A stretch of DNA of 64,000 nucleotides from the NCBI RefSeq assembly GCF_900188395.1, contig NZ_FZOB01000004.1, positions 62,001 through 126,000 of the forward strand, read 5' to 3'. Both the position numbers and the translations under genes were made by a program. Shown piece after piece: positions 1 through 64,000 of this stretch. Position 1 is the first letter of the stretch. Each line of letters starts with the position of its first letter. The notes below the pieces were generated by a model. The model was given only the letters and a program-made list of their open reading frames with translations. It ran no database searches and was not told the DNA's origin. This stretch comes from Desulfurobacterium atlanticum (GTDB lineage: Bacteria; Aquificota; Aquificia; Desulfurobacteriales; Desulfurobacteriaceae).

Positions 1-445
1 CCTGCTCAACAACGAGGGGCATATAGATAACCACTCTGTCTCCTTTTTTTATACCAGCATTCTTAAGAGCATTTGCAAGTTTATTTACCAGTGTATAAAG
101 GCTACCGTAGGTTACAACCTTCTCATTACCGAACTCATCTTCCCAGAAAAAAGCAACTTTATTCTTTCTTCCATTTTTAACGTGTCTATCAAGGGCGTTT
201 ACTGTTATGTTTGTTTTTCCGTTAACAAACCATTTTGCATAAGGAAGATTCCACTCAAGAACCTTGTCCCACTTCTCATACCAGAAAAGCTCATCTGCTA
301 CTTTAGCCCAGAACTCTTCAGGATTGTCAAGAAATTTCTTATACTCTTCTTCATAGTTTTTTACATTTGCATTTCTTACAAACTCTTCTGGAGGCTTAAT
401 AATAGTGCCAAGATGCAATAGGCTATCAAGCTTTTCTTCGCTCAT
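1..445 (-). CDS. acs: Acetyl-CoA synthetase, N-terminal part (runs off left edge)
   Basis: Only the first ~148 codons are in the window. AMP-forming acetyl-CoA synthetase activates acetate with ATP and CoA. The translation opens MSEEKLDSLLHLGTI and has the N-terminal ACAS-domain pattern: a PEEFW tract, then NALDRHV (as in NxxxNCLDRHL), then GIKKGDRVVIYMPL at the cut edge. The ATG at 445 is preceded by GGAGGG at good spacing. It is divergent from the epimerase gene, with ~75 bp between them. The catalytic and AMP-binding motifs lie outside, so a related acyl-CoA ligase (for example propionate) cannot be excluded. Confidence 0.85.
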   Translation of the reverse strand, partial: MSEEKLDSLLHLGTIIKPPEEFVRNANVKNYEEEYKKFLDNPEEFWAKVADELFWYEKWDKVLEWNLPYAKWFVNGKTNITVNALDRHVKNGRKNKVAFFWEDEFGNEKVVTYGSLYTLVNKLANALKNAGIKKGDRVVIYMPLVVEQ

Positions 446-520
446 AGTATACCCTCCTTTCCATAATTTACATAAATTTTACAAGAAATTTAAACCAATT
501 TCTACTATTAGGAGTTTATT

Positions 521-1492
521 ATGAAAACAATACTTATTACAGGCAGTGCAGGGTTTATCGGATTCAGAACTACACAGCTACTTCTTGAAAAGGGGTATGA
601 TGTTATCGGTATAGACAATATGAATAACTATTATGATGTAAAACTCAAAGAGTACAGACTAAAAGAGCTTACAAAGTACCAAAATTTCAAATTTTTCAAA
701 GTTGATATAGAAAACCTTGAAGCTCTTGAAATTCTTTTTAAGGAATATCCTTTTGACGGTGTTATAAATCTTGCTGCAAGAGCCGGAGTAAGATACAGTA
801 TTGAAAATCCTTTTATTTACATTACAACAAACATATTAGGGACAACTAACCTTCTCGAGCTTTCAAAAAAATACGGTATTAGAAAATTTGTACTTGCATC
901 AACATCATCCCTTTATGCCGGGCAAAAAATGCCTTTCAAAGAGAACTTACCTGTTAATACCCCAATATCCCCGTATGCTGCGAGTAAAAAAGGCGCGGAA
1001 GCCGTAGCATATACATACCACTATCTATACAACATTGACATTTCAGTCTTAAGATACTTTACAGTTTACGGTCCAGCAGGAAGACCAGATATGAGTATCT
1101 TTAGATTCATCAAGTGGATAGATGAAGAGAAACCTGTTGTGATTTATGGAGATGGTACACAGGAAAGGGATTTTACATATGTTGACGACATTGCGAAAGG
1201 AACCACAAAAGCACTTGAAACAGAAACAGGATATGAAATCATAAATCTTGGAGGCAACAAACCTTACAAACTAAAACGGGTGATAGAATTGATAGAACAG
1301 TATCTTGGAAAAAAGGCTAAAATAATCCACAAAGACTTTCATAAAGCAGACATGAGAGCAACGTGGGCAGATATTGAAAAGGCAAAAAAACTGCTGAAAT
1401 GGGAACCAAAAATCCCACTTGAGGAAGGTATAAAGAAAACAGTAAACTGGCATATAGAAAATAGAGAACTTATAAAAGAAATTCTTGTATAA
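521..1492 (+). CDS. NAD-dependent epimerase/dehydratase (UDP-glucuronate 4-epimerase type)
   Basis: A 323-residue extended short-chain dehydrogenase/reductase acting on a nucleotide sugar, probably for surface polysaccharide. The N-terminus holds the Rossmann motif GSAGFIG (about residues 8-14). The catalytic set is the SSS of STSSLY near residue 127 plus Y-x-x-x-K in SPYAASKKG near residue 150. The early DNMNNYYD segment and the RYFTVYGPAGRPDM segment are typical of the UDP-glucuronate/UDP-glucose 4-epimerase branch. Length is normal for the family. It stands alone between acs (divergent) and a SPOR protein, and no polysaccharide cluster is visible. The substrate is inferred from family resemblance only. 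Confidence 0.85.
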   Translation: MKTILITGSAGFIGFRTTQLLLEKGYDVIGIDNMNNYYDVKLKEYRLKELTKYQNFKFFKVDIENLEALEILFKEYPFDGVINLAARAGVRYSIENPFIYITTNILGTTNLLELSKKYGIRKFVLASTSSLYAGQKMPFKENLPVNTPISPYAASKKGAEAVAYTYHYLYNIDISVLRYFTVYGPAGRPDMSIFRFIKWIDEEKPVVIYGDGTQERDFTYVDDIAKGTTKALETETGYEIINLGGNKPYKLKRVIELIEQYLGKKAKIIHKDFHKADMRATWADIEKAKKLLKWEPKIPLEEGIKKTVNWHIENRELIKEILV

Positions 1493-1538
1493 TTTTATGT
1501 AATGTAATCATAGCTTTGAAAATTAAACGAGGAAAGAA

Positions 1539-2591
1539 TTGAATATTAGAGGAAAAGGTTTTGCATTCTTTATAATAACCTTTTACATACTACTTACCAT
1601 TATTAGACCTTCTTTAGCCACAGCTAAAGAAACTCCATACTACACTATTCAGCTTGCAAACACCAAAAGCTTTAATGAAGCAAAATCAATATTTGAAAAA
1701 GTAAAACATCTAAAAGATTCACGAATTGATAAAGTAAAGACAAGATACAAAGTAAGAGTAGGACTTTTTAAAACAAGAAAAGAGGCTCAGGAATTTTTAA
1801 AAAATCACCCGGAAATCAAGAAAATATCTCCCACTGCTTACATAACCCTTAACTATTACAACCCAAAAAGAACAATCTTAAAAGGCTATTCAAAGAAAAA
1901 AGATATAGCAAAAGAAGCAGCAAAGATAAACACAGAAAATAAGACCAAAAAAGAAGTACCCCCTGTTAAAATAAAAACACCAGCAAAACAGAACACCATC
2001 TCTATAAACAATACAACTCTTCAAAAAAATCACAGGGAAAGCAACTATATTGAAATAAGAATTAAAAAAGAACTTTTCAAGACAGCAGGACTTTTAGTAA
2101 TAGGACTTATACTTGGACTCATTCTGTTTCTAATTAGAAAAAAATTGACAAAAAAGGAAAAAGAGCTACCCGAAGATAACAAAAAACCAAAGGAAAATAC
2201 TCCAAGTATTATTTTTCATAAATTAAGAGATAGTTACTACTCTTTCTTAAAACGTTTACCGCTTAAAACATCCCATAAAATAGTTGAATATCACTACCGG
2301 AAATCAGGAGATTTCCGGTCTTTAATACTTTTAAAACTTCAAGAGCAGGATTTTAATTTTATACTAAAAGAAACTCCTTCTTACCTCCTTAAAAATCCCG
2401 ATGATATACTGGTGTGGAAAATATACATTGAAGTTCTCGGACAGCTTGGCATATACGATGAAGCAGCAAATGCCTGTGAAAAATTGGCTGAAATACTGAA
2501 AAAAAATGCAAGACCAGAAGCCGCTGAAAATTACACAAAAAAAGCACAGGAATACAGACAAAAGGCCCTTAAACTGGCTGAAAATCTATAG
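1539..2591 (+). CDS. SPOR-domain membrane protein with C-terminal TPR-like helices
   Basis: A 350-residue protein starting at TTG, chosen because GAGGAAAG precedes it. An N-terminal hydrophobic segment (about 8-28) ending near SLATA looks like a signal peptide or anchor. Next comes a SPOR-like domain (about 32-105; YYTIQLAN ... [15 protein letters not shown]), the fold that binds denuded septal glycan. A lysine-rich linker leads to a transmembrane helix (about 186-207) and a helical C-terminus with TPR-like spacing. The layout recalls FimV/HubP-like polar or septal organisers, but I see no signature fixing that. Its 3' end overlaps the convergent carboxypeptidase gene by 23 bp. Confidence 0.65.
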
Positions 2592-3666
2592 AAAAAAGAG
2601 ATTGATAATCATCTTTAATTTTCACTCTCATAGGTGCACCCATATAAAAAGATTGCCAGTTAAGATTTACCCCTTCAGCCACACCAAAAGTCCCTCTTCT
2701 ACCTTTAAAACTTATAAACTTCACTTCAGAACCTACTGGAACAGTTATTTTTTTTCTATTTGAAACAAGAATGTTCCTTCCGTTTATATCTATTAAAACC
2801 TGAACATTCGGTTTTTTCTCCACTTCCTGCAAAAAATCATCATAAATAACCTTAAATGAAGGAGCTATTTTAACTGAAAATAGCTCAAAAAATTTCTCCA
2901 GCATCAAAAGATGAAATTTAACCTTCTCTTTAAGAGAAGGAAGTTGTTTGGAAACTTCAAGACAGAAAGCAGGAACATTACACCGCGACAAACAGTAATA
3001 GGTAAGTGATCTTCTTTGCTCCTTATGTTTTGTATCTTTTTGAAAAGTTCTTGTGGAAAACACGGGAAACTTCCAGTCTTTACGTTTGACAAATTTATTA
3101 ACATAAGAGGTAACTTTATATGCAACATCATAAAGGTTGAAAGTTTTATAAACTTTTTCATCAATTACTATACACTGACCCCAGGCGTTTTTGTTAAGAA
3201 TATGAAAACCGTACCCATCATGCAAAGACAAAACAACATCCGGTTTAATCTCCTTTACAAGTTCCTTTATTTTATTAACGTAAGGAAAATCGGGATCTTT
3301 AGGAGATATGTATGAAAACTTCCTATTCATATCTCCGTTGTATCCTCTTTTAAAAGCCAAAATAGAAACAAAATTGCTTCTTGGAACGAGAAAAAGCTCT
3401 CCTTTTAAAACAGAAACTTCTGAAAGAACATCCACAGCTTTATAGGCTCCCGGCTCATTACCGTGAATACCACCTATAACAAGTATTCTTCCTCCCTTCT
3501 CATTTCCCAATTTATGAAATATCTCCATAGGCTTTTTCGGAAATACATAGTGAATTCTGTTCTTTCTTCCCGCTGCAATTACGTTCCCTGAAAAAGGAAG
3601 AAGAGAGGAAACTGCAATACTTTTAAGTGCTGATTTTATAAACTCTCTTCTCCTAATATTTTCCAT
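2569..3666 (-). CDS. Csd4/Pgp1-like D,L-carboxypeptidase (M14/M99 zinc peptidase)
   Basis: A 365-residue exported metallopeptidase. The N-terminus [11 protein letters not shown] followed by a hydrophobic stretch resembles a Tat signal. The zinc site is recognisable: HGNEPG (H-x-x-E, near residue 69) and SLHDGYGFH (second His, near 147), with a later candidate catalytic Glu in FCLEVSK. This arrangement matches the M99 group, whose members Csd4 (Helicobacter) and Pgp1 (Campylobacter) trim peptidoglycan tripeptides to dipeptides and set helical cell shape. Its start overlaps the 3' end of the upstream L,D-transpeptidase-fold gene by 31 bp, so the two are translationally coupled. Family assignment is from motifs; the cell-shape role is inferred from the pairing. 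Confidence 0.7.
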
Positions 3667-4691
3667 TCTTTCCCCTCTTTTGTTATATATAAGAGTTTTC
3701 TCCCCTTCCAGTTGTAATTATTTGACCTGTAATCCATATCAAACGTAATTAAATATAGCCTGCCAAATTTTAACAATCTACCATCTTTTGCTATAGAAAG
3801 TTTTGAAATCTTAATTTTTATCCACTTTTTCTTTTCTGTAATACGCTTTTTATACTCTTTCCACGAATTAATATTGCTATACTTTTGAGAAACGAAATTT
3901 TTGGAGTAAAAGCTAAAATAAGAATCTATATCTTTCGGGGAATTTTCCCACGCTGTTTTCCATTTATAAACAAAATCTACCAGAGAGTTTCTCTCTTTTA
4001 TAAAGGAATCGATAGAAGCCTTACTTAACCTATCCACTATAACTACAGGTGTTTGACCAGGTACAATGAATCTCTTTAATTCTCTTAAATCTGAGTTCTT
4101 CAAAACTATACATCCATTTGTGCTGTGAGAAGGGCGATAATCTCCTTCCATTCCGTGAATCCATATCCCATGACCGTTCCGCTTCAATATTTTTCTATCT
4201 ATCAAGTTTGGATAGTTTAAAACATAAGCTCCTATCCCATAAAATGGAGGCAAATTACTCTTCCAGTAAAGTGGAATATATATCCCTTCCGGCGTTCTCT
4301 GGTCTCCCTCTTTTAACTTATCCCCGAATCTTTTACCTGTTATACAGTTAAATGTTTTCAACACCACAGGGATACCGTTTTTTTCAACAACCACATAGAG
4401 CTTCTCTTTTACTTTGTCCACAACAACAGCACTAAATTTTTCTGGAAGATATACAACATTGTCCAATATCTGTTGTCCTGCAAGAACACGTGCATCACTT
4501 AATTTATCCTGATAAAGAAGCAGCAAAATCTCAACAACTTTTTTATCTTCCTGAGAGAGATTTTTTTCCATGTAATAAGCTTTATCTATCTCCCCCTGCT
4601 TTATAGCTTTAATAACATCTGTGAGTGTAGTTGCAGATACATTAAACGTAGAAAGTAAAACAACCAAAATAACCAAAAACTTTCGCCTCAC
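3636..4691 (-). CDS. Csd6/Pgp2-like L,D-transpeptidase-fold carboxypeptidase
   Basis: A 351-residue secreted protein with a signal peptide (about 1-20, ending VSATT). The YkuD domain (about 85-225) has GIWIHGM, then a gap, then STNGCIVL, the H...S/T-x-G-C catalytic signature with the active Cys near residue 193. The C-terminal ~110 residues (from about [13 protein letters not shown] onward) look like an NTF2/SnoaL-type pocket domain. This two-domain layout is that of Csd6 (Helicobacter) and Pgp2 (Campylobacter), L,D-carboxypeptidases that remove the terminal D-Ala of tetrapeptides. It is the first gene of a two-gene operon with the Csd4-like gene, which would act next on the tripeptide. A generic L,D-transpeptidase remains possible. 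Confidence 0.7.
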
Positions 4692-4727
4692 ATAACCTCC
4701 TATAAACGAACATATAAATTAAGAGAA

Positions 4728-4777
4728 ATTATACATCATCCAATAAATTGACAGTAAGGTTATCTAAAAGATAAAAT
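4728..4777. promoter_or_regulatory. Divergent sigma-70-type promoters, csd6-like gene / outer-membrane protein gene
   Basis: On the plus strand TTGACA (4748-4753) and TAAAAT (4772-4777) are separated by 18 bp and face the large outer-membrane protein gene. On the minus strand TGTATAAT (hexamer 4728-4733) forms an extended -10 facing the Csd6-like gene, with no clear -35. Both are consensus matches only. Confidence 0.45.
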
Positions 4778-4819
4778 AGCAACAGAAAAGCCAAAATGGA
4801 ATAGGGGTAAACATTTAAA

Positions 4820-7765
4820 ATGAGATTTTTTCAAAGGAGTATTGCAGTTTTAAGTATAACCACAATCAGTATGATTGGTAGTATTGCTATTAATAGTTAT
4901 GCTGAGACAACTTTATTGAAAGAAGAATTAAAAATAAAAGGATATTTGTTTTCTTTTAGATTAAAAAGTTTTAAAAAAACAGAAGATGCTTTTAACTTTA
5001 TAAAAAAGCTGCCCTTTGAAGTAAGAAAGAGCTGCTTTATATTTGAAAACACCAGCGGAGAATTTGAAGTAAGATGCTTCCTCTTTAAAAGTAAGAAAGC
5101 CCTGAATGCAAAGCGGAAACTTCTTGAAAAGTTTAGATTAAACTACAAAGAAGTTAAAACCCCAGATATTTTTCTTTATTCATACCAATTAATAACTACC
5201 AGCGATAAAAAGAGAGCAGAGAAATTTTTAAACAGTTTACCTGAAGTATTAAGAAAACAGGCTTCCATATATAAAACCGATAGTGGCTTTTACACTGTAA
5301 GAATCTTTTTAAGCGAAACACCTAAAGAAGTAAAGAAAAAAATAAAGCTGTTTGCAAATCTCATTAAAAGATATAAAGGCACAATAGTTCCAACATCCCC
5401 TATAAAAGTAAGAAAAAAACCTCCAGCACAAAAACAGTATAAAGAGAAAACCACTCCAAAAGAAGAAACAAAGCAAATAGTAGTAATTAAAAAGAAAAGC
5501 AATAAAACCGCAGAAGTTGTAATAAAAGCATTCCCTACAATGGTAGCAACACCTGAAGAAAGAAGAAAAAAAACACTGAAGCTAAAACCTTTAAGTGAAA
5601 AAGAAATAAAATCTGAAGAAATTTCTTTCATTAAAAAGCAGAAAGAGGAAGAAAAAGTCCTGAAAAAGAAACTCAAAATGATAATAGAAGAATCTCAGAA
5701 GCTTAAACGCAAAGAAAAGGAAAAGAAGAAAACAGAAATATTAACTAAAAAAGAAAAAAAAGTAAAAATAGTTATCCCCAAAAAAGAGCCCTTTAAAACC
5801 GGAGAAATAAAATTCAAACCTATATTTCCACAAATAGACAGAAATATACTTTTTTCTGCATACTGGAATTACGGAACAAACATAAAGGACGGAACCTCCT
5901 CTTCTTTTATAAACGAAGGCTACTCTCTATCTTTACCAGGCGAGATAACAGATGGAATAAAATATTCCTTTTCTCTTACTTACTCTAAATTTTATCCCGA
6001 TGATAACACATGGCAGTCAACAGTAAGACCATATTTAAGCACAAGACTGAGTAACGATATATTTACTCTTTCCTCTTCCGTCGGACTGACCAAAACCGAA
6101 AGTTCAGAGGGACGAAACGATAAAGCAACAAACTACAATGTAAACTTTTCATCAGGATGGAATCCTAAATATCCCTATTTATCAATAAATTTAAGCAAGA
6201 ACAAAAGCCTATCCAACACCACAGACTCTGAAAGTAACAGTCAAAGAGTTTCTACAGGATACACATACAAAAACAGAATAGGAATCACCTACTCATTCTC
6301 CCATTCTAAGAACACCGACTACATAAGGGACACTTTTAATGAAAACACAAATCACAACATCGGTATATTTGGAAAACGCTCTTTTCTAAACGGTAAAGTA
6401 TTTGTTTCTGTATCTGAAAACCTTTATTTTTCAAACAACCGTTATTCAGTTAAAATTGTTGAAGGAAACTACTACTCAAAAATAATAGACGTATCAGGTT
6501 TAAGCGGTGTAGATTCAACTCCTATAACAAGTTCCTTAACCCCCAATGCCCTTCTTACAGACGGTGATTACAACACATCAGCTGGAGTTAATCTCCAAAC
6601 CCCGTATGAAAATATCGCAATAGAAACAAATTACAACCCTGTAGATATGATTCTTGTCTATATTGGAGGAAATCTCACAGATACAGATATCTCCACATTT
6701 GTTTGGGATATTTATACAAGTAATGACGGGAACGTATGGACACTCATATCAACAAACGCTCCTTTCACTTATGACAACCAGACAAAAATCATTCAATTTT
6801 TACTTCCAACAACAATAACCACAAACTATATAAAGCTTGTATTGAAAATAACTGCTGCTGCAAACACAGGATATGTAACAGAAATTGAGGCATACAAAAA
6901 AACAACAGCTATAAACACTGATACTGTGGAAAGCTCCACTTATGGAGACACAACAAGAGCCAATATTAGACTGCAGCTACCTTATAAACTTGCCTACTTC
7001 TTAAACTACGAAAGGACATCAAGAGAAGGAGAAGAGTTTACATCAAAAATAACAAACAATCTTTCAAGAAACTGGAAATACAGATATTATCTTATAAACG
7101 CTGGAATCAGCAGAACAGACAGCTTTATGAAAGACCAGGAAAAAAGAACCTCTCAATCGGTAAATTTAAATCTTAAAGCCACTCCCCTTCACACACTTTC
7201 ATGGAGAGCTGGAGCAAGTTATACAGAAAACTTTATCGGTTCTGAAAAAACAACATCGGCTATAACTTTAACTTCCGGTGTAAATGCAAGGCTTTTCACA
7301 GGCCTCAACACAGAAATTTCAGGAACAGCTACACATGCAACAAATGAGATAACAGGAACTTCAGACACAGCATATAGCCTAAGAGTAAGTGCCAATGCAA
7401 AACTCTATCCCACATTAAGTGCATCTGCATCGGTGCAACATAACGTTGCAACTGAAACAACAGATATTATATCTCTATCATCCACATGGACACCCTCAGA
7501 TATACTAAGACTTACAGTTTCTCAAGGTTTTGTTTTGATAACAAATGGGGAAAACACTTCAAGTACAAGTGCTAATATCTCCATTGTTCCAAGAGGTGGA
7601 GATATCAAATATAACTTTGGGATTAGCTCTTCAAACGGAAACACCAACTACAGAGGAAGTATCTACTGGCAGATCAGTGACTATTTTGTAACAAACGGAT
7701 ATGTTAAGTATGAAGATTCTTCAAAAACAACAACTGCAGGAGTTAATCTAAACGCAAGATGGTAA
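4820..7765 (+). CDS. Outer-membrane beta-barrel protein with SPOR-like repeats and a discoidin-like insert
   Basis: A 981-residue protein with a signal peptide (about 1-28, ending SYAET). Residues ~40-185 contain two SPOR-like repeats (core strands GEFEVRCFLFKS and GFYTVRIFLSET). Residues ~190-330 are an extreme K/E linker. The rest alternates polar and hydrophobic residues with many Ser/Thr/Asn and aromatic strand ends, and finishes NLNARW, the terminal-aromatic signature read by the BAM complex. Near 555-695 an insert (LLTDGDYNTSA ... VWDIYTSNDGNVWTLI ... ITEIEAYKK-like end) resembles an F5/8-type C (discoidin) carbohydrate-binding domain. I know no named family with this order. It may span septal peptidoglycan and the outer membrane; that role is inferred. 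Confidence 0.6.
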   Translation: MRFFQRSIAVLSITTISMIGSIAINSYAETTLLKEELKIKGYLFSFRLKSFKKTEDAFNFIKKLPFEVRKSCFIFENTSGEFEVRCFLFKSKKALNAKRKLLEKFRLNYKEVKTPDIFLYSYQLITTSDKKRAEKFLNSLPEVLRKQASIYKTDSGFYTVRIFLSETPKEVKKKIKLFANLIKRYKGTIVPTSPIKVRKKPPAQKQYKEKTTPKEETKQIVVIKKKSNKTAEVVIKAFPTMVATPEERRKKTLKLKPLSEKEIKSEEISFIKKQKEEEKVLKKKLKMIIEESQKLKRKEKEKKKTEILTKKEKKVKIVIPKKEPFKTGEIKFKPIFPQIDRNILFSAYWNYGTNIKDGTSSSFINEGYSLSLPGEITDGIKYSFSLTYSKFYPDDNTWQSTVRPYLSTRLSNDIFTLSSSVGLTKTESSEGRNDKATNYNVNFSSGWNPKYPYLSINLSKNKSLSNTTDSESNSQRVSTGYTYKNRIGITYSFSHSKNTDYIRDTFNENTNHNIGIFGKRSFLNGKVFVSVSENLYFSNNRYSVKIVEGNYYSKIIDVSGLSGVDSTPITSSLTPNALLTDGDYNTSAGVNLQTPYENIAIETNYNPVDMILVYIGGNLTDTDISTFVWDIYTSNDGNVWTLISTNAPFTYDNQTKIIQFLLPTTITTNYIKLVLKITAAANTGYVTEIEAYKKTTAINTDTVESSTYGDTTRANIRLQLPYKLAYFLNYERTSREGEEFTSKITNNLSRNWKYRYYLINAGISRTDSFMKDQEKRTSQSVNLNLKATPLHTLSWRAGASYTENFIGSEKTTSAITLTSGVNARLFTGLNTEISGTATHATNEITGTSDTAYSLRVSANAKLYPTLSASASVQHNVATETTDIISLSSTWTPSDILRLTVSQGFVLITNGENTSSTSANISIVPRGGDIKYNFGISSSNGNTNYRGSIYWQISDYFVTNGYVKYEDSSKTTTAGVNLNARW

Positions 7766-7785
7766 AAGTTGAAAACGCAAGGCTT

Positions 7786-8070
7786 TTAGCCCTGCGTGGA
7801 AAGCTCTTTTTCAAGCTGTGCAACAGCTTTGGCAATTCTTGACATTCTTCTTGCAGCCTCGTTTTTATGAATAACACCCCTTGCTGCAGCCCTTTCAATA
7901 TATTTCATAGCCACTTTCAACTGCTCTTTTGCAAGCTCAAGGTTTTTCTCTTCAACAGCTGCTAAAACTTTCTTTGACTCTGTTTTAAGTCTTCTAATAT
8001 AGTATCTATTTCTTTGCCTTCTCTTCACATTCTGACGAAGACGTTTCTTGGCTGACTTAATATTTGGCAT
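7786..8070 (-). CDS. rpsT: 30S ribosomal protein S20
   Basis: A 94-residue basic helical protein opening MPNIKSAKKRLRQ, typical of bS20, which binds the 5' domain of 16S rRNA. The ATG at 8070 is chosen over a GTG three codons upstream because GAGGAGGTGG lies at ideal spacing before it and MPNIKSA is the conserved start. It is the last gene of the minus-strand run from tetR, ~88 bp downstream of rnr, and so may have its own promoter. An imperfect hairpin (ACGCAAGGC/GCCCTGCGT, one mismatch) lies at about 7774-7796, around the convergent 3' ends. Confidence 0.95.
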   Translation of the reverse strand: MPNIKSAKKRLRQNVKRRQRNRYYIRRLKTESKKVLAAVEEKNLELAKEQLKVAMKYIERAAARGVIHKNEAARRMSRIAKAVAQLEKELSTQG

Positions 8071-8158
8071 TAAAACCACCTCCTCACAATTAAGGTTTAA
8101 GTTGCAGTGTCAAAGTTTATAGCAAAAAGACCTACTTTTCAACCTCACTATATTCCTT

Positions 8159-10273
8159 TTAAAGTTTTTTTACAATTTCAAACTCCGCCTTCCTCCCTTC
8201 AATATCAACAGCCACAAGCTTTACAAGAACTCTATCTCCTATCCTGAAAATCGTTCTTGTTCGCTCTCCTATCAAACAGTACTGTTTTGGAATACACAGA
8301 TAATAGTCATTTTTTAAAGCGGAAACATGAACAAAACCAGGTATTAAAGACTCAACTGTCTCCACAAAAAGCCCCTGCTCATTAACACCTGTTATTATAC
8401 CTTCAAAAACTTCTCCTATATGCTTTGCAGCATATTGCAACTGTTTCAACTGAACCACATCCCTTTCTGCTTCATCAGCGTTTATAGACCGCTCTGTTAT
8501 ATGTTTACAAACCTTTTCAAGTTTCTCTTCCCACAAAGGGATATTGTCAGCATTAAACTCACCCTTAAGGGCCATCTTTAAAAGTCTGTGAAGCTGAAGA
8601 TCTGCATACCTTCTAATAGGAGAAGTAAAGTGAGTGTAGCAGGTAGATGCAAGACCGAAATGTCCAATGTTATCAGGCGAATACTTTGCTCTTGCCATTG
8701 TCCTAAGCATAAGATAATTAACAAGTTTCTCTTCAGGTTTCCCTTCCACCTGCTCAAGAATTTTCTGGAGAATTTTCGGCTGAATGTCGTTTTTTATGTT
8801 AGGAGTCCTGACTCCTAAAGACCTTACAAAGTTTAAAAACTCAGACAATTTCTCCCTGTCCGGAGATTCATGAACTCTGTACACAGACGGATAATCAGCC
8901 CAGAACATAAACTCAGCAACCGTTTCATTGGCAACAATCATAAACTCCTCTATAAGCCTGTGGGACCACAACCTGTCAGCTTTATATATATCTACAGGCT
9001 CTCCTTCCATATTAAGAACAACAACCGGTTCAGGAAGGTCAAAATCTATACTTCCCCTTTTATGTCTCTTTTTATAAAGTATTTGAGCAAGTTCATACAT
9101 ACTGCTTAAAGATTCCACAACGTGAGGGAACTTTTTCCTGGCTTCTTCATCTCCATCAATTATCCTTTGAGCAATGATGTAGGTAAGTCTCGCTTTGCTG
9201 TGAATAACACTTTCATAAATCTTATAATCAACAACATTCCCGTGCTTATTTATAATCATCTCACAGGTAAATGTGAGTCTGTCCACAGCAGGATTTAAAG
9301 AACATATACCGTTTGAAAGCCTTTCTGGAAGCATCGGAATACATCTATCTGGAAAATAAACACTTGTTCCGCGGCTGTAAGCTTCTCTGTCAAGAGCAGA
9401 ACCTGGTTTTACATAGTGGGTAACATCCGCTATATGAACAAAAAGCTTATAATTTCCATCTGGAAGCTTCTCTATAGCCACAGCATCATCAAAATCTCTT
9501 GCCGTTTCACCATCTATAGTAAATGTTAACTGTTCTCTTAAGTCAACCCTTCCTTTTAAGTCTTCCTCTTTAACTTCTATAGGTATTCTATCCGCTTCCT
9601 CCAGAACTTCAGGTGGAAATTCTACCGGAAGATCATACTTTCTTATTATCAGCTCTATATCAAGCTTGGGGCCTTCCTTACCTAAATTCTCAACCACTTT
9701 ACCAACAGGAGACCGCGTTTCTGAAGGGTAGGAAACTATCTCCGCAACAACATAATCCCCATCCTCAACTTTATCAAAATCTTCAGATGTAAGAACAACA
9801 TCATACCTAACCCTTTTATCCTCAGGAACGACAAAGGCATGTTTTTTAAACTTCTCAACCCTACCAACCACTTTTCTAACAGCCCTTTCAACTACCGAAA
9901 CTATTTTTCCCTCTTTTTTCCCATCCTTTGTTTCCTTAACAATCTGAACAGCAACAATATCACCGTTCATAGCTCCGGCCATATTTCTGCCGGGAACAAA
10001 AATTCCCTTTCCGCCGTTTAAAGGATCAACAAATCCAAAACCATTTCTATACACACAAAGCTTTCCTACCATAAGGTTGAGCTTTTCAGGAAGGGCATAC
10101 TTTGCACCTTTCAGCTTTACAACTTTCCCTTCTTTAGCCATCTCCTTAAGCTTTTCTCTTAAAAGCTCTCTACTTTCAGGGGGAATACCTAAAAACTTGG
10201 CAATCTCCCTCGCTTTAAGAGGTTTATTAAGTTTATGTAAAGCTTCAAATATCATATCTTCTCTAATTTCCAT
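8159..10273 (-). CDS. rnr: Ribonuclease R (RNB-family 3'-5' exoribonuclease)
   Basis: A 704-residue processive hydrolytic exonuclease that degrades structured RNA. Domain order is an N-terminal winged helix (LKAREIAKFLG), cold-shock OB folds (about 65-220), the RNB catalytic domain with the metal-binding aspartates in GETARDFDDAVAIE (near 255-270), and a C-terminal S1 domain (FEGIITGVNEQGLFVETV, about 620-700). The length fits RNase R rather than the shorter RNase II. It sits 12 bp after tlyA in a housekeeping operon and before rpsT. The lysine-rich tail seen in E. coli RNase R is almost absent. Confidence 0.95.
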   Translation of the reverse strand: MEIREDMIFEALHKLNKPLKAREIAKFLGIPPESRELLREKLKEMAKEGKVVKLKGAKYALPEKLNLMVGKLCVYRNGFGFVDPLNGGKGIFVPGRNMAGAMNGDIVAVQIVKETKDGKKEGKIVSVVERAVRKVVGRVEKFKKHAFVVPEDKRVRYDVVLTSEDFDKVEDGDYVVAEIVSYPSETRSPVGKVVENLGKEGPKLDIELIIRKYDLPVEFPPEVLEEADRIPIEVKEEDLKGRVDLREQLTFTIDGETARDFDDAVAIEKLPDGNYKLFVHIADVTHYVKPGSALDREAYSRGTSVYFPDRCIPMLPERLSNGICSLNPAVDRLTFTCEMIINKHGNVVDYKIYESVIHSKARLTYIIAQRIIDGDEEARKKFPHVVESLSSMYELAQILYKKRHKRGSIDFDLPEPVVVLNMEGEPVDIYKADRLWSHRLIEEFMIVANETVAEFMFWADYPSVYRVHESPDREKLSEFLNFVRSLGVRTPNIKNDIQPKILQKILEQVEGKPEEKLVNYLMLRTMARAKYSPDNIGHFGLASTCYTHFTSPIRRYADLQLHRLLKMALKGEFNADNIPLWEEKLEKVCKHITERSINADEAERDVVQLKQLQYAAKHIGEVFEGIITGVNEQGLFVETVESLIPGFVHVSALKNDYYLCIPKQYCLIGERTRTIFRIGDRVLVKLVAVDIEGRKAEFEIVKKL

Positions 10274-10285
10274 GTAGTTTCCTCC

Positions 10286-11080
10286 TCAATCCGGTTTCAA
10301 AACCTCTTTCTCTATTTTTTCATCATCAATCTTCTTCTCACACGGAACCGTTGCAAGAAGTATAAGAAACTCTTTATTTCCCTTGGGCCCTCTTGGAGAC
10401 GAAAGAACAAGGTCAGCGGGATAAAGCCCTATCTCTTTTGAAAAATCAACTATCTTCTTTATCGCCTTTCTATGAAGTTGGGGATCTTTTATAACACCCT
10501 TTCCCCTATCCACCTCCTTTTTTGAAAGCTCAAACTGAGGCTTTATAAGGGCAATTATCAATCCATTATCTTTTAAAAATTGTTTAACAACAGGTAAAAT
10601 CTTCGTAAGTGAAATAAAGGAAACATCAATCACAACAAGGTCAACCTTTTCAGGTATCTCTTTTTCTGTTAAATATCTCGCATTAAACTGCTCCATTAAC
10701 ACAACTCTATCATCATTTCTTAACTTCCAGTCAAGCTGCCCCCTGCCAACATCAACAGCGTAAACCTTTTTTGCGCCCTTTTTAAGAAGGCAATCGGTAA
10801 ATCCGCCTGTTGAAGCCCCAACATCAAGACACACAAAACCTTCAGGGTTTATATCAAATGTGTTAAGTGCCGTTTCAAGCTTTAATCCTCCCCTTGAAAC
10901 ATAAGGAATATCTCCCCCTTTTAGCTCTATACTGGCTTCACAATTTACCTTAACACCGCATTTGTCCACAATCTCACCGTCAACCTTAACTTTTCCAGCC
11001 ATTATAAGAGCTTTTGCCCTTTCCCTACTTTTTACAATTCCCCTATCAACAAGAAGTTTATCAAGCCTTTCCTTTTTCAT
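10286..11080 (-). CDS. tlyA: TlyA-family rRNA (cytidine-2'-O)-methyltransferase
   Basis: A 264-residue protein with an N-terminal S4 RNA-binding domain (KKERLDKLLVDRG ... GKVKVDGE) and an FtsJ-like SAM-dependent methyltransferase domain (CLDVGASTGGFTDCLL as motif I, near residue 85; VDLVVIDVSFISL later). TlyA methylates 16S and 23S rRNA cytidines. The start at 11080 is preferred over an upstream in-frame codon because it forms an ATGA overlap with the crcB stop and gives the family's usual N-terminus, implying translational coupling to the fluoride channel. Some homologues are misannotated as hemolysins. Confidence 0.92.
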   Translation of the reverse strand: MKKERLDKLLVDRGIVKSRERAKALIMAGKVKVDGEIVDKCGVKVNCEASIELKGGDIPYVSRGGLKLETALNTFDINPEGFVCLDVGASTGGFTDCLLKKGAKKVYAVDVGRGQLDWKLRNDDRVVLMEQFNARYLTEKEIPEKVDLVVIDVSFISLTKILPVVKQFLKDNGLIIALIKPQFELSKKEVDRGKGVIKDPQLHRKAIKKIVDFSKEIGLYPADLVLSSPRGPKGNKEFLILLATVPCEKKIDDEKIEKEVLKPD

Positions 11081-11454
11081 AGAACTTTCACCACTCTGGT
11101 ATATAAAAACATTCCAAAAACCGTAGCACAAAGACAGAGAAAAACGTTTAAAAGAATATTTAAAACAGCCTGAACAACCAATCCTTCCTGAAAAAGTGAA
11201 ACAGTTTCATAACTAAATGAAGAAAAGGTTGTTAAAGCCCCCAGAAAACCGGTAATAAAAAATCCCTTCCATTCAGGTGCTATTAAATCCTGGAACAGCA
11301 TGGCCAAAATCCCTATAATAAAACTACCCAGAACATTTACAGTAAGAGTTCCAACCGGAAACATTCCGCCAGCCGCCCGCTGCACAGCACCTGCAATAAG
11401 AAAACGACAGATAGCACCTATAAATCCGCCAGCTCCGATATAAAAAAGAATCAT
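11077..11454 (-). CDS. crcB: Fluoride ion channel FluC/CrcB
   Basis: A 125-residue membrane protein with four predicted helices. Family marks are GGFIGAICRFL near the start, the asparagine in TLTVNVLGSFIIG (about residue 40), and GALTTFSSFSYE (about 70-80), whose Thr/Ser/Phe residues line the fluoride pathway. FluC channels work as antiparallel dimers and export fluoride passively. Only one copy is present, consistent with a homodimer. The start overlaps the upstream 2-phosphoglycerate-kinase-like gene by 4 bp and the stop overlaps tlyA. I saw no fluoride riboswitch before the operon segment. Confidence 0.93.
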   Translation of the reverse strand: MILFYIGAGGFIGAICRFLIAGAVQRAAGGMFPVGTLTVNVLGSFIIGILAMLFQDLIAPEWKGFFITGFLGALTTFSSFSYETVSLFQEGLVVQAVLNILLNVFLCLCATVFGMFLYTRVVKVL

Positions 11455-12605
11455 TTTATTTCAACCTCTTCAAGCAGTTTATCTGTTATAACTTCTATAG
11501 CTCTCTGCCTTGCCTGGTCAAAGTCTATGTTGTCTATTATAGGTATATTGTTCTCTTTAGCAACAGAATAAAGATAATCCTGAATTAAGCGGATTGACTT
11601 AAAATTCTTCAGATATTTCTTACTGGTTCTCTGAGAAATCTTCTCTCTGGTTTTAAACCTGCTTTTATGAATCTCCTCATCAAGAGTGGTAATAAGAATA
11701 GGGATAAGATGAGCTTTCTTTGCCTCTGAACCATCGGTTAAAGCTCCGGGAATAAGATGAATACCCTCAACTATAAGGCTAACATTTTCTTTTATAGCTC
11801 TACCAACAACTGCCTGAACACCTGTAAGCACTTTTTCAGACTGGTCAAGAAAGCCATAAATTATCTTCTCCTTTTTCGGCATACTTCCAAACTTATAAAT
11901 AACCTTTCCAGCCTCATAACTTGAAACGTGAATGGAAGGAACAAGCTCCCTTGAAATCATCTTTCTCATAACTTCCCTGACAGCATCTGTTGAAACCATT
12001 CTGTTTATGTCAAAGATTGTTGCAAGCTCAGCAGCAAGTTTTGATTTGCCAACTCCTGTAGCTCCTGATATCAAAATAATTATTGGTTTTTTAAAGTTTT
12101 TTATCTTCCGCCACACTATATAACGGGCAGCCATCTCCTTTCCGTAACGCTCTGTAAGTATCCGTTCAACAAACTTTCTTATATCACTTCTTTTAACAGT
12201 CTGTTTTCCTGCAAGTCTTAAAGCTTTTTCAACACTTCTTGCTATCTGAAAAGCTTCTGAAGGTTCAAGCCCGGCACTACGAATGGAGTTGGCAAGTATC
12301 CCTTTGGAAAAAGGAACTGAAGTTCTTCCATCATCTTCCTCAACCAGAATCTCCTTATTCTTTATATAGTTTTTATACTTCCGCCCTATCTCCTTCCCAA
12401 ACCTTTTTTTAAGCTCTTTATAAACTCTATCTGAAAGTTCTGATAAGGTTATTTCATCCTTAAAGCTTTTGGCTATTTTATCTGCAATTTGATACGCATC
12501 ATCTATACAAAGACCTACTTTCATCAAAGACTTAACAAGTACGCCCCTTGAAAAAGGATATTTTTCCCCTGCTTCATCAATAACATACTTTCTTTTTTTC
12601 TTCAC
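11451..12605 (-). CDS. 2-phosphoglycerate kinase-like protein with two ATP-cone domains
   Basis: A 384-residue protein starting at GTG, with GGAGGG upstream. Two ATP-cone-like nucleotide-sensing domains occur in tandem (about 5-85, YPFSRGVLVKSLM; and about 93-170, VPFSKGILANSIR), followed by a P-loop kinase domain with Walker A GATGVGKSKLA near residue 181. ATP-cone plus this kinase domain is the layout of archaeal 2-phosphoglycerate kinase, which makes 2,3-bisphosphoglycerate (a cyclic-2,3-diphosphoglycerate precursor); the doubled cone is unusual. It is translationally coupled to the fluoride channel. The substrate is not provable from sequence; another small-molecule or zeta-toxin-like kinase is possible. 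Confidence 0.65.
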   Translation of the reverse strand: MKKKRKYVIDEAGEKYPFSRGVLVKSLMKVGLCIDDAYQIADKIAKSFKDEITLSELSDRVYKELKKRFGKEIGRKYKNYIKNKEILVEEDDGRTSVPFSKGILANSIRSAGLEPSEAFQIARSVEKALRLAGKQTVKRSDIRKFVERILTERYGKEMAARYIVWRKIKNFKKPIIILISGATGVGKSKLAAELATIFDINRMVSTDAVREVMRKMISRELVPSIHVSSYEAGKVIYKFGSMPKKEKIIYGFLDQSEKVLTGVQAVVGRAIKENVSLIVEGIHLIPGALTDGSEAKKAHLIPILITTLDEEIHKSRFKTREKISQRTSKKYLKNFKSIRLIQDYLYSVAKENNIPIIDNIDFDQARQRAIEVITDKLLEEVEIK

Positions 12606-12618
12606 ACACCCTCCAAAT

Positions 12619-13623
12619 TCATCTCCCAGCTTTATTGTAATATTTTTTCATTTTATTTAAATGTTCTCTATAAGTTTTTGAAAAAATATGCCGACCGTTA
12701 ACAGCAAAAAAATACAGATAATCTGTCTTTTCTGGAAACATAGCTGCTACAATTGAATCAATACCGGGATTGCAGATAGGTGTCGGTGGTAAGCCTTTAT
12801 AAATATAGGTATTATAAACAGACCTGCTTTTTCTAATATCACTACCTTTTAAAGTATCAAGTTTCTTCCCTTCCATTCTATAACCGTATATGACAGTTGG
12901 ATCACACTGAAGTGGCATACCTTTTATAAGGCGTCTGTATATAATTCCTGCTATTTTTGGTCTTTCCTCTTTCAAGGCGGTTTCTCTCTCAACAATAGAT
13001 GCAACATTCACTATTTTCTCAATTGTAACGTTCCCTAACGCTTTTTTCACAATTTTCGGCGGCGAATAGTTTTTAAATAAAGGAATTACTCTCTTTTCAA
13101 AATTCCTATACATCACTTTTATCACTGCCTCACAGGACTCTCTTTCGGCAAAGTAATAGGTGTCTGGAAAAAGAAACCCCTCCAAACTTTCCGATTTTAT
13201 GCCAAAAGTTTCTACGAAAGTTTTATTAAACGCAAGTTTTAAAAATCTATCTTCACTACAAAATCCTTTCTCCTCCACCACATTTGCAATATCAAAAACG
13301 CTATATCCTTCGGGAATTGTAATTTTCACAAGTGTTAATTGACCTTTTCTCAAAATATCAATAACATCTTTATCCGAATATGCCCCATTTATTCTGTATT
13401 TCCCGGCTTTAAATTTAATATCTTCAAACCTTACAACTATATCGGTAAAAATAGAACCTGAAAATCCCCCTTCCTCCTTAAGTTTTTTAATAACAAAACC
13501 AACAGTTTCTCCCTCTTTTACTTCAAATTCAAGATTGATGTTCCTTTTTTTGTAAAAAGAGCTTAAATCAACAATTAAAAATGCAAGAAAAACAAAAAGA
13601 ATAGAAACAGTAAGTTTTTTCAA
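12619..13623 (-). CDS. mltG: Endolytic peptidoglycan transglycosylase MltG (YceG)
   Basis: A 334-residue inner-membrane protein with one N-terminal helix (about 3-20). It has a LysM-like segment (KEGETVGFVIKKLKEEG), then the YceG catalytic core: IVERET with the active Glu near residue 215, LQCDPTVIYGY, and YNTYIYKGLPPTPICNPG. MltG cleaves nascent glycan strands and so sets strand length. The gene lies 3 bp downstream of the CDP-alcohol phosphatidyltransferase and 13 bp upstream of the 2-phosphoglycerate-kinase-like gene, all co-directional. Length and motifs are complete. Confidence 0.95.
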   Translation of the reverse strand: MKKLTVSILFVFLAFLIVDLSSFYKKRNINLEFEVKEGETVGFVIKKLKEEGGFSGSIFTDIVVRFEDIKFKAGKYRINGAYSDKDVIDILRKGQLTLVKITIPEGYSVFDIANVVEEKGFCSEDRFLKLAFNKTFVETFGIKSESLEGFLFPDTYYFAERESCEAVIKVMYRNFEKRVIPLFKNYSPPKIVKKALGNVTIEKIVNVASIVERETALKEERPKIAGIIYRRLIKGMPLQCDPTVIYGYRMEGKKLDTLKGSDIRKSRSVYNTYIYKGLPPTPICNPGIDSIVAAMFPEKTDYLYFFAVNGRHIFSKTYREHLNKMKKYYNKAGR

Positions 13624-13626
13624 GTT

Positions 13627-14214
13627 TTAACCTCTTTTTCTCAAAACACTTACAACATAGAAGAATCTCTGGAAAGCTGTAAAATTGGAAAGAACTGCAA
13701 GAACAACAAGCATGTAGTCTACAAATCCAAAAAATAGAGCAAAAAGGATTATAAAAAATCTTTCTGGTCTCTCCAGTAAACCAACTTTACACTCAACACC
13801 TAAAGATTCAGCCCTGGCCTTTGCATAACTTGTAGCAAAAGAACCCACAATTGAAAAGAGAGAAAGAAATGCCATCACAATGTCCATCTTTTCAAACGCA
13901 AAAAGCACAAACCCGGCAAGGGGAAAAAAATCTGCATATCTGTCAAAGAATGAATCCATAAAGGCACCTGCAGCGGTAACCCTTCCCTTAACCCTTGCAA
14001 GAATACCATCAAGCATATCACAGGCACCGGCAAAAAGGAAAATGATACCTGCAACAAAAAACATCTCTTTGTAAATCAATACACCGGTTATCAGAGAAAG
14101 AAAAAAACCTAAAATTGTAAGGATATCCGGTGTTATGCCGATAGTATCAAAAGCTTCAGCTAACGGAGTAAAAAATTTTTGAACTTTTACTTTTAAATTT
14201 GAAGAACTTATCAT
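13627..14214 (-). CDS. CDP-alcohol phosphatidyltransferase family membrane protein
   Basis: A 195-residue multi-helix membrane enzyme. It has the defining D-G-x2-A-R-x8-G-x3-D-x3-D motif, seen as DMLDGILARVKG followed by GAFMDSFFDRYAD (about 63-90). These aspartates bind the metals that transfer a phosphatidyl group from CDP-diacylglycerol to an alcohol. Family subgroups include PgsA (glycerol phosphate), PssA (serine) and inositol-phosphate enzymes; the motif alone does not choose among them. It lies between tetR and mltG, consistent with an envelope operon. Confidence 0.85.
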   Translation of the reverse strand: MISSSNLKVKVQKFFTPLAEAFDTIGITPDILTILGFFLSLITGVLIYKEMFFVAGIIFLFAGACDMLDGILARVKGRVTAAGAFMDSFFDRYADFFPLAGFVLFAFEKMDIVMAFLSLFSIVGSFATSYAKARAESLGVECKVGLLERPERFFIILFALFFGFVDYMLVVLAVLSNFTAFQRFFYVVSVLRKRG

Positions 14215-14242
14215 ATCTTCCGCCTGAAGAAAGTTTTTGAAA

Positions 14243-14851
14243 TTATACCCTTTCAGGGGAAGAGATGACGATGCCTTCGGTAATCACCTTGAAAATAATA
14301 TCCTCTACACAGCTGACATCGTGATCAATACTACCCTTTGCTTCAGAATATACAAGATTCCTTATAGCCCCCGAAACTATCAGCATAACGATCTTACTAT
14401 CAAAATTTTTAAAAACACCCTCTTCTTTGCCTCTATCAAGTATCTTCGCAAGCTCCGAAACAAAGTTGTCATACCATGAAGAAAGCCCAAACTTCTCAAG
14501 ATCAGCAACAGAAAGACTGCCAATATCTTGAAGGAAAAACTTAAAAAAGTCTTTATTCTCTTCAAAAAACGAAAACGCCTCGTGAATATATGATTTAAGA
14601 GCTTCAATTGGAGATTTATTTGAAATAGCTGAAAAGATCCTTTTCTCCATCTCAAACAGCTTTAACCTTACAACTTCACGATAAAGTTCCTCTTTACTTT
14701 TGAAAAACTTGTAAATTGTCCCGACAGCCACTCCCGCCTCAAACGCTATCATCGCAACCTTTGCCTCATGATAACCGTATCGGGAAAAGATCTTCTCAGC
14801 CGCCCTTAAAATTGAATCTTTCACCTGCTTATCTCCTGTTTCAGGTTCCAT
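14243..14851 (-). CDS. TetR/AcrR-family transcriptional regulator
   Basis: A 202-residue regulator with an N-terminal helix-turn-helix (ILRAAEKIFSRYGYHEAKV, then AVGTIYKFFKSKEELY; about 12-60) and a helical ligand-binding/dimerisation C-terminus. It lies 27 bp downstream of nifZ and is co-directional with the nif operon and with the lipid/envelope genes after it. Two CCTGNNNCAGG palindromes flank its start, suggesting autoregulation. The ligand is unknown; the FabR/FadR-like general appearance and the phosphatidyltransferase neighbour make a lipid signal plausible, but this is inference. Confidence 0.85.
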   Translation of the reverse strand: MEPETGDKQVKDSILRAAEKIFSRYGYHEAKVAMIAFEAGVAVGTIYKFFKSKEELYREVVRLKLFEMEKRIFSAISNKSPIEALKSYIHEAFSFFEENKDFFKFFLQDIGSLSVADLEKFGLSSWYDNFVSELAKILDRGKEEGVFKNFDSKIVMLIVSGAIRNLVYSEAKGSIDHDVSCVEDIIFKVITEGIVISSPERV

Positions 14852-14877
14852 TAAAAATAAATTATACCTGAAACAGG
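14835..14877. promoter_or_regulatory. Paired CCTGNNNCAGG palindromes (candidate TetR operators)
   Basis: CCTGTTTCAGGT (14835-14846) and ACCTGAAACAGG (14866-14877) are exact inverted copies of each other, and each is also internally palindromic. Centre-to-centre distance is 32 bp, about three helical turns. One lies inside codons 2-6 of the tetR-family gene and the other between it and nifZ. The position suits autorepression and would also affect read-through from the nif operon. Confidence 0.5.
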
Positions 14878-14878
14878 C

Positions 14879-15151
14879 TTATTTCACATCTACCTTTCCA
14901 AGCTCACAGGAACGGCAAACAACTATACAACCACTTTCTTCAACAATTACCTCAAACAGATCATCGCCAAACGCAGGAGCATATCCCAGAAATCTTACTA
15001 TGTAGCCTGTGTCCCCCTTTCTGGCAATAATATCTCCCCTTCTCATCCACGGATATGTTCCATCATTTTTAATATCTTTCAAAAACTTAACTGCATCCCC
15101 CGGAGAAAATCCAACAAGGACAGAAAGTATGTCGTAAGGATCTTTTTCCAT
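14879..15151 (-). CDS. nifZ: NifZ-domain protein
   Basis: A 90-residue protein with the NifZ pattern: V-x-F-L-K-D-I-K-NDGTYPW, then G-D-x-I-A-x-KGDTGYIVRF. NifZ helps mature the P-cluster of the MoFe protein. Compared with proteobacterial NifZ it is short and lacks a long tail. Its ATG follows AGAGGGGG, 11 bp after the TPR-protein stop, and it is the last nif-type gene of the operon that begins with nifH. The assignment rests on the short motif and the context. Confidence 0.7.
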   Translation of the reverse strand: MEKDPYDILSVLVGFSPGDAVKFLKDIKNDGTYPWMRRGDIIARKGDTGYIVRFLGYAPAFGDDLFEVIVEESGCIVVCRSCELGKVDVK

Positions 15152-15162
15152 GATAACCCCCT

Positions 15163-15546
15163 CTAAAACGAAACACCTGTCAAACTTTCAAGCCTATTTT
15201 TTAACCTCTTTATAACCCTATCGTCAGGATCAAACTCAAGAATCTTATTCATATAAACTAAACTTTCCAGAAACTTTCCAAGTTTCATTTTTACAATAGC
15301 GAGTTCTCTAACAGCCTGAAAAAATTTGGTTTCCTCATAGCTAAAGGAAAGAAACGAAACGTCAGAAATTGAAGGCTTTCCCCACCTCTTTAAAAAAAGG
15401 TTCAAAGCCTTTTCAAGATAATCTTCCGCCTTTTCAAGCTCCCCCTTATAGGAATAAAATCTACCTGCAAAAACGAAAATTTCCGGCTCTTTTTCAGATT
15501 TTAAAAGCTCCTTTATTTCCTTCTCGTTTACCGTTTCAAATTCCAT
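15163..15546 (-). CDS. Small TPR-like protein in the nif operon
   Basis: A 127-residue acidic helical protein. Two helix pairs fit TPR spacing: FAGRFYSYKGELEKAEDYLEKALN (given here only as a region, about residues 26-50) and ELAIVKMKLGKFLES with LEFDPDD after it. The ATG at 15546 is chosen because GAGGTG precedes it and it begins 1 bp after the fdxB stop; an upstream codon would place five extra residues inside fdxB. TPR proteins scaffold other proteins; a nitrogenase assembly role is inferred from location only. I do not recognise a named Nif family. Confidence 0.6.
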   Translation of the reverse strand: MEFETVNEKEIKELLKSEKEPEIFVFAGRFYSYKGELEKAEDYLEKALNLFLKRWGKPSISDVSFLSFSYEETKFFQAVRELAIVKMKLGKFLESLVYMNKILEFDPDDRVIKRLKNRLESLTGVSF

Positions 15547-15547
15547 T

Positions 15548-15805
15548 TTACACCTCTTCAAGGGTTATACAATTTCTCGGACACACCTTTTCACACGCCT
15601 CACAACCTCTACAATCTCCATCATTTGCTATAGACATAACAGTCCTCGGGTCGTCATCCTCATTATCATCAATAAAGTAGGGCTCAAACACATCAGCAGG
15701 ACATGCCTTATAGCACCTGGCACAACCCATACACTCATCCTGATCAAGGTCAACAATAAATCTCTGCACCCATTCTCCACCAGACTTTGTAACAGCAACA
15801 CTCAT
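15548..15805 (-). CDS. fdxB: Nif-specific ferredoxin III-type 2[4Fe-4S] ferredoxin (FdxB)
   Basis: An 85-residue ferredoxin opening MSVAVTKSGGEWVQ, close to FdxB (ferredoxin III). The two cluster motifs are CMGCARCYKACP and CRGCEACEKVCP, separated by an acidic insertion (DDNEDDDP). The start at 15805 has GGAGGTTTTAG before it; a longer form from 15826 has a poorer site. FdxB proteins accompany nifENX and are thought to carry electrons or clusters for cofactor synthesis. It lies after nifI2 behind a stable hairpin. Confidence 0.85.
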   Translation of the reverse strand: MSVAVTKSGGEWVQRFIVDLDQDECMGCARCYKACPADVFEPYFIDDNEDDDPRTVMSIANDGDCRGCEACEKVCPRNCITLEEV

Positions 15806-15832
15806 ATCTAAAACCTCCTTTTTCATAAACTG

Positions 15833-15852
15833 AAGGGGGATATTCCCCCCTT
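15833..15852. other. Intergenic hairpin between nifI2 and fdxB
   Basis: AAGGGGG and CCCCCTT can pair across a short AT loop. On the operon (minus) strand no U-run follows, so it is better read as an mRNA-stabilising or attenuating hairpin than a strong terminator. Confidence 0.5.
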
Positions 15853-15853
15853 T

Positions 15854-16306
15854 TTAAACAGCCTCTTCGCCTCTTTTTCCGGTTCTTATCTGAATAGCTT
15901 CCTCTATTGGACAGATGAAAATTTTCCCGTCACCCATTTTACCTGTGTGATTTACTTTTATAATTACAGCTGCAACCTTTTCAGCATCAGCATACGTTGG
16001 AACAACAACAGAGATAAGCTTTTTTGGGAGCCAGGGAACAGGCCTTGTAATAGTACTATCAGATTCAAGGGCGTATTTCGGGTCTGTCGGAACAAGATGC
16101 TTTGCCGCAGTACAGTAAGTAGCTGCTATCTTATCCTTTTCGTCTGCAAGGTATGGGTCAACATCTATCATGTCACAGGTTAAACCGCCCTGCTTCCCTC
16201 TTCCTTCAACGGGAATTATTGTCATGGCAGGATACCCCGCCTCTTCAAGCGCCCTTTTAGTTTCAGCAGCATAACCGGGACGAATAACAGCTATAACCTC
16301 TTTCAT
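15854..16306 (-). CDS. nifI2: PII-family nitrogenase regulator NifI2
   Basis: A 150-residue PII-like protein. The core is recognisable: KEVIAVIRPGYAAETKRAL at the start, PVEGRGKQGG leading into an enlarged T-loop (with LADEKDKIAA and a TDPKYALESDS insertion), and TGKMGDGKIFICPIEEAIQIRTG at the end. The long T-loop separates NifI2 from GlnB/GlnK. In methanogens NifI1 and NifI2 form a complex that binds dinitrogenase and switches it off when ammonium rises, relieved by 2-oxoglutarate. In archaea the pair usually lies between nifH and nifD; here it follows nifX. Confidence 0.88.
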   Translation of the reverse strand: MKEVIAVIRPGYAAETKRALEEAGYPAMTIIPVEGRGKQGGLTCDMIDVDPYLADEKDKIAATYCTAAKHLVPTDPKYALESDSTITRPVPWLPKKLISVVVPTYADAEKVAAVIIKVNHTGKMGDGKIFICPIEEAIQIRTGKRGEEAV

Positions 16307-16317
16307 TTCCTTCCTCC

Positions 16318-16635
16318 TTAAAGCTCTTTCTTACCAGAACTAACAGTGTAAACGGTATCAACAGGTGCTATGAAAATCTTTCCATCTCCCGGCTTCCCTG
16401 TTCTTGCCTTTTCCATTATGATGTCACACACCTTCTCCACATCTTCATCCCTTACAACAATCATAATCAGAAGCTTTGGAAGTTCATCGTAAACCATACC
16501 TTCTGCCACAAGTCCTTTCTGCTTTCCCCTTCCATGAACAGGAATCTTTGTTGCTGCTGCAAAACCTGCCGCCTCAAGGGCAAACATTACGTCATTCTCT
16601 TTCTCCCTTCTGATAATAGCCTTCACCATCTTCAT
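16318..16635 (-). CDS. nifI1: PII-family nitrogenase regulator NifI1
   Basis: A 105-residue PII-like protein: MKMVKAIIRREKENDVMFAL, then PVHGRGKQKG before the T-loop, and TGKPGDGKIFIAPVDTVYTV at the end. The start at 16635 follows AGGAGGTAAAGAGG, rather than an in-frame codon 30 nt upstream inside nifX. NifI1 is the shorter partner of NifI2, consistent with the adjacent gene. Together they point to direct, reversible inhibition of nitrogenase instead of, or in addition to, DraT/DraG ADP-ribosylation (no draTG in the window). Confidence 0.88.
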   Translation of the reverse strand: MKMVKAIIRREKENDVMFALEAAGFAAATKIPVHGRGKQKGLVAEGMVYDELPKLLIMIVVRDEDVEKVCDIIMEKARTGKPGDGKIFIAPVDTVYTVSSGKKEL

Positions 16636-16661
16636 CCTCTTTACCTCCTCATCTTTATTTG

Positions 16662-17042
16662 TCAAAGTGTGTTAAGCTCTTCTTCCTCAAGAATTTTCTT
16701 TATCATCGGCGGGGGATTTGTCCTGAGATGTTCAATCAGTTCCTCAAGCATCTCCCCTATCTCCCTTTCATGCCTCATCCAGACGGTAAAAATACCTCTG
16801 TTTAAAAGCCTCGCTTTTGAGGTTCTTGGAATGTGAGAACAGAAAACCATCTTGCAATCTGAAATCGCATCTATCCTTACATCTATCTCGTCAGAATCAA
16901 GCACAACTTTCACCTGTTCAGGCTCCCTAACCTCAACAAATTTCACTCCTTTAAGGGTTATATCGTAAATCATGAAATACTTTGATTTATTAAAATTTCC
17001 ATCAACAAACTCCATCGTTTTGGTGCAAAGAGCTATCCTCAT
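16662..17042 (-). CDS. nifX: NifX-like FeMo-cofactor carrier
   Basis: A 126-residue NifX/NafY-domain protein (MRIALCTKTMEFVDGNFNKSK ... RIDAISDCKMVFCSHIPRTSKARLL ... PPPMIKKIL). NifX binds NifB-co and VK-cluster between NifB, NifEN and NifDK. It overlaps the nifN stop by 4 bp and stands 26 bp before nifI1. Its position right after nifN is the usual nifENX order. A second, diverged NifX-type gene lies between nifE and nifN. Confidence 0.8.
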   Translation of the reverse strand: MRIALCTKTMEFVDGNFNKSKYFMIYDITLKGVKFVEVREPEQVKVVLDSDEIDVRIDAISDCKMVFCSHIPRTSKARLLNRGIFTVWMRHEREIGEMLEELIEHLRTNPPPMIKKILEEEELNTL

Positions 17043-18370
17043 GGCCTCCCCCCTTTAACAACAAAAGGTTTTTCTATGTAGCGAGAAAGCATTTCGTTTG
17101 AAATTTCAAAAAGAAAATCGGTAATACCCCGATAACAAACTTTTCTTTTTTGCGAATACCCAACTCTGTCGTAAACAGGAAAATCAACCCTTATAAGAGG
17201 AATTCCTGACTTCTCCTCAACAAGATGAAGATGGCTGGAACCAAAAATTATGTGAGGATTTTCCTCCATACATAGATTTTCAAAATCTTCCATATCTCCA
17301 ACAACGACCTTATCAGCCGGCACTTCTGAAAGCTCATCTCCATACTCTGAAGAAACTGCAGCTACAACTTTACCTCCCACAGAGTGTAAGAAATCGGAAA
17401 TCTGATAAACAACTTCTGGAATACCTGCAACGCCGAACCTTTTACAGTTAAGATAAAAATGGGTATCTGCAAGAGCATCCTGCATAATCTCCCTGTCCCG
17501 TTTTATAGTTTCAGGAATAAATCCTTTTATGAGATAAAGAAGCTCTGCAAGTCTATCCACCTCTCTGAAATTTGAAAGGGAGGGAAAATGCTCAAAAGGA
17601 ATCCCACATTTTTCTTTTAAAAGTTTTGCTGAAGTGATTGTGGAAGTTCCAACAGCTATTGTAAGAAAAGCACTACCAGCCCTTTCAAGCTCTTTTAGAG
17701 AAACTCCACCGATAGTATAGGGATAGTAAATGCCCTGATACATCTTTCCTATCAAGGAATCTGCTAAATCCGGTATCACAATAACATCAAAACCAAAAGA
17801 TGAGATAAATCTCTTTATCTCATCAATATCTCCCGGTGTTAAGGAAGCACCACAAAGCAGTGTTATAAGATTTGGATCTTTCCTTTCAACGGGTTTAACA
17901 AAGTTATCTATTATGGCGTAAAGAGCTTTCTCAAATCCAAACTGAAGGCCTCCTTCAAAATCTGGAGTTGAAATGAAAAAAACAGGGAAAGATGCAAACT
18001 CTGGATTTTCAAGTTTAAACTCTTTTAATGAAGCTTCTACATCATCGCCGCGGCACTCAACCATTCCGGAAGTTAAAACAGCAATTATTTCAGGAACGGG
18101 ATTACTATTCAAAAGATTCTTGATAGAAGCTTTCACAGTATCTGTTCCAAACACAACTTCAGTTTCCTGAAGGGCTGTATTTGTTATGGGAACAGGCTCT
18201 TTAAAGTGCTCTATCAGTATGGTTTTAGGATACGCAGAGCACCCTTGCGCTCCGTGAACAACAACCATAACGCCTTTAAGTCCGTAACAGCAGATAGCAG
18301 CACCTATGGAAGGGCTCTTTTTAAGAGAATTGACACTAACAGGTTTATCACTAAAAACCACCTCTGCCAT
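17039..18370 (-). CDS. nifN: Nitrogenase FeMo-cofactor scaffold subunit NifN
   Basis: A 443-residue NifN-like protein. With NifE it forms the scaffold that matures NifB-co into FeMo-co. Recognisable segments are AAICCYGLKGVMVVVHGAQGC (region about 25-45, with the cluster-binding Cys) and the oxidoreductase/nitrogenase type-1 core. The start at 18370 is taken because ATG overlaps the TGA of the preceding gene by one base; the longer form from 18397 would lie within that gene. It is coupled to nifX downstream. Position after nifE and its smaller P-cluster-like Cys set distinguish it from NifK. Confidence 0.85.
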   Translation of the reverse strand: MAEVVFSDKPVSVNSLKKSPSIGAAICCYGLKGVMVVVHGAQGCSAYPKTILIEHFKEPVPITNTALQETEVVFGTDTVKASIKNLLNSNPVPEIIAVLTSGMVECRGDDVEASLKEFKLENPEFASFPVFFISTPDFEGGLQFGFEKALYAIIDNFVKPVERKDPNLITLLCGASLTPGDIDEIKRFISSFGFDVIVIPDLADSLIGKMYQGIYYPYTIGGVSLKELERAGSAFLTIAVGTSTITSAKLLKEKCGIPFEHFPSLSNFREVDRLAELLYLIKGFIPETIKRDREIMQDALADTHFYLNCKRFGVAGIPEVVYQISDFLHSVGGKVVAAVSSEYGDELSEVPADKVVVGDMEDFENLCMEENPHIIFGSSHLHLVEEKSGIPLIRVDFPVYDRVGYSQKRKVCYRGITDFLFEISNEMLSRYIEKPFVVKGGRP

Positions 18371-18756
18371 CACTTCTCTCCCCAGACAGATATACACTCA
18401 GAAGTTCCGCAATCGTGCGGTTCTGCCTCTTTCAGTTCTCCGTTCATAAACTTTTCAAGGGCTTCCCCTACTGTTTGAACTCCTTTAACCTCATAAGGAG
18501 TAATTCCAAGGGACTTCATATAGTTAAATCCTGCAGTGGCAACATGATCAACAAGAACAGCATTAACCCCCTCTTTTGCAAGATGTTCTATCCTTTCCCT
18601 TCCTTTTACTTTTTCAACTTCACAGGGAGAGTAAAATATGACTGTAACTTTTCTTTTCTCCTGTGTATCAAAAATCAGATAACACGGTGCAAGCCCAAAC
18701 TTATCAAAAAACTGCGACTTAAGGGTTTCCCATTTTGAAGGAACTGCCACCTTCAT
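18370..18756 (-). CDS. NifX/NafY/MTH1175-like cofactor-binding protein inserted between nifE and nifN
   Basis: A 128-residue protein with the dinitrogenase iron-molybdenum cofactor-binding fold (MKVAVPSKWETLKSQFFDKFG, then the V-x-A-V-L-V-DHVATAGFNYMKSLGI segment and a GVQTVGEALEKF helix). The C-terminus carries HDCGTSEC, a possible cluster ligand pair. It overlaps nifE by 4 bp and nifN by 1 bp, so it is firmly inside the nifEN unit. A cofactor-carrier role on NifEN is inferred from domain and location; I do not know a named gene in this position. Confidence 0.75.
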   Translation of the reverse strand: MKVAVPSKWETLKSQFFDKFGLAPCYLIFDTQEKRKVTVIFYSPCEVEKVKGRERIEHLAKEGVNAVLVDHVATAGFNYMKSLGITPYEVKGVQTVGEALEKFMNGELKEAEPHDCGTSECISVWGEK

Positions 18757-20066
18757 CTTTCACCTCCGTTTAAATAGAAAGGTTTCTCTTTTAGATACCT
18801 CCACACAGGAGACGTTATTGTTATCTCAAGCTGCCTTCCAAACTCTATAAGTCCATCATAACCGGCGTAAGCGTAAAACCGCTCCTGGTTTATATGGAGG
18901 TAGGGGATTTTTGATTTAAGTGAGGGGTACATATTTCTACCGCCTGCTATAAGAACATCCGCTCCAAACTCAAAGCACAATTCATGCAGTTTTCTCGCAC
19001 CTATCTGGCCAACAAGTCTTTCCTTTCCTATAAGCTTTTTTATCTTTTCCCTCTCTTCTGCAGTGCTTTTTCTCCCGCTGCTTAAAACAACCTCAATACC
19101 AAAATCCCTTAAAAGCTCTATTCCTGACCAGCTTTTGTGTCCCCCTGTATAAAGAACAGCTCTTTTTCCTTTTAAAACAGTCTTTAATCTTTCAAACTCC
19201 GGTTTTATCCTTTCGTTTTCCTCTTCAATAACTTTTTCAACCTTTTCCGATAATTTTTCACTTTTAAAAGCTTTTGCTATTTTTCTTAGTGAGTTTTCTA
19301 TAGGTGTTTTTCCGTAAAATGAAACCTGAACGAAGGGAATTCCGTATCTTTCTTCCATATATTCTGCAAGGTTAATCATCGCCTGAGAACAGAAAACAAC
19401 ATTCAATTTTGCCCTGTGAGCGGTTGCAATCTCATCCATTCTCCCATCACCTGTAATGGTTGAAAGCACCCTTATCCCGCACTTTTTAAACAGCGGAAGA
19501 ATATTAAAAAGGTCACCGGCTACGTTAAATTCTCCTATCAGGTTAATATCAAAGGGAGTTGTATAGTCTGGCTCCTTCTTTCCTATCACATAATCAAAAA
19601 GAACTTTTGCTGCAATTCTTGTGCCTAAATTTTTTGCACCTATAAAGCCTGGAGAATCAACGGGAATAACCGGTATTCCAAGTTCTTTTGATTTTCTATT
19701 ACATAAATCAAAAATGTTCTCCCCTGTCATTGCGGGAATACAGGTGTTATAAACAAAAATACCTTTCGGTTTATAGTTTTTAAAAATGTATTCAATCCCC
19801 CTTTCAAGCTTTTCAAGGCTACCAAAAACTATCTCTTCATTTGTAAGATCAGTTGAAAAAGCATTTATATAAAGGTCACTGCCTGAACTTTTTGATTTTC
19901 TTCCCTCAAAACCGTTTACCGCACACCCTATAGCTCCATGGAAAAGGTGAGCCGCATCTGTTATTGGAACAAGCGTTATCTTCGCTCCGTCAAAAGCACA
20001 CCCACCAGCGGCCTTTCCAGGAACAGGTTTTTTTGAAAGAACTTTCATTCCTACCTTTTCTCTCAT
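18753..20066 (-). CDS. nifE: Nitrogenase FeMo-cofactor scaffold subunit NifE
   Basis: A 437-residue NifE-like protein (MREKVGMKVLSKKPVPGKA; then GGCAFDGAKITLVPITDA, HGAIGCAVN and FVYNTCIPAMTGENI, which supply the conserved Cys residues). The GGCAFDG segment is diagnostic of NifE rather than NifD. The ATG at 20066 follows GGGGATAAAG and is preferred over a GTG four codons earlier without a ribosome site. A GC-rich hairpin separates it from nifK. It heads the tightly overlapping nifE-(nifX-like)-nifN-nifX block. Confidence 0.9.
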   Translation of the reverse strand: MREKVGMKVLSKKPVPGKAAGGCAFDGAKITLVPITDAAHLFHGAIGCAVNGFEGRKSKSSGSDLYINAFSTDLTNEEIVFGSLEKLERGIEYIFKNYKPKGIFVYNTCIPAMTGENIFDLCNRKSKELGIPVIPVDSPGFIGAKNLGTRIAAKVLFDYVIGKKEPDYTTPFDINLIGEFNVAGDLFNILPLFKKCGIRVLSTITGDGRMDEIATAHRAKLNVVFCSQAMINLAEYMEERYGIPFVQVSFYGKTPIENSLRKIAKAFKSEKLSEKVEKVIEEENERIKPEFERLKTVLKGKRAVLYTGGHKSWSGIELLRDFGIEVVLSSGRKSTAEEREKIKKLIGKERLVGQIGARKLHELCFEFGADVLIAGGRNMYPSLKSKIPYLHINQERFYAYAGYDGLIEFGRQLEITITSPVWRYLKEKPFYLNGGER

Positions 20067-20092
20067 CTTTATCCCCACTTAAGCATTAAAGA

Positions 20093-20120
20093 GATAAGGG
20101 GCAAAAGCCCCCGAATTATC
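20093..20120. other. Intergenic hairpin between nifK and nifE
   Basis: GGGGC (20098-20102) and GCCCC (20107-20111) pair across AAAA, with outer GATAA/TTATC complementarity. No U-run follows on the operon strand. It marks a likely point of transcript stabilisation or partial attenuation between structural and assembly genes. Confidence 0.45.
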
Positions 20121-21657
20121 TAAGTTTGTCAAAATTCACTTCAGGACAGATTCTGTCAAAATGGTCAAGAAGGGCATTGCCTATGAAAGTCACAAGATTG
20201 ATGACCCCCTCATACCCCATTATCGGATAGCGGTGAAGATTGAATCTGTCCATTATAGGAAGCCCTATTCTTACAAGGGGAAGGTCAAACTCCCGTGCAT
20301 AATACTTAAGATCACACGGCCCTATGAGAATATCCGGCTTCTCCTCATACATGAGAGAACGAAGTTGCCACAAATCCATTCCTGCATAAGCCTTACATCC
20401 TTTTCCAAATTCGGAGGAATCAAGAAGCGCCTGCATCTCTTTCTGCCACTTTTTGGTTCCGTTTGTGGAAACCACATAGTAAGGTTTAGCACCCATCTCA
20501 AGCAAGAACTTTGAAACACCGTAAACTATATCAGGGTCTCCAACCACAGCAGCTTTAACTCCGTGAAATCTCTGATAAGCATCTGTCATAGCATCAAGAG
20601 CTATTCCTCTCATCTCTTCTATTTCTGGCGGAATCTCCTTCCCTGTCATCTCAGAAACAGTCATAATAAACTTATCTGTAAACTCAACTCCTATAGGCAT
20701 CTCCATAGCCTGTAAAGGTTGCTTCCACTTGTTCTTTATAAGCTTTGCGGTTTTCTTAAGGGAAAATTTCCCGATAATCACTGAACCCTTATTGTTAACA
20801 GCGTTTTTTACCTCTTCAAGAGGAGTTCCACCAGGATACATCTCAAACTTACCGAGGGGATAATCAAACGTCCTTGACCAGTCCGGAACAAACGTATAAT
20901 CAACCCCCATTGTGTTAAGGAGCTTTTTAACTTCCTTTATATTGGCAGTGTAAGGGTCAAATCCTGGAATCACATTTATCTTTTCGGTTTTTTCCTCTTT
21001 CGGTTCGGCAAGCTGCTCAAGGATAGCCCTTACCATACTGTCGTAACCTTCAACATGGGAACCAACAAAAGATGGAGTGTTTGCATAAGTGATGGGAAAA
21101 TCTTCAGGAATGGAACCTTTCTGTTTTGCTCTGTTTATAAAAGCCTTAAGATCATCTCCGATAACCTCCGCCATACAGCTTGTAAAAACGGCTATATGCT
21201 TTGGTTTATAAAGAGTGTAAGCGTTCTGCAATCCCTCAACTATGTTTGAAAGCCCGCCAAATACCGCCGCATCCTCGGTCATAGAGGAAGCAGCTTCCAT
21301 AACAGGTTCTCTGAAATGCCTTGTAAACTCAAAACGGAAGTAGGAAGCGCACCCTTGCGAACCGTGACAGTAAGGAAGTGTTCCTTCTATACCAAGAGCA
21401 GCAAGAAGGGCACCAAGAGGCTGGCACGCCATTTCAGGGTCTATTTTTATCGCTTCCCTTGAAAGGTTTTTCTCCTTATACTCTTTACTTTTTGTGTATT
21501 CCCACACCTCTTCAAGTGAACTAAATCTTTCAGGCAGTTCCCACCACGGCTTATCTCCAAGCTCTTCCATAGTAGTGTTATACGACCACATATCGTATAT
21601 GGAAATCTCCTCAGGGACACTGTATGAATCAATACCATTTCTCTTTTTTTCAGCCAT
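20116..21657 (-). CDS. nifK: Nitrogenase MoFe protein beta chain
   Basis: A 513-residue NifK. P-cluster cysteines are seen in ACQPLGALLAALG, YCHGSQGCASYF and FTSCMAEVIGDD. It pairs with NifD to form the dinitrogenase tetramer. The ATG at 21657 is preceded by GGAGGTGTAGAG and lies 2 bp after the nifD stop; an upstream in-frame codon would overlap nifD. The long ~50-residue lead before the first cluster Cys fits NifK. Nothing suggests truncation. Confidence 0.96.
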   Translation of the reverse strand: MAEKKRNGIDSYSVPEEISIYDMWSYNTTMEELGDKPWWELPERFSSLEEVWEYTKSKEYKEKNLSREAIKIDPEMACQPLGALLAALGIEGTLPYCHGSQGCASYFRFEFTRHFREPVMEAASSMTEDAAVFGGLSNIVEGLQNAYTLYKPKHIAVFTSCMAEVIGDDLKAFINRAKQKGSIPEDFPITYANTPSFVGSHVEGYDSMVRAILEQLAEPKEEKTEKINVIPGFDPYTANIKEVKKLLNTMGVDYTFVPDWSRTFDYPLGKFEMYPGGTPLEEVKNAVNNKGSVIIGKFSLKKTAKLIKNKWKQPLQAMEMPIGVEFTDKFIMTVSEMTGKEIPPEIEEMRGIALDAMTDAYQRFHGVKAAVVGDPDIVYGVSKFLLEMGAKPYYVVSTNGTKKWQKEMQALLDSSEFGKGCKAYAGMDLWQLRSLMYEEKPDILIGPCDLKYYAREFDLPLVRIGLPIMDRFNLHRYPIMGYEGVINLVTFIGNALLDHFDRICPEVNFDKLR

Positions 21658-21659
21658 CT

Positions 21660-23132
21660 CTACACCTCCATCTCTTTCTTCCATGGTGCTTTCACATACT
21701 TCCAGGGAGCACCGTTAACAGCCATATCCATATCCCTCGCAAGCCTTAAAAATCCAAGAATTCCGTGGTAAGGTCCCGAGTAATCCCAAGAGTGCATCTG
21801 ACGGAACGGAATCCCCATCTTCTGGAACACATACTTTTCTTTTACACCAGAACCGATAAGGTCAGGTTTTAAAGCCTCAACAAATCTATCAAGCTCATAT
21901 TGGGTCACATCATCATAGATAAGAGCACCCTCTCCAAGTTTCGGATAGGTTTTCTCATAATCATCATCGTGAGCAAACTCATAACCTGTTCCGATAACAA
22001 CCATACCAAGGTCTTTTTCAAGAGCTTCGGCAACGTGCCTTGGACGAAGCCCTCCCACATAAAGCATCACTTTTTTTCCTTCAAGACGCGGTCTATACTC
22101 TGCTTTAACCTTTTCAACAAACGGAGTCCATTTTTCTATAAACTTTTCAACATTCTCCTTAATTTTGTCATCAAAGAAATTTGCTATATCTCTTAAACTC
22201 TCAAAAGTATCTGTCGCTCCTATAAAGTTTGATTCGTAATAGGGTATTCCGTACTTCTTCTCCATACTTTTTGCAAAATACTGGGTTGACCTTGCACAGT
22301 GAACAATAGTCAACTTGGCATACTTTGCCTTAGGCCAATCCCAAACATTTGGATCGGTAGGAAAACGGGCAACGACCCTGAGTCCTATAGCCTTAAATAT
22401 CTTTAAAACCTCCCAGCCATCACCACCGATGTTGTAATCACCTATATAGACAACATCGTAAGGACCCGGCTCCCAGTCAGGGTCTAAATCTTTTGGTTCA
22501 TATCTTTCAACTATCCAGTCCCTCCACATATCGTTTGCTATATGGTGACCGAGAGACTGAGATACTCCTCTGAATCCTTCACAGTTATAAGGAACTATCC
22601 ACTTCCCGGTCTCTTTCTCTTTTTTCCTTGCAACACTTCCTATATCATCACCGATAAGACCTACAGGACATTCTGAAAGAACACTTGCTCCCTGAGCAAG
22701 AGGAAACATCTCAAAAAGCTCATCAAGAGCTTTATCAAGTTTTTTATCCCCGCCGTAAACAACATCCCTCTCCTGATAGAATGTTGTGAAATGAAACGTT
22801 ACAAAGTTATTAAGTCCTCTTTTCCCTGTAGCGTAGTTCCTTCTGGTTGACCAGGAGTAGTGACCGCATCCAACAGGTCCGTGAGAAATAGGTATCATCC
22901 CTTTAATCTGACCTACAAGAACACCCTTACAACCTGCGTAAGTACATCCTCTTGAAGAGATAACACCTGGACGGCACTTTACATTTGATATAACTTTATT
23001 CTTACCTGACGGGTCGTTAACAGCTAAGTGCTTTGCTCTTTCTTTTCGTGCTTTTTCTGGATATGCACTTAAAGTATCTTCAATAAGCTTTGCGGCAAAG
23101 GTAGGGTCAAGAACCTGCCTCTTCTCCATCAT
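21660..23132 (-). CDS. nifD: Nitrogenase MoFe protein alpha chain
   Basis: A 490-residue NifD. P-cluster cysteines are in RGCTYAG, PVGCGHYSW and LSECPVGLIGDD. FeMo-co environment residues match Mo-nitrogenase: KGV (position of Av Val70), RRNY (Arg96), SQSLGHHIAND (Gln191/His195), VHCARS (cofactor-binding Cys275) and QMHSWDYSGPYHG (His442). GGLRPRH is also kept. This argues for a functional Mo enzyme rather than V/Fe-only or a NifD-like protein. Two consecutive ATGs (23132, 23129) follow AGGAGG; the second has the better spacing. A hairpin lies between it and nifH. Confidence 0.97.
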   Translation of the reverse strand: MMEKRQVLDPTFAAKLIEDTLSAYPEKARKERAKHLAVNDPSGKNKVISNVKCRPGVISSRGCTYAGCKGVLVGQIKGMIPISHGPVGCGHYSWSTRRNYATGKRGLNNFVTFHFTTFYQERDVVYGGDKKLDKALDELFEMFPLAQGASVLSECPVGLIGDDIGSVARKKEKETGKWIVPYNCEGFRGVSQSLGHHIANDMWRDWIVERYEPKDLDPDWEPGPYDVVYIGDYNIGGDGWEVLKIFKAIGLRVVARFPTDPNVWDWPKAKYAKLTIVHCARSTQYFAKSMEKKYGIPYYESNFIGATDTFESLRDIANFFDDKIKENVEKFIEKWTPFVEKVKAEYRPRLEGKKVMLYVGGLRPRHVAEALEKDLGMVVIGTGYEFAHDDDYEKTYPKLGEGALIYDDVTQYELDRFVEALKPDLIGSGVKEKYVFQKMGIPFRQMHSWDYSGPYHGILGFLRLARDMDMAVNGAPWKYVKAPWKKEMEV

Positions 23133-23154
23133 TTACCTCCTCATCTTTATCAAG

Positions 23155-23178
23155 GGGGGTAGCCCAAGGGCTACTCCC
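23155..23178. other. Intergenic hairpin between nifH and nifD
   Basis: A ten-pair stem (GGGGGTAGCC with GGCTACTCCC, one G-T pair) around a CAAG loop lies directly after the nifH stop. No U-run follows on the minus strand. Stem-loops here commonly raise nifH mRNA over nifDK by stabilising the 5' segment. Confidence 0.55.
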
Positions 23179-23181
23179 TGC

Positions 23182-24087
<906 letters not shown>

Positions 24088-24115
24088 TCAAATTTGTTTT
24101 CCTGTTTTTCTAAGT

Positions 24116-24131
24116 AGCAAACAGGATGCCA
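24116..24131 (-). promoter_or_regulatory. Sigma-54 promoter of the nifH operon
   Basis: Read on the minus strand the site is TGGCAT-CCTGT-TTGCT, matching the -24/-12 consensus TGGCAC-N5-TTGCW with the essential GG and GC exactly placed. The predicted transcript would start about 12 bases further on, near 24105, ~30 bases before the nifH ATG. The remaining ~350-bp gap to modC holds the NifA-type boxes described separately. Confidence 0.85.
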
Positions 24132-24170
24132 AATCTGGAAGGATTGAAAATCAAAGGAAATTAAAAGTTT

Positions 24171-24239
24171 TGTCTAACAAAAGACAAAATTTTGTAACAT
24201 TTCTTACAATTTGAAAGAAACTCTGTAATATCCGCAACA
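24171..24239. promoter_or_regulatory. Three TGT-N10-ACA boxes (candidate NifA upstream activator sites) of nifH
   Basis: The boxes are 24171-24186, 24193-24208 and 24224-24239, each an exact TGT-N10-ACA. The first sits in an 8-bp dyad (TTTTGTCT/AGACAAAA) and the second in a 6-bp dyad (TTGTAA/TTACAA). Centres are 22 and 31 bp apart, close to whole helical turns. They lie roughly 65-135 bases upstream of the predicted start, as expected for NifA sites. Confidence 0.75.
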
Positions 24240-24425
24240 GAAGACAAAGTTGACTTCACAATAAATTGAAAGTTCCCCATAGTTTAGAAAATCAGAACAA
24301 GCAGAGTCCAGATAATTTCAAGTTTTTGGAAACAGTATCTAACTGTTAAAAAACTTTTATATCAGCAGGTTTTTTAAAGGTTTTCCAAAATGAGAAATTG
24401 ACTTTAAAAACATTTCAGGAAATTT

Positions 24426-25484
24426 TTATGCAAAACCGTTATTCCCTTGCGTGAAAAAAATTATCTCCTTAGTAATTACGCCAAACCTATACTTCCCTCC
24501 CACCTTGAAAGCATTTCTCTCAAATGCCCTTCTTGAAAATGTAGCATTAAAAATAACCCCTCCAGGCGTTTCAATAAGACAATCAACACTTACCCCCTTA
24601 ACAATCACTCTTTTTATAAAAGCCTCAAAAGTATTCCCTTCACACATTCTTCCAGGACAAAAAGCATAAGACGGTATGGCAATCTCAATCTCCTCGGTAA
24701 ATATCGGTTTATCAAGACCAATTCTTATATCTTTTAACTCCAAAACTGCCTTGCCATCGGAACTTTTAATAATCTTTGCCTTAAAAATATTCTTGATTCC
24801 CAAAATAGAGGCTACTTCCTTAGAAATCGGCAATTTCAGAACACTATGAACTGGTCCTTTTTGTAAAACTTTCCCATTTTGATAAACAATTATACGGTCG
24901 GAAAGTGCTAAAACCTCATCAATATCATGGGAAACAAGAACAATGGGAATTGAAAAAATCTCTTTTACCTTTAAAATCTCCTCATAGAGAGCCTCTTTAA
25001 GATTTCTATCAAGGGCTGAAAAAGGCTCATCAAGAAGCAGAATTTCAGGTTCATAAACAAGCGCCCGCGCAAGAGCAACTCTCTGTTTCTGACCACCTGA
25101 AAGAGTATCCGGTTTCCTATCTTCAAGACCATCAAGGTGAAAAAGCTTTATAAGTTTCTCAACTTTTCTCCTGTCCCTGTTACGCAGCGGAAAAGCTACA
25201 TTCTCATAAACAGTAAGATGGGGAAAGAGTGCATAATTCTGGAACAGATAACCTACCTTTCTTTTCTGGGGAGAGAGATTAATCCCTGTTTCAGAATCAA
25301 AAAACACTTTATCGTTTACGACAATCTGCCCTTCATCCGGAGTTAAAAGACCTGCAATAATGCTTAAAGTCAAACTTTTTCCAGAACCGGAAGGAGCAAA
25401 AATCGCTGTTATACCATCAGAAAGCTCAAAAGAAACATCTAGTGAAAAATCTTCCAGCTCCTTTTTAACGGATATAAAATTCAC
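24426..25484 (-). CDS. modC: Molybdate ABC transporter ATP-binding protein
   Basis: A 352-residue ABC ATPase that powers molybdate import with ModB. Walker A FAPSGSGKSLT, signature LSGGQKQRVALARAL and Walker B ILLLDEPFSALDR are intact (residues ~30-160). The C-terminal ~120 residues form a TOBE/Mop-like regulatory domain that can bind oxyanion. Its start overlaps modB by 4 bp. It is the last gene of the nifB-modABC unit, so molybdenum uptake rises with nitrogen fixation. Confidence 0.93.
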   Translation of the reverse strand: MNFISVKKELEDFSLDVSFELSDGITAIFAPSGSGKSLTLSIIAGLLTPDEGQIVVNDKVFFDSETGINLSPQKRKVGYLFQNYALFPHLTVYENVAFPLRNRDRRKVEKLIKLFHLDGLEDRKPDTLSGGQKQRVALARALVYEPEILLLDEPFSALDRNLKEALYEEILKVKEIFSIPIVLVSHDIDEVLALSDRIIVYQNGKVLQKGPVHSVLKLPISKEVASILGIKNIFKAKIIKSSDGKAVLELKDIRIGLDKPIFTEEIEIAIPSYAFCPGRMCEGNTFEAFIKRVIVKGVSVDCLIETPGGVIFNATFSRRAFERNAFKVGGKYRFGVITKEIIFFTQGNNGFA

Positions 25485-26155
25485 TTCCCCTTCTCCGAAA
25501 TTCTGTTAACAAGGAAAATGACTGAAATTGAAATTACAGCTGTCACAACTGTTAAAAAATTGGCCTTTCTAAACTCAGCAGAAGAGACCGCCGTATATAT
25601 CTCAAGAGGAATAGTATTTGTTTTAAAGGGAATATTACCTGCTATCATAAGAGTTGCACCAAACTCTCCCATAGCCCTTGCAAAAGCAAGAATTAAACCT
25701 GAAAAAATTCCTCTTTTTGAAAGAGGAAGAACAACCTTAAAAAACGTTTCAATTCGCCCCTTGCCAAAAATGTAGGAAGCTTTTATAAAAGTTCTATCAA
25801 CAGCGTCAAAAGCTGCCTTCGCACTTTTAAAAAAAAGGGGGAAGGAGGCAACAAAAGAAGCAAGAACTGCACCTTTCCAGTTAAAAATAAATGAAAGATT
25901 AAAAACTTTCTCTAAAACACTACCTAAAAAAGCGTTTCTTCCGAAAATAAGAAGCAGAATATATCCTGTAACTGTAGGAGGAAAAACAACCGGAAGCATC
26001 ACAACAGAGTCTAAAAATGTTTTACCTGCAAAATTTTTTAAGGAAAATAGATACGCCAGCGGTAAACCTAAAATAAAAACAAAAATTGTTGAAACGAAAG
26101 CCACCTGAAGAGAAAGCTTTATGGAAAAAAGGGCTTCTTGATCAAGAACCATCAC
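25481..26155 (-). CDS. modB: Molybdate ABC transporter permease
   Basis: A 224-residue inner-membrane permease with about five to six helices. The ABC-permease EAA loop is seen as GKGRIETFFKVVLPLSKRG (about 130-148), followed by ARAMGEFGATLMIAGN, the ModB/CysT-type sequence. It overlaps modA and modC by 4 bp each. ModB exchanges molybdate released by the periplasmic ModA. Confidence 0.94.
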   Translation of the reverse strand: MMVLDQEALFSIKLSLQVAFVSTIFVFILGLPLAYLFSLKNFAGKTFLDSVVMLPVVFPPTVTGYILLLIFGRNAFLGSVLEKVFNLSFIFNWKGAVLASFVASFPLFFKSAKAAFDAVDRTFIKASYIFGKGRIETFFKVVLPLSKRGIFSGLILAFARAMGEFGATLMIAGNIPFKTNTIPLEIYTAVSSAEFRKANFLTVVTAVISISVIFLVNRISEKGK

Positions 26156-26895
26156 TCCTCCACAGGTTTAAACCCATACTTGCGCAGAATACTTTTCTGT
26201 TTCAAGAAAAAAGAGAAAAACTTTTCAGCTTTAAAAGGATGCTCTGCACCTGAAACAACTGCAATAAAGTAAGCTATCGGTTTATGAGAGTTTTCGGGGA
26301 AAGTATAAATTTTTCTAACCTTATTTTTCGCTCTCATATAATCGGTGCGGTAAACAATCCCGGCATCAGCATTTCCCGTCATAACCCAAAAAATAACTTG
26401 ATTTACATCTTTCCCGAGAATCAACTTATCTTTCAAATCCCTCCACAAACCAAGATTTTCAAGAGCCTCCTTTGCATACCTTCCGCAGGGGGCAAACCTG
26501 TAATCCGCTATAGCAATTGCTTTCGCTTTTTTCAAATTTTTAAAAGAAAAAAGAGAGCTATCAAGTGGTGTTATAACAACAAGCTCATTTGAAGCAAACA
26601 CCTTAACATCTTTTAAAAGATTCTTACTGTTAAGAAACTTTATCCATTTAGAAGAAGCGGATATATAAACATCAACAGGAGCTCCGGCAGCTATCTGCTG
26701 TGCAAGTTTTCCAGAAGAAGTAAAGTTTTTCACTACTTTTACTCCGGTCTTTCGCTCAAACAGAAGGGATATCTCATTAACAAGCTGCTGTGTGCTTGCT
26801 GCGGCAGAAACAACTATTTCAGAAGCGAAAGCCCCTTTAAGACAAAGTAGCACGATTAAAAAAGGGAAAAACATTCTAAAAACTATTTTAAACAT
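26152..26895 (-). CDS. modA: Molybdate-binding periplasmic protein
   Basis: A 247-residue solute-binding protein with a signal peptide (about 1-24, ending GAFASE). ModA marks are VVSAAASTQQLVNEIS after the cleavage site, FTSSGKLAQQIAAGAPVDVYIS (region about 60-80) and AGIVYRTDYM. The Ser-Ala-Ala-Ser and SSGKLAQQ loops contact the oxyanion. The start overlaps nifB by 8 bp. Tungstate can also be bound by this family, which matters in a thermophile. Confidence 0.93.
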   Translation of the reverse strand: MFKIVFRMFFPFLIVLLCLKGAFASEIVVSAAASTQQLVNEISLLFERKTGVKVVKNFTSSGKLAQQIAAGAPVDVYISASSKWIKFLNSKNLLKDVKVFASNELVVITPLDSSLFSFKNLKKAKAIAIADYRFAPCGRYAKEALENLGLWRDLKDKLILGKDVNQVIFWVMTGNADAGIVYRTDYMRAKNKVRKIYTFPENSHKPIAYFIAVVSGAEHPFKAEKFFSFFLKQKSILRKYGFKPVEE

Positions 26896-28081
26896 CTCTG
26901 CACACCTCCCAGGAAAATTTCAATCCTGTAAATCTGGAAAAGTAATTTCTCTTTAAAACCTCCTCCATAACAGCTTCTCTAACACTCCCTTCCGTTTGAA
27001 CAACAGATATTCCACATTCTTTTAAAAGAGTTTCTGGAAATTTCCCTACTCTTTTTGTTATAACCACCCCACAATTTTTAAAAACTCTGAAAACATCTGT
27101 TATAACACCGAAATCATTTAGAAAAAGCTGATTATAAGTACCATTAACCTCCCTAACACCGCAAAACTTCCCGGTCAAACTATCAAAAAGAAAAACTTTT
27201 TTAAAAGAACCAAAATGGGAATCAACAGTTACCCCATCTGAAGAGGTTACAGCAATGAATCTTCCCTTAAACTCATGCTCCTTTCCAGGCACTCCAACAG
27301 CATCCGCCCTGCAACTTTTACAGTGTGTCATAATCTTAAGACCTATCTCTTTAGCTCTTTCCCTTACCTTTAAAAGCTGCCTCTTTAACGGAGGTTTTCT
27401 TACTCCCCTTTCCCAGAAAACCGTTCCTTTAACCGGTATCAGAGGAATAATATTCACATAAGAAACACCCAGCTTTTTAAGCTCTTCCAGCATTTCACAT
27501 ATATGAAAATCATTAATCCCGGGAATAAGAACGATATTCACTTTAACATTAAAACCATAAGTCAGCAGCGCTTTAAGACCATCCATCTGCGACTTAATAA
27601 TAACTTTTGCCATCTCTCCACCTTTATAAACCTTCCCATCCTTGACCACAAAAGAGTAAACTTTCTCAACTATATCTTCAGAAATACCATTTATGGTAAC
27701 GGTCACAAAACCAACACCAACAGATGAAAGCCACTTAACACTCTCTAAAAGATTTATCCCGTTTGTGCTGAGACACAGATTAACATCAGGATAAACCTGT
27801 TTTATAAGCGTAAAAGTGGCTCTTGTCTCTTTCTGATTTGCAAGTGGCTCTCCAGGACCGGCAATCCCCGCCACAGATATATTCCCCAAAATCTCTCTGT
27901 AAAAAGCAAACCTTAAAAGAGCCTCTTTAGGAGTAAGAAGTCTGCTTGTAACCCCGGGCCTTGACTCATTTAAGCAGTCATACTTTCTATTACAGAAATT
28001 ACAACCAAGATTACACTCCTTAGCAACGGGAAGATGGATACGCCCTGATTCGTGAGATTTACTAAAACATGGATGTTTCAT
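26888..28081 (-). CDS. nifB: NifB, radical-SAM FeMo-cofactor core synthase
   Basis: A 397-residue NifB. The radical-SAM cluster motif is ECNLGCNFCNRK (C-x3-C-x2-C, near residue 23), with IAGPGEPLAN for SAM binding and HCKSCRADAVG near 270 as additional K-cluster ligands. The C-terminal ~110 residues form a NifX-like domain (VTSSDGVTVDSHFG), so this is the fused form, not the short archaeal SAM-only form. NifB makes the 8Fe-9S-C NifB-co. It heads an operon with modABC under its own sigma-54 promoter. Confidence 0.95.
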   Translation of the reverse strand: MKHPCFSKSHESGRIHLPVAKECNLGCNFCNRKYDCLNESRPGVTSRLLTPKEALLRFAFYREILGNISVAGIAGPGEPLANQKETRATFTLIKQVYPDVNLCLSTNGINLLESVKWLSSVGVGFVTVTINGISEDIVEKVYSFVVKDGKVYKGGEMAKVIIKSQMDGLKALLTYGFNVKVNIVLIPGINDFHICEMLEELKKLGVSYVNIIPLIPVKGTVFWERGVRKPPLKRQLLKVRERAKEIGLKIMTHCKSCRADAVGVPGKEHEFKGRFIAVTSSDGVTVDSHFGSFKKVFLFDSLTGKFCGVREVNGTYNQLFLNDFGVITDVFRVFKNCGVVITKRVGKFPETLLKECGISVVQTEGSVREAVMEEVLKRNYFSRFTGLKFSWEVCRDV

Positions 28082-28123
28082 AACAGTCCTCCTTCTCTAA
28101 AATCACCAGTTAAATCATGTGAG

Positions 28124-28139
28124 AGCAATAACCGTGCCA
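28124..28139 (-). promoter_or_regulatory. Sigma-54 promoter of nifB-modABC
   Basis: Minus-strand TGGCAC-GGTTA-TTGCT is a perfect -24/-12 element. The predicted start lies near 28113, about 32 bases before the nifB ATG. Confidence 0.85.
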
Positions 28140-28181
28140 TTAGAAAAATCCAGGAATCCCCTTAAAAACAGACGCAGAATC

Positions 28182-28216
28182 TGTTGTTTTTATTACAAAC
28201 TGTAATACAGATGACA
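28182..28216. promoter_or_regulatory. Two TGT-N10-ACA boxes shared by divergent nifB and mop promoters
   Basis: Boxes at 28182-28197 and 28201-28216 match TGT-N10-ACA exactly and lie midway between the two divergent sigma-54 promoters, 60-110 bases upstream of each predicted start. Centre spacing is 19 bp. One NifA cluster could therefore activate both directions. Confidence 0.7.
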
Positions 28217-28266
28217 AATTGAAACAATTTAAACCTTGGTAAAACCGAAATATCCCCTTCTTCATC

Positions 28267-28282
28267 TGGCACACTTTTTGCT
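28267..28282 (+). promoter_or_regulatory. Sigma-54 promoter of mop-like/nifV/nifA
   Basis: TGGCAC-ACTTT-TTGCT matches the -24/-12 consensus exactly, with the predicted start near 28294 and the mop-like ATG at 28324. Because nifA lies in this unit, NifA would reinforce its own synthesis. Confidence 0.85.
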
Positions 28283-28323
28283 TTTTTCTTCTATTAGAAA
28301 ACTTTAAATGGAGGGCAAAAACG

Positions 28324-28602
28324 ATGAGTGTTCTGGTAAAAGATGTATCAAAATACGGCTGGGAACCTGAAACTTTTGAAAAAATTAAAAAACACCTTTT
28401 CCCGGGAATCGTTTTAGAGGTTGACAAAGGACATTTCAACTCCTCTATACTCGTAAAAATGAAAAAGCGAGGAAAGGAACTTCTCTTTTCTGGAATGGTA
28501 TCAAACAAAGTAGTTGAAAGAATGGGACTTAAAAAAGGAGATAAGGTTTATATTCTGATAGAACCTAAAACAGAATCGTTCACAATCTTCAAGAAGGACT
28601 GA
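28324..28602 (+). CDS. Mop/TOBE-like small molybdate-binding protein
   Basis: A 92-residue protein whose second half fits the Mop/TOBE fold: PGIVLEVDKGHFNSSILVKM, then VSNKVVERMGLKKGDKVYILI. Such proteins store or buffer molybdate, or sense it when fused to ModE/ModC. The N-terminal ~25 residues are not part of that fold and are unfamiliar. It is the first gene after a sigma-54 promoter and precedes nifV by 57 bp, which fits a molybdenum-buffering job during nitrogen fixation. The oxyanion-binding residues cannot be assigned with certainty. Confidence 0.65.
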   Translation: MSVLVKDVSKYGWEPETFEKIKKHLFPGIVLEVDKGHFNSSILVKMKKRGKELLFSGMVSNKVVERMGLKKGDKVYILIEPKTESFTIFKKD

Positions 28603-28659
28603 CAATATGTATAAAAAACTACAGGTTGTAATTCTTTTTGTCATCTGTGGAGAGAAACC

Positions 28660-29862
28660 ATGACAGGAAAAATAAAAATTATTGACACCACTTTAAGGGA
28701 CGGATTACAGGCTCCCGGAATATATCTCTCATTTAAACAACGTATTGAGATAGCAAAACTCCTTAAACTTGCAGGAACAACAGAGATAGAAGCTGGTATT
28801 CCGGCAGCCGGAAAAGAGGAAAGAGAATATCTTAAAGAGCTTGTTGAAACACTGCAGGACGAAAACTTCACTGTTTTAACGTGGAACAGAGGAAAAATAG
28901 AAGATATAAAACATTCCATTGACTGTGGAACCACCGCGGTTAACATCTCTTTTCCTGTATCTGACATAATGATTGAAGGAAAACTTAATAAAAACAGAAA
29001 ATGGATTGTTAACAATCTTAAAAGATGTATCGGTTTTGCGAAAAAACACAATCTGTTTGTCTCAATCGGATGTGAAGATGCAACACGGGCGGATATTCTG
29101 TTTCTAACAGAGTTTATTAAAACAGCCCAATCAGAAGGAGCTGACAGAATAAGGATAGCAGACACAACAGGATGTTCCCATCCTTCCTCTTTTAAGCAAC
29201 TTATAGAAAGGGTAAAGGTATATACCCTTTTGCCTGTTGAAGTTCATACACACAACGACTTTGGACTTGCAACAGCCAATGCAATAGCAGGTATTGAAGC
29301 GGGTGCTGAAGCGGTAAGTGTTACAATAAACGGAATAGGTGAGAGAGCGGGAAATGCTCCATTTGAAGAGGTTGTAGCCATCCTTCACTTACTCCTTAAA
29401 AAGAATACAGGGATAAATCTCAAGATGCTAAAGAGACTTTCTTCAACCGTTTCTGTGTTTACAGGAAAATCCATTCCGGAAGATAAACCGATTGTTGGAA
29501 AAAATGTTTTTACCCATAAATCGGGAATCCATATAGACGGTATTTTAAAAAAAAGCGGAAATTACGTATATATTAACCCTGAAGTTATTGGCAGAGAAAA
29601 TAGATTTTATATAGGATATTACTCAGGAATAAAAACGCTGGAGAAACTTGTAAAAAAAACAGGCATAGATTTAACGGTAGATGAAATTGAGAAACTGCAC
29701 GAACTTCTCTTTGAAACGGGAAAAAGCTTTACAATAGATGAATTAAAAAGCTTTATATTAAAACAAAAAAATCAGGGCAGGTTTAAAAATGAAAAAAGAG
29801 GAACGGCTAAATTTAATAATGAACCTTATCTACAACACTGCCAAAATGATAAATGGATATGA
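28660..29862 (+). CDS. nifV: Homocitrate synthase
   Basis: A 400-residue DRE-TIM metallolyase: IIDTTLRDGLQAPG at the N-terminus (the DRE-type loop R-D with metal Asp), HTHNDFGLATANAIAG as metal-binding histidines, and a C-terminal part with GKNVFTHKSGIHIDGI. This is the NifV type, condensing acetyl-CoA and 2-oxoglutarate to homocitrate, the organic ligand of FeMo-co. It lies between the mop-like gene and nifA. The last 24 codons overlap nifA, an unusually long overlap. Confidence 0.92.
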   Translation: MTGKIKIIDTTLRDGLQAPGIYLSFKQRIEIAKLLKLAGTTEIEAGIPAAGKEEREYLKELVETLQDENFTVLTWNRGKIEDIKHSIDCGTTAVNISFPVSDIMIEGKLNKNRKWIVNNLKRCIGFAKKHNLFVSIGCEDATRADILFLTEFIKTAQSEGADRIRIADTTGCSHPSSFKQLIERVKVYTLLPVEVHTHNDFGLATANAIAGIEAGAEAVSVTINGIGERAGNAPFEEVVAILHLLLKKNTGINLKMLKRLSSTVSVFTGKSIPEDKPIVGKNVFTHKSGIHIDGILKKSGNYVYINPEVIGRENRFYIGYYSGIKTLEKLVKKTGIDLTVDEIEKLHELLFETGKSFTIDELKSFILKQKNQGRFKNEKRGTAKFNNEPYLQHCQNDKWI

Positions 29863-31384
29863 AAATACAGATAAAGCTTTAAAAACTATTACTTTCAGAC
29901 TCGGAGCGGAAATAAACTGTGAAAGAATTTACCTTCTAATAAAGGACCCTATAAGCAATGTCCTGACAGGCCGTTACGGATTCAACATATCAGATAAAGA
30001 GCTCTCCCGCCTCTCATACTCCATAGGTGAAGGAATAATAGGCAAAACGTTTAGAACAGGATTACCATCTTTCATTCCTGACATATCAACCGAGCCGGAA
30101 TTTTTAAGAAAATTAAGAGGCGGAATAAAAGAAGAGGACAAAGGATTATCTTTTATCTGTATCCCTGTTAAACACAGAAAAAAAATTGTTGGAATTATAG
30201 GTGTTGAATTTAAAAAAGAGAACATTCCACTCACAATAAACGAACTGACCACCCTGATGAAGATGGTTTCCGACATAATAGGAGCGGCGGTTAACAAATA
30301 TGGAAAACTAAAAGCGGAAAATGAACTTCTTAAAACGGAAAACATAAGATTGAAAGCCGAACTTGAAACAAACTACCAGATAGACAATGTGGTGGCAGTA
30401 AATAAACAGATGCAGAAAATTTTAAAAGATGTAAAGAAAATTGCCCAGACCGACGTAACTGTCCTTTTAAGAGGGGAAAGCGGAACGGGGAAAGAGGTTC
30501 TTGCAAAAGCAATCCACTTTAACAGCAGAAGGAAAAATAAACCTTTCATAGCAATAAACTGTGCCGCTCTTCCTGAATCTCTCATAGAAGCTGAACTTTT
30601 CGGATATGAAAAGGGAGCTTTCACAGGTGCATCATCTCTTAAAAAAGGAAAATTTGAACTTGCAAACGGAGGAACAATCTTCCTTGATGAGATAGGAGAT
30701 ATGCCTTTTGAACTTCAGGCAAAACTTTTAAGGGTTCTTCAGGAAAAAGAAATCACCCGTCTTGGCGGCAATAAACCGATTAAAGTTGATGTCAGAATAA
30801 TAGCTGCAACAAACAGGAATCTTGAAAAAATGGTCTCTGAAGGAAAATTCAGAGAAGACTTATACTACAGACTTTCTGTAGTTTCCATATATATTCCGCC
30901 TCTGAGAGACAGGAAAGATGATATACCGGCACTTACAGAGTTTATACTTCAGAAACTTTCAGAAAGACATAAGAGGAAATTTTCCATTGCTCCTGAAACC
31001 TTCTCTCTCCTTATGAAATGCGACTGGCCCGGAAATGTTAGACAGCTTGAAAACTGCCTTGAAAGAGCTGTAATATTTTCAGACTCAAACACACTTAAAC
31101 CTGAAAACTTTCCATGTTATGAAGGAAAACCCTGTCCTCTATCATCTATTATTCCATTTGGAAGCAGAAAAACAGAAACAGGAAGAGAAGTTGAATCCGC
31201 TGTTTTAATTCAGAAAAGAAAACCTTTTGAAAAACCGTCCCCGGAAGAGGAAAAACGTTTAATAGAAGATGCTCTCAGAAAAACCGGATTCTGCCAGGCA
31301 AAAGCTGCAAGATTACTTGGTATGACTCCACGCCAGATAAACTACAGAATAAAAAAATACAATATCAAAATTCCAAAAATTTAA
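29789..31384 (+). CDS. nifA: NifA, sigma-54-dependent activator of nif genes
   Basis: A 531-residue activator: GAF domain (about 10-165), coiled linker, AAA+ domain with Walker A GESGTGKE near 230, GAFTGA loop near 276 and LDEIGDM Walker B, and a C-terminal Fis-type HTH (AKAARLLGMTPRQINYRIKK, about 502-522). Cysteines at 411, 423, 443 and 449 form C-X11-C-X19-C-X5-C between AAA+ and HTH, resembling the oxygen-sensing motif of rhizobial NifA. No nifL is present. The first ATG lies 74 bp inside nifV; another in-frame ATG occurs ten codons on. Three sigma-54 promoters nearby are its obvious targets. Confidence 0.9.
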   Translation: MKKEERLNLIMNLIYNTAKMINGYENTDKALKTITFRLGAEINCERIYLLIKDPISNVLTGRYGFNISDKELSRLSYSIGEGIIGKTFRTGLPSFIPDISTEPEFLRKLRGGIKEEDKGLSFICIPVKHRKKIVGIIGVEFKKENIPLTINELTTLMKMVSDIIGAAVNKYGKLKAENELLKTENIRLKAELETNYQIDNVVAVNKQMQKILKDVKKIAQTDVTVLLRGESGTGKEVLAKAIHFNSRRKNKPFIAINCAALPESLIEAELFGYEKGAFTGASSLKKGKFELANGGTIFLDEIGDMPFELQAKLLRVLQEKEITRLGGNKPIKVDVRIIAATNRNLEKMVSEGKFREDLYYRLSVVSIYIPPLRDRKDDIPALTEFILQKLSERHKRKFSIAPETFSLLMKCDWPGNVRQLENCLERAVIFSDSNTLKPENFPCYEGKPCPLSSIIPFGSRKTETGREVESAVLIQKRKPFEKPSPEEEKRLIEDALRKTGFCQAKAARLLGMTPRQINYRIKKYNIKIPKI

Positions 31385-31386
31385 CC

Positions 31387-31686
31387 CTACCAGTAACCAA
31401 GTATTGAACCGTTAAGCAAAACCATAAGCAGTATTCCTGCAACAAGAAATCCGGCATCAACTTTCCTTACATATCCCAATTTTTCAACAATCCAACTTCT
31501 TATTCCGTAAAGTCCGTGATAAACCATTGAAGAAACAAAAATGCAGGCTGCTACAGGAGAAGAGGGATAAATCTCATAAACAAAAACAAACGGAGTATGC
31601 ATTACAAAAAGATGAGAAACAACAAAGAAAGGAATAAGAACTGCCGTTAAAATGTGAAGAATGTAGAAAAACTTTTCAGCCCTCAT
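31387..31686 (-). CDS. Putative succinate dehydrogenase/fumarate reductase-type membrane anchor
   Basis: A 99-residue membrane protein with three hydrophobic helices (about 8-28, 43-62, 76-98). FFYILHILTAVLIP and VYHGLYGIRSWIVE resemble SdhC/FrdC-type cytochrome b anchors, where His residues bind heme and HxxxGxR marks the second helix. No flavoprotein or iron-sulfur subunit lies near, so its partner must be elsewhere. It is convergent with nifA, leaving only 2 bp between stops. An unrelated small redox membrane protein is possible. Confidence 0.5.
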   Translation of the reverse strand: MRAEKFFYILHILTAVLIPFFVVSHLFVMHTPFVFVYEIYPSSPVAACIFVSSMVYHGLYGIRSWIVEKLGYVRKVDAGFLVAGILLMVLLNGSILGYW

Positions 31687-31760
31687 AAGAGCCTCCAGTA
31701 GTTAAATATATTTTTGTTGAATTTATTTATTGTTTTATAAACTCGCAAGCTATCTGATAT

Positions 31761-31787
31761 AAAAAAAGCCGGGACTTTTCCCGGCTT
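31761..31787 (-). terminator. Rho-independent terminator of pstCAB
   Basis: On the minus strand AAGCCGGG-AAAAGT-CCCGGCTT forms an eight-pair stem followed by a run of T residues, just after the pstB stop. Confidence 0.85.
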
Positions 31788-31813
31788 ACATAGTGTATAT
31801 TCACATAAAAACT

Positions 31814-32605
31814 CTAACCAAACCTTCCTGTAATATACTCTTCAGTAAGCTTCTCATGAGGTTTAACAAACAGCTGGTCTGTTTTATTGAACTCTATAAG
31901 TTCACCAACATACATAAACGCAGTATAATCAGAAACCCTTGCCGCCTGCTGCATATTATGGGTAACTATAATTATCGTAAGCTTCCCTCTAAGATCTGCT
32001 ATAAGCTCCTCTATCTTCATGGTTGAAATTGGGTCAAGAGCTGACGTTGGTTCATCAAAAAGGAGCACTTCAGGTTCTACAGCTATGGCTCTTGCAATAC
32101 AGAGTCTCTGTTGCTGTCCACCGGATAATCCAGAAGCCGGCTGATTTAACCTATCTTTTACTTCATCCCATAAAGCAGCATCTTTTAAAGCTTTTTCTAC
32201 CCTATCAGCAAGTTCTGTCCTATTCTTTATTCCCTTAAGTCTCAATCCGTAAGCAACATTATCAAAAATACTCATAGGGAAAGCTGTTGGTTTCTGGAAA
32301 ACCATACCTATACGGCTTCTGAGCTTTATCAAATCAACATCCTTATCAAGAATATTTTTTCCCTCAAAAAGTATTTCTCCTTCATACCTATTACCTGGAT
32401 AAAGATCATGCATACGATTGAAACACCTTAAAAGTGTGGTTTTCCCACATCCGGAAGGTCCTATAAGCGCGGTTACTTTGAGCTCTGGCACATCAAACGT
32501 AATATTTTTAAGAGCTTTATGATCTCCGTAGTAAAAATTAAGATTTTTAACCTGCAATTTCGCCGGTTCTGATATTTCAACAACGTAACTCAAGGTATCC
32601 TCCAC
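31814..32605 (-). CDS. pstB: Phosphate ABC transporter ATP-binding protein
   Basis: A 263-residue ABC ATPase of the PstB type: Walker [38 protein letters not shown] as Q-loop region, [14 protein letters not shown] and [19 protein letters not shown] and the QKPTAFPMS stretch are PstB-specific. It drives high-affinity phosphate uptake with PstCA. It is the last gene of the pstCAB unit and is followed by a terminator. No phoU follows. Confidence 0.96.
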
Positions 32606-32611
32606 ATTCTT

Positions 32612-33454
32612 TTATTTCTTAAACTTCCACTTAGCAAAAGCCCTTCCAAGAAGATTTAAGGATAAAACTCCGGCTGTTAAAAGAATAGCAGCCGCCCAGG
32701 CAAGCTTCTGCCAGTAATCATAGGGACTCATTGCATAATCGTACATTGTAACTGTTAAAGAAGCCATCGGCTGTGTCATATCAAAAGTTAGAAAGTTATT
32801 ATTAAAGGATGTGAAAAGAAGCGGAGCTGTTTCACCGCCAATCCTTGCAACTGCAAGAATCACTCCCGTAACGATTCCTGTCATTGCACTTTTAAAAACA
32901 ACAGAGGTTATAACTTTTGATTTTGTAGCACCAAGAGCATACGCAGCTTCTCTCAGCTCTTTCGGAACCATGTTGAGCATGTCATCTGTTGTTCTAACTA
33001 TAATTGGCAACATCATAATGGCAAGAGCAACAGAACCTGAAATTCCCATAAAATGTCCAAGAGGTTCAACCATGATAGCATAAACAAAAGTACCTATAAC
33101 AATAGAAGGCACACTCATAAGAATATCTGAAATATCCCTTGCCATATTTGCAAGCTTTGTCCCTTTACCGTATTCTGCAAGAAAGGTTCCAGCAAGAATT
33201 CCTATAGGAACTCCTATAACCACAGCAACGGAAACAATAAGAATTTGTCCGATAATTGCATGTCTTAAACCACCTGTATTATCGCTTGGTGAAGGAGGTG
33301 GTCCAACTATAGCTTCCCAGGAAAGAGAAGAAGCACCTTTATAAAGCAAGGTACCAAGTATCCATATAAGCCACAGGATACCAAAAAGAGCTGCCAGAGT
33401 AGAAAGAACCATTATTATATTATTTACAAGCTTCCTTCTTTCAAAAGCGTCCAC
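32612..33454 (-). CDS. pstA: Phosphate ABC transporter permease PstA
   Basis: A 280-residue permease with about six helices. The first helix covers residues ~12-35; GGLRHAIIGQILIV and the EAA-like loop ELREAAYALGATKSKVI (about 165-182) are PstA features. It overlaps pstC by one base and ends 6 bp before pstB. It forms the membrane channel with PstC. Confidence 0.93.
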   Translation of the reverse strand: MDAFERRKLVNNIIMVLSTLAALFGILWLIWILGTLLYKGASSLSWEAIVGPPPSPSDNTGGLRHAIIGQILIVSVAVVIGVPIGILAGTFLAEYGKGTKLANMARDISDILMSVPSIVIGTFVYAIMVEPLGHFMGISGSVALAIMMLPIIVRTTDDMLNMVPKELREAAYALGATKSKVITSVVFKSAMTGIVTGVILAVARIGGETAPLLFTSFNNNFLTFDMTQPMASLTVTMYDYAMSPYDYWQKLAWAAAILLTAGVLSLNLLGRAFAKWKFKK

Positions 33455-34392
33455 TATCTACCCCTCTCAACTTTTTTAAGAAACACAAATTTCCCGATGG
33501 CAATAATAATAAAGCTCATTATGAAAAGAATAAGGGCAAGAAGAAATAAACTTGAAAGGTAAATTTTAGTATCTGCCTCGGCAAACTCATTTGCAAGAGT
33601 AACAGTAATTGATGTTGCAGGTTCAAGAATTGAGCGGGGTATCACAGGATTATTACCCATCACAAACGTAACAGCCATCGTTTCTCCCATAGCTCTTCCG
33701 AGGGAAAGGATAATTCCACCTATCACTCCAAGTTTTGCGTAAGGAATAACAACATCCTTCATAACATCCCACCTTGTTGCACCAAGGGCATAAGCAGACT
33801 CTTTAAGTATAGGCGGAACCATATTAAAAGAATCTCTTGAAATAGCAGCAGTGAAAGGAAGAATCATAACAGCAAGAACAAGGGATGCTGTAAAAAGGCC
33901 TATCCCCGGAGTAAATCCTGCAAACAGTTCCCCTATCACAGGGATCTTTGCAACTGTTGCATGGAGAAATGGCTGAACATAGTCTCTAACTATAGGAGCA
34001 AAATAGAAAAGACCCCACATACCGTAAATAATACTTGGAATAGCTGCAAGAAGTTCTATCGCTGTTCCAATAGGAGTCCTCAAACTGTTTGGAGAAATCT
34101 CCGTAAGAAAAATAGCAATTCCTATCGCAACAGGAACGGACAAAACAATGGAAATAATGGTACTTACAATAGTACCATATATCGCCGGCAATCCCCCGAA
34201 CTCCTCAAGGGGAGGATTCCACTCTTTTGACATTATAAAATTAAAAAAGCCGAACTTATGAATAGCAGGTGCTGCTTCCTTATAAAGGGCAAATCCTATA
34301 GCAAAAAGAGAAACAACAACGATTAAAGTTGAAGCAAGCGCCAGATATTTAAAGATGAGATCTCCCATGTAAATCCTATTCTTTCCTTCCAT
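33454..34392 (-). CDS. pstC: Phosphate ABC transporter permease PstC
   Basis: A 312-residue permease: an N-terminal helix (about 15-35), the periplasmic WNPPLEEFGGLPAIYGT region typical of PstC, and the EAA loop ILKESAYALGATRWDVMKDV (about 195-214), then GRAMGETMAVTFVMGNN. It is first in the operon. The phosphate-binding protein gene pstS, normally upstream, is absent: the next gene is dnaE on the other strand. Confidence 0.94.
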   Translation of the reverse strand: MEGKNRIYMGDLIFKYLALASTLIVVVSLFAIGFALYKEAAPAIHKFGFFNFIMSKEWNPPLEEFGGLPAIYGTIVSTIISIVLSVPVAIGIAIFLTEISPNSLRTPIGTAIELLAAIPSIIYGMWGLFYFAPIVRDYVQPFLHATVAKIPVIGELFAGFTPGIGLFTASLVLAVMILPFTAAISRDSFNMVPPILKESAYALGATRWDVMKDVVIPYAKLGVIGGIILSLGRAMGETMAVTFVMGNNPVIPRSILEPATSITVTLANEFAEADTKIYLSSLFLLALILFIMSFIIIAIGKFVFLKKVERGR

Positions 34393-34446
34393 AACTCCTC
34401 TCTAAACTGCGAATTTTCCGAATATCCTTAACAATTAACACTTTTT

Positions 34447-34455
34447 AGTATACCA
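34447..34455 (-). promoter_or_regulatory. Extended -10 promoter candidate for pstCAB
   Basis: Minus-strand TGG-TATACT lies about 60 bases before the pstC ATG; no good -35 is present, which is common for promoters needing an activator such as PhoB. I could not identify a convincing Pho box. Confidence 0.35.
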
Positions 34456-34569
34456 ACTTGTATTTCTAAATTCTATGGAAATTTTGTTAAGAAAACATAC
34501 CGTTTCCTTCACACAACCACAAGAAGCTATAATTTTAATCACAAGCATAAGTTAGGGAGAGAAAACAGC

Positions 34570-37500
34570 ATGAAGATAGGTAAAGGAGATTTTGTTCACT
34601 TACATCTTCACTCACAATACTCAATATTAGACGGTGCAATAAAAATAGAAGAGATGGCTAAAAAAACAAAAGAGCTGGGAATGCCAGCTGTTGCAGTCAC
34701 AGACCACGGAAATATGTTCGGATCCCTTGAACTTTACAATACATGCAAAAAATATGAAATAAAACCTATCATAGGCCAAGAGTTTTATATAGCTAAAGGC
34801 TCCCGTTTTGACAGAAAGGAAGCAGGAGAAAAGGGAAGCTACCACCTCGTCCTTCTTGCAAAAAATGAAAAAGGCCTTAAAAACTTAATGAAATTAAGTT
34901 CAATAGCATTTATTGACGGCTTCTACTACAAACCAAGAATAGACAAGGAGGTTCTTGAAAAGCACAGCGAAGGATTAATAGCTCTCTCAGCATGTATTCA
35001 GGGTGAAATCCCTCTCCTTTACCTGCAGGGAAAAAAAGAAGAAGCTGAAAAAGCTGCAAAGTGGTATAAGGAACTTTTTGGAGAAGACTTTTATCTTGAG
35101 ATCCAAGACCACGGAATGAGAGAACAGAAAATAGCCAATAAAGGAGTTATAGAGATAGCAAGAAAACTTGATATAGACCTTGTAGCCACAAATGACGCTC
35201 ACTATCTCAACAAAGAAGACTGGGAAGCCCATGACATTCTCCTCTGCATCCAGACAGGAAAAAAGCTAAAAGATGAAAAGCGAATGCGATTTCCCACAAA
35301 AGAGTTTTACTTTAAAAACGGCGAAGAGATGCTCAGAATTTTTAAAGAAGTCCCTGAAGCAATTTTAAACACTCTCAAAGTAGCAGAGAAAATTGACATA
35401 AACCTTGGAAACTCAGAATATCACCTTCCAGAATATCAGATTCCAGAAGGATATACCTACGAAACATACCTTAAAGAACTTGCCGAAAAGGGACTTGAAA
35501 AAAGATTTGAAGAACTTGGCATAAAAGATGGCGAAACAAAAAGAAAATACAAAGAAAGGCTTTATCATGAGTTAAAAATTATAAACGATATGGGCTTTCC
35601 GGGATATTTCCTTATTGTATGGGACTTTATCAACTGGGCAAAGAAAAACGGTATTCCTGTCGGACCCGGAAGGGGTTCAGCCGCCGGTTCTCTTGTAGCC
35701 TATGCAATAGGAATAACAGATATTGACCCTATCAGATTTAATCTTCTCTTTGAACGATTTCTGAATCCTGAAAGGGTAACAATGCCGGACATCGATGTTG
35801 ATATCTGTCAGGATGGAAGAGACCGGGTCATCCAATATGTAAGAGAAAAGTATGGAAATGATAAAGTATGCCAGATAATAACGTTTGGAACATTGAAACC
35901 AAAAGGTGTAGTAAGAGATGTTGGAAGAGTTCTTGATATTCCTTACGGTGAAGTTGACAGGATAGCAAAACTGATACCAAACGACGCAAAAACGATAGAA
36001 GATGCGCTTGAAAAAGCCCCGGAACTTAAAGAGCTTGTTGAAAAAGAGGAACTCTACCAGAAAATGGTAAAAATAGCATCAAAACTTCAGGGACTTACAA
36101 GACAAACTGGTGTTCACGCAGCAGGTGTCGTTATCACCCCGGAAACACTAACAAACTTTATTCCCCTTGCAAGAAGTAAAGAAGGTGACATAACCACACA
36201 GTATGAGATGGGACAGGTTGAAAGTCTCGGCCTTCTAAAAATGGACTTTTTAGGGTTAAAAACACTCACCATAATAGATAAAACAGTTAAGCTTGTAGAA
36301 AAAACAAGAGGGATAAAAATAGATCTGAAAAAACTTCCCCTTAACGATGAGAAGACATATCAACTTCTTCAGGAAGGAAACACCGTAGGTGTGTTCCAGC
36401 TTGAATCTCCCGGAATGAGAAATTTAATGAAAAGATTAAAACCTGAATCCATAGAAGACATCGTTGCCCTTGTTGCTCTCTATAGACCTGGACCTTTAAA
36501 CTCAGGTATGGCAGAAAGTTACATAAAAAGAAAACACGGAGAAGAGCCTGTTGACTACATATTCCCTGAACTTGAACCGTATCTTAAAGAAACCTACGGA
36601 TTATTTATCTACCAGGAACAGATTATGCAGATAGCAAACGTCCTTGCCGGTTACTCCCTCGGGGAAGCGGACCTTTTACGCCGTGCCATGGGTAAAAAGA
36701 AAAAAGAGATAATGGAACAACAGCGAGAAATCTTTGTTAAAAGAGCTGTTGAAAGAGGCTATCCAAAAGATAAAGTGGAAAAGCTTTTTGATGATATTGC
36801 AAAATTTGCAGAATACGGTTTTAACAAATCCCACTCAGCAGCTTATGGTTACCTTGCATATATAACAGCTTATCTGAAAGCTCACTTCCCTCAAGAACTT
36901 CTTGCAACAATGATGTCCATTGATTATGACAACGCAGATGAAATAGTTAAACTTACAAAAGACTGTAAAGAAAACGGTATAGAGATACTACCGCCTGACA
37001 TAAACAAAAGCGCAGCAAAATTCACAATAGAAAATGGAAAAATAAGATTCGGGCTTGCAGGAATAAAAGGAGTGGGAGAAAAAGCAGCTGAAGCAATTGT
37101 TCAGGCAAGGGAAAAAGAAGGAGAATTTAAAGACCTCTACGACTTTTGCGAAAAAGTTGATATGAGACAGGTGAACAGAAAAGTGCTTGAAGCCCTTATA
37201 AAAGCCGGAGCATTTGACTCAACAGGATACAACAGGGCCACACTTTTAAACACTCTTGATAGAGCTATGGCTGCAGCTCAGAGCATCCAGAAAACAAAAA
37301 GCAAAGGCTTAATGAGTCTTTTCGGAGATGAAACCCCTGTTATTCAGAAAGAGTACAACGAAACAGAAGAGTGGCCAGAAAGGGTAAAACTTGAATATGA
37401 AAGGTCTGCCATAGGCTTTTACCTATCGGGACATCCACTTCTTGAATACCTGTCTATAGTCCCGTTTAAATTTGACACATCCTCTCATAAAGATGAGTGG

Positions 37501-38010
37501 AAAGATGAGCAGGAAGTAACGATAGCAGGTGCCATAACAGGAGTTAAAACAAGAAGAACCCAGCGGGGAGAGATGTGGGCAAACGTGGAAATTACAGACC
37601 TTGAAGGTGTGCTTAACGTATTAGTATTTCCAAATGTTTATAAAGAAATATCTGAAATCCTGACCGAAGGTAATGTGGTAATAATAAAGGGAACTGTTAG
37701 AAAGGAAGAGGGAACTGTATCCATCATTGCAAAAGAGATAGGAAGATTTGAGAAAAAGATAGCAGAAGTCGTAAACAGGATTGTACTGAAAATAGACGGT
37801 GGGAAACTGGACGATCAGTTGCTTGAAAGATTAAAGAGTTTTCTCCTTGAAAACAGCTCACCAGATGGAAAACCGGTAATTATAGAACTTAAAAACAACG
37901 GCTATATAATACAACTTCAAACACACCCGGATTTTTCTGTTCCTATAGATGCAGCAACAATTAGAGGTTTAAAAAAGTTAATAGGAGAAAAACAGATAAA
38001 AATCGTTTAA
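34570..38010 (+). CDS. dnaE: DNA polymerase III alpha subunit
   Basis: An 1146-residue DnaE1-type replicative polymerase. The PHP domain opens the protein (VHLHLHSQYSILDGA, then VTDHGNMFG). The polymerase core has GPGRGSAAGSLVAYAIGITD, the catalytic aspartates in MPDIDVDICQDGR (near 413), and RQTGVHAAGVVI. Tandem HhH and OB domains occupy the C-terminus (EVTIAGAITGVKTRRTQRG, about 980). Length is typical. It precedes accA by 12 bp and forms a unit with it. Confidence 0.97.
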   Translation: MKIGKGDFVHLHLHSQYSILDGAIKIEEMAKKTKELGMPAVAVTDHGNMFGSLELYNTCKKYEIKPIIGQEFYIAKGSRFDRKEAGEKGSYHLVLLAKNEKGLKNLMKLSSIAFIDGFYYKPRIDKEVLEKHSEGLIALSACIQGEIPLLYLQGKKEEAEKAAKWYKELFGEDFYLEIQDHGMREQKIANKGVIEIARKLDIDLVATNDAHYLNKEDWEAHDILLCIQTGKKLKDEKRMRFPTKEFYFKNGEEMLRIFKEVPEAILNTLKVAEKIDINLGNSEYHLPEYQIPEGYTYETYLKELAEKGLEKRFEELGIKDGETKRKYKERLYHELKIINDMGFPGYFLIVWDFINWAKKNGIPVGPGRGSAAGSLVAYAIGITDIDPIRFNLLFERFLNPERVTMPDIDVDICQDGRDRVIQYVREKYGNDKVCQIITFGTLKPKGVVRDVGRVLDIPYGEVDRIAKLIPNDAKTIEDALEKAPELKELVEKEELYQKMVKIASKLQGLTRQTGVHAAGVVITPETLTNFIPLARSKEGDITTQYEMGQVESLGLLKMDFLGLKTLTIIDKTVKLVEKTRGIKIDLKKLPLNDEKTYQLLQEGNTVGVFQLESPGMRNLMKRLKPESIEDIVALVALYRPGPLNSGMAESYIKRKHGEEPVDYIFPELEPYLKETYGLFIYQEQIMQIANVLAGYSLGEADLLRRAMGKKKKEIMEQQREIFVKRAVERGYPKDKVEKLFDDIAKFAEYGFNKSHSAAYGYLAYITAYLKAHFPQELLATMMSIDYDNADEIVKLTKDCKENGIEILPPDINKSAAKFTIENGKIRFGLAGIKGVGEKAAEAIVQAREKEGEFKDLYDFCEKVDMRQVNRKVLEALIKAGAFDSTGYNRATLLNTLDRAMAAAQSIQKTKSKGLMSLFGDETPVIQKEYNETEEWPERVKLEYERSAIGFYLSGHPLLEYLSIVPFKFDTSSHKDEWKDEQEVTIAGAITGVKTRRTQRGEMWANVEITDLEGVLNVLVFPNVYKEISEILTEGNVVIIKGTVRKEEGTVSIIAKEIGRFEKKIAEVVNRIVLKIDGGKLDDQLLERLKSFLLENSSPDGKPVIIELKNNGYIIQLQTHPDFSVPIDAATIRGLKKLIGEKQIKIV

Positions 38011-38022
38011 AAGGAGCTTTAA

Positions 38023-38958
38023 ATGGCTGTTTTGTTAGAATTTGAAAAGAAAGTAGAAAGATTGAGAAGGAAAATAGAAGAATTGAAAGAGAAAGGAAAA
38101 CACGACCCTGCTGTGATAAGAGAGATAGAGGAAAAGTTCAAAAGAAAAATAGAGGAGTTTTACTCCAACCTAACTCCGTGGGACAGAGTGCTCCTTGCAA
38201 GACATCCAGACCGCCCTCACGCAATAGACTTCATAAACAATGTTTTCAAAGACTTTATAGAACTTCACGGGGACAGACACTGCGGTGACGGAAAAGCTAT
38301 AGTTGCAGGATTTGCACAGTTTAAAGGTATTCCTGTATGCGTAATAGGACAGGAAAAGGGCAGGGATACAAAAGATAAAATCAGACGGAATTTTGGAATG
38401 CCGACTCCTGAAGATTACAGAAAAGCGTTAAGAGTTATGAAGCTTGCAGAGAAATTCCGAAAACCGATAATAACCCTTGTTGACACCCCCGGAGCTTTTC
38501 CCGGTATAGAAGCAGAAGAACACGGACAATCTGAAGCGATAGCAAGAAATCTTCTTGAAATGGCAAAGCTTACAGTCCCTGTTGTAAGCGTTGTTATAGG
38601 TGAAGGGGGAAGCGGAGGAGCCCTTGCAATAAGCGTTGCAAACAGACTTCTCATGTTTGAAAACGCCATCTATTCTGTAATCTCCCCTGAAGGGTGTGCA
38701 GCTATTCTCTGGCAGTCGCAAGACAAAGTAAAAGAAGCAGCAGAAGCCCTAAAATTAACGTCAACACAGCTTAAAGAACTTGGAATAGTAGATGATATTA
38801 TTCCTGAACCCCTTGAAGGGGCACATAAAGACTACAAATTCACATTCCAGAAATTTGAAGAATATGTATCAAAACACCTAAATGACCTTTTAAAGATGTC
38901 ACCACAAGAGCTTAAAGAGGACAGATATCAGAAATTCAGAAAAATAGGGGCATTCTAA
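38023..38958 (+). CDS. accA: Acetyl-CoA carboxylase carboxyltransferase subunit alpha
   Basis: A 311-residue AccA, which with AccD moves carboxyl from carboxybiotin to acetyl-CoA for fatty-acid synthesis. The N-terminal coiled segment (about 5-50) and the crotonase-fold core (RHPDRPHAIDFI; GDRHCGDGKAIVAG; IGEGGSGGALAISVANRLLM) are intact. RDTKDKIRRNFGMPTPEDYRKA is the usual AccA signature, given here as a region near 115-135. It follows dnaE, as in many bacteria. Confidence 0.96.
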   Translation: MAVLLEFEKKVERLRRKIEELKEKGKHDPAVIREIEEKFKRKIEEFYSNLTPWDRVLLARHPDRPHAIDFINNVFKDFIELHGDRHCGDGKAIVAGFAQFKGIPVCVIGQEKGRDTKDKIRRNFGMPTPEDYRKALRVMKLAEKFRKPIITLVDTPGAFPGIEAEEHGQSEAIARNLLEMAKLTVPVVSVVIGEGGSGGALAISVANRLLMFENAIYSVISPEGCAAILWQSQDKVKEAAEALKLTSTQLKELGIVDDIIPEPLEGAHKDYKFTFQKFEEYVSKHLNDLLKMSPQELKEDRYQKFRKIGAF

Positions 38959-38966
38959 AATTTCTA

Positions 38967-38995
38967 TTGACGGCTATTCAGATTTCAAATATATT
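38967..38995 (+). promoter_or_regulatory. Sigma-70 promoter of the rpsB operon
   Basis: TTGACG (38967-38972) and TATATT (38990-38995) are 17 bp apart. The start near 39002 would give a ~100-nt leader before rpsB. Confidence 0.65.
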
Positions 38996-39020
38996 ACCAA
39001 CGACAACTCACCTTCCCCGA

Positions 39021-39057
39021 TTCAGAGAGGGGTGCCCTTTAAAGGGTTCTCTCTGAA
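39021..39057 (+). promoter_or_regulatory. Structured rpsB leader (hairpin)
   Basis: TTCAGAGAG (39021-39029) pairs perfectly with CTCTCTGAA (39049-39057). The loop contains a second palindrome, CCCTTTAAAGGG. Flanking CCTTCCC and GGGATGGGAGG may add an outer stem. No U-run follows, so it is not a terminator. Its place in the 5' leader fits an autoregulatory site for ribosomal protein S2. Confidence 0.5.
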
Positions 39058-39100
39058 GATGACGGGATGGGAGGCTAAACCACAAAAAGGAGGAAATTAG

Positions 39101-39973
39101 ATGTCTGAAGAGATTAAAAACACACAGCAGACAGAAGAACAGAAAGAAACTGAAGTAAAAGAGGTTGAAACAGTAGAAGCTGAAAAGCAGGAAGAAACAT
39201 TCAAACCAAGACCGAAAGGCTCAAGAATCACGATGAAGGAACTTCTTGAAGCAGGGGTTCATTTCGGCCACCAGAAAGAGAGATGGAACCCCAAAATGAA
39301 GAGATTTATCTTCACAGAGAGAAACGGAATCCACATTATTGACCTTCAAAAAACACTCAAATACTTTGATGAAGCTTACGATTTTGTTGCCGACCTTATA
39401 GCAAACGGCGGAACAATTCTTTTCGTGTGCACAAAGAAGCAGGGACAGGACATTGTTAAAGAAGAAGCTGAAAGATGTGGAATGTATTACATCAACAAGA
39501 GATGGCTTGGTGGAATAATTACAAACTTTGAAACAATAAAGAAAAGCATTTTCAAATTAAAAATGCTTAAGAAGATGGAAGAAGAGGGAATCTTTGAAAA
39601 GCTTCCAAAGAAAGAAGCTATGAAACTGAGAAGAAAAAAAGAGAAGCTTGAAAAGTATATCGGTGGAATTGAAAATATGAAGAAAATTCCAGACGCTCTC
39701 TTTATCGTTGATGTTGTGAGAGAAGAGAACGCGGTAACTGAAGCAAGAAAAGCTGGAGTTCCAATTGTTGCCCTTGTTGACACAAACGCTGATCCAGATC
39801 TTATAGATTACCCAATTCCTGCAAACGATGATGCTATCAGGGCAATAAGGTTATTAACATCAAGAATAGCCGATGCTGTTCTTGAAGGAAAAATGAGAAG
39901 AGACGCAATTAAACTTGCTGAAGGCGAAGAGTTTGTTGAAGAAGAAGCTGAATTTGTTCCAGAGGAGGAATAA
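39101..39973 (+). CDS. rpsB: 30S ribosomal protein S2 with an acidic N-terminal extension
   Basis: A 290-residue uS2. The conserved protein begins only at residue ~44 ([16 protein letters not shown]) and continues with [11 protein letters not shown] and [10 protein letters not shown]. Before it comes a ~43-residue Glu/Lys/Thr-rich extension, and after it an acidic tail ([15 protein letters not shown]). The early ATG is supported by AAGGAGGAAATT; the internal ATG has no ribosome site, so the extension is probably real. It is 2 bp from tsf. Confidence 0.95.
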
Positions 39974-39975
39974 TA

Positions 39976-40572
39976 ATGGCCGAAATTACAACAGAAAAAA
40001 TTAAAGAACTAAGAGCAAAAACAGGAGCCGGTATTGTTGACTGTAAAAAGGCTCTCCAGGAAGCTGACGGAGACATAGAAAAAGCTCTTGAAATTTTAAG
40101 AAAGAAAGGAGCAGCAAAGGCTGCCAAAAAAGCTGACAGAGCAACTGCTGAAGGAATCGTAGTATCCTACATCCACGCAGGTGGAAAAGTTGGTGCCCTT
40201 GTAGAAATCAACTGTGAAACAGACTTTGTTGCAAGAACAGATGACTTTAAAGCACTCGGCCATGAAATAGCAATGCAGGTTGCTGCAATGAATCCTAAAT
40301 ATGTAAGTAGAGAAGAAGTTCCTGCCGAAATTATTGAAAAAGAAAAAGAGATTCTCAAAGAGCAGGCTCTTGCTGAAGGAAAGCCTGAACACATAGTAGA
40401 AAAGATAGTTGAAGGAAGATTAAACAAGTTCTATTCTGAAAACTGCCTCCTTGAACAGCCGTGGATCAAAGATGACAGCAAAACAATTGGTGACCTTGTG
40501 AAGGAATACATTACAAAGTTAGGTGAGAACATCAAAGTTAAAAGATTTTGCAGATTCGGAGTTGGGGAATAA
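39976..40572 (+). CDS. tsf: Elongation factor Ts
   Basis: A 198-residue EF-Ts, nucleotide-exchange factor for EF-Tu. The UBA-like N-terminus ([19 protein letters not shown]) and the TDFVAR motif in [13 protein letters not shown] are intact. The short form lacks the duplicated C-terminal subdomain of E. coli EF-Ts, as in Thermus. Its stop codon lies inside the loop of the terminator-like hairpin that follows. Confidence 0.97.
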
Positions 40573-40588
40573 GCCCCAACTCTTTTTT
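40561..40588 (+). terminator. Rho-independent terminator/attenuator after tsf
   Basis: GTTGGGG (40561-40567) and CCCCAAC (40574-40580) form a seven-pair stem, followed by TCTTTTTT. It separates rpsB-tsf from pyrH-frr and probably reduces read-through. Confidence 0.8.
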
Positions 40589-40612
40589 GAACCAAAAATG
40601 AGGGAAAAGGGA

Positions 40613-41338
40613 ATGGAAAATCTTAAATATCGGAGAATCCTACTTAAACTCAGTGGAGAAGCTCTTCAGGGAGAGAAAAACTACGGAATAGACCCAGAGT
40701 TCTTGGGAAATCTTGCAGATGAGATTGAAAAAGTTGTAAAGCTTGGAGTAGAATTGGCCATAGTCATAGGCGGTGGTAACATTTTCCGCGGAATGAAAGG
40801 CGCCACACAGGGAATGGACAGGGCAACTGCCGACTATATGGGAATGCTTGCGACGGTTATGAACGCTCTTGCCCTTCAAGATGCTTTGGAAAAAAGAGGT
40901 CTTAAAACAAGAGTTCTCTCGGCTATTGAAATGAGGGAAATCGCAGAACCTTACATAAGAAGAAGGGCTATAAGGCATCTTGAAAAGGGAAGGGTGGTTA
41001 TATTCGCCGCAGGAACAGGAAATCCATTTTTCACAACAGATACTGCAGCCGCGCTGAGAGCTGCTGAAATAAACGCAGATATACTCCTTAAAGCAACAAA
41101 AGTTGATGGTGTTTATACAGCAGACCCTATGAAAGATAAAAATGCTGTAAAACTTGACAAAATATCGTATAAAGATGTTATAGTTAAAGGTATAAAGGTT
41201 ATGGATTCTGCTGCCGTGTCCCTCTGTATGGAAAACGGAATACCTATAGTGGTGTTTGATGTAAGGAAGCCGGGTAATCTTGAAAAGGTTGTAAAAGGCG
41301 AAAATGTAGGTTCACTTGTTGAAGGGGAGGCATTATGA
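40613..41338 (+). CDS. pyrH: UMP kinase
   Basis: A 241-residue bacterial UMP kinase of the amino-acid-kinase fold: [11 protein letters not shown] at the start, [11 protein letters not shown] near 55, [21 protein letters not shown] (about 75-95) and the [20 protein letters not shown] loop. The ATG at 40613 is chosen for family length and the upstream AGGG; upstream in-frame ATGs lie in or next to the terminator. Its stop overlaps frr as ATGA. Confidence 0.96.
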
Positions 41339-41889
41339 ACGACCTGCTTAAAGATGCAGATAAAAGAATGAAGAAAAGTGTAGATGTTTTGAAAACAGAA
41401 TTTTCCGGGTTAAGGACTGGAAGAGCTTCTACAATTTTAGTGGAAGATATCAAGGTGGACTATTACGGAACAATGACGCCAATAAAACAGCTTGCGCAAA
41501 TTTCAGTTCCTGAAGCCACCCAGATAGCAATCCAGCCGTGGGATATCTCTGTTGTTCCAAACATAGAAAAGGCCATCAGAAACTCAGACCTTGGAGTTCA
41601 GCCTCAAACAGATGGAAATGTTATAAGGATAAACCTGCCACCACTTACAGAAGAGAGAAGAAGAGACCTTGTTAAAAAAGCGGGAAAAATGGCTGAACAG
41701 GCAAGAATAGCTATAAGAAACATAAGACACGAAATTATGAAAGAACTTGATAAAATGAAAAAAGAAGGTGGTGTATCTGAAGACGAGATAAAAAGGCTTA
41801 AAGAAGAGCTTCAGAAAATTACAGATAAATATATAAAACAGATTGACGAACTCCTCAAGAAAAAAGAGGAGGAAATTCTCACAGTTTAA
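41335..41889 (+). CDS. frr: Ribosome recycling factor
   Basis: A 184-residue RRF, which with EF-G splits post-termination ribosomes. The triple-helix domain ([26 protein letters not shown]) and the central domain ([20 protein letters not shown]) are full length, with [14 protein letters not shown] and RNIRHE following. It is translationally coupled to pyrH. Confidence 0.97.
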
Positions 41890-41905
41890 GTAAGGAGGTA
41901 AGAAG

Positions 41906-42082
41906 ATGGCTCATGTGATTGATTTGGAAGGATGCATCGGGTGCGGAGCATGTGCTTCTGTATGCCCAACAAACGCTATTCATCCTACAGATGACGGAAA
42001 GTACACAATTGTAGCTGAAGAGTGCATTGACTGTGGAGCATGCGTGGAAGTTTGCCCTACAGATTGTATCTCAGCCGAGTAA
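41906..42082 (+). CDS. Small 2[4Fe-4S] ferredoxin
   Basis: A 58-residue bacterial-type ferredoxin: CIGCGACASVCPTNA and CIDCGACVEVCPTDC give eight cluster cysteines in the classic C-x2-C-x2-C-x3-C-P pattern. The ATG follows AAGGAGGTAAGAAG, 16 bp after frr. It closes the rpsB-frr operon and is followed by a strong terminator. It probably carries low-potential electrons, for instance in reductive TCA-type carbon fixation; the partner cannot be told from here. Confidence 0.93.
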   Translation: MAHVIDLEGCIGCGACASVCPTNAIHPTDDGKYTIVAEECIDCGACVEVCPTDCISAE

Positions 42083-42095
42083 AAGGAAACTGGCA

Positions 42096-42123
42096 AAAGA
42101 GGGGAAGATTTCCCCTCTTTTTT
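42096..42123. terminator. Bidirectional terminator, ferredoxin / HEAT-repeat gene
   Basis: An 11-pair stem AAAGAGGGGAA with TTCCCCTCTTT around a GAT loop, with T-rich sequence after it on the plus strand and A/T-rich flank on the other. It lies between convergent genes. Confidence 0.85.
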
Positions 42124-43303
42124 ATTTGTTTGAAGCTTTTTGAAGAACAAGTCGAAGAACATCTCTAATATCATCAAGAACTTCGTTCTTATAAACAGCC
42201 TTTATCATATCTTTTTTCTTTGAAAGTTCGGAAGGTTTAAAAATTAAAAGGTTTTTTGCCGCAGAAAGCCTTAAGTTATCATCATTATTCAAATCCGAAA
42301 TAATTGACAGAACATAGTCAATACCATCTTCACAACCTATGTTCGCCATAGACCAGATAGCGGCTTTTTTCAAAGATTCATCCTTTTTAAACAAAAACTT
42401 CTTTAAAATAGGACAATATTCTTTGTCTCCACTTCTTCCCATGTAAGTTAAAGCAGCAGAAACAACAACAGGATCATCACTTTGAAGAAAACTATCAATA
42501 ATATCTTTTGAAATTTCCTTATTTCTTATAAAAGGCAACCTCAAAGCAAACGCCTTCTTCACCTCCTCATTTGAAAGAACAGAAAGAACAATATCTTTCT
42601 CAAGAAGCACACCATTTGTTATCAAAACCTCAAGAACAGCTGCTTTAATTGAAGGATCTGTTTCAATAAGTAATCTGCTTTCAAGATTCTTTAAAATCTT
42701 TTTTGATGGTCTGTGTGTAAGATAATATTTAACAGCGAGGTTTCTTATGTTTGAATCTCCACTTTGCAAATATTTTTCAACCTCTGGGAAATCTTCTTGT
42801 CTGAATGAAACTGTAAAAAGAGCACTTTTTAACAACTTTTTATCCCCAGATCTTAAAATTTTATCTATCTCTTTTTTACACTCTGTATATTTTGAAAGTC
42901 CCCTTAAAGCCTCTTTTTTAAGATTATCAGAAAACTTACCTTTTAAAACTTCACAGTAAAGCTTCCCTAAATCATCCTCATTAAAAGATTCCAGGGCAGA
43001 AAGAACAGCTTCCTTAACAGTATTGGATTTATCCTTTTCAAATGCCTTTAAAAGGCAGCTTTTAGCTCTAAAACTGAAAGGATAGTAACCAAGCGCCTCA
43101 GCAGCCGTTTTTCTTACCTTTTCGTTCTTATCTTTAATCAAAATCTCACAAAACTTATTTACATTGGAAGGATCTTTTATTCTTGAAAGATAAACTATAG
43201 CAAGAATCCTGTCCTGCGGATTTTTTGAGTTGATGTCAAAATTTGCTGCTAAAGAAACAGACGAAAACAAAAAACATAAAAAAGCCACTATTAACTTCCT
43301 CAT
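42122..43303 (-). CDS. Exported HEAT-repeat protein
   Basis: A 393-residue protein with a signal peptide (about 1-19, ending SLAANF) followed by about nine to ten alpha-helical HEAT-like repeats (for example KVRKTAAEALGYYPF and SLKKAAIWSMANIGCEDG). Such repeats mediate protein binding. It is the last gene of the minus-strand HAO-type cytochrome unit, abutting the preceding gene. A role as periplasmic scaffold or maturation factor for the cytochromes is inferred from position alone. Confidence 0.7.
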   Translation of the reverse strand: MRKLIVAFLCFLFSSVSLAANFDINSKNPQDRILAIVYLSRIKDPSNVNKFCEILIKDKNEKVRKTAAEALGYYPFSFRAKSCLLKAFEKDKSNTVKEAVLSALESFNEDDLGKLYCEVLKGKFSDNLKKEALRGLSKYTECKKEIDKILRSGDKKLLKSALFTVSFRQEDFPEVEKYLQSGDSNIRNLAVKYYLTHRPSKKILKNLESRLLIETDPSIKAAVLEVLITNGVLLEKDIVLSVLSNEEVKKAFALRLPFIRNKEISKDIIDSFLQSDDPVVVSAALTYMGRSGDKEYCPILKKFLFKKDESLKKAAIWSMANIGCEDGIDYVLSIISDLNNDDNLRLSAAKNLLIFKPSELSKKKDMIKAVYKNEVLDDIRDVLRLVLQKASNK

Positions 43304-44020
43304 CTACTCTCCTTTGTTAAGTTGCTTATCAAGCTTTCTTAAAAGTTGCTCATCTATTTTAACTTTATACTTCTCCCACAACCAATCAGCAAACTCTTGT
43401 GCTGCCCGTGTTTTTTTCTCTTCCCTTATAGCCTCAACAAGCTCTTTCTTTGATATAACCTTCATATCAGGATGTTTAGGGTCTTTCTTAAATCCATATT
43501 CTCCTTTATGAGCATTCATAAAGTTCTGAATATCTTCAGTTGTTACCTTTAAATAATCTGAAAGCATCTTTTCAACATAAGCTTTTTTCAAAAAGGACAG
43601 ATAAACTTTTCTTTTTAACTTTTTCCTTAATTTTTCTGCCTCTTTTTTCTCTATTTTCTTAGAAGAAACAAGCTTATCAACATATTTGTCTATCTCTTTA
43701 TATTCATTTTCTATATCTTTCTCATACTCTTTGAAAACAGGCTCTTTTTCTACACCGCTTTTTAAAGCTTCATGCGTCAAAATTTTCTCAAACGTTAAAC
43801 TCCTTGTAGCATCAATCAGATCAGCAAGGGTAAAATACCAGTTTCCTTTACCAACTTCTGCAAGTTTTTCCATTTTATAGTTTCTGTAATAACTTTTAAG
43901 CTCTTTTATACTAACACAGAGGTTATCAACTTCGGTAGTTGCAACACATGTTTTGGCATGGTTACTACTTCCATAAGCAAAAGAAGAAAAAGCAAAGAAG
44001 AACAGCAAAAATTTTTTCAC
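43304..44020 (-). CDS. Exported SurA/PpiC-N-like helical protein
   Basis: A 238-residue secreted protein. GTG at 44020 is taken as start because GGAGGT lies five to six bases upstream; it gives signal peptide MKKFLLFFFAFSSFAYG. The mature part is helical and highly charged. ADLIDATRSLTFEKILTHEAL and YLSFLKKAYVEKMLSDY recall the N-terminal chaperone region of SurA/PpiC proteins, but no parvulin domain follows. It sits directly downstream of the octaheme cytochrome. A folding or maturation helper is a reasonable guess; I do not recognise a named family. Confidence 0.55.
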   Translation of the reverse strand: MKKFLLFFFAFSSFAYGSSNHAKTCVATTEVDNLCVSIKELKSYYRNYKMEKLAEVGKGNWYFTLADLIDATRSLTFEKILTHEALKSGVEKEPVFKEYEKDIENEYKEIDKYVDKLVSSKKIEKKEAEKLRKKLKRKVYLSFLKKAYVEKMLSDYLKVTTEDIQNFMNAHKGEYGFKKDPKHPDMKVISKKELVEAIREEKKTRAAQEFADWLWEKYKVKIDEQLLRKLDKQLNKGE

Positions 44021-44067
44021 TCTATACCTCCACATAATAAGTTGGGGGCAAAGCCCCCAAATGAAAA

Positions 44068-45603
44068 TTATTCAATATGGTGAGTTTCTTTGTAAGCTTT
44101 TAGTTTCTCTTCATAAGTTTTTATCCAAGGCACATACTTACTTACATAATCAGCACCAAGCCTTGGAGCAACACTACCCTCAAGCCATTCAACAAGCTCT
44201 GTCGCAGCTCTAAACGCACCATCCCACCAGATATATCCAGGAGCATAGTGGAACATGGCAATCTCCGTAGGTCTAACAGCCATCGCTCCAATATTTCTTA
44301 CAATCTTCCTATCAAGAGGTGTAGCAACTCCTTGTTTTTCAAGTTCTTTTTCAACATCAAACGCTATCCTTCTCAAGCTATCAAGAAATCCTATTGATAA
44401 ATCACCACCTACAAAACAGTTTGCCGCCCACTGTTTACTGTGACACTGAGTACATACAGCAAATGCACGCTTTCTGTTCTCAAGACCATCTGTAGGATAT
44501 TTAACAGACGGAAGGGCAGGATGAGGTTTGCCGGGCTTTCTTACAAAAACCAGTTTCCACATACCAAGTTTCCATTTACAGATAGATGCAGGATTATGGG
44601 TCGGTGCATATATCATTTTATCACCTTTAAATACCGCTCCCATATGACAGCTATCACATGTTGGAGCAAAATAGTCAACTCCAGCTTTTAGGACAGGCTT
44701 ATCAAGATTCCATTCATTAAACTGTGAAAGGAACATAGCACCATGCATAGACTTTCCAAACATCTCATAGTTTGGATGGTCTTCAGACTCGTGACACCTT
44801 CCACAGGCTCCTATTCCAGCCCTTACAATCTTAAGCCTGAAGCTGTGGAATGGATGACATGCCGCACAATTACCGATACTACCATCAGGATTTATTGCTC
44901 CTGCACCAACCATAGGCCATGTTCTGAAATCAAAAACAACCCTGTCTTTTGTCTTCTTAACTATCTTTATTTTTGTTCCATGACATGAGTAACATCCCCA
45001 GTTAGCAAAAATTTTTACAACAGCTCCCGCAGGAGGTGCAGGAGATTGAAGCTCTTTTGGAACACCAGCATACTCCCATACAGGGTCATTTACAATATCT
45101 TTCCATGTTGATTCACCGTATGTATTTTTGTGAGGAATAGGTCTGTCTGCCTTCCAGCCAAGAGCTTTTAAAACAATAACAGCAAAGTTTCCACCTGACT
45201 TTGCTTCAGCCTTCTGTGCAATTAAACCTGAATGAGCGTGAATAGACTCTGTATATTCCTTCACAATTTTAGGATGACACTTTGAGCAACTTTTAGGTGT
45301 AACAATTGTAGAAATTATAAAACCGTGATGTTCGTAAGCTGCAGGATTGCTTTTATCAGATTTATGACACTCATAACATCCAACTTTAAACTTGTAATGA
45401 GCTGAACGCTTCCAGTCATTTACAACAAACTGAGTCTTTTTAATATGACATTCTATACAGGCTTGGCTCTCTTTAGAGAAATTTTCTTTAGTTGAAGTGT
45501 AAAACATACCGTTTACATCTTCAGTTTTAGCAAAGGATGAACCAGAAATAATAAAAACCATTCCAGCACCGAAAAGGGTTGCTGTTTTAAGCAGCTTTCT
45601 CAT
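44068..45603 (-). CDS. Octaheme hydroxylamine oxidoreductase-like cytochrome c (epsilon-HAO type)
   Basis: A 511-residue exported multiheme cytochrome (signal about 1-25). Eight CxxCH sites are visible: CIECH, CYECH, CSKCH, CYSCH, CAACH, CGRCH, CDSCH and CTQCH. Length and spacing match HAO-family octaheme enzymes. In Campylobacterota the homologues (epsilon-HAO) are thought to act reductively on hydroxylamine or nitrite to ammonium rather than oxidising hydroxylamine, lacking the cross-linking tyrosine. That residue needs an alignment. The upstream tetraheme gene would deliver quinol electrons. It could feed ammonium to nitrogen assimilation. Confidence 0.8.
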   Translation of the reverse strand: MRKLLKTATLFGAGMVFIISGSSFAKTEDVNGMFYTSTKENFSKESQACIECHIKKTQFVVNDWKRSAHYKFKVGCYECHKSDKSNPAAYEHHGFIISTIVTPKSCSKCHPKIVKEYTESIHAHSGLIAQKAEAKSGGNFAVIVLKALGWKADRPIPHKNTYGESTWKDIVNDPVWEYAGVPKELQSPAPPAGAVVKIFANWGCYSCHGTKIKIVKKTKDRVVFDFRTWPMVGAGAINPDGSIGNCAACHPFHSFRLKIVRAGIGACGRCHESEDHPNYEMFGKSMHGAMFLSQFNEWNLDKPVLKAGVDYFAPTCDSCHMGAVFKGDKMIYAPTHNPASICKWKLGMWKLVFVRKPGKPHPALPSVKYPTDGLENRKRAFAVCTQCHSKQWAANCFVGGDLSIGFLDSLRRIAFDVEKELEKQGVATPLDRKIVRNIGAMAVRPTEIAMFHYAPGYIWWDGAFRAATELVEWLEGSVAPRLGADYVSKYVPWIKTYEEKLKAYKETHHIE

Positions 45604-45622
45604 TTTAACCTCCCCCTAACAG

Positions 45623-46156
45623 TTACTTTTTAGCTACTTCCTTTTTGCCAAAAAGTCTTTCAACCGTTTCCCTGAAATAATAACCGTGTCCCACACCATG
45701 ATGACAATCTATACATGTTTCCTTTATTTCCCCTTTTTTATACTTCTCATGCATCACGTTGTCAGACAGAACCTTATGACAACCTTTACATGAAGACTCA
45801 TAGGTGTAACGATTCCTCTCTTCAAGATTACCAACCCAATCAAAATTTTCTGGACCGGTAAAATGTCCCACCACATCTTTAACAGCTGCCTTTGTTTTCA
45901 CAAGAAGGTAGGTAACAACGTTTGCATCGTGTGGAAGGTGACAGTCAACACACGTAGCTTTACAAGCTCCCGCATCACTACTTAAAGGACCGTGAGCATT
46001 TTCCTCCCACGCATCGTAGGCAAATTTCATCTCGTGGCAGGAAGCACAAAACTGCTCTGTAGATGAATACTTAACTCCCTGAGCTACCGCAAGGGAGATA
46101 ATCAAACCTACCACAAGACCCCCAAAACATAAATACGCTTTTTTTTGTTTCAACAT
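45623..46156 (-). CDS. NapC/NirT-family tetraheme cytochrome c (quinol dehydrogenase)
   Basis: A 177-residue membrane-anchored cytochrome: N-terminal helix (about 8-27) and four CxxCH sites (CASCH, CVDCH, CKGCH, CIDCH). TEQFCASCHEM and the acidic spacing are those of NapC/NrfH/CycX, which take electrons from menaquinol. As first gene of the operon, 19 bp before the octaheme gene, it is the likely electron donor (HaoC/CycX role). It precedes no nrfA or napA here. Confidence 0.85.
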   Translation of the reverse strand: MLKQKKAYLCFGGLVVGLIISLAVAQGVKYSSTEQFCASCHEMKFAYDAWEENAHGPLSSDAGACKATCVDCHLPHDANVVTYLLVKTKAAVKDVVGHFTGPENFDWVGNLEERNRYTYESSCKGCHKVLSDNVMHEKYKKGEIKETCIDCHHGVGHGYYFRETVERLFGKKEVAKK

Positions 46157-46204
46157 CTAACCCTCCCGTTTACAGGTTAAAAGATAGAAAAAAATTTTCT
46201 GAAC

Positions 46205-46231
46205 TCATATAAATCCAGAGCATAAACTCAT
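46205..46231 (-). CDS. Possible 8-codon leader peptide upstream of the tetraheme cytochrome
   Basis: In the predicted leader, GGAGGTGAT is followed by ATG and an eight-codon reading frame ending in TGA (MSLCSGFI). The ribosome site is stronger than needed by chance, but no amino-acid bias or attenuator is seen. Low-confidence. Confidence 0.25.
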   Translation of the reverse strand: MSLCSGFI

Positions 46232-46273
46232 CTATCACCTCCAAAGGTCATTGTTTATCCTATTCTAATTATT

Positions 46274-46302
46274 AATTTATCCAATTTTATAGATATTGTC
46301 AA
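46274..46302 (-). promoter_or_regulatory. Sigma-70 promoter of the HAO-type cytochrome operon
   Basis: Minus-strand TTGACA (46297-46302) and TAAATT (46274-46279) are 17 bp apart, giving a ~110-nt leader. The other half of this 317-bp gap is AT-rich and holds a TAGTATAAT extended -10 (hexamer 46430-46435) facing ileS; nothing else is evident. Confidence 0.55.
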
Positions 46303-46473
46303 CGTAAAAAAACTAATTTGTTAATTTATACTTTTAGAATGTTTAAAATTAATAGCAACAGAAAATCTTTTTCTCTTAGCTACCATAAACTCTAAAAGCA
46401 AAACTTTAAAATTTTTCTAAACAAAGTAGTATAATTAAAGGCTATCAAAAGCACCCGGAACTGGAGGACAGAG

Positions 46474-49263
46474 ATGCCTGATGAAAAGAAAGATTACAAG
46501 GAAACTTTAAATCTTCCGAAAACATCGTTTCCTATGAGGGGAAATCTCCCTAAAAAAGAAACAGAAATTTTGAAATTTTGGAAAGATATAGGGATTTACG
46601 AGAAAGTGCTAAAAAAAAGAGAGGGCAACGAAAAGTATGTACTGCATGATGGTCCTCCATACGCAAACGGACACATCCACATCGGTCACGCCCTTAACAA
46701 AATTCTCAAAGACCTCATTGTTAAATCAAGAGCAATGGCAGGTTACTACACACCTTACGTCCCCGGATGGGATTGTCACGGTCTTCCAATAGAAAGAGCT
46801 GTTTTCCAGAAAATCAAAAAAAGAAAAGAGGAAGTTGACCCGGTAGAGATAAGAAAAAGGTGTAGAGAGTATGCTAAGCAGTGGATAAATACCCAGAGAG
46901 AGGAATTTATAAGGCTTGGAGTTTTAGGTGATTGGGAGAATCCTTACATAACAATGACACCACAGTATCAGGCGGACATATTAAGAGAACTTGCCAAATT
47001 TTATGGTAAAGACCTTGTTTACAGGGCGAAAAAGCCGGTTTACTGGTGTCCAAACTGCACCACTGCCCTTGCAGAAGCTGAGATAGAGTATAAAGATAAA
47101 ACTTCTACATCCATCTATGTAAAGTTCAAAATAGAAGATGAAAAATTTCCTGAAAACAGTTACTTTGTAATATGGACAACAACACCATGGACTCTGCCTG
47201 CAAACGTTGCAGTTGTTCTTCATCCTGACCTTGAATACCAGCTTCTAACAGACGGCACTGAAAACTATTTAATAACAACGAACCTTGTAGATAGCTTCAA
47301 AGAAAAAATTGGAAAAGAATTAAAATCCATTAAAACTTTCAAAGGAAGTGAACTTGAAGGTATAAGATACAGCCATCCTTTCATAGACAGAGAGGGTGTA
47401 AGTATTCTGGCAGACTTTGTTTCAGATGATACAGGAACCGGAATTGTTCACTCAGCTCCCGGACACGGTGAAGAGGACTACATAGTAAGCAGAAAATACA
47501 ATCTCCCTGTTCTTGCCCCTGTGGACGATTACGGCAGATTTACAAATGAAGCTCCAGAGTGGCTTCAGGGAATAAAGATATGGCAGGCAAATGAAATTAT
47601 AGTTAAAAGGTTGAAAGAAACCGGATACCTTCTTCACACAGAAGAGATAACTCATTCCTACCCACACTGCTGGAGATGTAAAAAACCGGTAATATTCAGG
47701 GCTACTCCCCAGTGGTTTATCGCACTTGACAAAGGAAATCCAACACTAAGAGAGATAGCTCTATCTGAAATCAAAAAGGTAAAATGGATCCCGGAATGGG
47801 GAGAGATAAGAATCAGCAATATGGTGGAACAAAGGCCTGACTGGTGTATTTCAAGACAGCGTATCTGGGGCGTGCCTATTGTTGCTTTCTACTGCGAAAA
47901 ATGTGGAAAGCTTATAGCGTCTCAAGAGATCGCTGAACATGTGGCGGATATATTTGAAAAAGAAAGTGCAGATTCATGGTACGAAAAACCTGCAAATGAG
48001 CTTCTGCCAGATGGATTTAAGTGTCCCGAATGTGGTGGAACAGAATTTAAAAAAGAGATGGATATCCTTGACGTGTGGTTTGATTCTGGAAGCTCTCATG
48101 CCGCTGTTCTTGAAAGGAGAAAAGAACTAAAGTGGCCTGCTGACATGTATCTTGAAGGTTCAGATCAGCACAGAGGATGGTTCCAGGCAAGTCTTCTTGA
48201 ATCATGCGGAACAAGAGGGAAAGCTCCGTATAGATCGGTCTTAACACACGGTTTCACCCTTGACCAGCAGGGAAGAAAAATGAGCAAGTCTCTCGGAAAC
48301 GTTATCTCACCTCAGGATATAATAAAGCAGTTCGGCGCTGATATTTTAAGGCTGTGGGTATCAAGTGAAAACTTCTCAGAAGACGTAAGAATTTCAAAAG
48401 ATATACTCAAGCAGATAGCTGACGTTTACAGAAAAATACGAAACACCATAAGGTTTATCCTTGGAAACCTTAACGACTTCAATCCTGAAACAGACACTGT
48501 TCCATTTAAAGAGATGGAAGAGATAGACAGATGGGCTCTTACAAGACTCTCACAGATCAAAAAGGAAATTTTAAAATTCTATGAAGAGTTTAAATACAAC
48601 AGAATTTATAGAGTTATTTACAACTACTGCGCCACAGAACTCAGTGCAACATACCTTGATATTTTGAAAGATACCCTATACTGCGAACTTCCAGATTCAA
48701 AGAAAAGAAGAAGTGCCCAGACAGCAATATATACGATATTAAGAGAGCTAACCAAACTCCTTGCCCCCATACTTTCCTTCACCATGGAGGAAGTTTACTC
48801 TCACATACCAGGAGATAAGGAGGAATCTGTATTCCTTGAAAACTTTGAGAGTGAAATACCAGAAGAAAAAGAACTCCTTCCTGTGTGGAAAAAACTTATA
48901 GATGTTAAAAAAGCTGTAAATAAAGCATGTGAAACTGCAAGAACAGAAAAACTTATAGGTCATTCCCTTGAAGCAGCAGTAAAAGTTTACGCAGACGGAG
49001 AAATTTTTGACCTGCTTAAAAAGTATGAAAGCCAGCTTCCATACATCTTTATAACTTCTAAAGCGGAAGTTTTAGCACTTAAAGAAGCTCCTGCTGAGGC
49101 TGTTTCAGATGAAGAGATAGAAAAACTTAAAGTTTTAGTTGAAAAAGCACCGGGTAAAAAGTGCGAAAGGTGCTGGATGTTCTCTGAAGACGTAGGTAAA
49201 GATTCAGAATACCCGGATGTATGTCCAAGATGTAAAGAGGTTCTGAAAAAACTGGGGGAGTAA
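46474..49263 (+). CDS. ileS: Isoleucyl-tRNA synthetase
   Basis: A 929-residue class I synthetase. HIGH is seen in NGHIHIGHALNKILKD (near 67) and KMSKS in GRKMSKSLGN (near 607). The editing domain (TGTGIVHSAPGHGEEDY) is intact. The C-terminus has zinc-binding CERCW and CPRC motifs, the bacterial IleS type 1 form. Length is normal. It is followed 35 bp on by radC. Confidence 0.97.
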   Translation: MPDEKKDYKETLNLPKTSFPMRGNLPKKETEILKFWKDIGIYEKVLKKREGNEKYVLHDGPPYANGHIHIGHALNKILKDLIVKSRAMAGYYTPYVPGWDCHGLPIERAVFQKIKKRKEEVDPVEIRKRCREYAKQWINTQREEFIRLGVLGDWENPYITMTPQYQADILRELAKFYGKDLVYRAKKPVYWCPNCTTALAEAEIEYKDKTSTSIYVKFKIEDEKFPENSYFVIWTTTPWTLPANVAVVLHPDLEYQLLTDGTENYLITTNLVDSFKEKIGKELKSIKTFKGSELEGIRYSHPFIDREGVSILADFVSDDTGTGIVHSAPGHGEEDYIVSRKYNLPVLAPVDDYGRFTNEAPEWLQGIKIWQANEIIVKRLKETGYLLHTEEITHSYPHCWRCKKPVIFRATPQWFIALDKGNPTLREIALSEIKKVKWIPEWGEIRISNMVEQRPDWCISRQRIWGVPIVAFYCEKCGKLIASQEIAEHVADIFEKESADSWYEKPANELLPDGFKCPECGGTEFKKEMDILDVWFDSGSSHAAVLERRKELKWPADMYLEGSDQHRGWFQASLLESCGTRGKAPYRSVLTHGFTLDQQGRKMSKSLGNVISPQDIIKQFGADILRLWVSSENFSEDVRISKDILKQIADVYRKIRNTIRFILGNLNDFNPETDTVPFKEMEEIDRWALTRLSQIKKEILKFYEEFKYNRIYRVIYNYCATELSATYLDILKDTLYCELPDSKKRRSAQTAIYTILRELTKLLAPILSFTMEEVYSHIPGDKEESVFLENFESEIPEEKELLPVWKKLIDVKKAVNKACETARTEKLIGHSLEAAVKVYADGEIFDLLKKYESQLPYIFITSKAEVLALKEAPAEAVSDEEIEKLKVLVEKAPGKKCERCWMFSEDVGKDSEYPDVCPRCKEVLKKLGE

Positions 49264-49297
49264 CATTCCCCCCTTTTAACCCTATAACGGAGAAAGT

Positions 49298-49972
49298 GTG
49301 AGTTTTTACACGATAAAGGAGCTACCTGAATCTGACAGACCAAGAGAGAAGCTTTTAAAGTTAGGTGCTGAAAACCTCACAGATACAGAACTTATAGCAA
49401 TACTTCTTAGAACCGGAACAAAAGGAAAGAATGTTTTAGACCTTGCAAGAGAACTGCTGAAACACTTTAGCGGTATAAACGGCCTTTCTGAAGCTTCCAT
49501 AGCCGAACTTTCAAAGTTTAAAGGACTTGGAAAAACTAAAGCGATAACACTAAAAGCAGCCATTGAAACAGGAAAAAGAGCAGGGATAGTTGCCAGGAAA
49601 CCAAAAATCTCATCCCCTGAACAAGCTTACAACATTTTAAGAAACTTCTCTTTTAACAAAGTAGAAATCTTTGGCATAATAACATTAAACACAAAAGGAG
49701 AAGTTATAAATATCCACCAGATTACAAAAGGGGGACTTAACTTTACTCACATCACACCCAAAGAAGTATTTCACCCGGCCGTGAAGGATTTATCAAACAC
49801 GATAATTCTCTTTCACAACCACCCTTCAGGTTCTCCAGAACCTTCAAGTGAAGACATAAAAATCACCCATGAACTTATAAAAGCAGGTAATCTCCTTGAT
49901 ATAGAAATTGTTGACCACATAATCCTTGGAAACAACATCTTTTTCAGCATGAAAAAAGAAGGTCTGATTTAG
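49298..49972 (+). CDS. radC: RadC/JAB1-MPN-domain protein
   Basis: A 224-residue RadC family protein starting at GTG. An N-terminal HhH region (GINGLSEASIAELSKFKGLG) is followed by the JAB domain with the metal motif HNHPSGSPEPSSEDI (H-x-H...S...D, near 168). The family was long linked to DNA repair, but that function is unproven. It overlaps the convergent arsC-type gene by 4 bp. Confidence 0.93.
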   Translation: MSFYTIKELPESDRPREKLLKLGAENLTDTELIAILLRTGTKGKNVLDLARELLKHFSGINGLSEASIAELSKFKGLGKTKAITLKAAIETGKRAGIVARKPKISSPEQAYNILRNFSFNKVEIFGIITLNTKGEVINIHQITKGGLNFTHITPKEVFHPAVKDLSNTIILFHNHPSGSPEPSSEDIKITHELIKAGNLLDIEIVDHIILGNNIFFSMKKEGLI

Positions 49973-50379
49973 TTAGAAAACTCTTCAACTATCCAGCTTT
50001 TTATCTCATCTCTAACTTTTCTAAAGGTTTCCAGAATCTCCTCCTCATCTCCTGTTGCAGACGAAGGATCTTTAAAACTTTTATGAACATACCTTTTCGC
50101 ACCTGGAATATAGGGACAGGATTCCTTTGCAGAATCACAGACCGTAACGACAACATCAAACTCTATCCCTTTAAGCTCTTCCACCTTTTTGGAAGTGTGA
50201 GATGAGATATCTATTCCTATCTCTCTCATAACCTTTACCGCATACTTGTTAACACCGGTAGACTTTGTCCCGGCACTATAAACATCATACCTATCCCCAT
50301 AAACGGCTCTTAAAATTCCCTCAGCCATCTGAGAACGTGCCGAGTTATGAGTGCATACAAACAGAACTTTTTTCTTCAT
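49969..50379 (-). CDS. arsC: Thioredoxin-coupled arsenate reductase / low-MW phosphatase
   Basis: A 136-residue LMW-PTP-fold protein. The P-loop is CTHNSARS (C-x5-R; Cys about 9), with a second pair in VCDSAKESCP (C-x6-C, near 81 and 88). That Cys triad is the redox relay of thioredoxin-dependent ArsC. It overlaps the nuclease-like gene by 4 bp and no arsenite pump (arsB/acr3) or arsR is visible. It could instead be a tyrosine phosphatase, but the paired cysteines favour ArsC. Confidence 0.85.
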   Translation of the reverse strand: MKKKVLFVCTHNSARSQMAEGILRAVYGDRYDVYSAGTKSTGVNKYAVKVMREIGIDISSHTSKKVEELKGIEFDVVVTVCDSAKESCPYIPGAKRYVHKSFKDPSSATGDEEEILETFRKVRDEIKSWIVEEFSN

Positions 50380-51053
50380 AACAACTCCTCTCTCCCAGCA
50401 ACATCTATATTTTTATAACCATACCTTTTGAAAAGCTTTTTGACATACATGGTGGCAAATCTACCATCAAGCCCCGTACAGAAAACAAAAACCTTTCCAC
50501 TCCCACACACTTCCGTAATAGAGTTAAGAAATATAAGTTTTCTTCCCTTCTTTGTCCTTTTATAAAGGGGATCTCTCCACTGACGTACCATATTGGCTTT
50601 ACACTCATGCAGTTCAAGGCCATCAGGACCTGAAAAAGCAACATCTATCTCTTTAGGTGAAATCTCTTTTCTCCCCTTATAAAGTCTACATTGATTTATT
50701 CTTCGGTATCTTCCTTTAATTTTTAAAGGACCTCTCTTTGAAAGTAGAATTTCAAGAAAATCTCCCCTCCTTGTATCCGTGCTTCTTAAAAAGAATTTCT
50801 TCAAAATTTGCAAAAGTTCTTCAGCCTCCGAAAAAGAGATAACCCCTATATCATAACATTCTCTGACAGTATGAAAGATCCTCTCTGCTATAACTCTCTG
50901 CGGATCTGTAGGTCTGAACAGATTTATAAGTTCAAAAACATAACTTTTCAATTCCGGGCGGGAATCAAGAAAAGAAAAAAGCTCTTCCAGTTCACGACAG
51001 GTAATAGCACTTAAAGTTTTCCCTTTCCTGCAGGAACACTTACCATTCCTCAT
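50376..51053 (-). CDS. PD-(D/E)XK-like nuclease-fold protein of unknown role
   Basis: A 225-residue protein. The N-terminus has a Cys-rich MRNGKCSCRKG. The middle holds KEIDVAFSGPDGLELHECKAN, given as region ~136-157, which reads as D-x(n)-E-x-K of the restriction-endonuclease-like fold, followed by a basic segment. It overlaps both neighbours by 4 bp: arsC downstream and the sirtuin upstream. I do not recognise a named family. A DNA-processing or CARF-less effector function is possible; catalytic assignment is inferred. Confidence 0.5.
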   Translation of the reverse strand: MRNGKCSCRKGKTLSAITCRELEELFSFLDSRPELKSYVFELINLFRPTDPQRVIAERIFHTVRECYDIGVISFSEAEELLQILKKFFLRSTDTRRGDFLEILLSKRGPLKIKGRYRRINQCRLYKGRKEISPKEIDVAFSGPDGLELHECKANMVRQWRDPLYKRTKKGRKLIFLNSITEVCGSGKVFVFCTGLDGRFATMYVKKLFKRYGYKNIDVAGREELL

Positions 51054-51868
51054 CCTTTCTTAACCTCGTTTAAAATAAGAGAAAGCACTTTACCGGCGGA
51101 ATCTCTAAAAACAGCATCACAAATACTACTCAAAGATGTCTCTTCCAGATTGATCTCAACAAGAAACGCCCCGCCTCGCTTTGCATAAATCGGCAGTAAA
51201 GCCGCCGGTTGAACAACAGCAGATGTGCCGATTGAAAAGAAAAACTCACAAGCGCTGGAAATTTCAAACGCCTTTTCAACCGCCTCTTCCGGTAAAATTT
51301 CTCCAAACCATACCACTCCAGGACCAACTATTTCACCACAAACTTTACACACAGGAAGGACATCTTTAGTAAAGTTTTTTAAAACAGTTTCATTAAACTC
51401 ATCGTCAGACATTCCTTTTAACACTTCTCTCCCTGAAAAAGGAAAAATAGATGAAAACTCCTTTTCTGAATACTCTTTACCACAAAACCTGCATTTCCCT
51501 CTGAAAATGTTTCCATGAAGCTCTATAACCCTTTTTGATCCAGCTCTAAAATGAAGTCCATCAACATTTTGAGTAATAACCCACACATCCCTCAACAGTC
51601 TTTCAAACTCAGAAATAGCCAAATGTCCACTGTTTGGCTCTGCCTTAGCTATAAGCCTCATTCTAAAAAGATACCACTGCCACACCCTTACAGGATTTTC
51701 AATAAAGGCATCCAGTGTTGCAAGCTCTGTCGGAGAATACCTGTTCCACAATCCATCTTTTCCCCTGAAAGTTGGTATTCCACTTTCAGCACTTATCCCC
51801 GCCCCTGTAAAGAATACAACTCTATTACTCTGAATTAACTTCTCCTTTAAAATCTTTAAATTCTCCAT
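51050..51868 (-). CDS. cobB: Sirtuin NAD-dependent protein deacylase (CobB/SIRT5-like)
   Basis: A 272-residue Sir2-fold enzyme. GAGISAESGIPTFRG binds NAD, TQNVDGLH and ELHGN (catalytic His) follow, and the zinc cysteines are in CRFCG and CKVCG. WYLFRMRL has Tyr and Arg three residues apart, as in the Y-x-x-R pair that lets CobB/SIRT5 remove succinyl or malonyl groups. ATG at 51868 is chosen over a TTG six codons earlier. It overlaps the membrane-protein gene by 44 bp upstream. Confidence 0.88.
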   Translation of the reverse strand: MENLKILKEKLIQSNRVVFFTGAGISAESGIPTFRGKDGLWNRYSPTELATLDAFIENPVRVWQWYLFRMRLIAKAEPNSGHLAISEFERLLRDVWVITQNVDGLHFRAGSKRVIELHGNIFRGKCRFCGKEYSEKEFSSIFPFSGREVLKGMSDDEFNETVLKNFTKDVLPVCKVCGEIVGPGVVWFGEILPEEAVEKAFEISSACEFFFSIGTSAVVQPAALLPIYAKRGGAFLVEINLEETSLSSICDAVFRDSAGKVLSLILNEVKKG

Positions 51869-52388
51869 TCTTAACCCTGCCAACAAATTTGCCGGTTTTC
51901 ATTATTTTAAAACTATCCCCTTTCCTCTTTAAAACCGCCTCAAACATAGAAGCATTATTTATCAGATATCTTACTACCACTTTATCATCATAAACTTTTT
52001 CTTCCACAACCCTAACGTTGTTAGAAAGAGTAGAAGCATCAAAGGTTACAAGAAAACGCCCCGCAATAAATGCAAAAACAAACCTTAAAATAAAAGCTGT
52101 AAAAAATACAAAAACAGCAAAAATCAAAAGTGTTTTAAAACTACCTAAAACCTTTTCTAAAACAAATGTAGCAACTATTCCACGAAAAGAAAAACTAAAA
52201 GCAAGAACAATTAACGCAGCAACAACTGCAATATTTGAAAAAGGTATCTTATCAAGTATAGTTCCCATATCCCAGCACCTTACAGCAGACCAGAATTCCC
52301 CTTTCCTGAGAAGCTCAATATAATATTTGAAAAACTCTGCCCCATCACCAGAGAACAAAAAGCTTTCAATTTCCAGAACCCCCACCAT
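51825..52388 (-). CDS. Hypothetical two-helix membrane protein
   Basis: A 187-residue protein with two adjacent hydrophobic helices (about 52-70 and 84-112) and a C-terminal soluble part (VRVVEEKVYDDKVVVRYLI ... MFEAVLKRKGDSFKIMKTG) with a beta-rich look. That part may be an NTF2-like or ABC transporter-accessory (MlaC/Tol2-type) fold, but I cannot name it. It is the first gene of the run ending at arsC and lies just left of the tRNA-Leu fragment. Confidence 0.45.
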   Translation of the reverse strand: MVGVLEIESFLFSGDGAEFFKYYIELLRKGEFWSAVRCWDMGTILDKIPFSNIAVVAALIVLAFSFSFRGIVATFVLEKVLGSFKTLLIFAVFVFFTAFILRFVFAFIAGRFLVTFDASTLSNNVRVVEEKVYDDKVVVRYLINNASMFEAVLKRKGDSFKIMKTGKFVGRVKNGEFKDFKGEVNSE

Positions 52389-52446
52389 TTCCCCTCTAAA
52401 AGTAGATTAACTTCCAAATTTTTAAATTATGACTTTCAAGAAATAT

Positions 52447-52501
52447 TGGTGCCCGGGGCGGGACTTGAACCCGCACGGTGTTGCCACCACAGGATCCTGA
52501 G
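52447..52501 (-). other. 3' fragment of tRNA-Leu(CAG): attachment site at the element border
   Basis: Read on the minus strand, the fragment starts CTCAGGA (anticodon loop with CAG), then the 3' anticodon stem TCCTG, a long variable arm GGTG-GCAA-CACC, the T arm GCGGG-TTCAAGT-CCCGC, and acceptor CCCGGGC-A-CCA. The 5' acceptor strand, D arm and 5' anticodon stem are absent; AT-rich sequence precedes it. Class II variable arm plus anticodon identify tRNA-Leu. A fragment starting exactly at the anticodon loop is what tyrosine-recombinase integration leaves. The complete gene should lie at the other end of the element. Confidence 0.85.
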
Positions 52502-52537
52502 TTTTATGTAAAGTTTTGTTTTTCAAGTTCTTTATTG

Positions 52538-52789
52538 TTAACTGTTCGCAGAATGGTCGCATAGTTGTTTCTCCAGCCATTTTTCAAGATAATCTGCAGG
52601 AATATCAAAACCGTGTTTCCGTAAACTGCTTATTAGCTCTCTGAGATATGCTACATCGTTGCTATTTAGATTGTCTTTTTCAAGTAAAATTCTTCTGAAC
52701 TTTCTTCCGTCTTCACCGGTGAAGAGGAATATTTTTTTTCTTCTCAGGTCAAATTCTTCAAAAACCTCAACAACTTCTTTGGCTTTCAT
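52538..52789 (-). CDS. Hypothetical small protein next to the attachment site
   Basis: An 83-residue charged helical protein (FEEFDLRRKKIFLFTGEDG; LRELISSLRKHGFDIPADYL). It overlaps the upstream 173-residue gene by 4 bp. Small genes beside att often encode excisionase-like factors; no HTH is clear, so this is only a possibility. Confidence 0.45.
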   Translation of the reverse strand: MKAKEVVEVFEEFDLRRKKIFLFTGEDGRKFRRILLEKDNLNSNDVAYLRELISSLRKHGFDIPADYLEKWLEKQLCDHSANS

Positions 52790-53307
52790 TTTTTGTTCCT
52801 CAACTCGTCGAGCGGATTTACATCTCCTTTCGTTCTTTCTATGTTAAGATTCATCCATTCAAGATATTTACCCATTATTTTTTCAGGAATTTCATAAGCT
52901 TTATTTCCTTTTTTTAGCTGCTCTTTACAGTATTTGTATATGGAATCAGCTATCAGGTAAACTTTTGGAGAACTTGAAAGAAAAGGATCTCTTTTAAATC
53001 TTATTACAGCTTCAGTTTCCACCGGAAGGACTTCATTAACGTTGAGTTTCTCTTTTTTTATTCTTTTATTTATATAATCTGCGAGTTCATAGAAGTCAAA
53101 CGGGAAGGGGCCTTTCCTTTTAAGCATTTCTTCAATTTTCTCTGCAAGATGCGGTTTGTGTTCTTTATACCAGTCAAGGCCACCTGTCATCAAAAATTTA
53201 TACTGGTCTCTTGAGAGCCAGCTTCCGGGTGCTTCTACCATTGCAAGAAGTTCTATGGATTTTGCTACTTTGGTAGTTATTCCGGGTGGATATTTTTTCC
53301 TGGTCAT
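52786..53307 (-). CDS. Hypothetical protein, first of a two-gene unit
   Basis: A 173-residue soluble protein (TRKKYPPGITTKVAKSIELL at the start; RDQYKFLMTGGLDWYKEHKP; GPFPFDFYELADYINKRIKK). No known motif. It is divergent from traH with a 99-bp gap and coupled to the small downstream gene. Confidence 0.5.
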   Translation of the reverse strand: MTRKKYPPGITTKVAKSIELLAMVEAPGSWLSRDQYKFLMTGGLDWYKEHKPHLAEKIEEMLKRKGPFPFDFYELADYINKRIKKEKLNVNEVLPVETEAVIRFKRDPFLSSSPKVYLIADSIYKYCKEQLKKGNKAYEIPEKIMGKYLEWMNLNIERTKGDVNPLDELRNKK

Positions 53308-53350
53308 AAGTTTTCTCCCGATAGTTGTTCATAAAAGAATATAAAGCCTA

Positions 53351-53379
53351 TTGAAAATATCACAAGGACACAATAGAAT
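53351..53379 (+). promoter_or_regulatory. Sigma-70 promoter of traH-traG
   Basis: TTGAAA (53351-53356) and TAGAAT (53374-53379) are 17 bp apart, with the start ~20 bases before the traH ATG. The -10 is embedded in a 17-mer (53368-53384) that recurs at 16/17 identity before parM (62501-62517). Confidence 0.5.
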
Positions 53380-53406
53380 ATAAGTAATACTTCTGGAGGA
53401 AGAAAA

Positions 53407-54846
53407 ATGAAAAGGTTAATTTCTGCTTCCTTGTCTATTCTGCTCTTTACGTGTTCTGCAAAAGCAGGCATTAAGGATTATCTTGACAAATTTGTTGTGG
53501 AAGTACCTGCAGATACTGCCGGTGTTTATGAAAGTCAGCAAAGAAGGTATTACGTAGGTGGACGATTTACCTTGAAATCTCCGAAGATGGTTGTTAATCC
53601 CTTTTATGTCGAACCTCCGTCTATAAATACTGGCTGTAACGGTATAGATATCGCTTTCGGGTCTTTTTCCTATCTTGCTGATGATAAATTCTGGGAAGAA
53701 TTTGCGAAGTCTATTTTCAATCCTTCAACAATAGCTGCAGTGGCTTATGACATTGCAATGGGAGCCCTTTGTGAAAAGTGTTCTTCAACACTGAAAAAAT
53801 TAACAAGTCTTGCCAATCAGATTAACTCAATGAGTTTTGACAGTTGTAAAATAGCGACGGCGATAAGTGGTAATTTAAAAGAAAGGCTTGCAGGTACAAA
53901 GATAGCAAGTAACTTGAATGGCAAAACATCTACCTGGCTTTCAGGTGCTGAAACCTTTCTTGATGATATGACAGATCTCATAAGTGATTTTAACACCAAT
54001 GTTGATTGTGCCGGTTTCGCCTGTGAAGTGGCAAATAAAATAACAGATACAGACAGCTTCCTTGAAGACCTTTTAAAAGACACGGATATGTATGATCCTG
54101 ATCTTGTTAATCTTTTAAGGGCTTACATAGGAGATTTCAAAATAGTTTCTAAAAAGAAAAGGCAGGTATTCCCTGTTGAAAATGCTACTGCTGAAAGAGA
54201 TTCTGTTAATGGTGCAAAAGAACTTGTGGCAATACTTACAGGTTATGAAGACGGAGAGTGCAAAAGCAGTGTCACTGAGGAAGGGGTTGATAAAAACGGG
54301 AATACTGTAAATGTGGCAAATTATGTCCCTGCGTGTAAAGAGGCAGAGGATGCTATTACTGACATATTTAATGCAATAGATTACAGATACACTCCTTCAG
54401 CAACCACAACAAACTTTATAAGAAAGTTTAACGTTCCGGTGTATTCTCTTTTAAATACTCTCTCTCTTGCTCCTGCAAGTGTCAGAGAAGCAATAAAATC
54501 AAAGCTTGTCAGGTATTTTGCATATGAATACGCCTATGAGATTCTTCAGCATACCTTTTCAGGTATCGGGCAAAAGTTGACTTTTGTGAAATATGCGATG
54601 GATCCTGACCTGAGGGAAACTAAATATGGAGGAGCTCTTGAAAGAAATATAGAAATGTTACGGAACAATATGGCAAAAATAATGAAAGAGATGAACAGGC
54701 AGTATGCAGAGGTTCAACAGGATTTTTACAGGACTGTTCAGCAGCAAAAAGTGTATGAGGATCTACAGAAACAGGTTATGGCTTCAATGAGCCATTCTCC
54801 GATTGCTGGGGCTTATCTTGCTTCTTTAGGGCTGAATAAACTTTAA
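53407..54846 (+). CDS. traH: TraH-like F-type conjugation pilus assembly protein
   Basis: A 479-residue exported protein (signal about 1-19, ending SAKAG). The TraH signature is seen: GGRFTLKSPKMVVNPF, then INTGCNGIDIAFGSFSYLADDKFW (region ~65-95), with the later paired cysteines ALCEKCSSTL and SFDSCKIAT. TraH is a periplasmic factor of F-type T4SS required for pilus assembly and depends on disulfides. C-terminal coiled coil at ~415-455. It precedes traG by 15 bp, as in the F plasmid order. Confidence 0.85.
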   Translation: MKRLISASLSILLFTCSAKAGIKDYLDKFVVEVPADTAGVYESQQRRYYVGGRFTLKSPKMVVNPFYVEPPSINTGCNGIDIAFGSFSYLADDKFWEEFAKSIFNPSTIAAVAYDIAMGALCEKCSSTLKKLTSLANQINSMSFDSCKIATAISGNLKERLAGTKIASNLNGKTSTWLSGAETFLDDMTDLISDFNTNVDCAGFACEVANKITDTDSFLEDLLKDTDMYDPDLVNLLRAYIGDFKIVSKKKRQVFPVENATAERDSVNGAKELVAILTGYEDGECKSSVTEEGVDKNGNTVNVANYVPACKEAEDAITDIFNAIDYRYTPSATTTNFIRKFNVPVYSLLNTLSLAPASVREAIKSKLVRYFAYEYAYEILQHTFSGIGQKLTFVKYAMDPDLRETKYGGALERNIEMLRNNMAKIMKEMNRQYAEVQQDFYRTVQQQKVYEDLQKQVMASMSHSPIAGAYLASLGLNKL

Positions 54847-54861
54847 TTTGGAGAGGGGATT

Positions 54862-57800
54862 TTGAAAAAGAAGATTTTTATTTTTCTTTGCATATTGCTT
54901 TTTCCTTCTGTTCTTTACGCAGCAACACCTGCTGACACCATATATACATGGGGATATGGCGATATTCTGGCAAAGGCTCTTCACGGTGTGGCCGATGTTG
55001 TAGGTTCCGGCAGCTTTGAAACCATATTTAAAATTTTTCTTGCCCTTTCTTTATTCTCTTCTGTTATCAGTCTAATATTTTCTATAGGTAGAAGAGTTGA
55101 TTATTTTTCAGTTTTTAAAATGTGGATTTTCGGTTCAATGGTTTTTACCCTTCTTTTTACTGTAAAAATTCCTGTGGCTGTGGAAGACGTTTCAGGGTTC
55201 AGTCAGGTAGTAAACAATGTGCCCTGGTTAATAGGGAAACCTCTTGCCTTTTTTTCACAGATTGAAAAAAGGATGGGAGAAGTTGTTGAACAGGCGTTTT
55301 TTCCTACAACTTCTTACATAGGATATAATCAACTTGGTCCAATTACACCCCTTTCGATGGTTGCCGGGGAAGTAGAAGCTACCACACCTGTTGATCCCTA
55401 TCTATACAAGAGTATCAATAACTATGTAAAAGATTGTGTGATTCCCGATATACTTGATGGTTCTAAAAGTCTTATTACCCTTCAATCTTCACATACTCTC
55501 TGGACGGACCTCGGAGATACAAATCCTGCACGGTTTACTGTTGTCTATGATTCTACAGATCCCGATGGTACGGTTTATGATTGTCCATCCGCTTACGGAG
55601 TGCTTGACGGTCGAGTGAGAATTTATGCAGCCGGTGATGGTCTTAATGTTCTGTCAAACAGTCTTGGCTTTGTTTCTTCTTCAATTATTGCAAGTTCTCT
55701 CGGGCTTGCTAACGATTATTTTATGTCTTACTCAGCAAGTGCTCAAGATGCCATTTTGCAGGGTATAGCAATAAATCAGATGAAGTCGGGATATAGAGAG
55801 TGGGCGATAGCTGCCGGAGTAAATCCTGATGCTATTTCTTACTCTCTTTCTACGGCCACGCAGCAGCTGAAACAGACATCTCTTGCGAAGGCAATTACAG
55901 GAGCAAAATACCTGCCGATGGCAAAAGGGGTGGGAACTGCCTTTTTTGTGGCGATGCTTCCTTTTATGATTGTTATTTCTCTCTTTTCAGGTCCGAGGGC
56001 ATTTAAGGTTGTTCTAACAGTATATGTGTGGTTTTTACTGTGGCATGTTGGGGAAGTGATTCTAAACGCCTTTCTGCTAAACTCTGCCCAGAGCCAGCTT
56101 TCGGCAATAGCTGCTGGCGGTCCCACTCTAATGAGTGCCGCAAATGTTGCTGCAGCTTCTCAGGATAAGATTATTGCCTTCTCATCTTTCTACTGGTTAA
56201 TACCGACTATAAGTTTCGGGCTTGCTTCAGGTGCTGCTTATGCTTTTTCTTCTGTTGCTTCCGGAATTATGGGAGCCGCTTCAGGTGCTGCAGCTGCAGG
56301 AGCTGCAGAAGCTGCTAAAGGTTCTGCAAGTTTTGGAAACCTCGCTTATGGAAACGTTTCCTCAAACAATATTGACTGGTTACACAGAGAGAATATGGGA
56401 ACCGAGACAAGAATGGATCTGCTAAATTATTCCATGAACGGTAGAAGATCTATCAGTACCTCTTTCGCAAACAGAATGAACTCAGGAGGGGTATATAAAG
56501 AGCAAATAGCCAATCAGTCCGTTTCTGCATTTGGCCTTCCTGGTGTTTCAGGTAAAGATAAGTTTATAGATGGAGAAGCTGTTTTTGGTGATAAAGGAGT
56601 GACCATACACGGGAAAACCGCAGGTGGATGGAATATTGATGGCCTTATTAACAAAAATGGCCAATTTACAGGAGTAATGAAAACAGGAAACAAAGAATTA
56701 CAATATGACCATGGAGTTCCCATAAAAGAGAAGATTTTCGGGGAGGATGGTTCTGTAACCGAACGTATAGGTGATGCTGTTTCATGGAAGAAAGCCGGTG
56801 GTGGATTTGAAGGTGTCAATGGAACCATAACCGGAGTGTCTCTTTCATCAGCTGCCATTAAAAGTGCTTTAACGGCAAAAGAGCAGCTTTCAGAGCGTGC
56901 CTCGGATATGTGGAAAAAAGGCCAGCAACTTCTTAACAAATATACTGAAAAGTTCGGAATTGACAGAAGTTTTTCTGATATTACAAGGGCCGGTAAAACG
57001 GTGGAGAACGGAAGTGACTACTCCGAAGAAGTAAAGCAGATGGCAAAGAGAGAGGAATCTTCAGCCGTTGAACATGCTCTTGAGGATCTGGTGAAGTCAG
57101 GGGAGATTAAGAAAAATGAAGTTCAAGGAATGTTAAAAGCAGGGGCTAACTTAGTAGGTATCGGGGCTAATGGTGTTATTCTCCGCTCCAAAGATAACCG
57201 TTATGAAATTGCCCTGACAGGTAAAACAGCTCAGAAATTTAAGGAAGCTTTTGTTAAGAACTACATATCTTCTCAAAGCGGTAGAAAGGTTCTTAAAGAG
57301 GCCGAAAGAGGTTCTAAAGATGAAGAATTCAAAGAAAGATTATCAAGTGCTGTATCTTATGGGGAAGAAGCTTCAAAATATCTTGCTAAAGCTCATGAAT
57401 ATAAAGAAGAAGCTTCAAAAATGAATGAAAAATCTCTTTCTGCAGGCATTAACGTTCTTCCGGAGGCGATAAACGAATATCTTGATAGTAAAGGGATAAC
57501 CGATAAAAATGCAAGATACAGAAAAACTGCAGAAATAGTAGATAAAATGAATAAACTGTTTGCCACCGACCCACAAAAAGGTGTTCAGTATTTGAATCGC
57601 ATTTCTGGAGGGGATTATAAAACCCTTGAAGATATTTCAAGGATGAAGGTTGATATTAAAAAGCCGGAAGATTTTAGTGTCAAGAAACAGATGGGAAAAG
57701 GTCAAAGCTTGAAGGATGAGGTTTTAGGTGGCATAAACAGCGGGGGAACCAGTGTTAATGGGAAATATTCAGGCAATCCGGGAAATAATGCTTCAACCGG

Positions 57801-58263
57801 AGTTTCGGTGCTCCATAATGCGGTTGACCCGCAGGTTTGGAAAGGGCATGTAACAGGTAAAGAAAATATAGAAATGGTTCAAAATCTGTTGAGAAATTCT
57901 TTTGCCAGAAGGGGACTTACCTACGATAAAGACAAGATATATGTAGAGGCCTGGAATAACGATGCAAGAAGAATTTTTCCGGCTGCAAGAAAAGCCATAG
58001 ACAACAAGATGATACATACTGTCCTTGAGAAAATGCAGGAATCTCCGGATAAGAAAGTGCAAAATATTGATGAAAATTTCATGAAAAGCATGAAGTCCGG
58101 AGAGGTGGTTGAAACCGAAGGTGGACTAAAGGTTGCGAAACTTACCCCCGGAACTTATTTAACATATAGTAAAGATACTGGTTATTCAGTACTTGAGTTT
58201 AATGATGAAAAAGCTGAATCTTTAAGAGTTAAAAATTTGAATCCCAACTGGAAGTTAGAGTGA
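54862..58263 (+). CDS. traG: TraG-like mating-pair stabilisation protein (F-type T4SS)
   Basis: An 1133-residue protein starting at TTG (GGAGAGGGGA upstream). The N-terminus has a signal peptide, then YTWGYGDILAKALHGVADVVG, the TraG_N pattern, and several helices (about 50-110, 355-400, 440-480) including a Gly/Ala-rich segment. The long soluble C-terminus is hydrophilic and coiled. In F, the N-terminal part aids pilus assembly and the C-terminus acts in entry exclusion; whether the C-terminus here does so is unknown. Confidence 0.8.
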   Translation: MKKKIFIFLCILLFPSVLYAATPADTIYTWGYGDILAKALHGVADVVGSGSFETIFKIFLALSLFSSVISLIFSIGRRVDYFSVFKMWIFGSMVFTLLFTVKIPVAVEDVSGFSQVVNNVPWLIGKPLAFFSQIEKRMGEVVEQAFFPTTSYIGYNQLGPITPLSMVAGEVEATTPVDPYLYKSINNYVKDCVIPDILDGSKSLITLQSSHTLWTDLGDTNPARFTVVYDSTDPDGTVYDCPSAYGVLDGRVRIYAAGDGLNVLSNSLGFVSSSIIASSLGLANDYFMSYSASAQDAILQGIAINQMKSGYREWAIAAGVNPDAISYSLSTATQQLKQTSLAKAITGAKYLPMAKGVGTAFFVAMLPFMIVISLFSGPRAFKVVLTVYVWFLLWHVGEVILNAFLLNSAQSQLSAIAAGGPTLMSAANVAAASQDKIIAFSSFYWLIPTISFGLASGAAYAFSSVASGIMGAASGAAAAGAAEAAKGSASFGNLAYGNVSSNNIDWLHRENMGTETRMDLLNYSMNGRRSISTSFANRMNSGGVYKEQIANQSVSAFGLPGVSGKDKFIDGEAVFGDKGVTIHGKTAGGWNIDGLINKNGQFTGVMKTGNKELQYDHGVPIKEKIFGEDGSVTERIGDAVSWKKAGGGFEGVNGTITGVSLSSAAIKSALTAKEQLSERASDMWKKGQQLLNKYTEKFGIDRSFSDITRAGKTVENGSDYSEEVKQMAKREESSAVEHALEDLVKSGEIKKNEVQGMLKAGANLVGIGANGVILRSKDNRYEIALTGKTAQKFKEAFVKNYISSQSGRKVLKEAERGSKDEEFKERLSSAVSYGEEASKYLAKAHEYKEEASKMNEKSLSAGINVLPEAINEYLDSKGITDKNARYRKTAEIVDKMNKLFATDPQKGVQYLNRISGGDYKTLEDISRMKVDIKKPEDFSVKKQMGKGQSLKDEVLGGINSGGTSVNGKYSGNPGNNASTGVSVLHNAVDPQVWKGHVTGKENIEMVQNLLRNSFARRGLTYDKDKIYVEAWNNDARRIFPAARKAIDNKMIHTVLEKMQESPDKKVQNIDENFMKSMKSGEVVETEGGLKVAKLTPGTYLTYSKDTGYSVLEFNDEKAESLRVKNLNPNWKLE

Positions 58264-58289
58264 AAATTTATTGCTTACTTACGGATAGC

Positions 58290-58652
58290 TTACCTTAACG
58301 ATTTGAATCTTGCTTTTGCACGGAGCCGAAATTTAAGAAGAAAGAAACTCTTTGGAAATTTAACAATGATACAAGGTTTAATCTTATATTTTATTTTCTG
58401 TTCCCCTCTGTTTTTATTTATCGCTTTTCCCATTTCCGAAAAGAATTCAGGGGGTAGTGTAAAACTTGAAGGCCAACCTCCAGCAGTACCGTCTATTAAT
58501 ACAAGTTTATCTTTATTTCTTGCGGGATATTTACTGAATTTTCTTTTTAAAAAGTTTTCCTCCTGCTTTTCCACAAGATGCTTAGGTAGTCCAGTAAACT
58601 TGCCTATTTCTTCTTTTTCGGATAGATTTTTGAAGAAATCACCTATTCCCAT
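58290..58652 (-). CDS. Hypothetical basic protein
   Basis: A 120-residue basic protein (GIGDFFKNLSEKEEIGKFTG at the start; LPKHLVEKQEENFLKRKF; VLIDGTAGGWPSSFTLPPEF). The ATG at 58652 is favoured by AGAGG six bases upstream. It overlaps the small upstream gene by 14 bp. No family recognised. Confidence 0.45.
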   Translation of the reverse strand: MGIGDFFKNLSEKEEIGKFTGLPKHLVEKQEENFLKRKFSKYPARNKDKLVLIDGTAGGWPSSFTLPPEFFSEMGKAINKNRGEQKIKYKIKPCIIVKFPKSFFLLKFRLRAKARFKSLR

Positions 58653-58806
58653 TTTCATCCTCTGATAGGGTTTCAAAATAAGCTATAATTTCCAGCATCC
58701 ATTCTATCATTTTTTCCTTTTCGGATTCTGAAAACTCTGTTGATGAAATTGAATCGCAAAGTCTTTCAAGTTGTTCGTGTAGCCAGTGCAATGGTTCTTT
58801 TTTCAT
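58639..58806 (-). CDS. Hypothetical small acidic protein divergent from the repressor
   Basis: A 55-residue acidic helical protein (KKEPLHWLHEQLERLCDSIS). GAGGAGGAAAGC before ATG at 58806 is a strong ribosome site. As the first gene divergent from an S24 repressor it may be the repressed, lytic/transfer-promoting gene, but no motif is seen. Confidence 0.5.
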   Translation of the reverse strand: MKKEPLHWLHEQLERLCDSISSTEFSESEKEKMIEWMLEIIAYFETLSEDENGNR

Positions 58807-58874
58807 GCTTTCCTCCTCGTATGCTATCATTTCAGTTGAGTATTTTAACTTAAGGACTAATATTAATTTATATT

Positions 58875-58914
58875 CAAAATTGTGTAAGTCAAGCTAATTC
58901 ATGCACAATATTGT
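58875..58914. promoter_or_regulatory. Candidate operators between the repressor and the divergent small gene
   Basis: ACAATATTGT (58905-58914) is a perfect palindrome just before the repressor start, and a related CAAAATTGTG half-site arrangement lies about 30 bp to the left. Location and symmetry fit CI/LexA-like autorepression. Confidence 0.4.
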
Positions 58915-58929
58915 AGGGAGATGTTTTTT

Positions 58930-59601
58930 ATGTGTAATAAGCAAAACGATTTTTCTTTTAGAATAAAGAGGCTAAGAGAAACTTTAAAGATGACTCAAAA
59001 AGAATTTGCAGAAAAAATTGGACGTTCACATCGTTCAGTTCAAGAATGGGAAAGTGGAAGAGTAATTCCTCCAGAAAATATTTTAAAATTTATAGAAACA
59101 GTCTTTTCCGTTAACCCAGAATGGCTTCGTCACGGTAAGGGAAAGATGTTTTTGAAAAAGAAACCTGAATCCAATCTAAAGTTTCTTGGTAATGTTGAAT
59201 CGGATTTTGTTCTTGTTCCTGTTCCAGTTATATCCGGAGTGAGAGCGGGAAGAGGACTTTACCCAGAGATAAATAATCCGGAAGAAGTGGAGATGTTTTA
59301 TGTACCAACAAAAAGAGCAGAACATCGGATGTTTTTTTTCAAAGTTGAAGGAGATTCTATGAATCCAAGATTAAAAGATGGAGATTGGGTTCTGGCAGAT
59401 CTTGACTCTTCTGTCTATTCGGGAGATCTTGCGGTTGTAGAACTAACTAACGGTGAATTGATGGTGAAAAAGTTCCGTGAAAAAGGAGATATTGTAATTC
59501 TTGAAAATTACAACACAGATTATGAACCGATTGTTGTTAAAGAATCAGATATTAAGAATCTTGCAAAAGTTATTTCTATACTCCCGAAAGGAGAATCCTG
59601 A
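58930..59601 (+). CDS. CI/LexA-like repressor: HTH plus S24 peptidase
   Basis: A 223-residue protein. The HTH (FRIKRLRETLKMTQKEFAEK, RSHRSVQEWESGR; about 8-45) is followed by an S24 domain with catalytic Ser in EGDSMNPRLKDGDW (near 137) and catalytic Lys in LMVKKF (near 178). Such repressors cleave themselves on RecA activation and keep phage or conjugative elements silent. The second ATG (58930) is used since AGGGAG abuts the first. It is convergent with the Rep-like gene. Confidence 0.85.
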   Translation: MCNKQNDFSFRIKRLRETLKMTQKEFAEKIGRSHRSVQEWESGRVIPPENILKFIETVFSVNPEWLRHGKGKMFLKKKPESNLKFLGNVESDFVLVPVPVISGVRAGRGLYPEINNPEEVEMFYVPTKRAEHRMFFFKVEGDSMNPRLKDGDWVLADLDSSVYSGDLAVVELTNGELMVKKFREKGDIVILENYNTDYEPIVVKESDIKNLAKVISILPKGES

Positions 59602-59603
59602 TT

Positions 59604-60194
59604 TCAAAACTTCCAAAGAAGCTTCGGGAATTTAATTCTTCCTGCACTATAAAAAGATATATAATCTTTATAGTAAAGCTCTTCAAGAGCCTTTCTTACT
59701 GTTTTTGAAGATAAATTCATGAATTCTGCGAGCTCTTTAGTTGTTTTAATTATGATTTCATCTCCTGCGGGTTTTAACCATACCAATGAACATAAAGTAA
59801 TCTTTGCAAGAGGAGAAATGTAATAATCAAAAATATCTTTAGGAATCCATATAAATGCCAGCAGAGATGGAGAAAAATCTTTTATAAGGTAGCAGTTATA
59901 TCGGTGGTGTTTTTTTATGGAAATAATTCCTTTTTGTTCAAGAATATCTATAGAAGCATGAACTGTTTTAAGGGTATATCCGGTAATTTTTGAAAGAGTC
60001 CTCATTGAAGGGAAAGCTTCTCCTTGATGATTCATATAACTATATAAACACATAAGTGTGTATCTTGCCGATACGGGTATTTTAGATTTGAATGGTTCAG
60101 GGAAACATGGAAAATAGTTTTCCTTGAAGGTCTGAAAGAAGTCATAAAAGAGTTTTTTCTTGTCATCGTTATACGCCATTACCTTTCTACGCAC
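59604..60194 (-). CDS. Two-winged-helix protein, candidate plasmid replication initiator
   Basis: A 196-residue protein with two winged-helix segments: AFPSMRTLSKITGYTLKTVHA (region about 64-84) and TTKELAEFMNLSSKTVRKAL (about 158-178). The GTG at 60194 is chosen for GGAG at correct spacing. Tandem winged helices occur in RepA/RepE initiators and in helix-turn-helix_36 regulators. Repeats and an inverted repeat lie upstream, so a replication or control role is reasonable. No clear Rep_3 signature is visible. Confidence 0.55.
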   Translation of the reverse strand: MRRKVMAYNDDKKKLFYDFFQTFKENYFPCFPEPFKSKIPVSARYTLMCLYSYMNHQGEAFPSMRTLSKITGYTLKTVHASIDILEQKGIISIKKHHRYNCYLIKDFSPSLLAFIWIPKDIFDYYISPLAKITLCSLVWLKPAGDEIIIKTTKELAEFMNLSSKTVRKALEELYYKDYISFYSAGRIKFPKLLWKF

Positions 60195-60459
60195 ATCTAT
60201 CTCCACTGTCCAGGTTATTGCGTATAGTATATTCCATACTGGAAAAAACTACAACAATGGAAAGGGAATTTTTTGGATTCCCCTTATACTTAAGTACTAC
60301 TTTTAGGCATTCTATAAGTAATTACTTAAATATCCTTTTGAAGGAACTTTTTATAACTATTTAGGAAATAAATAAAACAAATTAAAATGGAAAAATTAAA
60401 ACGTCAATTGAAAAAACTTTAACAATAAGAATGGAACTTTTTTTCCGCTCCTCCCCCGG

Positions 60460-60561
60460 GCACATTTCCGCCGCACTTCCAAACAAAACTTCAACATGTC
60501 TGCACAAAACTTCAGCAGTTTCCCTTCCTTTTCTCTATTTTTCCGAGCGGCGGAAATGTGC
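60460..60561. repeat. GC-rich inverted repeat with 15-bp arms (candidate origin/oriT)
   Basis: GCACATTTCCGCCGC (60460-60474) and its exact complement (60547-60561) are separated by 72 bp. The arms are strikingly GC-rich against the AT-rich surroundings. This lies in a 532-bp gap between the Rep-like and ATPase genes, followed by the first 58-bp repeat block. Confidence 0.7.
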
Positions 60562-60626
60562 GGTAGAAACAAGAAAACTATATTTCCCGCTCCCCTCAAT
60601 TTTCGTGCGTGAAAATGTATATACAA

Positions 60627-60684
60627 TCTATACAGTATTGCCAATCTATACTGTATATACAATACAAACATCTATATTGTATTG
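60627..60684. repeat. 58-bp repeat block, copy 1
   Basis: Begins TCTATACAGTATTGCCAATC and is built from TATAC/ATTG words on both strands. It recurs at 62113-62170 and 62365-62422, differing at one C/T position near the end. A CCGCTCCCC-TCAATTTT island precedes it, as in the other copies. Confidence 0.85.
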
Positions 60685-60738
60685 CCAGTATATATATCTA
60701 TACAATATTGACGGTTAATGTGAAATTGTAGAAGAAGG

Positions 60739-61911
60739 TCACAAAAGGAACGACAAACTTTGATATTTTTCAAAACCATCAATTAACAATTTTTTATTTG
60801 CCGGAAATTCGTTAAACAGCTCAAGTTGTTTTTTATTTAAATCCACTTTATACTTAACCTCAATGAGCGTTTTATCTTCAGTAAAAAAGTCAATTTCTAT
60901 ACCGTCCCGTAAAACATAACATGGCTTTCTATTTTTTATCTTTAAAAAAACCAGGTTTTCAAATACCGCTCCCAGATCCCTGAATCCTGTAATAACATTT
61001 CTTATACCAACATCACCAGCATATATCTTTTTAGGAGATTTCAGCCTTTCATTGAGTTTTCCGCATCTTTCTATTGCATAAATAATATACGTATCCAGAA
61101 AATACTCAAAAAATCTCTTCGCTGTATCGGGACTTATCCCTAATACTTTTGATATTTTATTCAAGCTCAGCTGCTTTCCAGCTCTTTCCATAAGCAGAAG
61201 AAAAAACTCTTTTACAGCCGTTTTCTCTTTTATGTTGTGCATGGCTATTATGTCTTTATAAAGAATATCATCAATAAGATGTTTTATGTACTCCAGGTCT
61301 TCCGTTAAAACATATTCCGGAATTCCTCCGATTTTCATGTAATCTTCAAAATAACCTTCTAATAGATGTTTATCTGCTTTTTTAATTTTTATTCCTTTAA
61401 AGTTCAAAAACTCATCAAAATCAAGGGGTAAAACTTCTGTAATCTTTTCTCTTCCAGTTAAAAAGGCTTTTTTATCTTTCAAAACCGAAGCTGAAGATGA
61501 AGAAACAAATAGTTTGGCATTGTAAAGGTCATATAAGTTTTTTAGTTGAAGTGCAAAATCCTTTTTATATGTAACTTCATCTAAAAACAGATAGATTTTT
61601 TCCGAAAAAGACAACTTCTGTAATTTTAAGTATTCTTCCACAATATCAAGAATACTCAGATTTTCCAGCTTATAAAAATCCAGAGATATAAAAAATATAC
61701 GATTCGGTTGAATGTTTTTCTCGTGTATCAGTTTATCAATAATCAGTTTGATTATTGAAGTTTTACCAATACGGCGAAGTCCTGTAATAATCTCAATGGA
61801 GGGATTATCAATAGATGACACCAAAGGTACTGTATATTTAGGCCTATCAATAAAGTTTATTTTATACTCTTCTTCCCACCACGGATTGAATCTATAAAAA
61901 ATCTCTTCCAT
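60739..61911 (-). CDS. AAA-type ATPase with C-terminal DUF4143 domain
   Basis: A 390-residue protein: an N-terminal AAA_14 P-loop (ITGLRRIGKTSIIK, near 40-55), Walker B YLFLDEV (near 108), an arginine-rich SSSSASVLKDK sensor segment, a winged-helix part (LNKISKVLGISPDTAKRFFEY, region 245-266) and a DUF4143 C-terminus with EIDFFTEDKTLIEVKYK, a nuclease-like D-x(n)-E-x-K pattern. The family is widespread in archaea and thermophiles and spreads horizontally, with no fixed role. It lies between repeat arrays and has a palindrome upstream. Confidence 0.8.
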   Translation of the reverse strand: MEEIFYRFNPWWEEEYKINFIDRPKYTVPLVSSIDNPSIEIITGLRRIGKTSIIKLIIDKLIHEKNIQPNRIFFISLDFYKLENLSILDIVEEYLKLQKLSFSEKIYLFLDEVTYKKDFALQLKNLYDLYNAKLFVSSSSASVLKDKKAFLTGREKITEVLPLDFDEFLNFKGIKIKKADKHLLEGYFEDYMKIGGIPEYVLTEDLEYIKHLIDDILYKDIIAMHNIKEKTAVKEFFLLLMERAGKQLSLNKISKVLGISPDTAKRFFEYFLDTYIIYAIERCGKLNERLKSPKKIYAGDVGIRNVITGFRDLGAVFENLVFLKIKNRKPCYVLRDGIEIDFFTEDKTLIEVKYKVDLNKKQLELFNEFPANKKLLIDGFEKYQSLSFLL

Positions 61912-61978
61912 TTTCTCTACCTTTCACTGTAAGTTTGTAAATAAATATATGATATGGTCGTATAAAAATCAATAATTC

Positions 61979-61997
61979 TATACGATGGCATCGTATA
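61979..61997. promoter_or_regulatory. 19-bp perfect palindrome upstream of the ATPase gene
   Basis: TATACGATG and CATCGTATA flank a single G. A related imperfect site ending TCGTATA lies ~25 bp closer to the gene. A repressor operator is likely. Confidence 0.5.
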
Positions 61998-62112
61998 AAC
62001 TTTCTACTCTTCTCTCTGTTTTCAGCCGCTCCCCCTCAATTTTTGTGTTTTTGCATGCAGGATATGTGTCTATACGGTATATACATCATATACAATCTAT
62101 ACAATACAGACA

Positions 62113-62170
62113 TCTATACAGTATTGCCAATCTATACTGTATATACAATACAAACATCTATACTGTATTG
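62113..62170. repeat. 58-bp repeat block, copy 2
   Basis: Second copy, same sequence as copy 1 apart from TATACTG for TATATTG near the end, situated in the left unit of the tandem repeat. Confidence 0.85.
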
Positions 62171-62364
62171 ACAGTATTGACTGTATATCCAGTACAGAAT
62201 ATCAGCCGAGACTATAAGCCGCTCCCTCTGGAAATATCTCTTTTTTCTCTCTGTTTTCAGCCGCTCCCCCTCAATTTTTGTGTTTTTGCATGCAGGATAT
62301 GTGTCTATACGGTATATACATCATATACAATCTATACAATACAGACATCTATACAATACAGACA

Positions 62365-62422
62365 TCTATACAGTATTGCCAATCTATACTGTATATACAA
62401 TACAAACATCTATATTGTATTG
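62365..62422. repeat. 58-bp repeat block, copy 3
   Basis: Third copy, identical to copy 1, in the right unit of the tandem repeat and ~110 bp upstream of parM. Confidence 0.85.
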
Positions 62423-62463
62423 ACAGGATATACAATCTATATAATACAAATATCTATACAATA

Positions 62464-62492
62464 TTGACAGTATTGACTATACAGATTATACT
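62464..62492 (+). promoter_or_regulatory. Sigma-70 promoter of parM
   Basis: TTGACA (62464-62469) and TATACT (62487-62492) are 17 bp apart, at the edge of the repeat array, with the start near 62499. ParR binding to the repeats would repress it, as in parMRC of R1. Confidence 0.7.
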
Positions 62493-62533
62493 GATAGAAG
62501 ACAAAATAGAATATAAGCTGCGTAGGAGGTAAG

Positions 62534-63430
62534 ATGATAATCGGACTTGATGTAGGATTCGGAAGAACAAAAGTATGTACGGAAGAAAAATGCTTTTCAT
62601 TTCCGTCCTGGGTAGCAAGACACACCCCATCAGCTGACGAAGAAGTGGAAACTGTTTCCCTTTTCGGTGAAGAATACGTAGTGGGAGAGGATGCAAAATA
62701 TGAGAGCAGTCTTATAGAGATATCGGATATAAAAGACTATCTGAAATATCTGCCGCTCTTTCTCAAGTATGTTTCACAGAATCTTTCAGAAACTCCGGAA
62801 ATTATAATTACAGGCCTTCCACCGAAATATAGAAACTATGCGGAAAAAGTGGAGAAGATAATAGAAGATACGGAAGCGGCCGGCAAAGTCATACCACAAG
62901 GGATGGGAATATTCTTTGACGTGAAAGGACAGGTTTCACAAAGCGAAGATATACTGATAATAGATATAGGCTACAACACACTTGATTACATTATGCTTGT
63001 AAAAGACGAAAGAAAGCAAATAGGCTTCAGAAAAAGAAAATCAAACACAATAGACAACTTTGGAATAAACAGAGCGGTTCTTGAGTTCAGGAACAATCTG
63101 GAAGACAGCTATATAAAAAATCTCTCACTTACAAGATTAAACGAAATTTTTATAAACGGTAAAGGAAGAATACTTAACGAGACGGTGGATTTTTCCAAAC
63201 AGAGAGAAAGGGCTGTTAATGCGTATGCTGAAATGGTGATAGGAAGATTAAAGACAGAAGTTGGAGATTTTATAGCCAACGTTGAAACGATAGTTATAGC
63301 AGGAGGAGGAGCAAGATTTATAAAGGGAGAGATGATAGGAAGGCCTGATGCTTTCATTCCCGAAAAACCGGAATTTTCGCAGGCAAGGGGATATTTCGTA
63401 TTTGGGAAAACTCTCGGGGAAGAAAAATGA
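62534..63430 (+). CDS. parM: ParM/StbA-like plasmid-segregation actin
   Basis: A 298-residue actin-like ATPase. GLDVGFGRTKV is the phosphate-1 loop; ITGLPPKY and ILIIDIGYNTLDY (phosphate-2, near 143) and IVIAGGGARFI (adenosine, near 258) complete the actin fold. Its size and order match ParM/Alp/archaeal Ta0583-type actins, which push sister plasmids apart by filament growth. GTAGGAGGTAAG precedes the ATG. It overlaps the zinc-ribbon gene by 4 bp and heads the operon. Confidence 0.85.
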   Translation: MIIGLDVGFGRTKVCTEEKCFSFPSWVARHTPSADEEVETVSLFGEEYVVGEDAKYESSLIEISDIKDYLKYLPLFLKYVSQNLSETPEIIITGLPPKYRNYAEKVEKIIEDTEAAGKVIPQGMGIFFDVKGQVSQSEDILIIDIGYNTLDYIMLVKDERKQIGFRKRKSNTIDNFGINRAVLEFRNNLEDSYIKNLSLTRLNEIFINGKGRILNETVDFSKQRERAVNAYAEMVIGRLKTEVGDFIANVETIVIAGGGARFIKGEMIGRPDAFIPEKPEFSQARGYFVFGKTLGEEK

Positions 63431-63633
63431 TAGAAATTCATGTAGTGTGTGACAGGTGTGGGGAGCGTGAAGTTGTGAAAGTATCCGGGACAAAAGTCAT
63501 AGCCGCTCACCCTTTTGACATACGGCCTGACAGCTGGAAACTCTTACATAAAAACGGAAAATTGCTTTTTTTGTGTGAAAACTGTTGTCTGGAGGATACA
63601 GGTGAAGAAAAAACTGATGATAAGTCTGGATAA
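63427..63633 (+). CDS. Small zinc-ribbon protein between parM and parR
   Basis: A 68-residue protein with CDRCG near the start and CENC near residue 50, a likely zinc ribbon. It overlaps parM by 4 bp and parR by 32 bp, so all three are translated together. No similar protein is standard in parMRC. Its function is unknown; it may modulate filament or centromere binding. Confidence 0.55.
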   Translation: MIEIHVVCDRCGEREVVKVSGTKVIAAHPFDIRPDSWKLLHKNGKLLFLCENCCLEDTGEEKTDDKSG

Positions 63634-63907
63634 AGAAATTCATCAAAAACTGATCTCTGCCGCTCCTCCTTATTTTCGTTCTCTTTTTATAGAAGTTGTT
63701 CTGGAGGAATTTTTTAACAGACACTCTCCAGAAGAGATAAAAGAGAAAGTTTTTAAGGATTTTGACAGAAAAGCTGTAAGAGAGCGGTTAATAAACTTGT
63801 TTAATTGCAATTTTAATGAAAATTTAAATAAAATTGATAGAAATTCCGGAGAAGAATTTAAAAAATCAGCTCCGGAAATTGAAAAAGAAATAGATGAAAT
63901 GTGGTAG
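63602..63907 (+). CDS. parR: ParR-like ribbon-helix-helix DNA-binding protein
   Basis: A 101-residue protein starting at GTG (GGAGGATACA upstream). The N-terminal strand KKKLMISLDKEIHQKLI and helices PYFRSLFIEVVLEEFF (about 1-38) give a ribbon-helix-helix fold; the charged C-terminal half would bind ParM. It follows parM as ParR does and should bind the upstream repeats as centromere and autorepress the operon. Sequence similarity to ParR families is low, so the call is by fold and context. Confidence 0.65.
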   Translation: MKKKLMISLDKEIHQKLISAAPPYFRSLFIEVVLEEFFNRHSPEEIKEKVFKDFDRKAVRERLINLFNCNFNENLNKIDRNSGEEFKKSAPEIEKEIDEMW

Positions 63908-63917
63908 GGAGGTGAAA

Positions 63918-64000
63918 ATGAGGAAATTGGTAGTCCTGACGGCTGTTTCAGCTGTAATGTTTTCATCATGTGTTGGAGCGGTTCAAGAAGCCGTTGCTCT
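63918..64000 (+). CDS. Probable lipoprotein, N-terminal part (runs off right edge)
   Basis: Twenty-seven codons are visible: MRKLVVLTAVSAVMFSSCVG, with a positively charged start, hydrophobic stretch and a lipobox-like FSSC. GGGAGGTGAAA precedes the ATG. TraV-like T4SS lipoproteins start like this, but so do many others. Confidence 0.5.
   Translation, partial: MRKLVVLTAVSAVMFSSCVGAVQEAVA

Follow-up and report, generated by a model that had tools for sequence, protein, structure and literature searches.

The window, the whole 64,000-nucleotide stretch of DNA analysed here, carries on its minus strand, at positions 52447–52502, the displaced 3′ half of a tRNA-Leu(CAG) gene, the attachment site that bounds an integrated element on one side. 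The explanation that we favour, at a probability of about 0.9, is that an ICE with F-type transfer genes integrated into tRNA-Leu(CAG) and was then reduced to a remnant by IS-linked decay. A restored tRNA gene at one border of an island and a displaced fragment at the other are a standard signature of integration, and sites centred on the anticodon are common: Islander counts 3760 islands that have a 3′ fragment and 2083 at anticodon-centred sites, a crossover in the anticodon loop being its subsite A (PMC4383910, citing Williams 2002). Integration into a tRNA gene is here, in a bacterium of deep-sea vents, a clear but ordinary case of this well-known process. As in Islander subsite A islands, an intact tRNA gene and a displaced 3′ fragment starting from the anticodon loop bound the element; unlike in those islands, the two lie on separate contigs, owing to an IS, and the integrase seems to have been lost.

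The displaced tRNA half and its chromosomal site

ARAGORN called no tRNA across the window. The fragment, 56 nt long (ACTCAGGATCCTGTGGTGGCAACACCGTGCGGGTTCAAGTCCCGCCCCGGGCACCA on the minus strand), keeps the T arm, the variable arm and the acceptor 3′ strand with CCA, and the 5′ half of tRNA-Leu(CAG) is absent beside it. It is 96% identical to positions 32–87 of an intact tRNA-Leu(CAG) gene of the same genome (C16:31538–31624), a comparison which confirms the initial annotation of a 3′ half with these arms and no 5′ stem. That annotation placed the start correctly at 52447 and the end one base short, at 52501; it also took the fragment to begin exactly at the anticodon loop, which is right to within one base, as homology begins at A32, the final stem base on the 5′ side of the anticodon arm, one base before the loop. 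The crossover is thus at the anticodon-loop subsite. The match is too good for chance, because, with up to three mismatches allowed, the number of hits expected from shuffles for a 22-nt part of the fragment was 0.00.

The genes to the left of the fragment are chromosomal, as the initial annotation had proposed. They encode IleS and RadC (46474–49972, plus strand), syntenic in G001 and G003, a Sir2-like protein (51050–51886, minus strand), found near tRNA-Leu(CAG) in many genomes of the family, and a 187-aa membrane protein (51825–52388, minus strand), whose gene adjoins tRNA-Leu(CAG) in G001 and G003. A nitrogenase cluster (16662–24075), with NifH- and NifD/K-like proteins named by eye from the translations, also lies on this side. 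In both G001 and G003, which belong to the same genus, the site is empty: a single intact tRNA-Leu(CAG) gene joins one flank with MBL-fold and ffh genes, the same genes that stand upstream of the C16 tRNA here, to another with the genes for the 187-aa protein, Sir2 and a 225-aa protein, radC and ileS, which are found here to the left of the fragment (for the G003 flank no sir2 match was recorded). From this synteny, C16 and C4, the contig of the window, were therefore adjacent before entry into the tRNA gene and, as the empty site joins both flanks, the fragment is therefore the attachment site at one end of the integrated element. The two ends of the island, a restored tRNA gene at one and the fragment at the other, sit on two contigs and are linked by this synteny. 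In another genome, G002 (C7:62268–63673), tRNA-Leu(CAG) and the gene for the 187-aa protein are separated by ~600 bp, compared with ~70 bp in G001 and G003, and no tRNA fragment was found in that interval.

The fragment and the intact C16 copy differ at positions 51 and 70. If the 5′ half of the C16 gene is joined to the displaced 3′ half, the product differs from the G001/G002 sequence only at position 70, a change private to the displaced copy; the present C16 gene also differs from that sequence once, at position 51, where the displaced half has the base of the genus and the rebuilt gene another. The pattern is what one would expect if the displaced half were the original chromosomal one, a polarity that rests on the single base at position 51.

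The element and a colinear relative

From position 52503 the element extends rightward. At its end is the gene of an 83-aa protein (52538–52789, minus strand), which has no Pfam match and shares 66% identity with its counterpart at that end of an element in G001; next is a 173-aa protein (52786–53307, minus strand), 83% identical in G001's element and found within the family in this genome and G001 only, plus one marginal match. They are followed by the F-type conjugation protein TraH (53407–54846, plus strand; PF06122, E=5e-45; 61% identical to G001) and the F-type mating-pair stabilisation protein TraG (54862–58263, plus strand; PF07916, E=2.1e-57; 53% identical), then by a small ORF (58290–58676, minus strand), which shares a conserved stretch with three ORFs lying in tandem in G001's element. 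Further right are a LexA/CI-like repressor with HTH and S24 peptidase parts (58921–59601, plus strand; 61% identical to G001), a winged-helix/DnaD-N-like protein (59604–60206, minus strand; 48%), an AAA_14/DUF4143 ATPase that is cargo (60739–61911, minus strand), a ParM-like actin for partition (62534–63430, plus strand; 72%) and, downstream of it, a 130-aa protein (63515–63907, plus strand; 40%). TraH, TraG and the ParM-like protein bear out the initial annotation, which had placed conjugation and partition genes on this side. Past the window, as far as C4:142264, are genes for an exonuclease, a Toprim primase-like protein, a tyrosine recombinase, HipA and another ATPase, two IS200/605-like copies, named by eye, and a protein which by eye resembles a replication initiator and has no family match. 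GC content does not set the element apart (36.5–37.1%, against 37.5% for the chromosome).

The relative in G001 is a colinear ~60.6-kb element (C1:696615–757216), bounded by an intact tRNA-Leu(CAA) gene (C1:696528–696614) and its displaced 3′ half (C1:757217–757274). Both elements have the genes for the 83-aa and 173-aa proteins, TraH, TraG, the LexA-like and winged-helix proteins, ParM, a 227-aa and a 489-aa protein in the same order, at 40–83% identity. The right-end gene order, the subsite and the arm geometry described below are shared; the G001 element differs in its host gene, its size and in having kept its integrase and most tra genes. The tyrosine integrase gene (C1:696741–697796) adjoins the intact tRNA-Leu(CAA), and TraN, TraU, TraC, TrbI and TraD are also encoded. 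One ICE family thus occupies a single subsite in two distinct tRNA-Leu genes.

Two further features of the G001 element were observed. Its TraD-like coupling protein (L134:2691–5102, minus strand) carries an HD domain towards its C terminus (Pfam HD, 7e-11). Among the proteins of the element that were scanned, none was recognised as a relaxase, and an HD-type relaxase fusion in this protein is worth a look. In addition, at C1:757217–757410 a repeat runs ~135 bp past the displaced half and includes a copy of the tRNA-proximal end with arm repeats, as if it were the remnant of a second, tandem element.

Probable decay of the element and contig joins

The initial annotation had expected an intact second copy of the tRNA gene on the same strand to the right of the window, with an integrase next to it. 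The copy exists, but on another contig, C16; the cognate integrase was not found in this genome, where the closest match to the G001 integrase is 31% identical, and none was found directly inside the fragment. A repeat-collapsed or missed contig could hold it. TraU is likewise absent from this assembly, and of the mating-pair apparatus and coupling protein that make up an F-type ICE, this copy was found to have only TraH and TraG, in comparison with the TraN, TraU, TraC, TrbI and TraD of the G001 relative. The element in this genome is probably a decayed ICE, which we file as a remnant because TraU and the full mating-pair apparatus are absent and because no cognate integrase, such as the one present in G001, was found in the genome. 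A PCR for the circular form, which had been suggested as a check, would therefore probably be negative.

The intact tRNA gene is on a separate contig owing to an assembly break caused by an IS: in this assembly of 1.74 Mb and 23 contigs, C16 ends 173 bases past the gene, inside a multicopy IS which is found at 16 contig ends. Since C16 and C4 are unjoined, the exact size of the element and its tRNA-proximal end are not visible. IS copies with 13–15-bp target duplications lie behind most contig breaks, and as most copies are flanked by matching duplications, contigs can be paired through them. Unmatched flanks are C7R, C22L and C16R on the 3′ side of the IS and C22R, C20L and C4R on the 5′ side, C7R and C20L being alike, by eye, at 13 of 15 bases. 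A direct C16–IS–C4 join was rejected as the target-duplication flanks differ (TTTAAAGTGGTGCC and GATTCATCAAGAA), which calls for one or more additional joins or deletions. C19 was rejected as the intervening piece, since its genes are chromosomal and its two ends find their partners in C5 and C17. C22 shares with G001's element a pair of genes, PAP2 and DUF1173-like, whose order is conserved; the proteins are 39–41% identical to those of G001, compared with 40–83% for the other element proteins. The simplest arrangement would be C16–IS–C22–IS–C4, with sequence lost between IS copies. Among the remaining contigs, the C15R and C14R ends have CRISPR-like repeats (GTTTTAAGCGTACCTCTAAGGAATTGAAAC), C21 and C23 read as N in the parts inspected, and C21, at 5386 bases, has the length of the phiX174 sequencing control and may be a contaminant.

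Arm-like repeats, the integrase and its targets

Close to the fragment, at 52543–52561 on the minus strand, is a repeat pair resembling arm-type integrase sites, TGCGACCA-N3-TGCGAACA, 11 bp apart and 48 bp from an ACTC core. This is the sole match to the strict pattern in the 64 kb, with 0.00 expected from shuffles. In this genome (G000) and in G001, G009, G010 and G014, a pair of repeats (TGCGANCA or TGCACNCA) spaced by 11 bp precedes the displaced half, the second repeat lying exactly 48 bp from the core ACTC in all five. From their position and regularity we regard these repeats as putative integrase arm sites. Relatives of the G001 integrase (45–50% identity) adjoin the fragments in G009 and G010, both in tRNA-Leu(CAA), and in G014, whose fragment was read as tRNA-Thr(CGT). 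Mainly because the window element shares this geometry we assign it to the same integrase clade, and the integrase that acted here most likely belonged to the clade of the G001 tRNA-Leu(CAA) element. Another element, in G017 (C8:94828–142362), is phage-like by eye, ~47 kb long and inserted in tRNA-Leu(CAG), with its own integrase adjoining the displaced half; that integrase falls in a separate subclade, and the arm pattern was not found beside its fragment.

An element that is still intact and mobile could have as its own integrase the tyrosine recombinase encoded at C4:134573–135544. This protein sits in the element, matches Phage_integrase above the cut-off and is accompanied by primase-, ParM- and possibly Rep-like genes. 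However, its gene is 20 kb from the fragment and is missing from the colinear element of G001, and the protein, the only tyrosine recombinase found in the element, falls on a very long branch that lies outside the clade associated with tRNA genes. Its relatives, on the 22-kb contig C7 of G006 and on a Nautiliaceae contig, better fit a plasmid resolvase or inserted plasmid genes, and with TraU also missing we judge an intact element unlikely. (The G006 contig has a 95-bp terminal overlap and is probably a circular plasmid.) The plasmid-type maintenance genes would also suit a plasmid that carried a tRNA-Leu 3′ half and joined the chromosome by homologous recombination, with no integrase. Yet in every element homology starts from the anticodon loop, which together with the fixed 48-bp geometry fits site-specific recombination, and in G001 an integrase is found at the site, making this route very improbable.

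Even less weight falls on the border being that of a prophage like the element of G017, which has the same target gene and subsite: the window element has TraH, TraG and ParM and no recognised phage structural gene, and the two share only a weak repressor match. A chance tRNA-like sequence, or a duplicated or degenerate tRNA gene unrelated to integration, has solely the incompleteness of the fragment in its favour and is refuted by the empty-site synteny and the 56-nt match, leaving it a negligible probability. The initial reading of the fragment as a scar of tyrosine-recombinase integration is thus supported by the existence of an intact copy elsewhere, by the unoccupied site in G001 and G003 and by the fuller relative at the same subsite of another tRNA-Leu gene.

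Integration of an F-type ICE followed by decay would have proceeded through a tyrosine-recombinase crossover in the anticodon loop of tRNA-Leu(CAG), by which the original chromosomal 3′ half was pushed aside to what is now 52447–52502 and a replacement 3′ half, brought by the element, rebuilt the functional gene that is now on C16. IS copies most likely then removed the part next to the tRNA gene, and with it the integrase and most tra genes, leaving about 28 kb on C4, and probably C22, as a presumably immobile remnant.

More broadly, we lean towards one clade of tyrosine integrases in Desulfurobacteriaceae having been repeatedly retargeted among the Leu-CAA, Leu-CAG and Thr-CGT anticodon loops, with the arm geometry (an 11-bp repeat spacing and 48 bp to the core) kept fixed; the window element would then be the Leu-CAG member of an ICE family found at Leu-CAA in a sister species. 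The finding gives the precise border and the likely origin of a mobile element from a deep-branching lineage that has been little studied. Its greater interest lies in the switch of target tRNA gene under constant arm geometry, as one ICE family with two tRNA-Leu targets and a fixed geometry forms a natural series in which one may ask how integrases switch their tRNA target.
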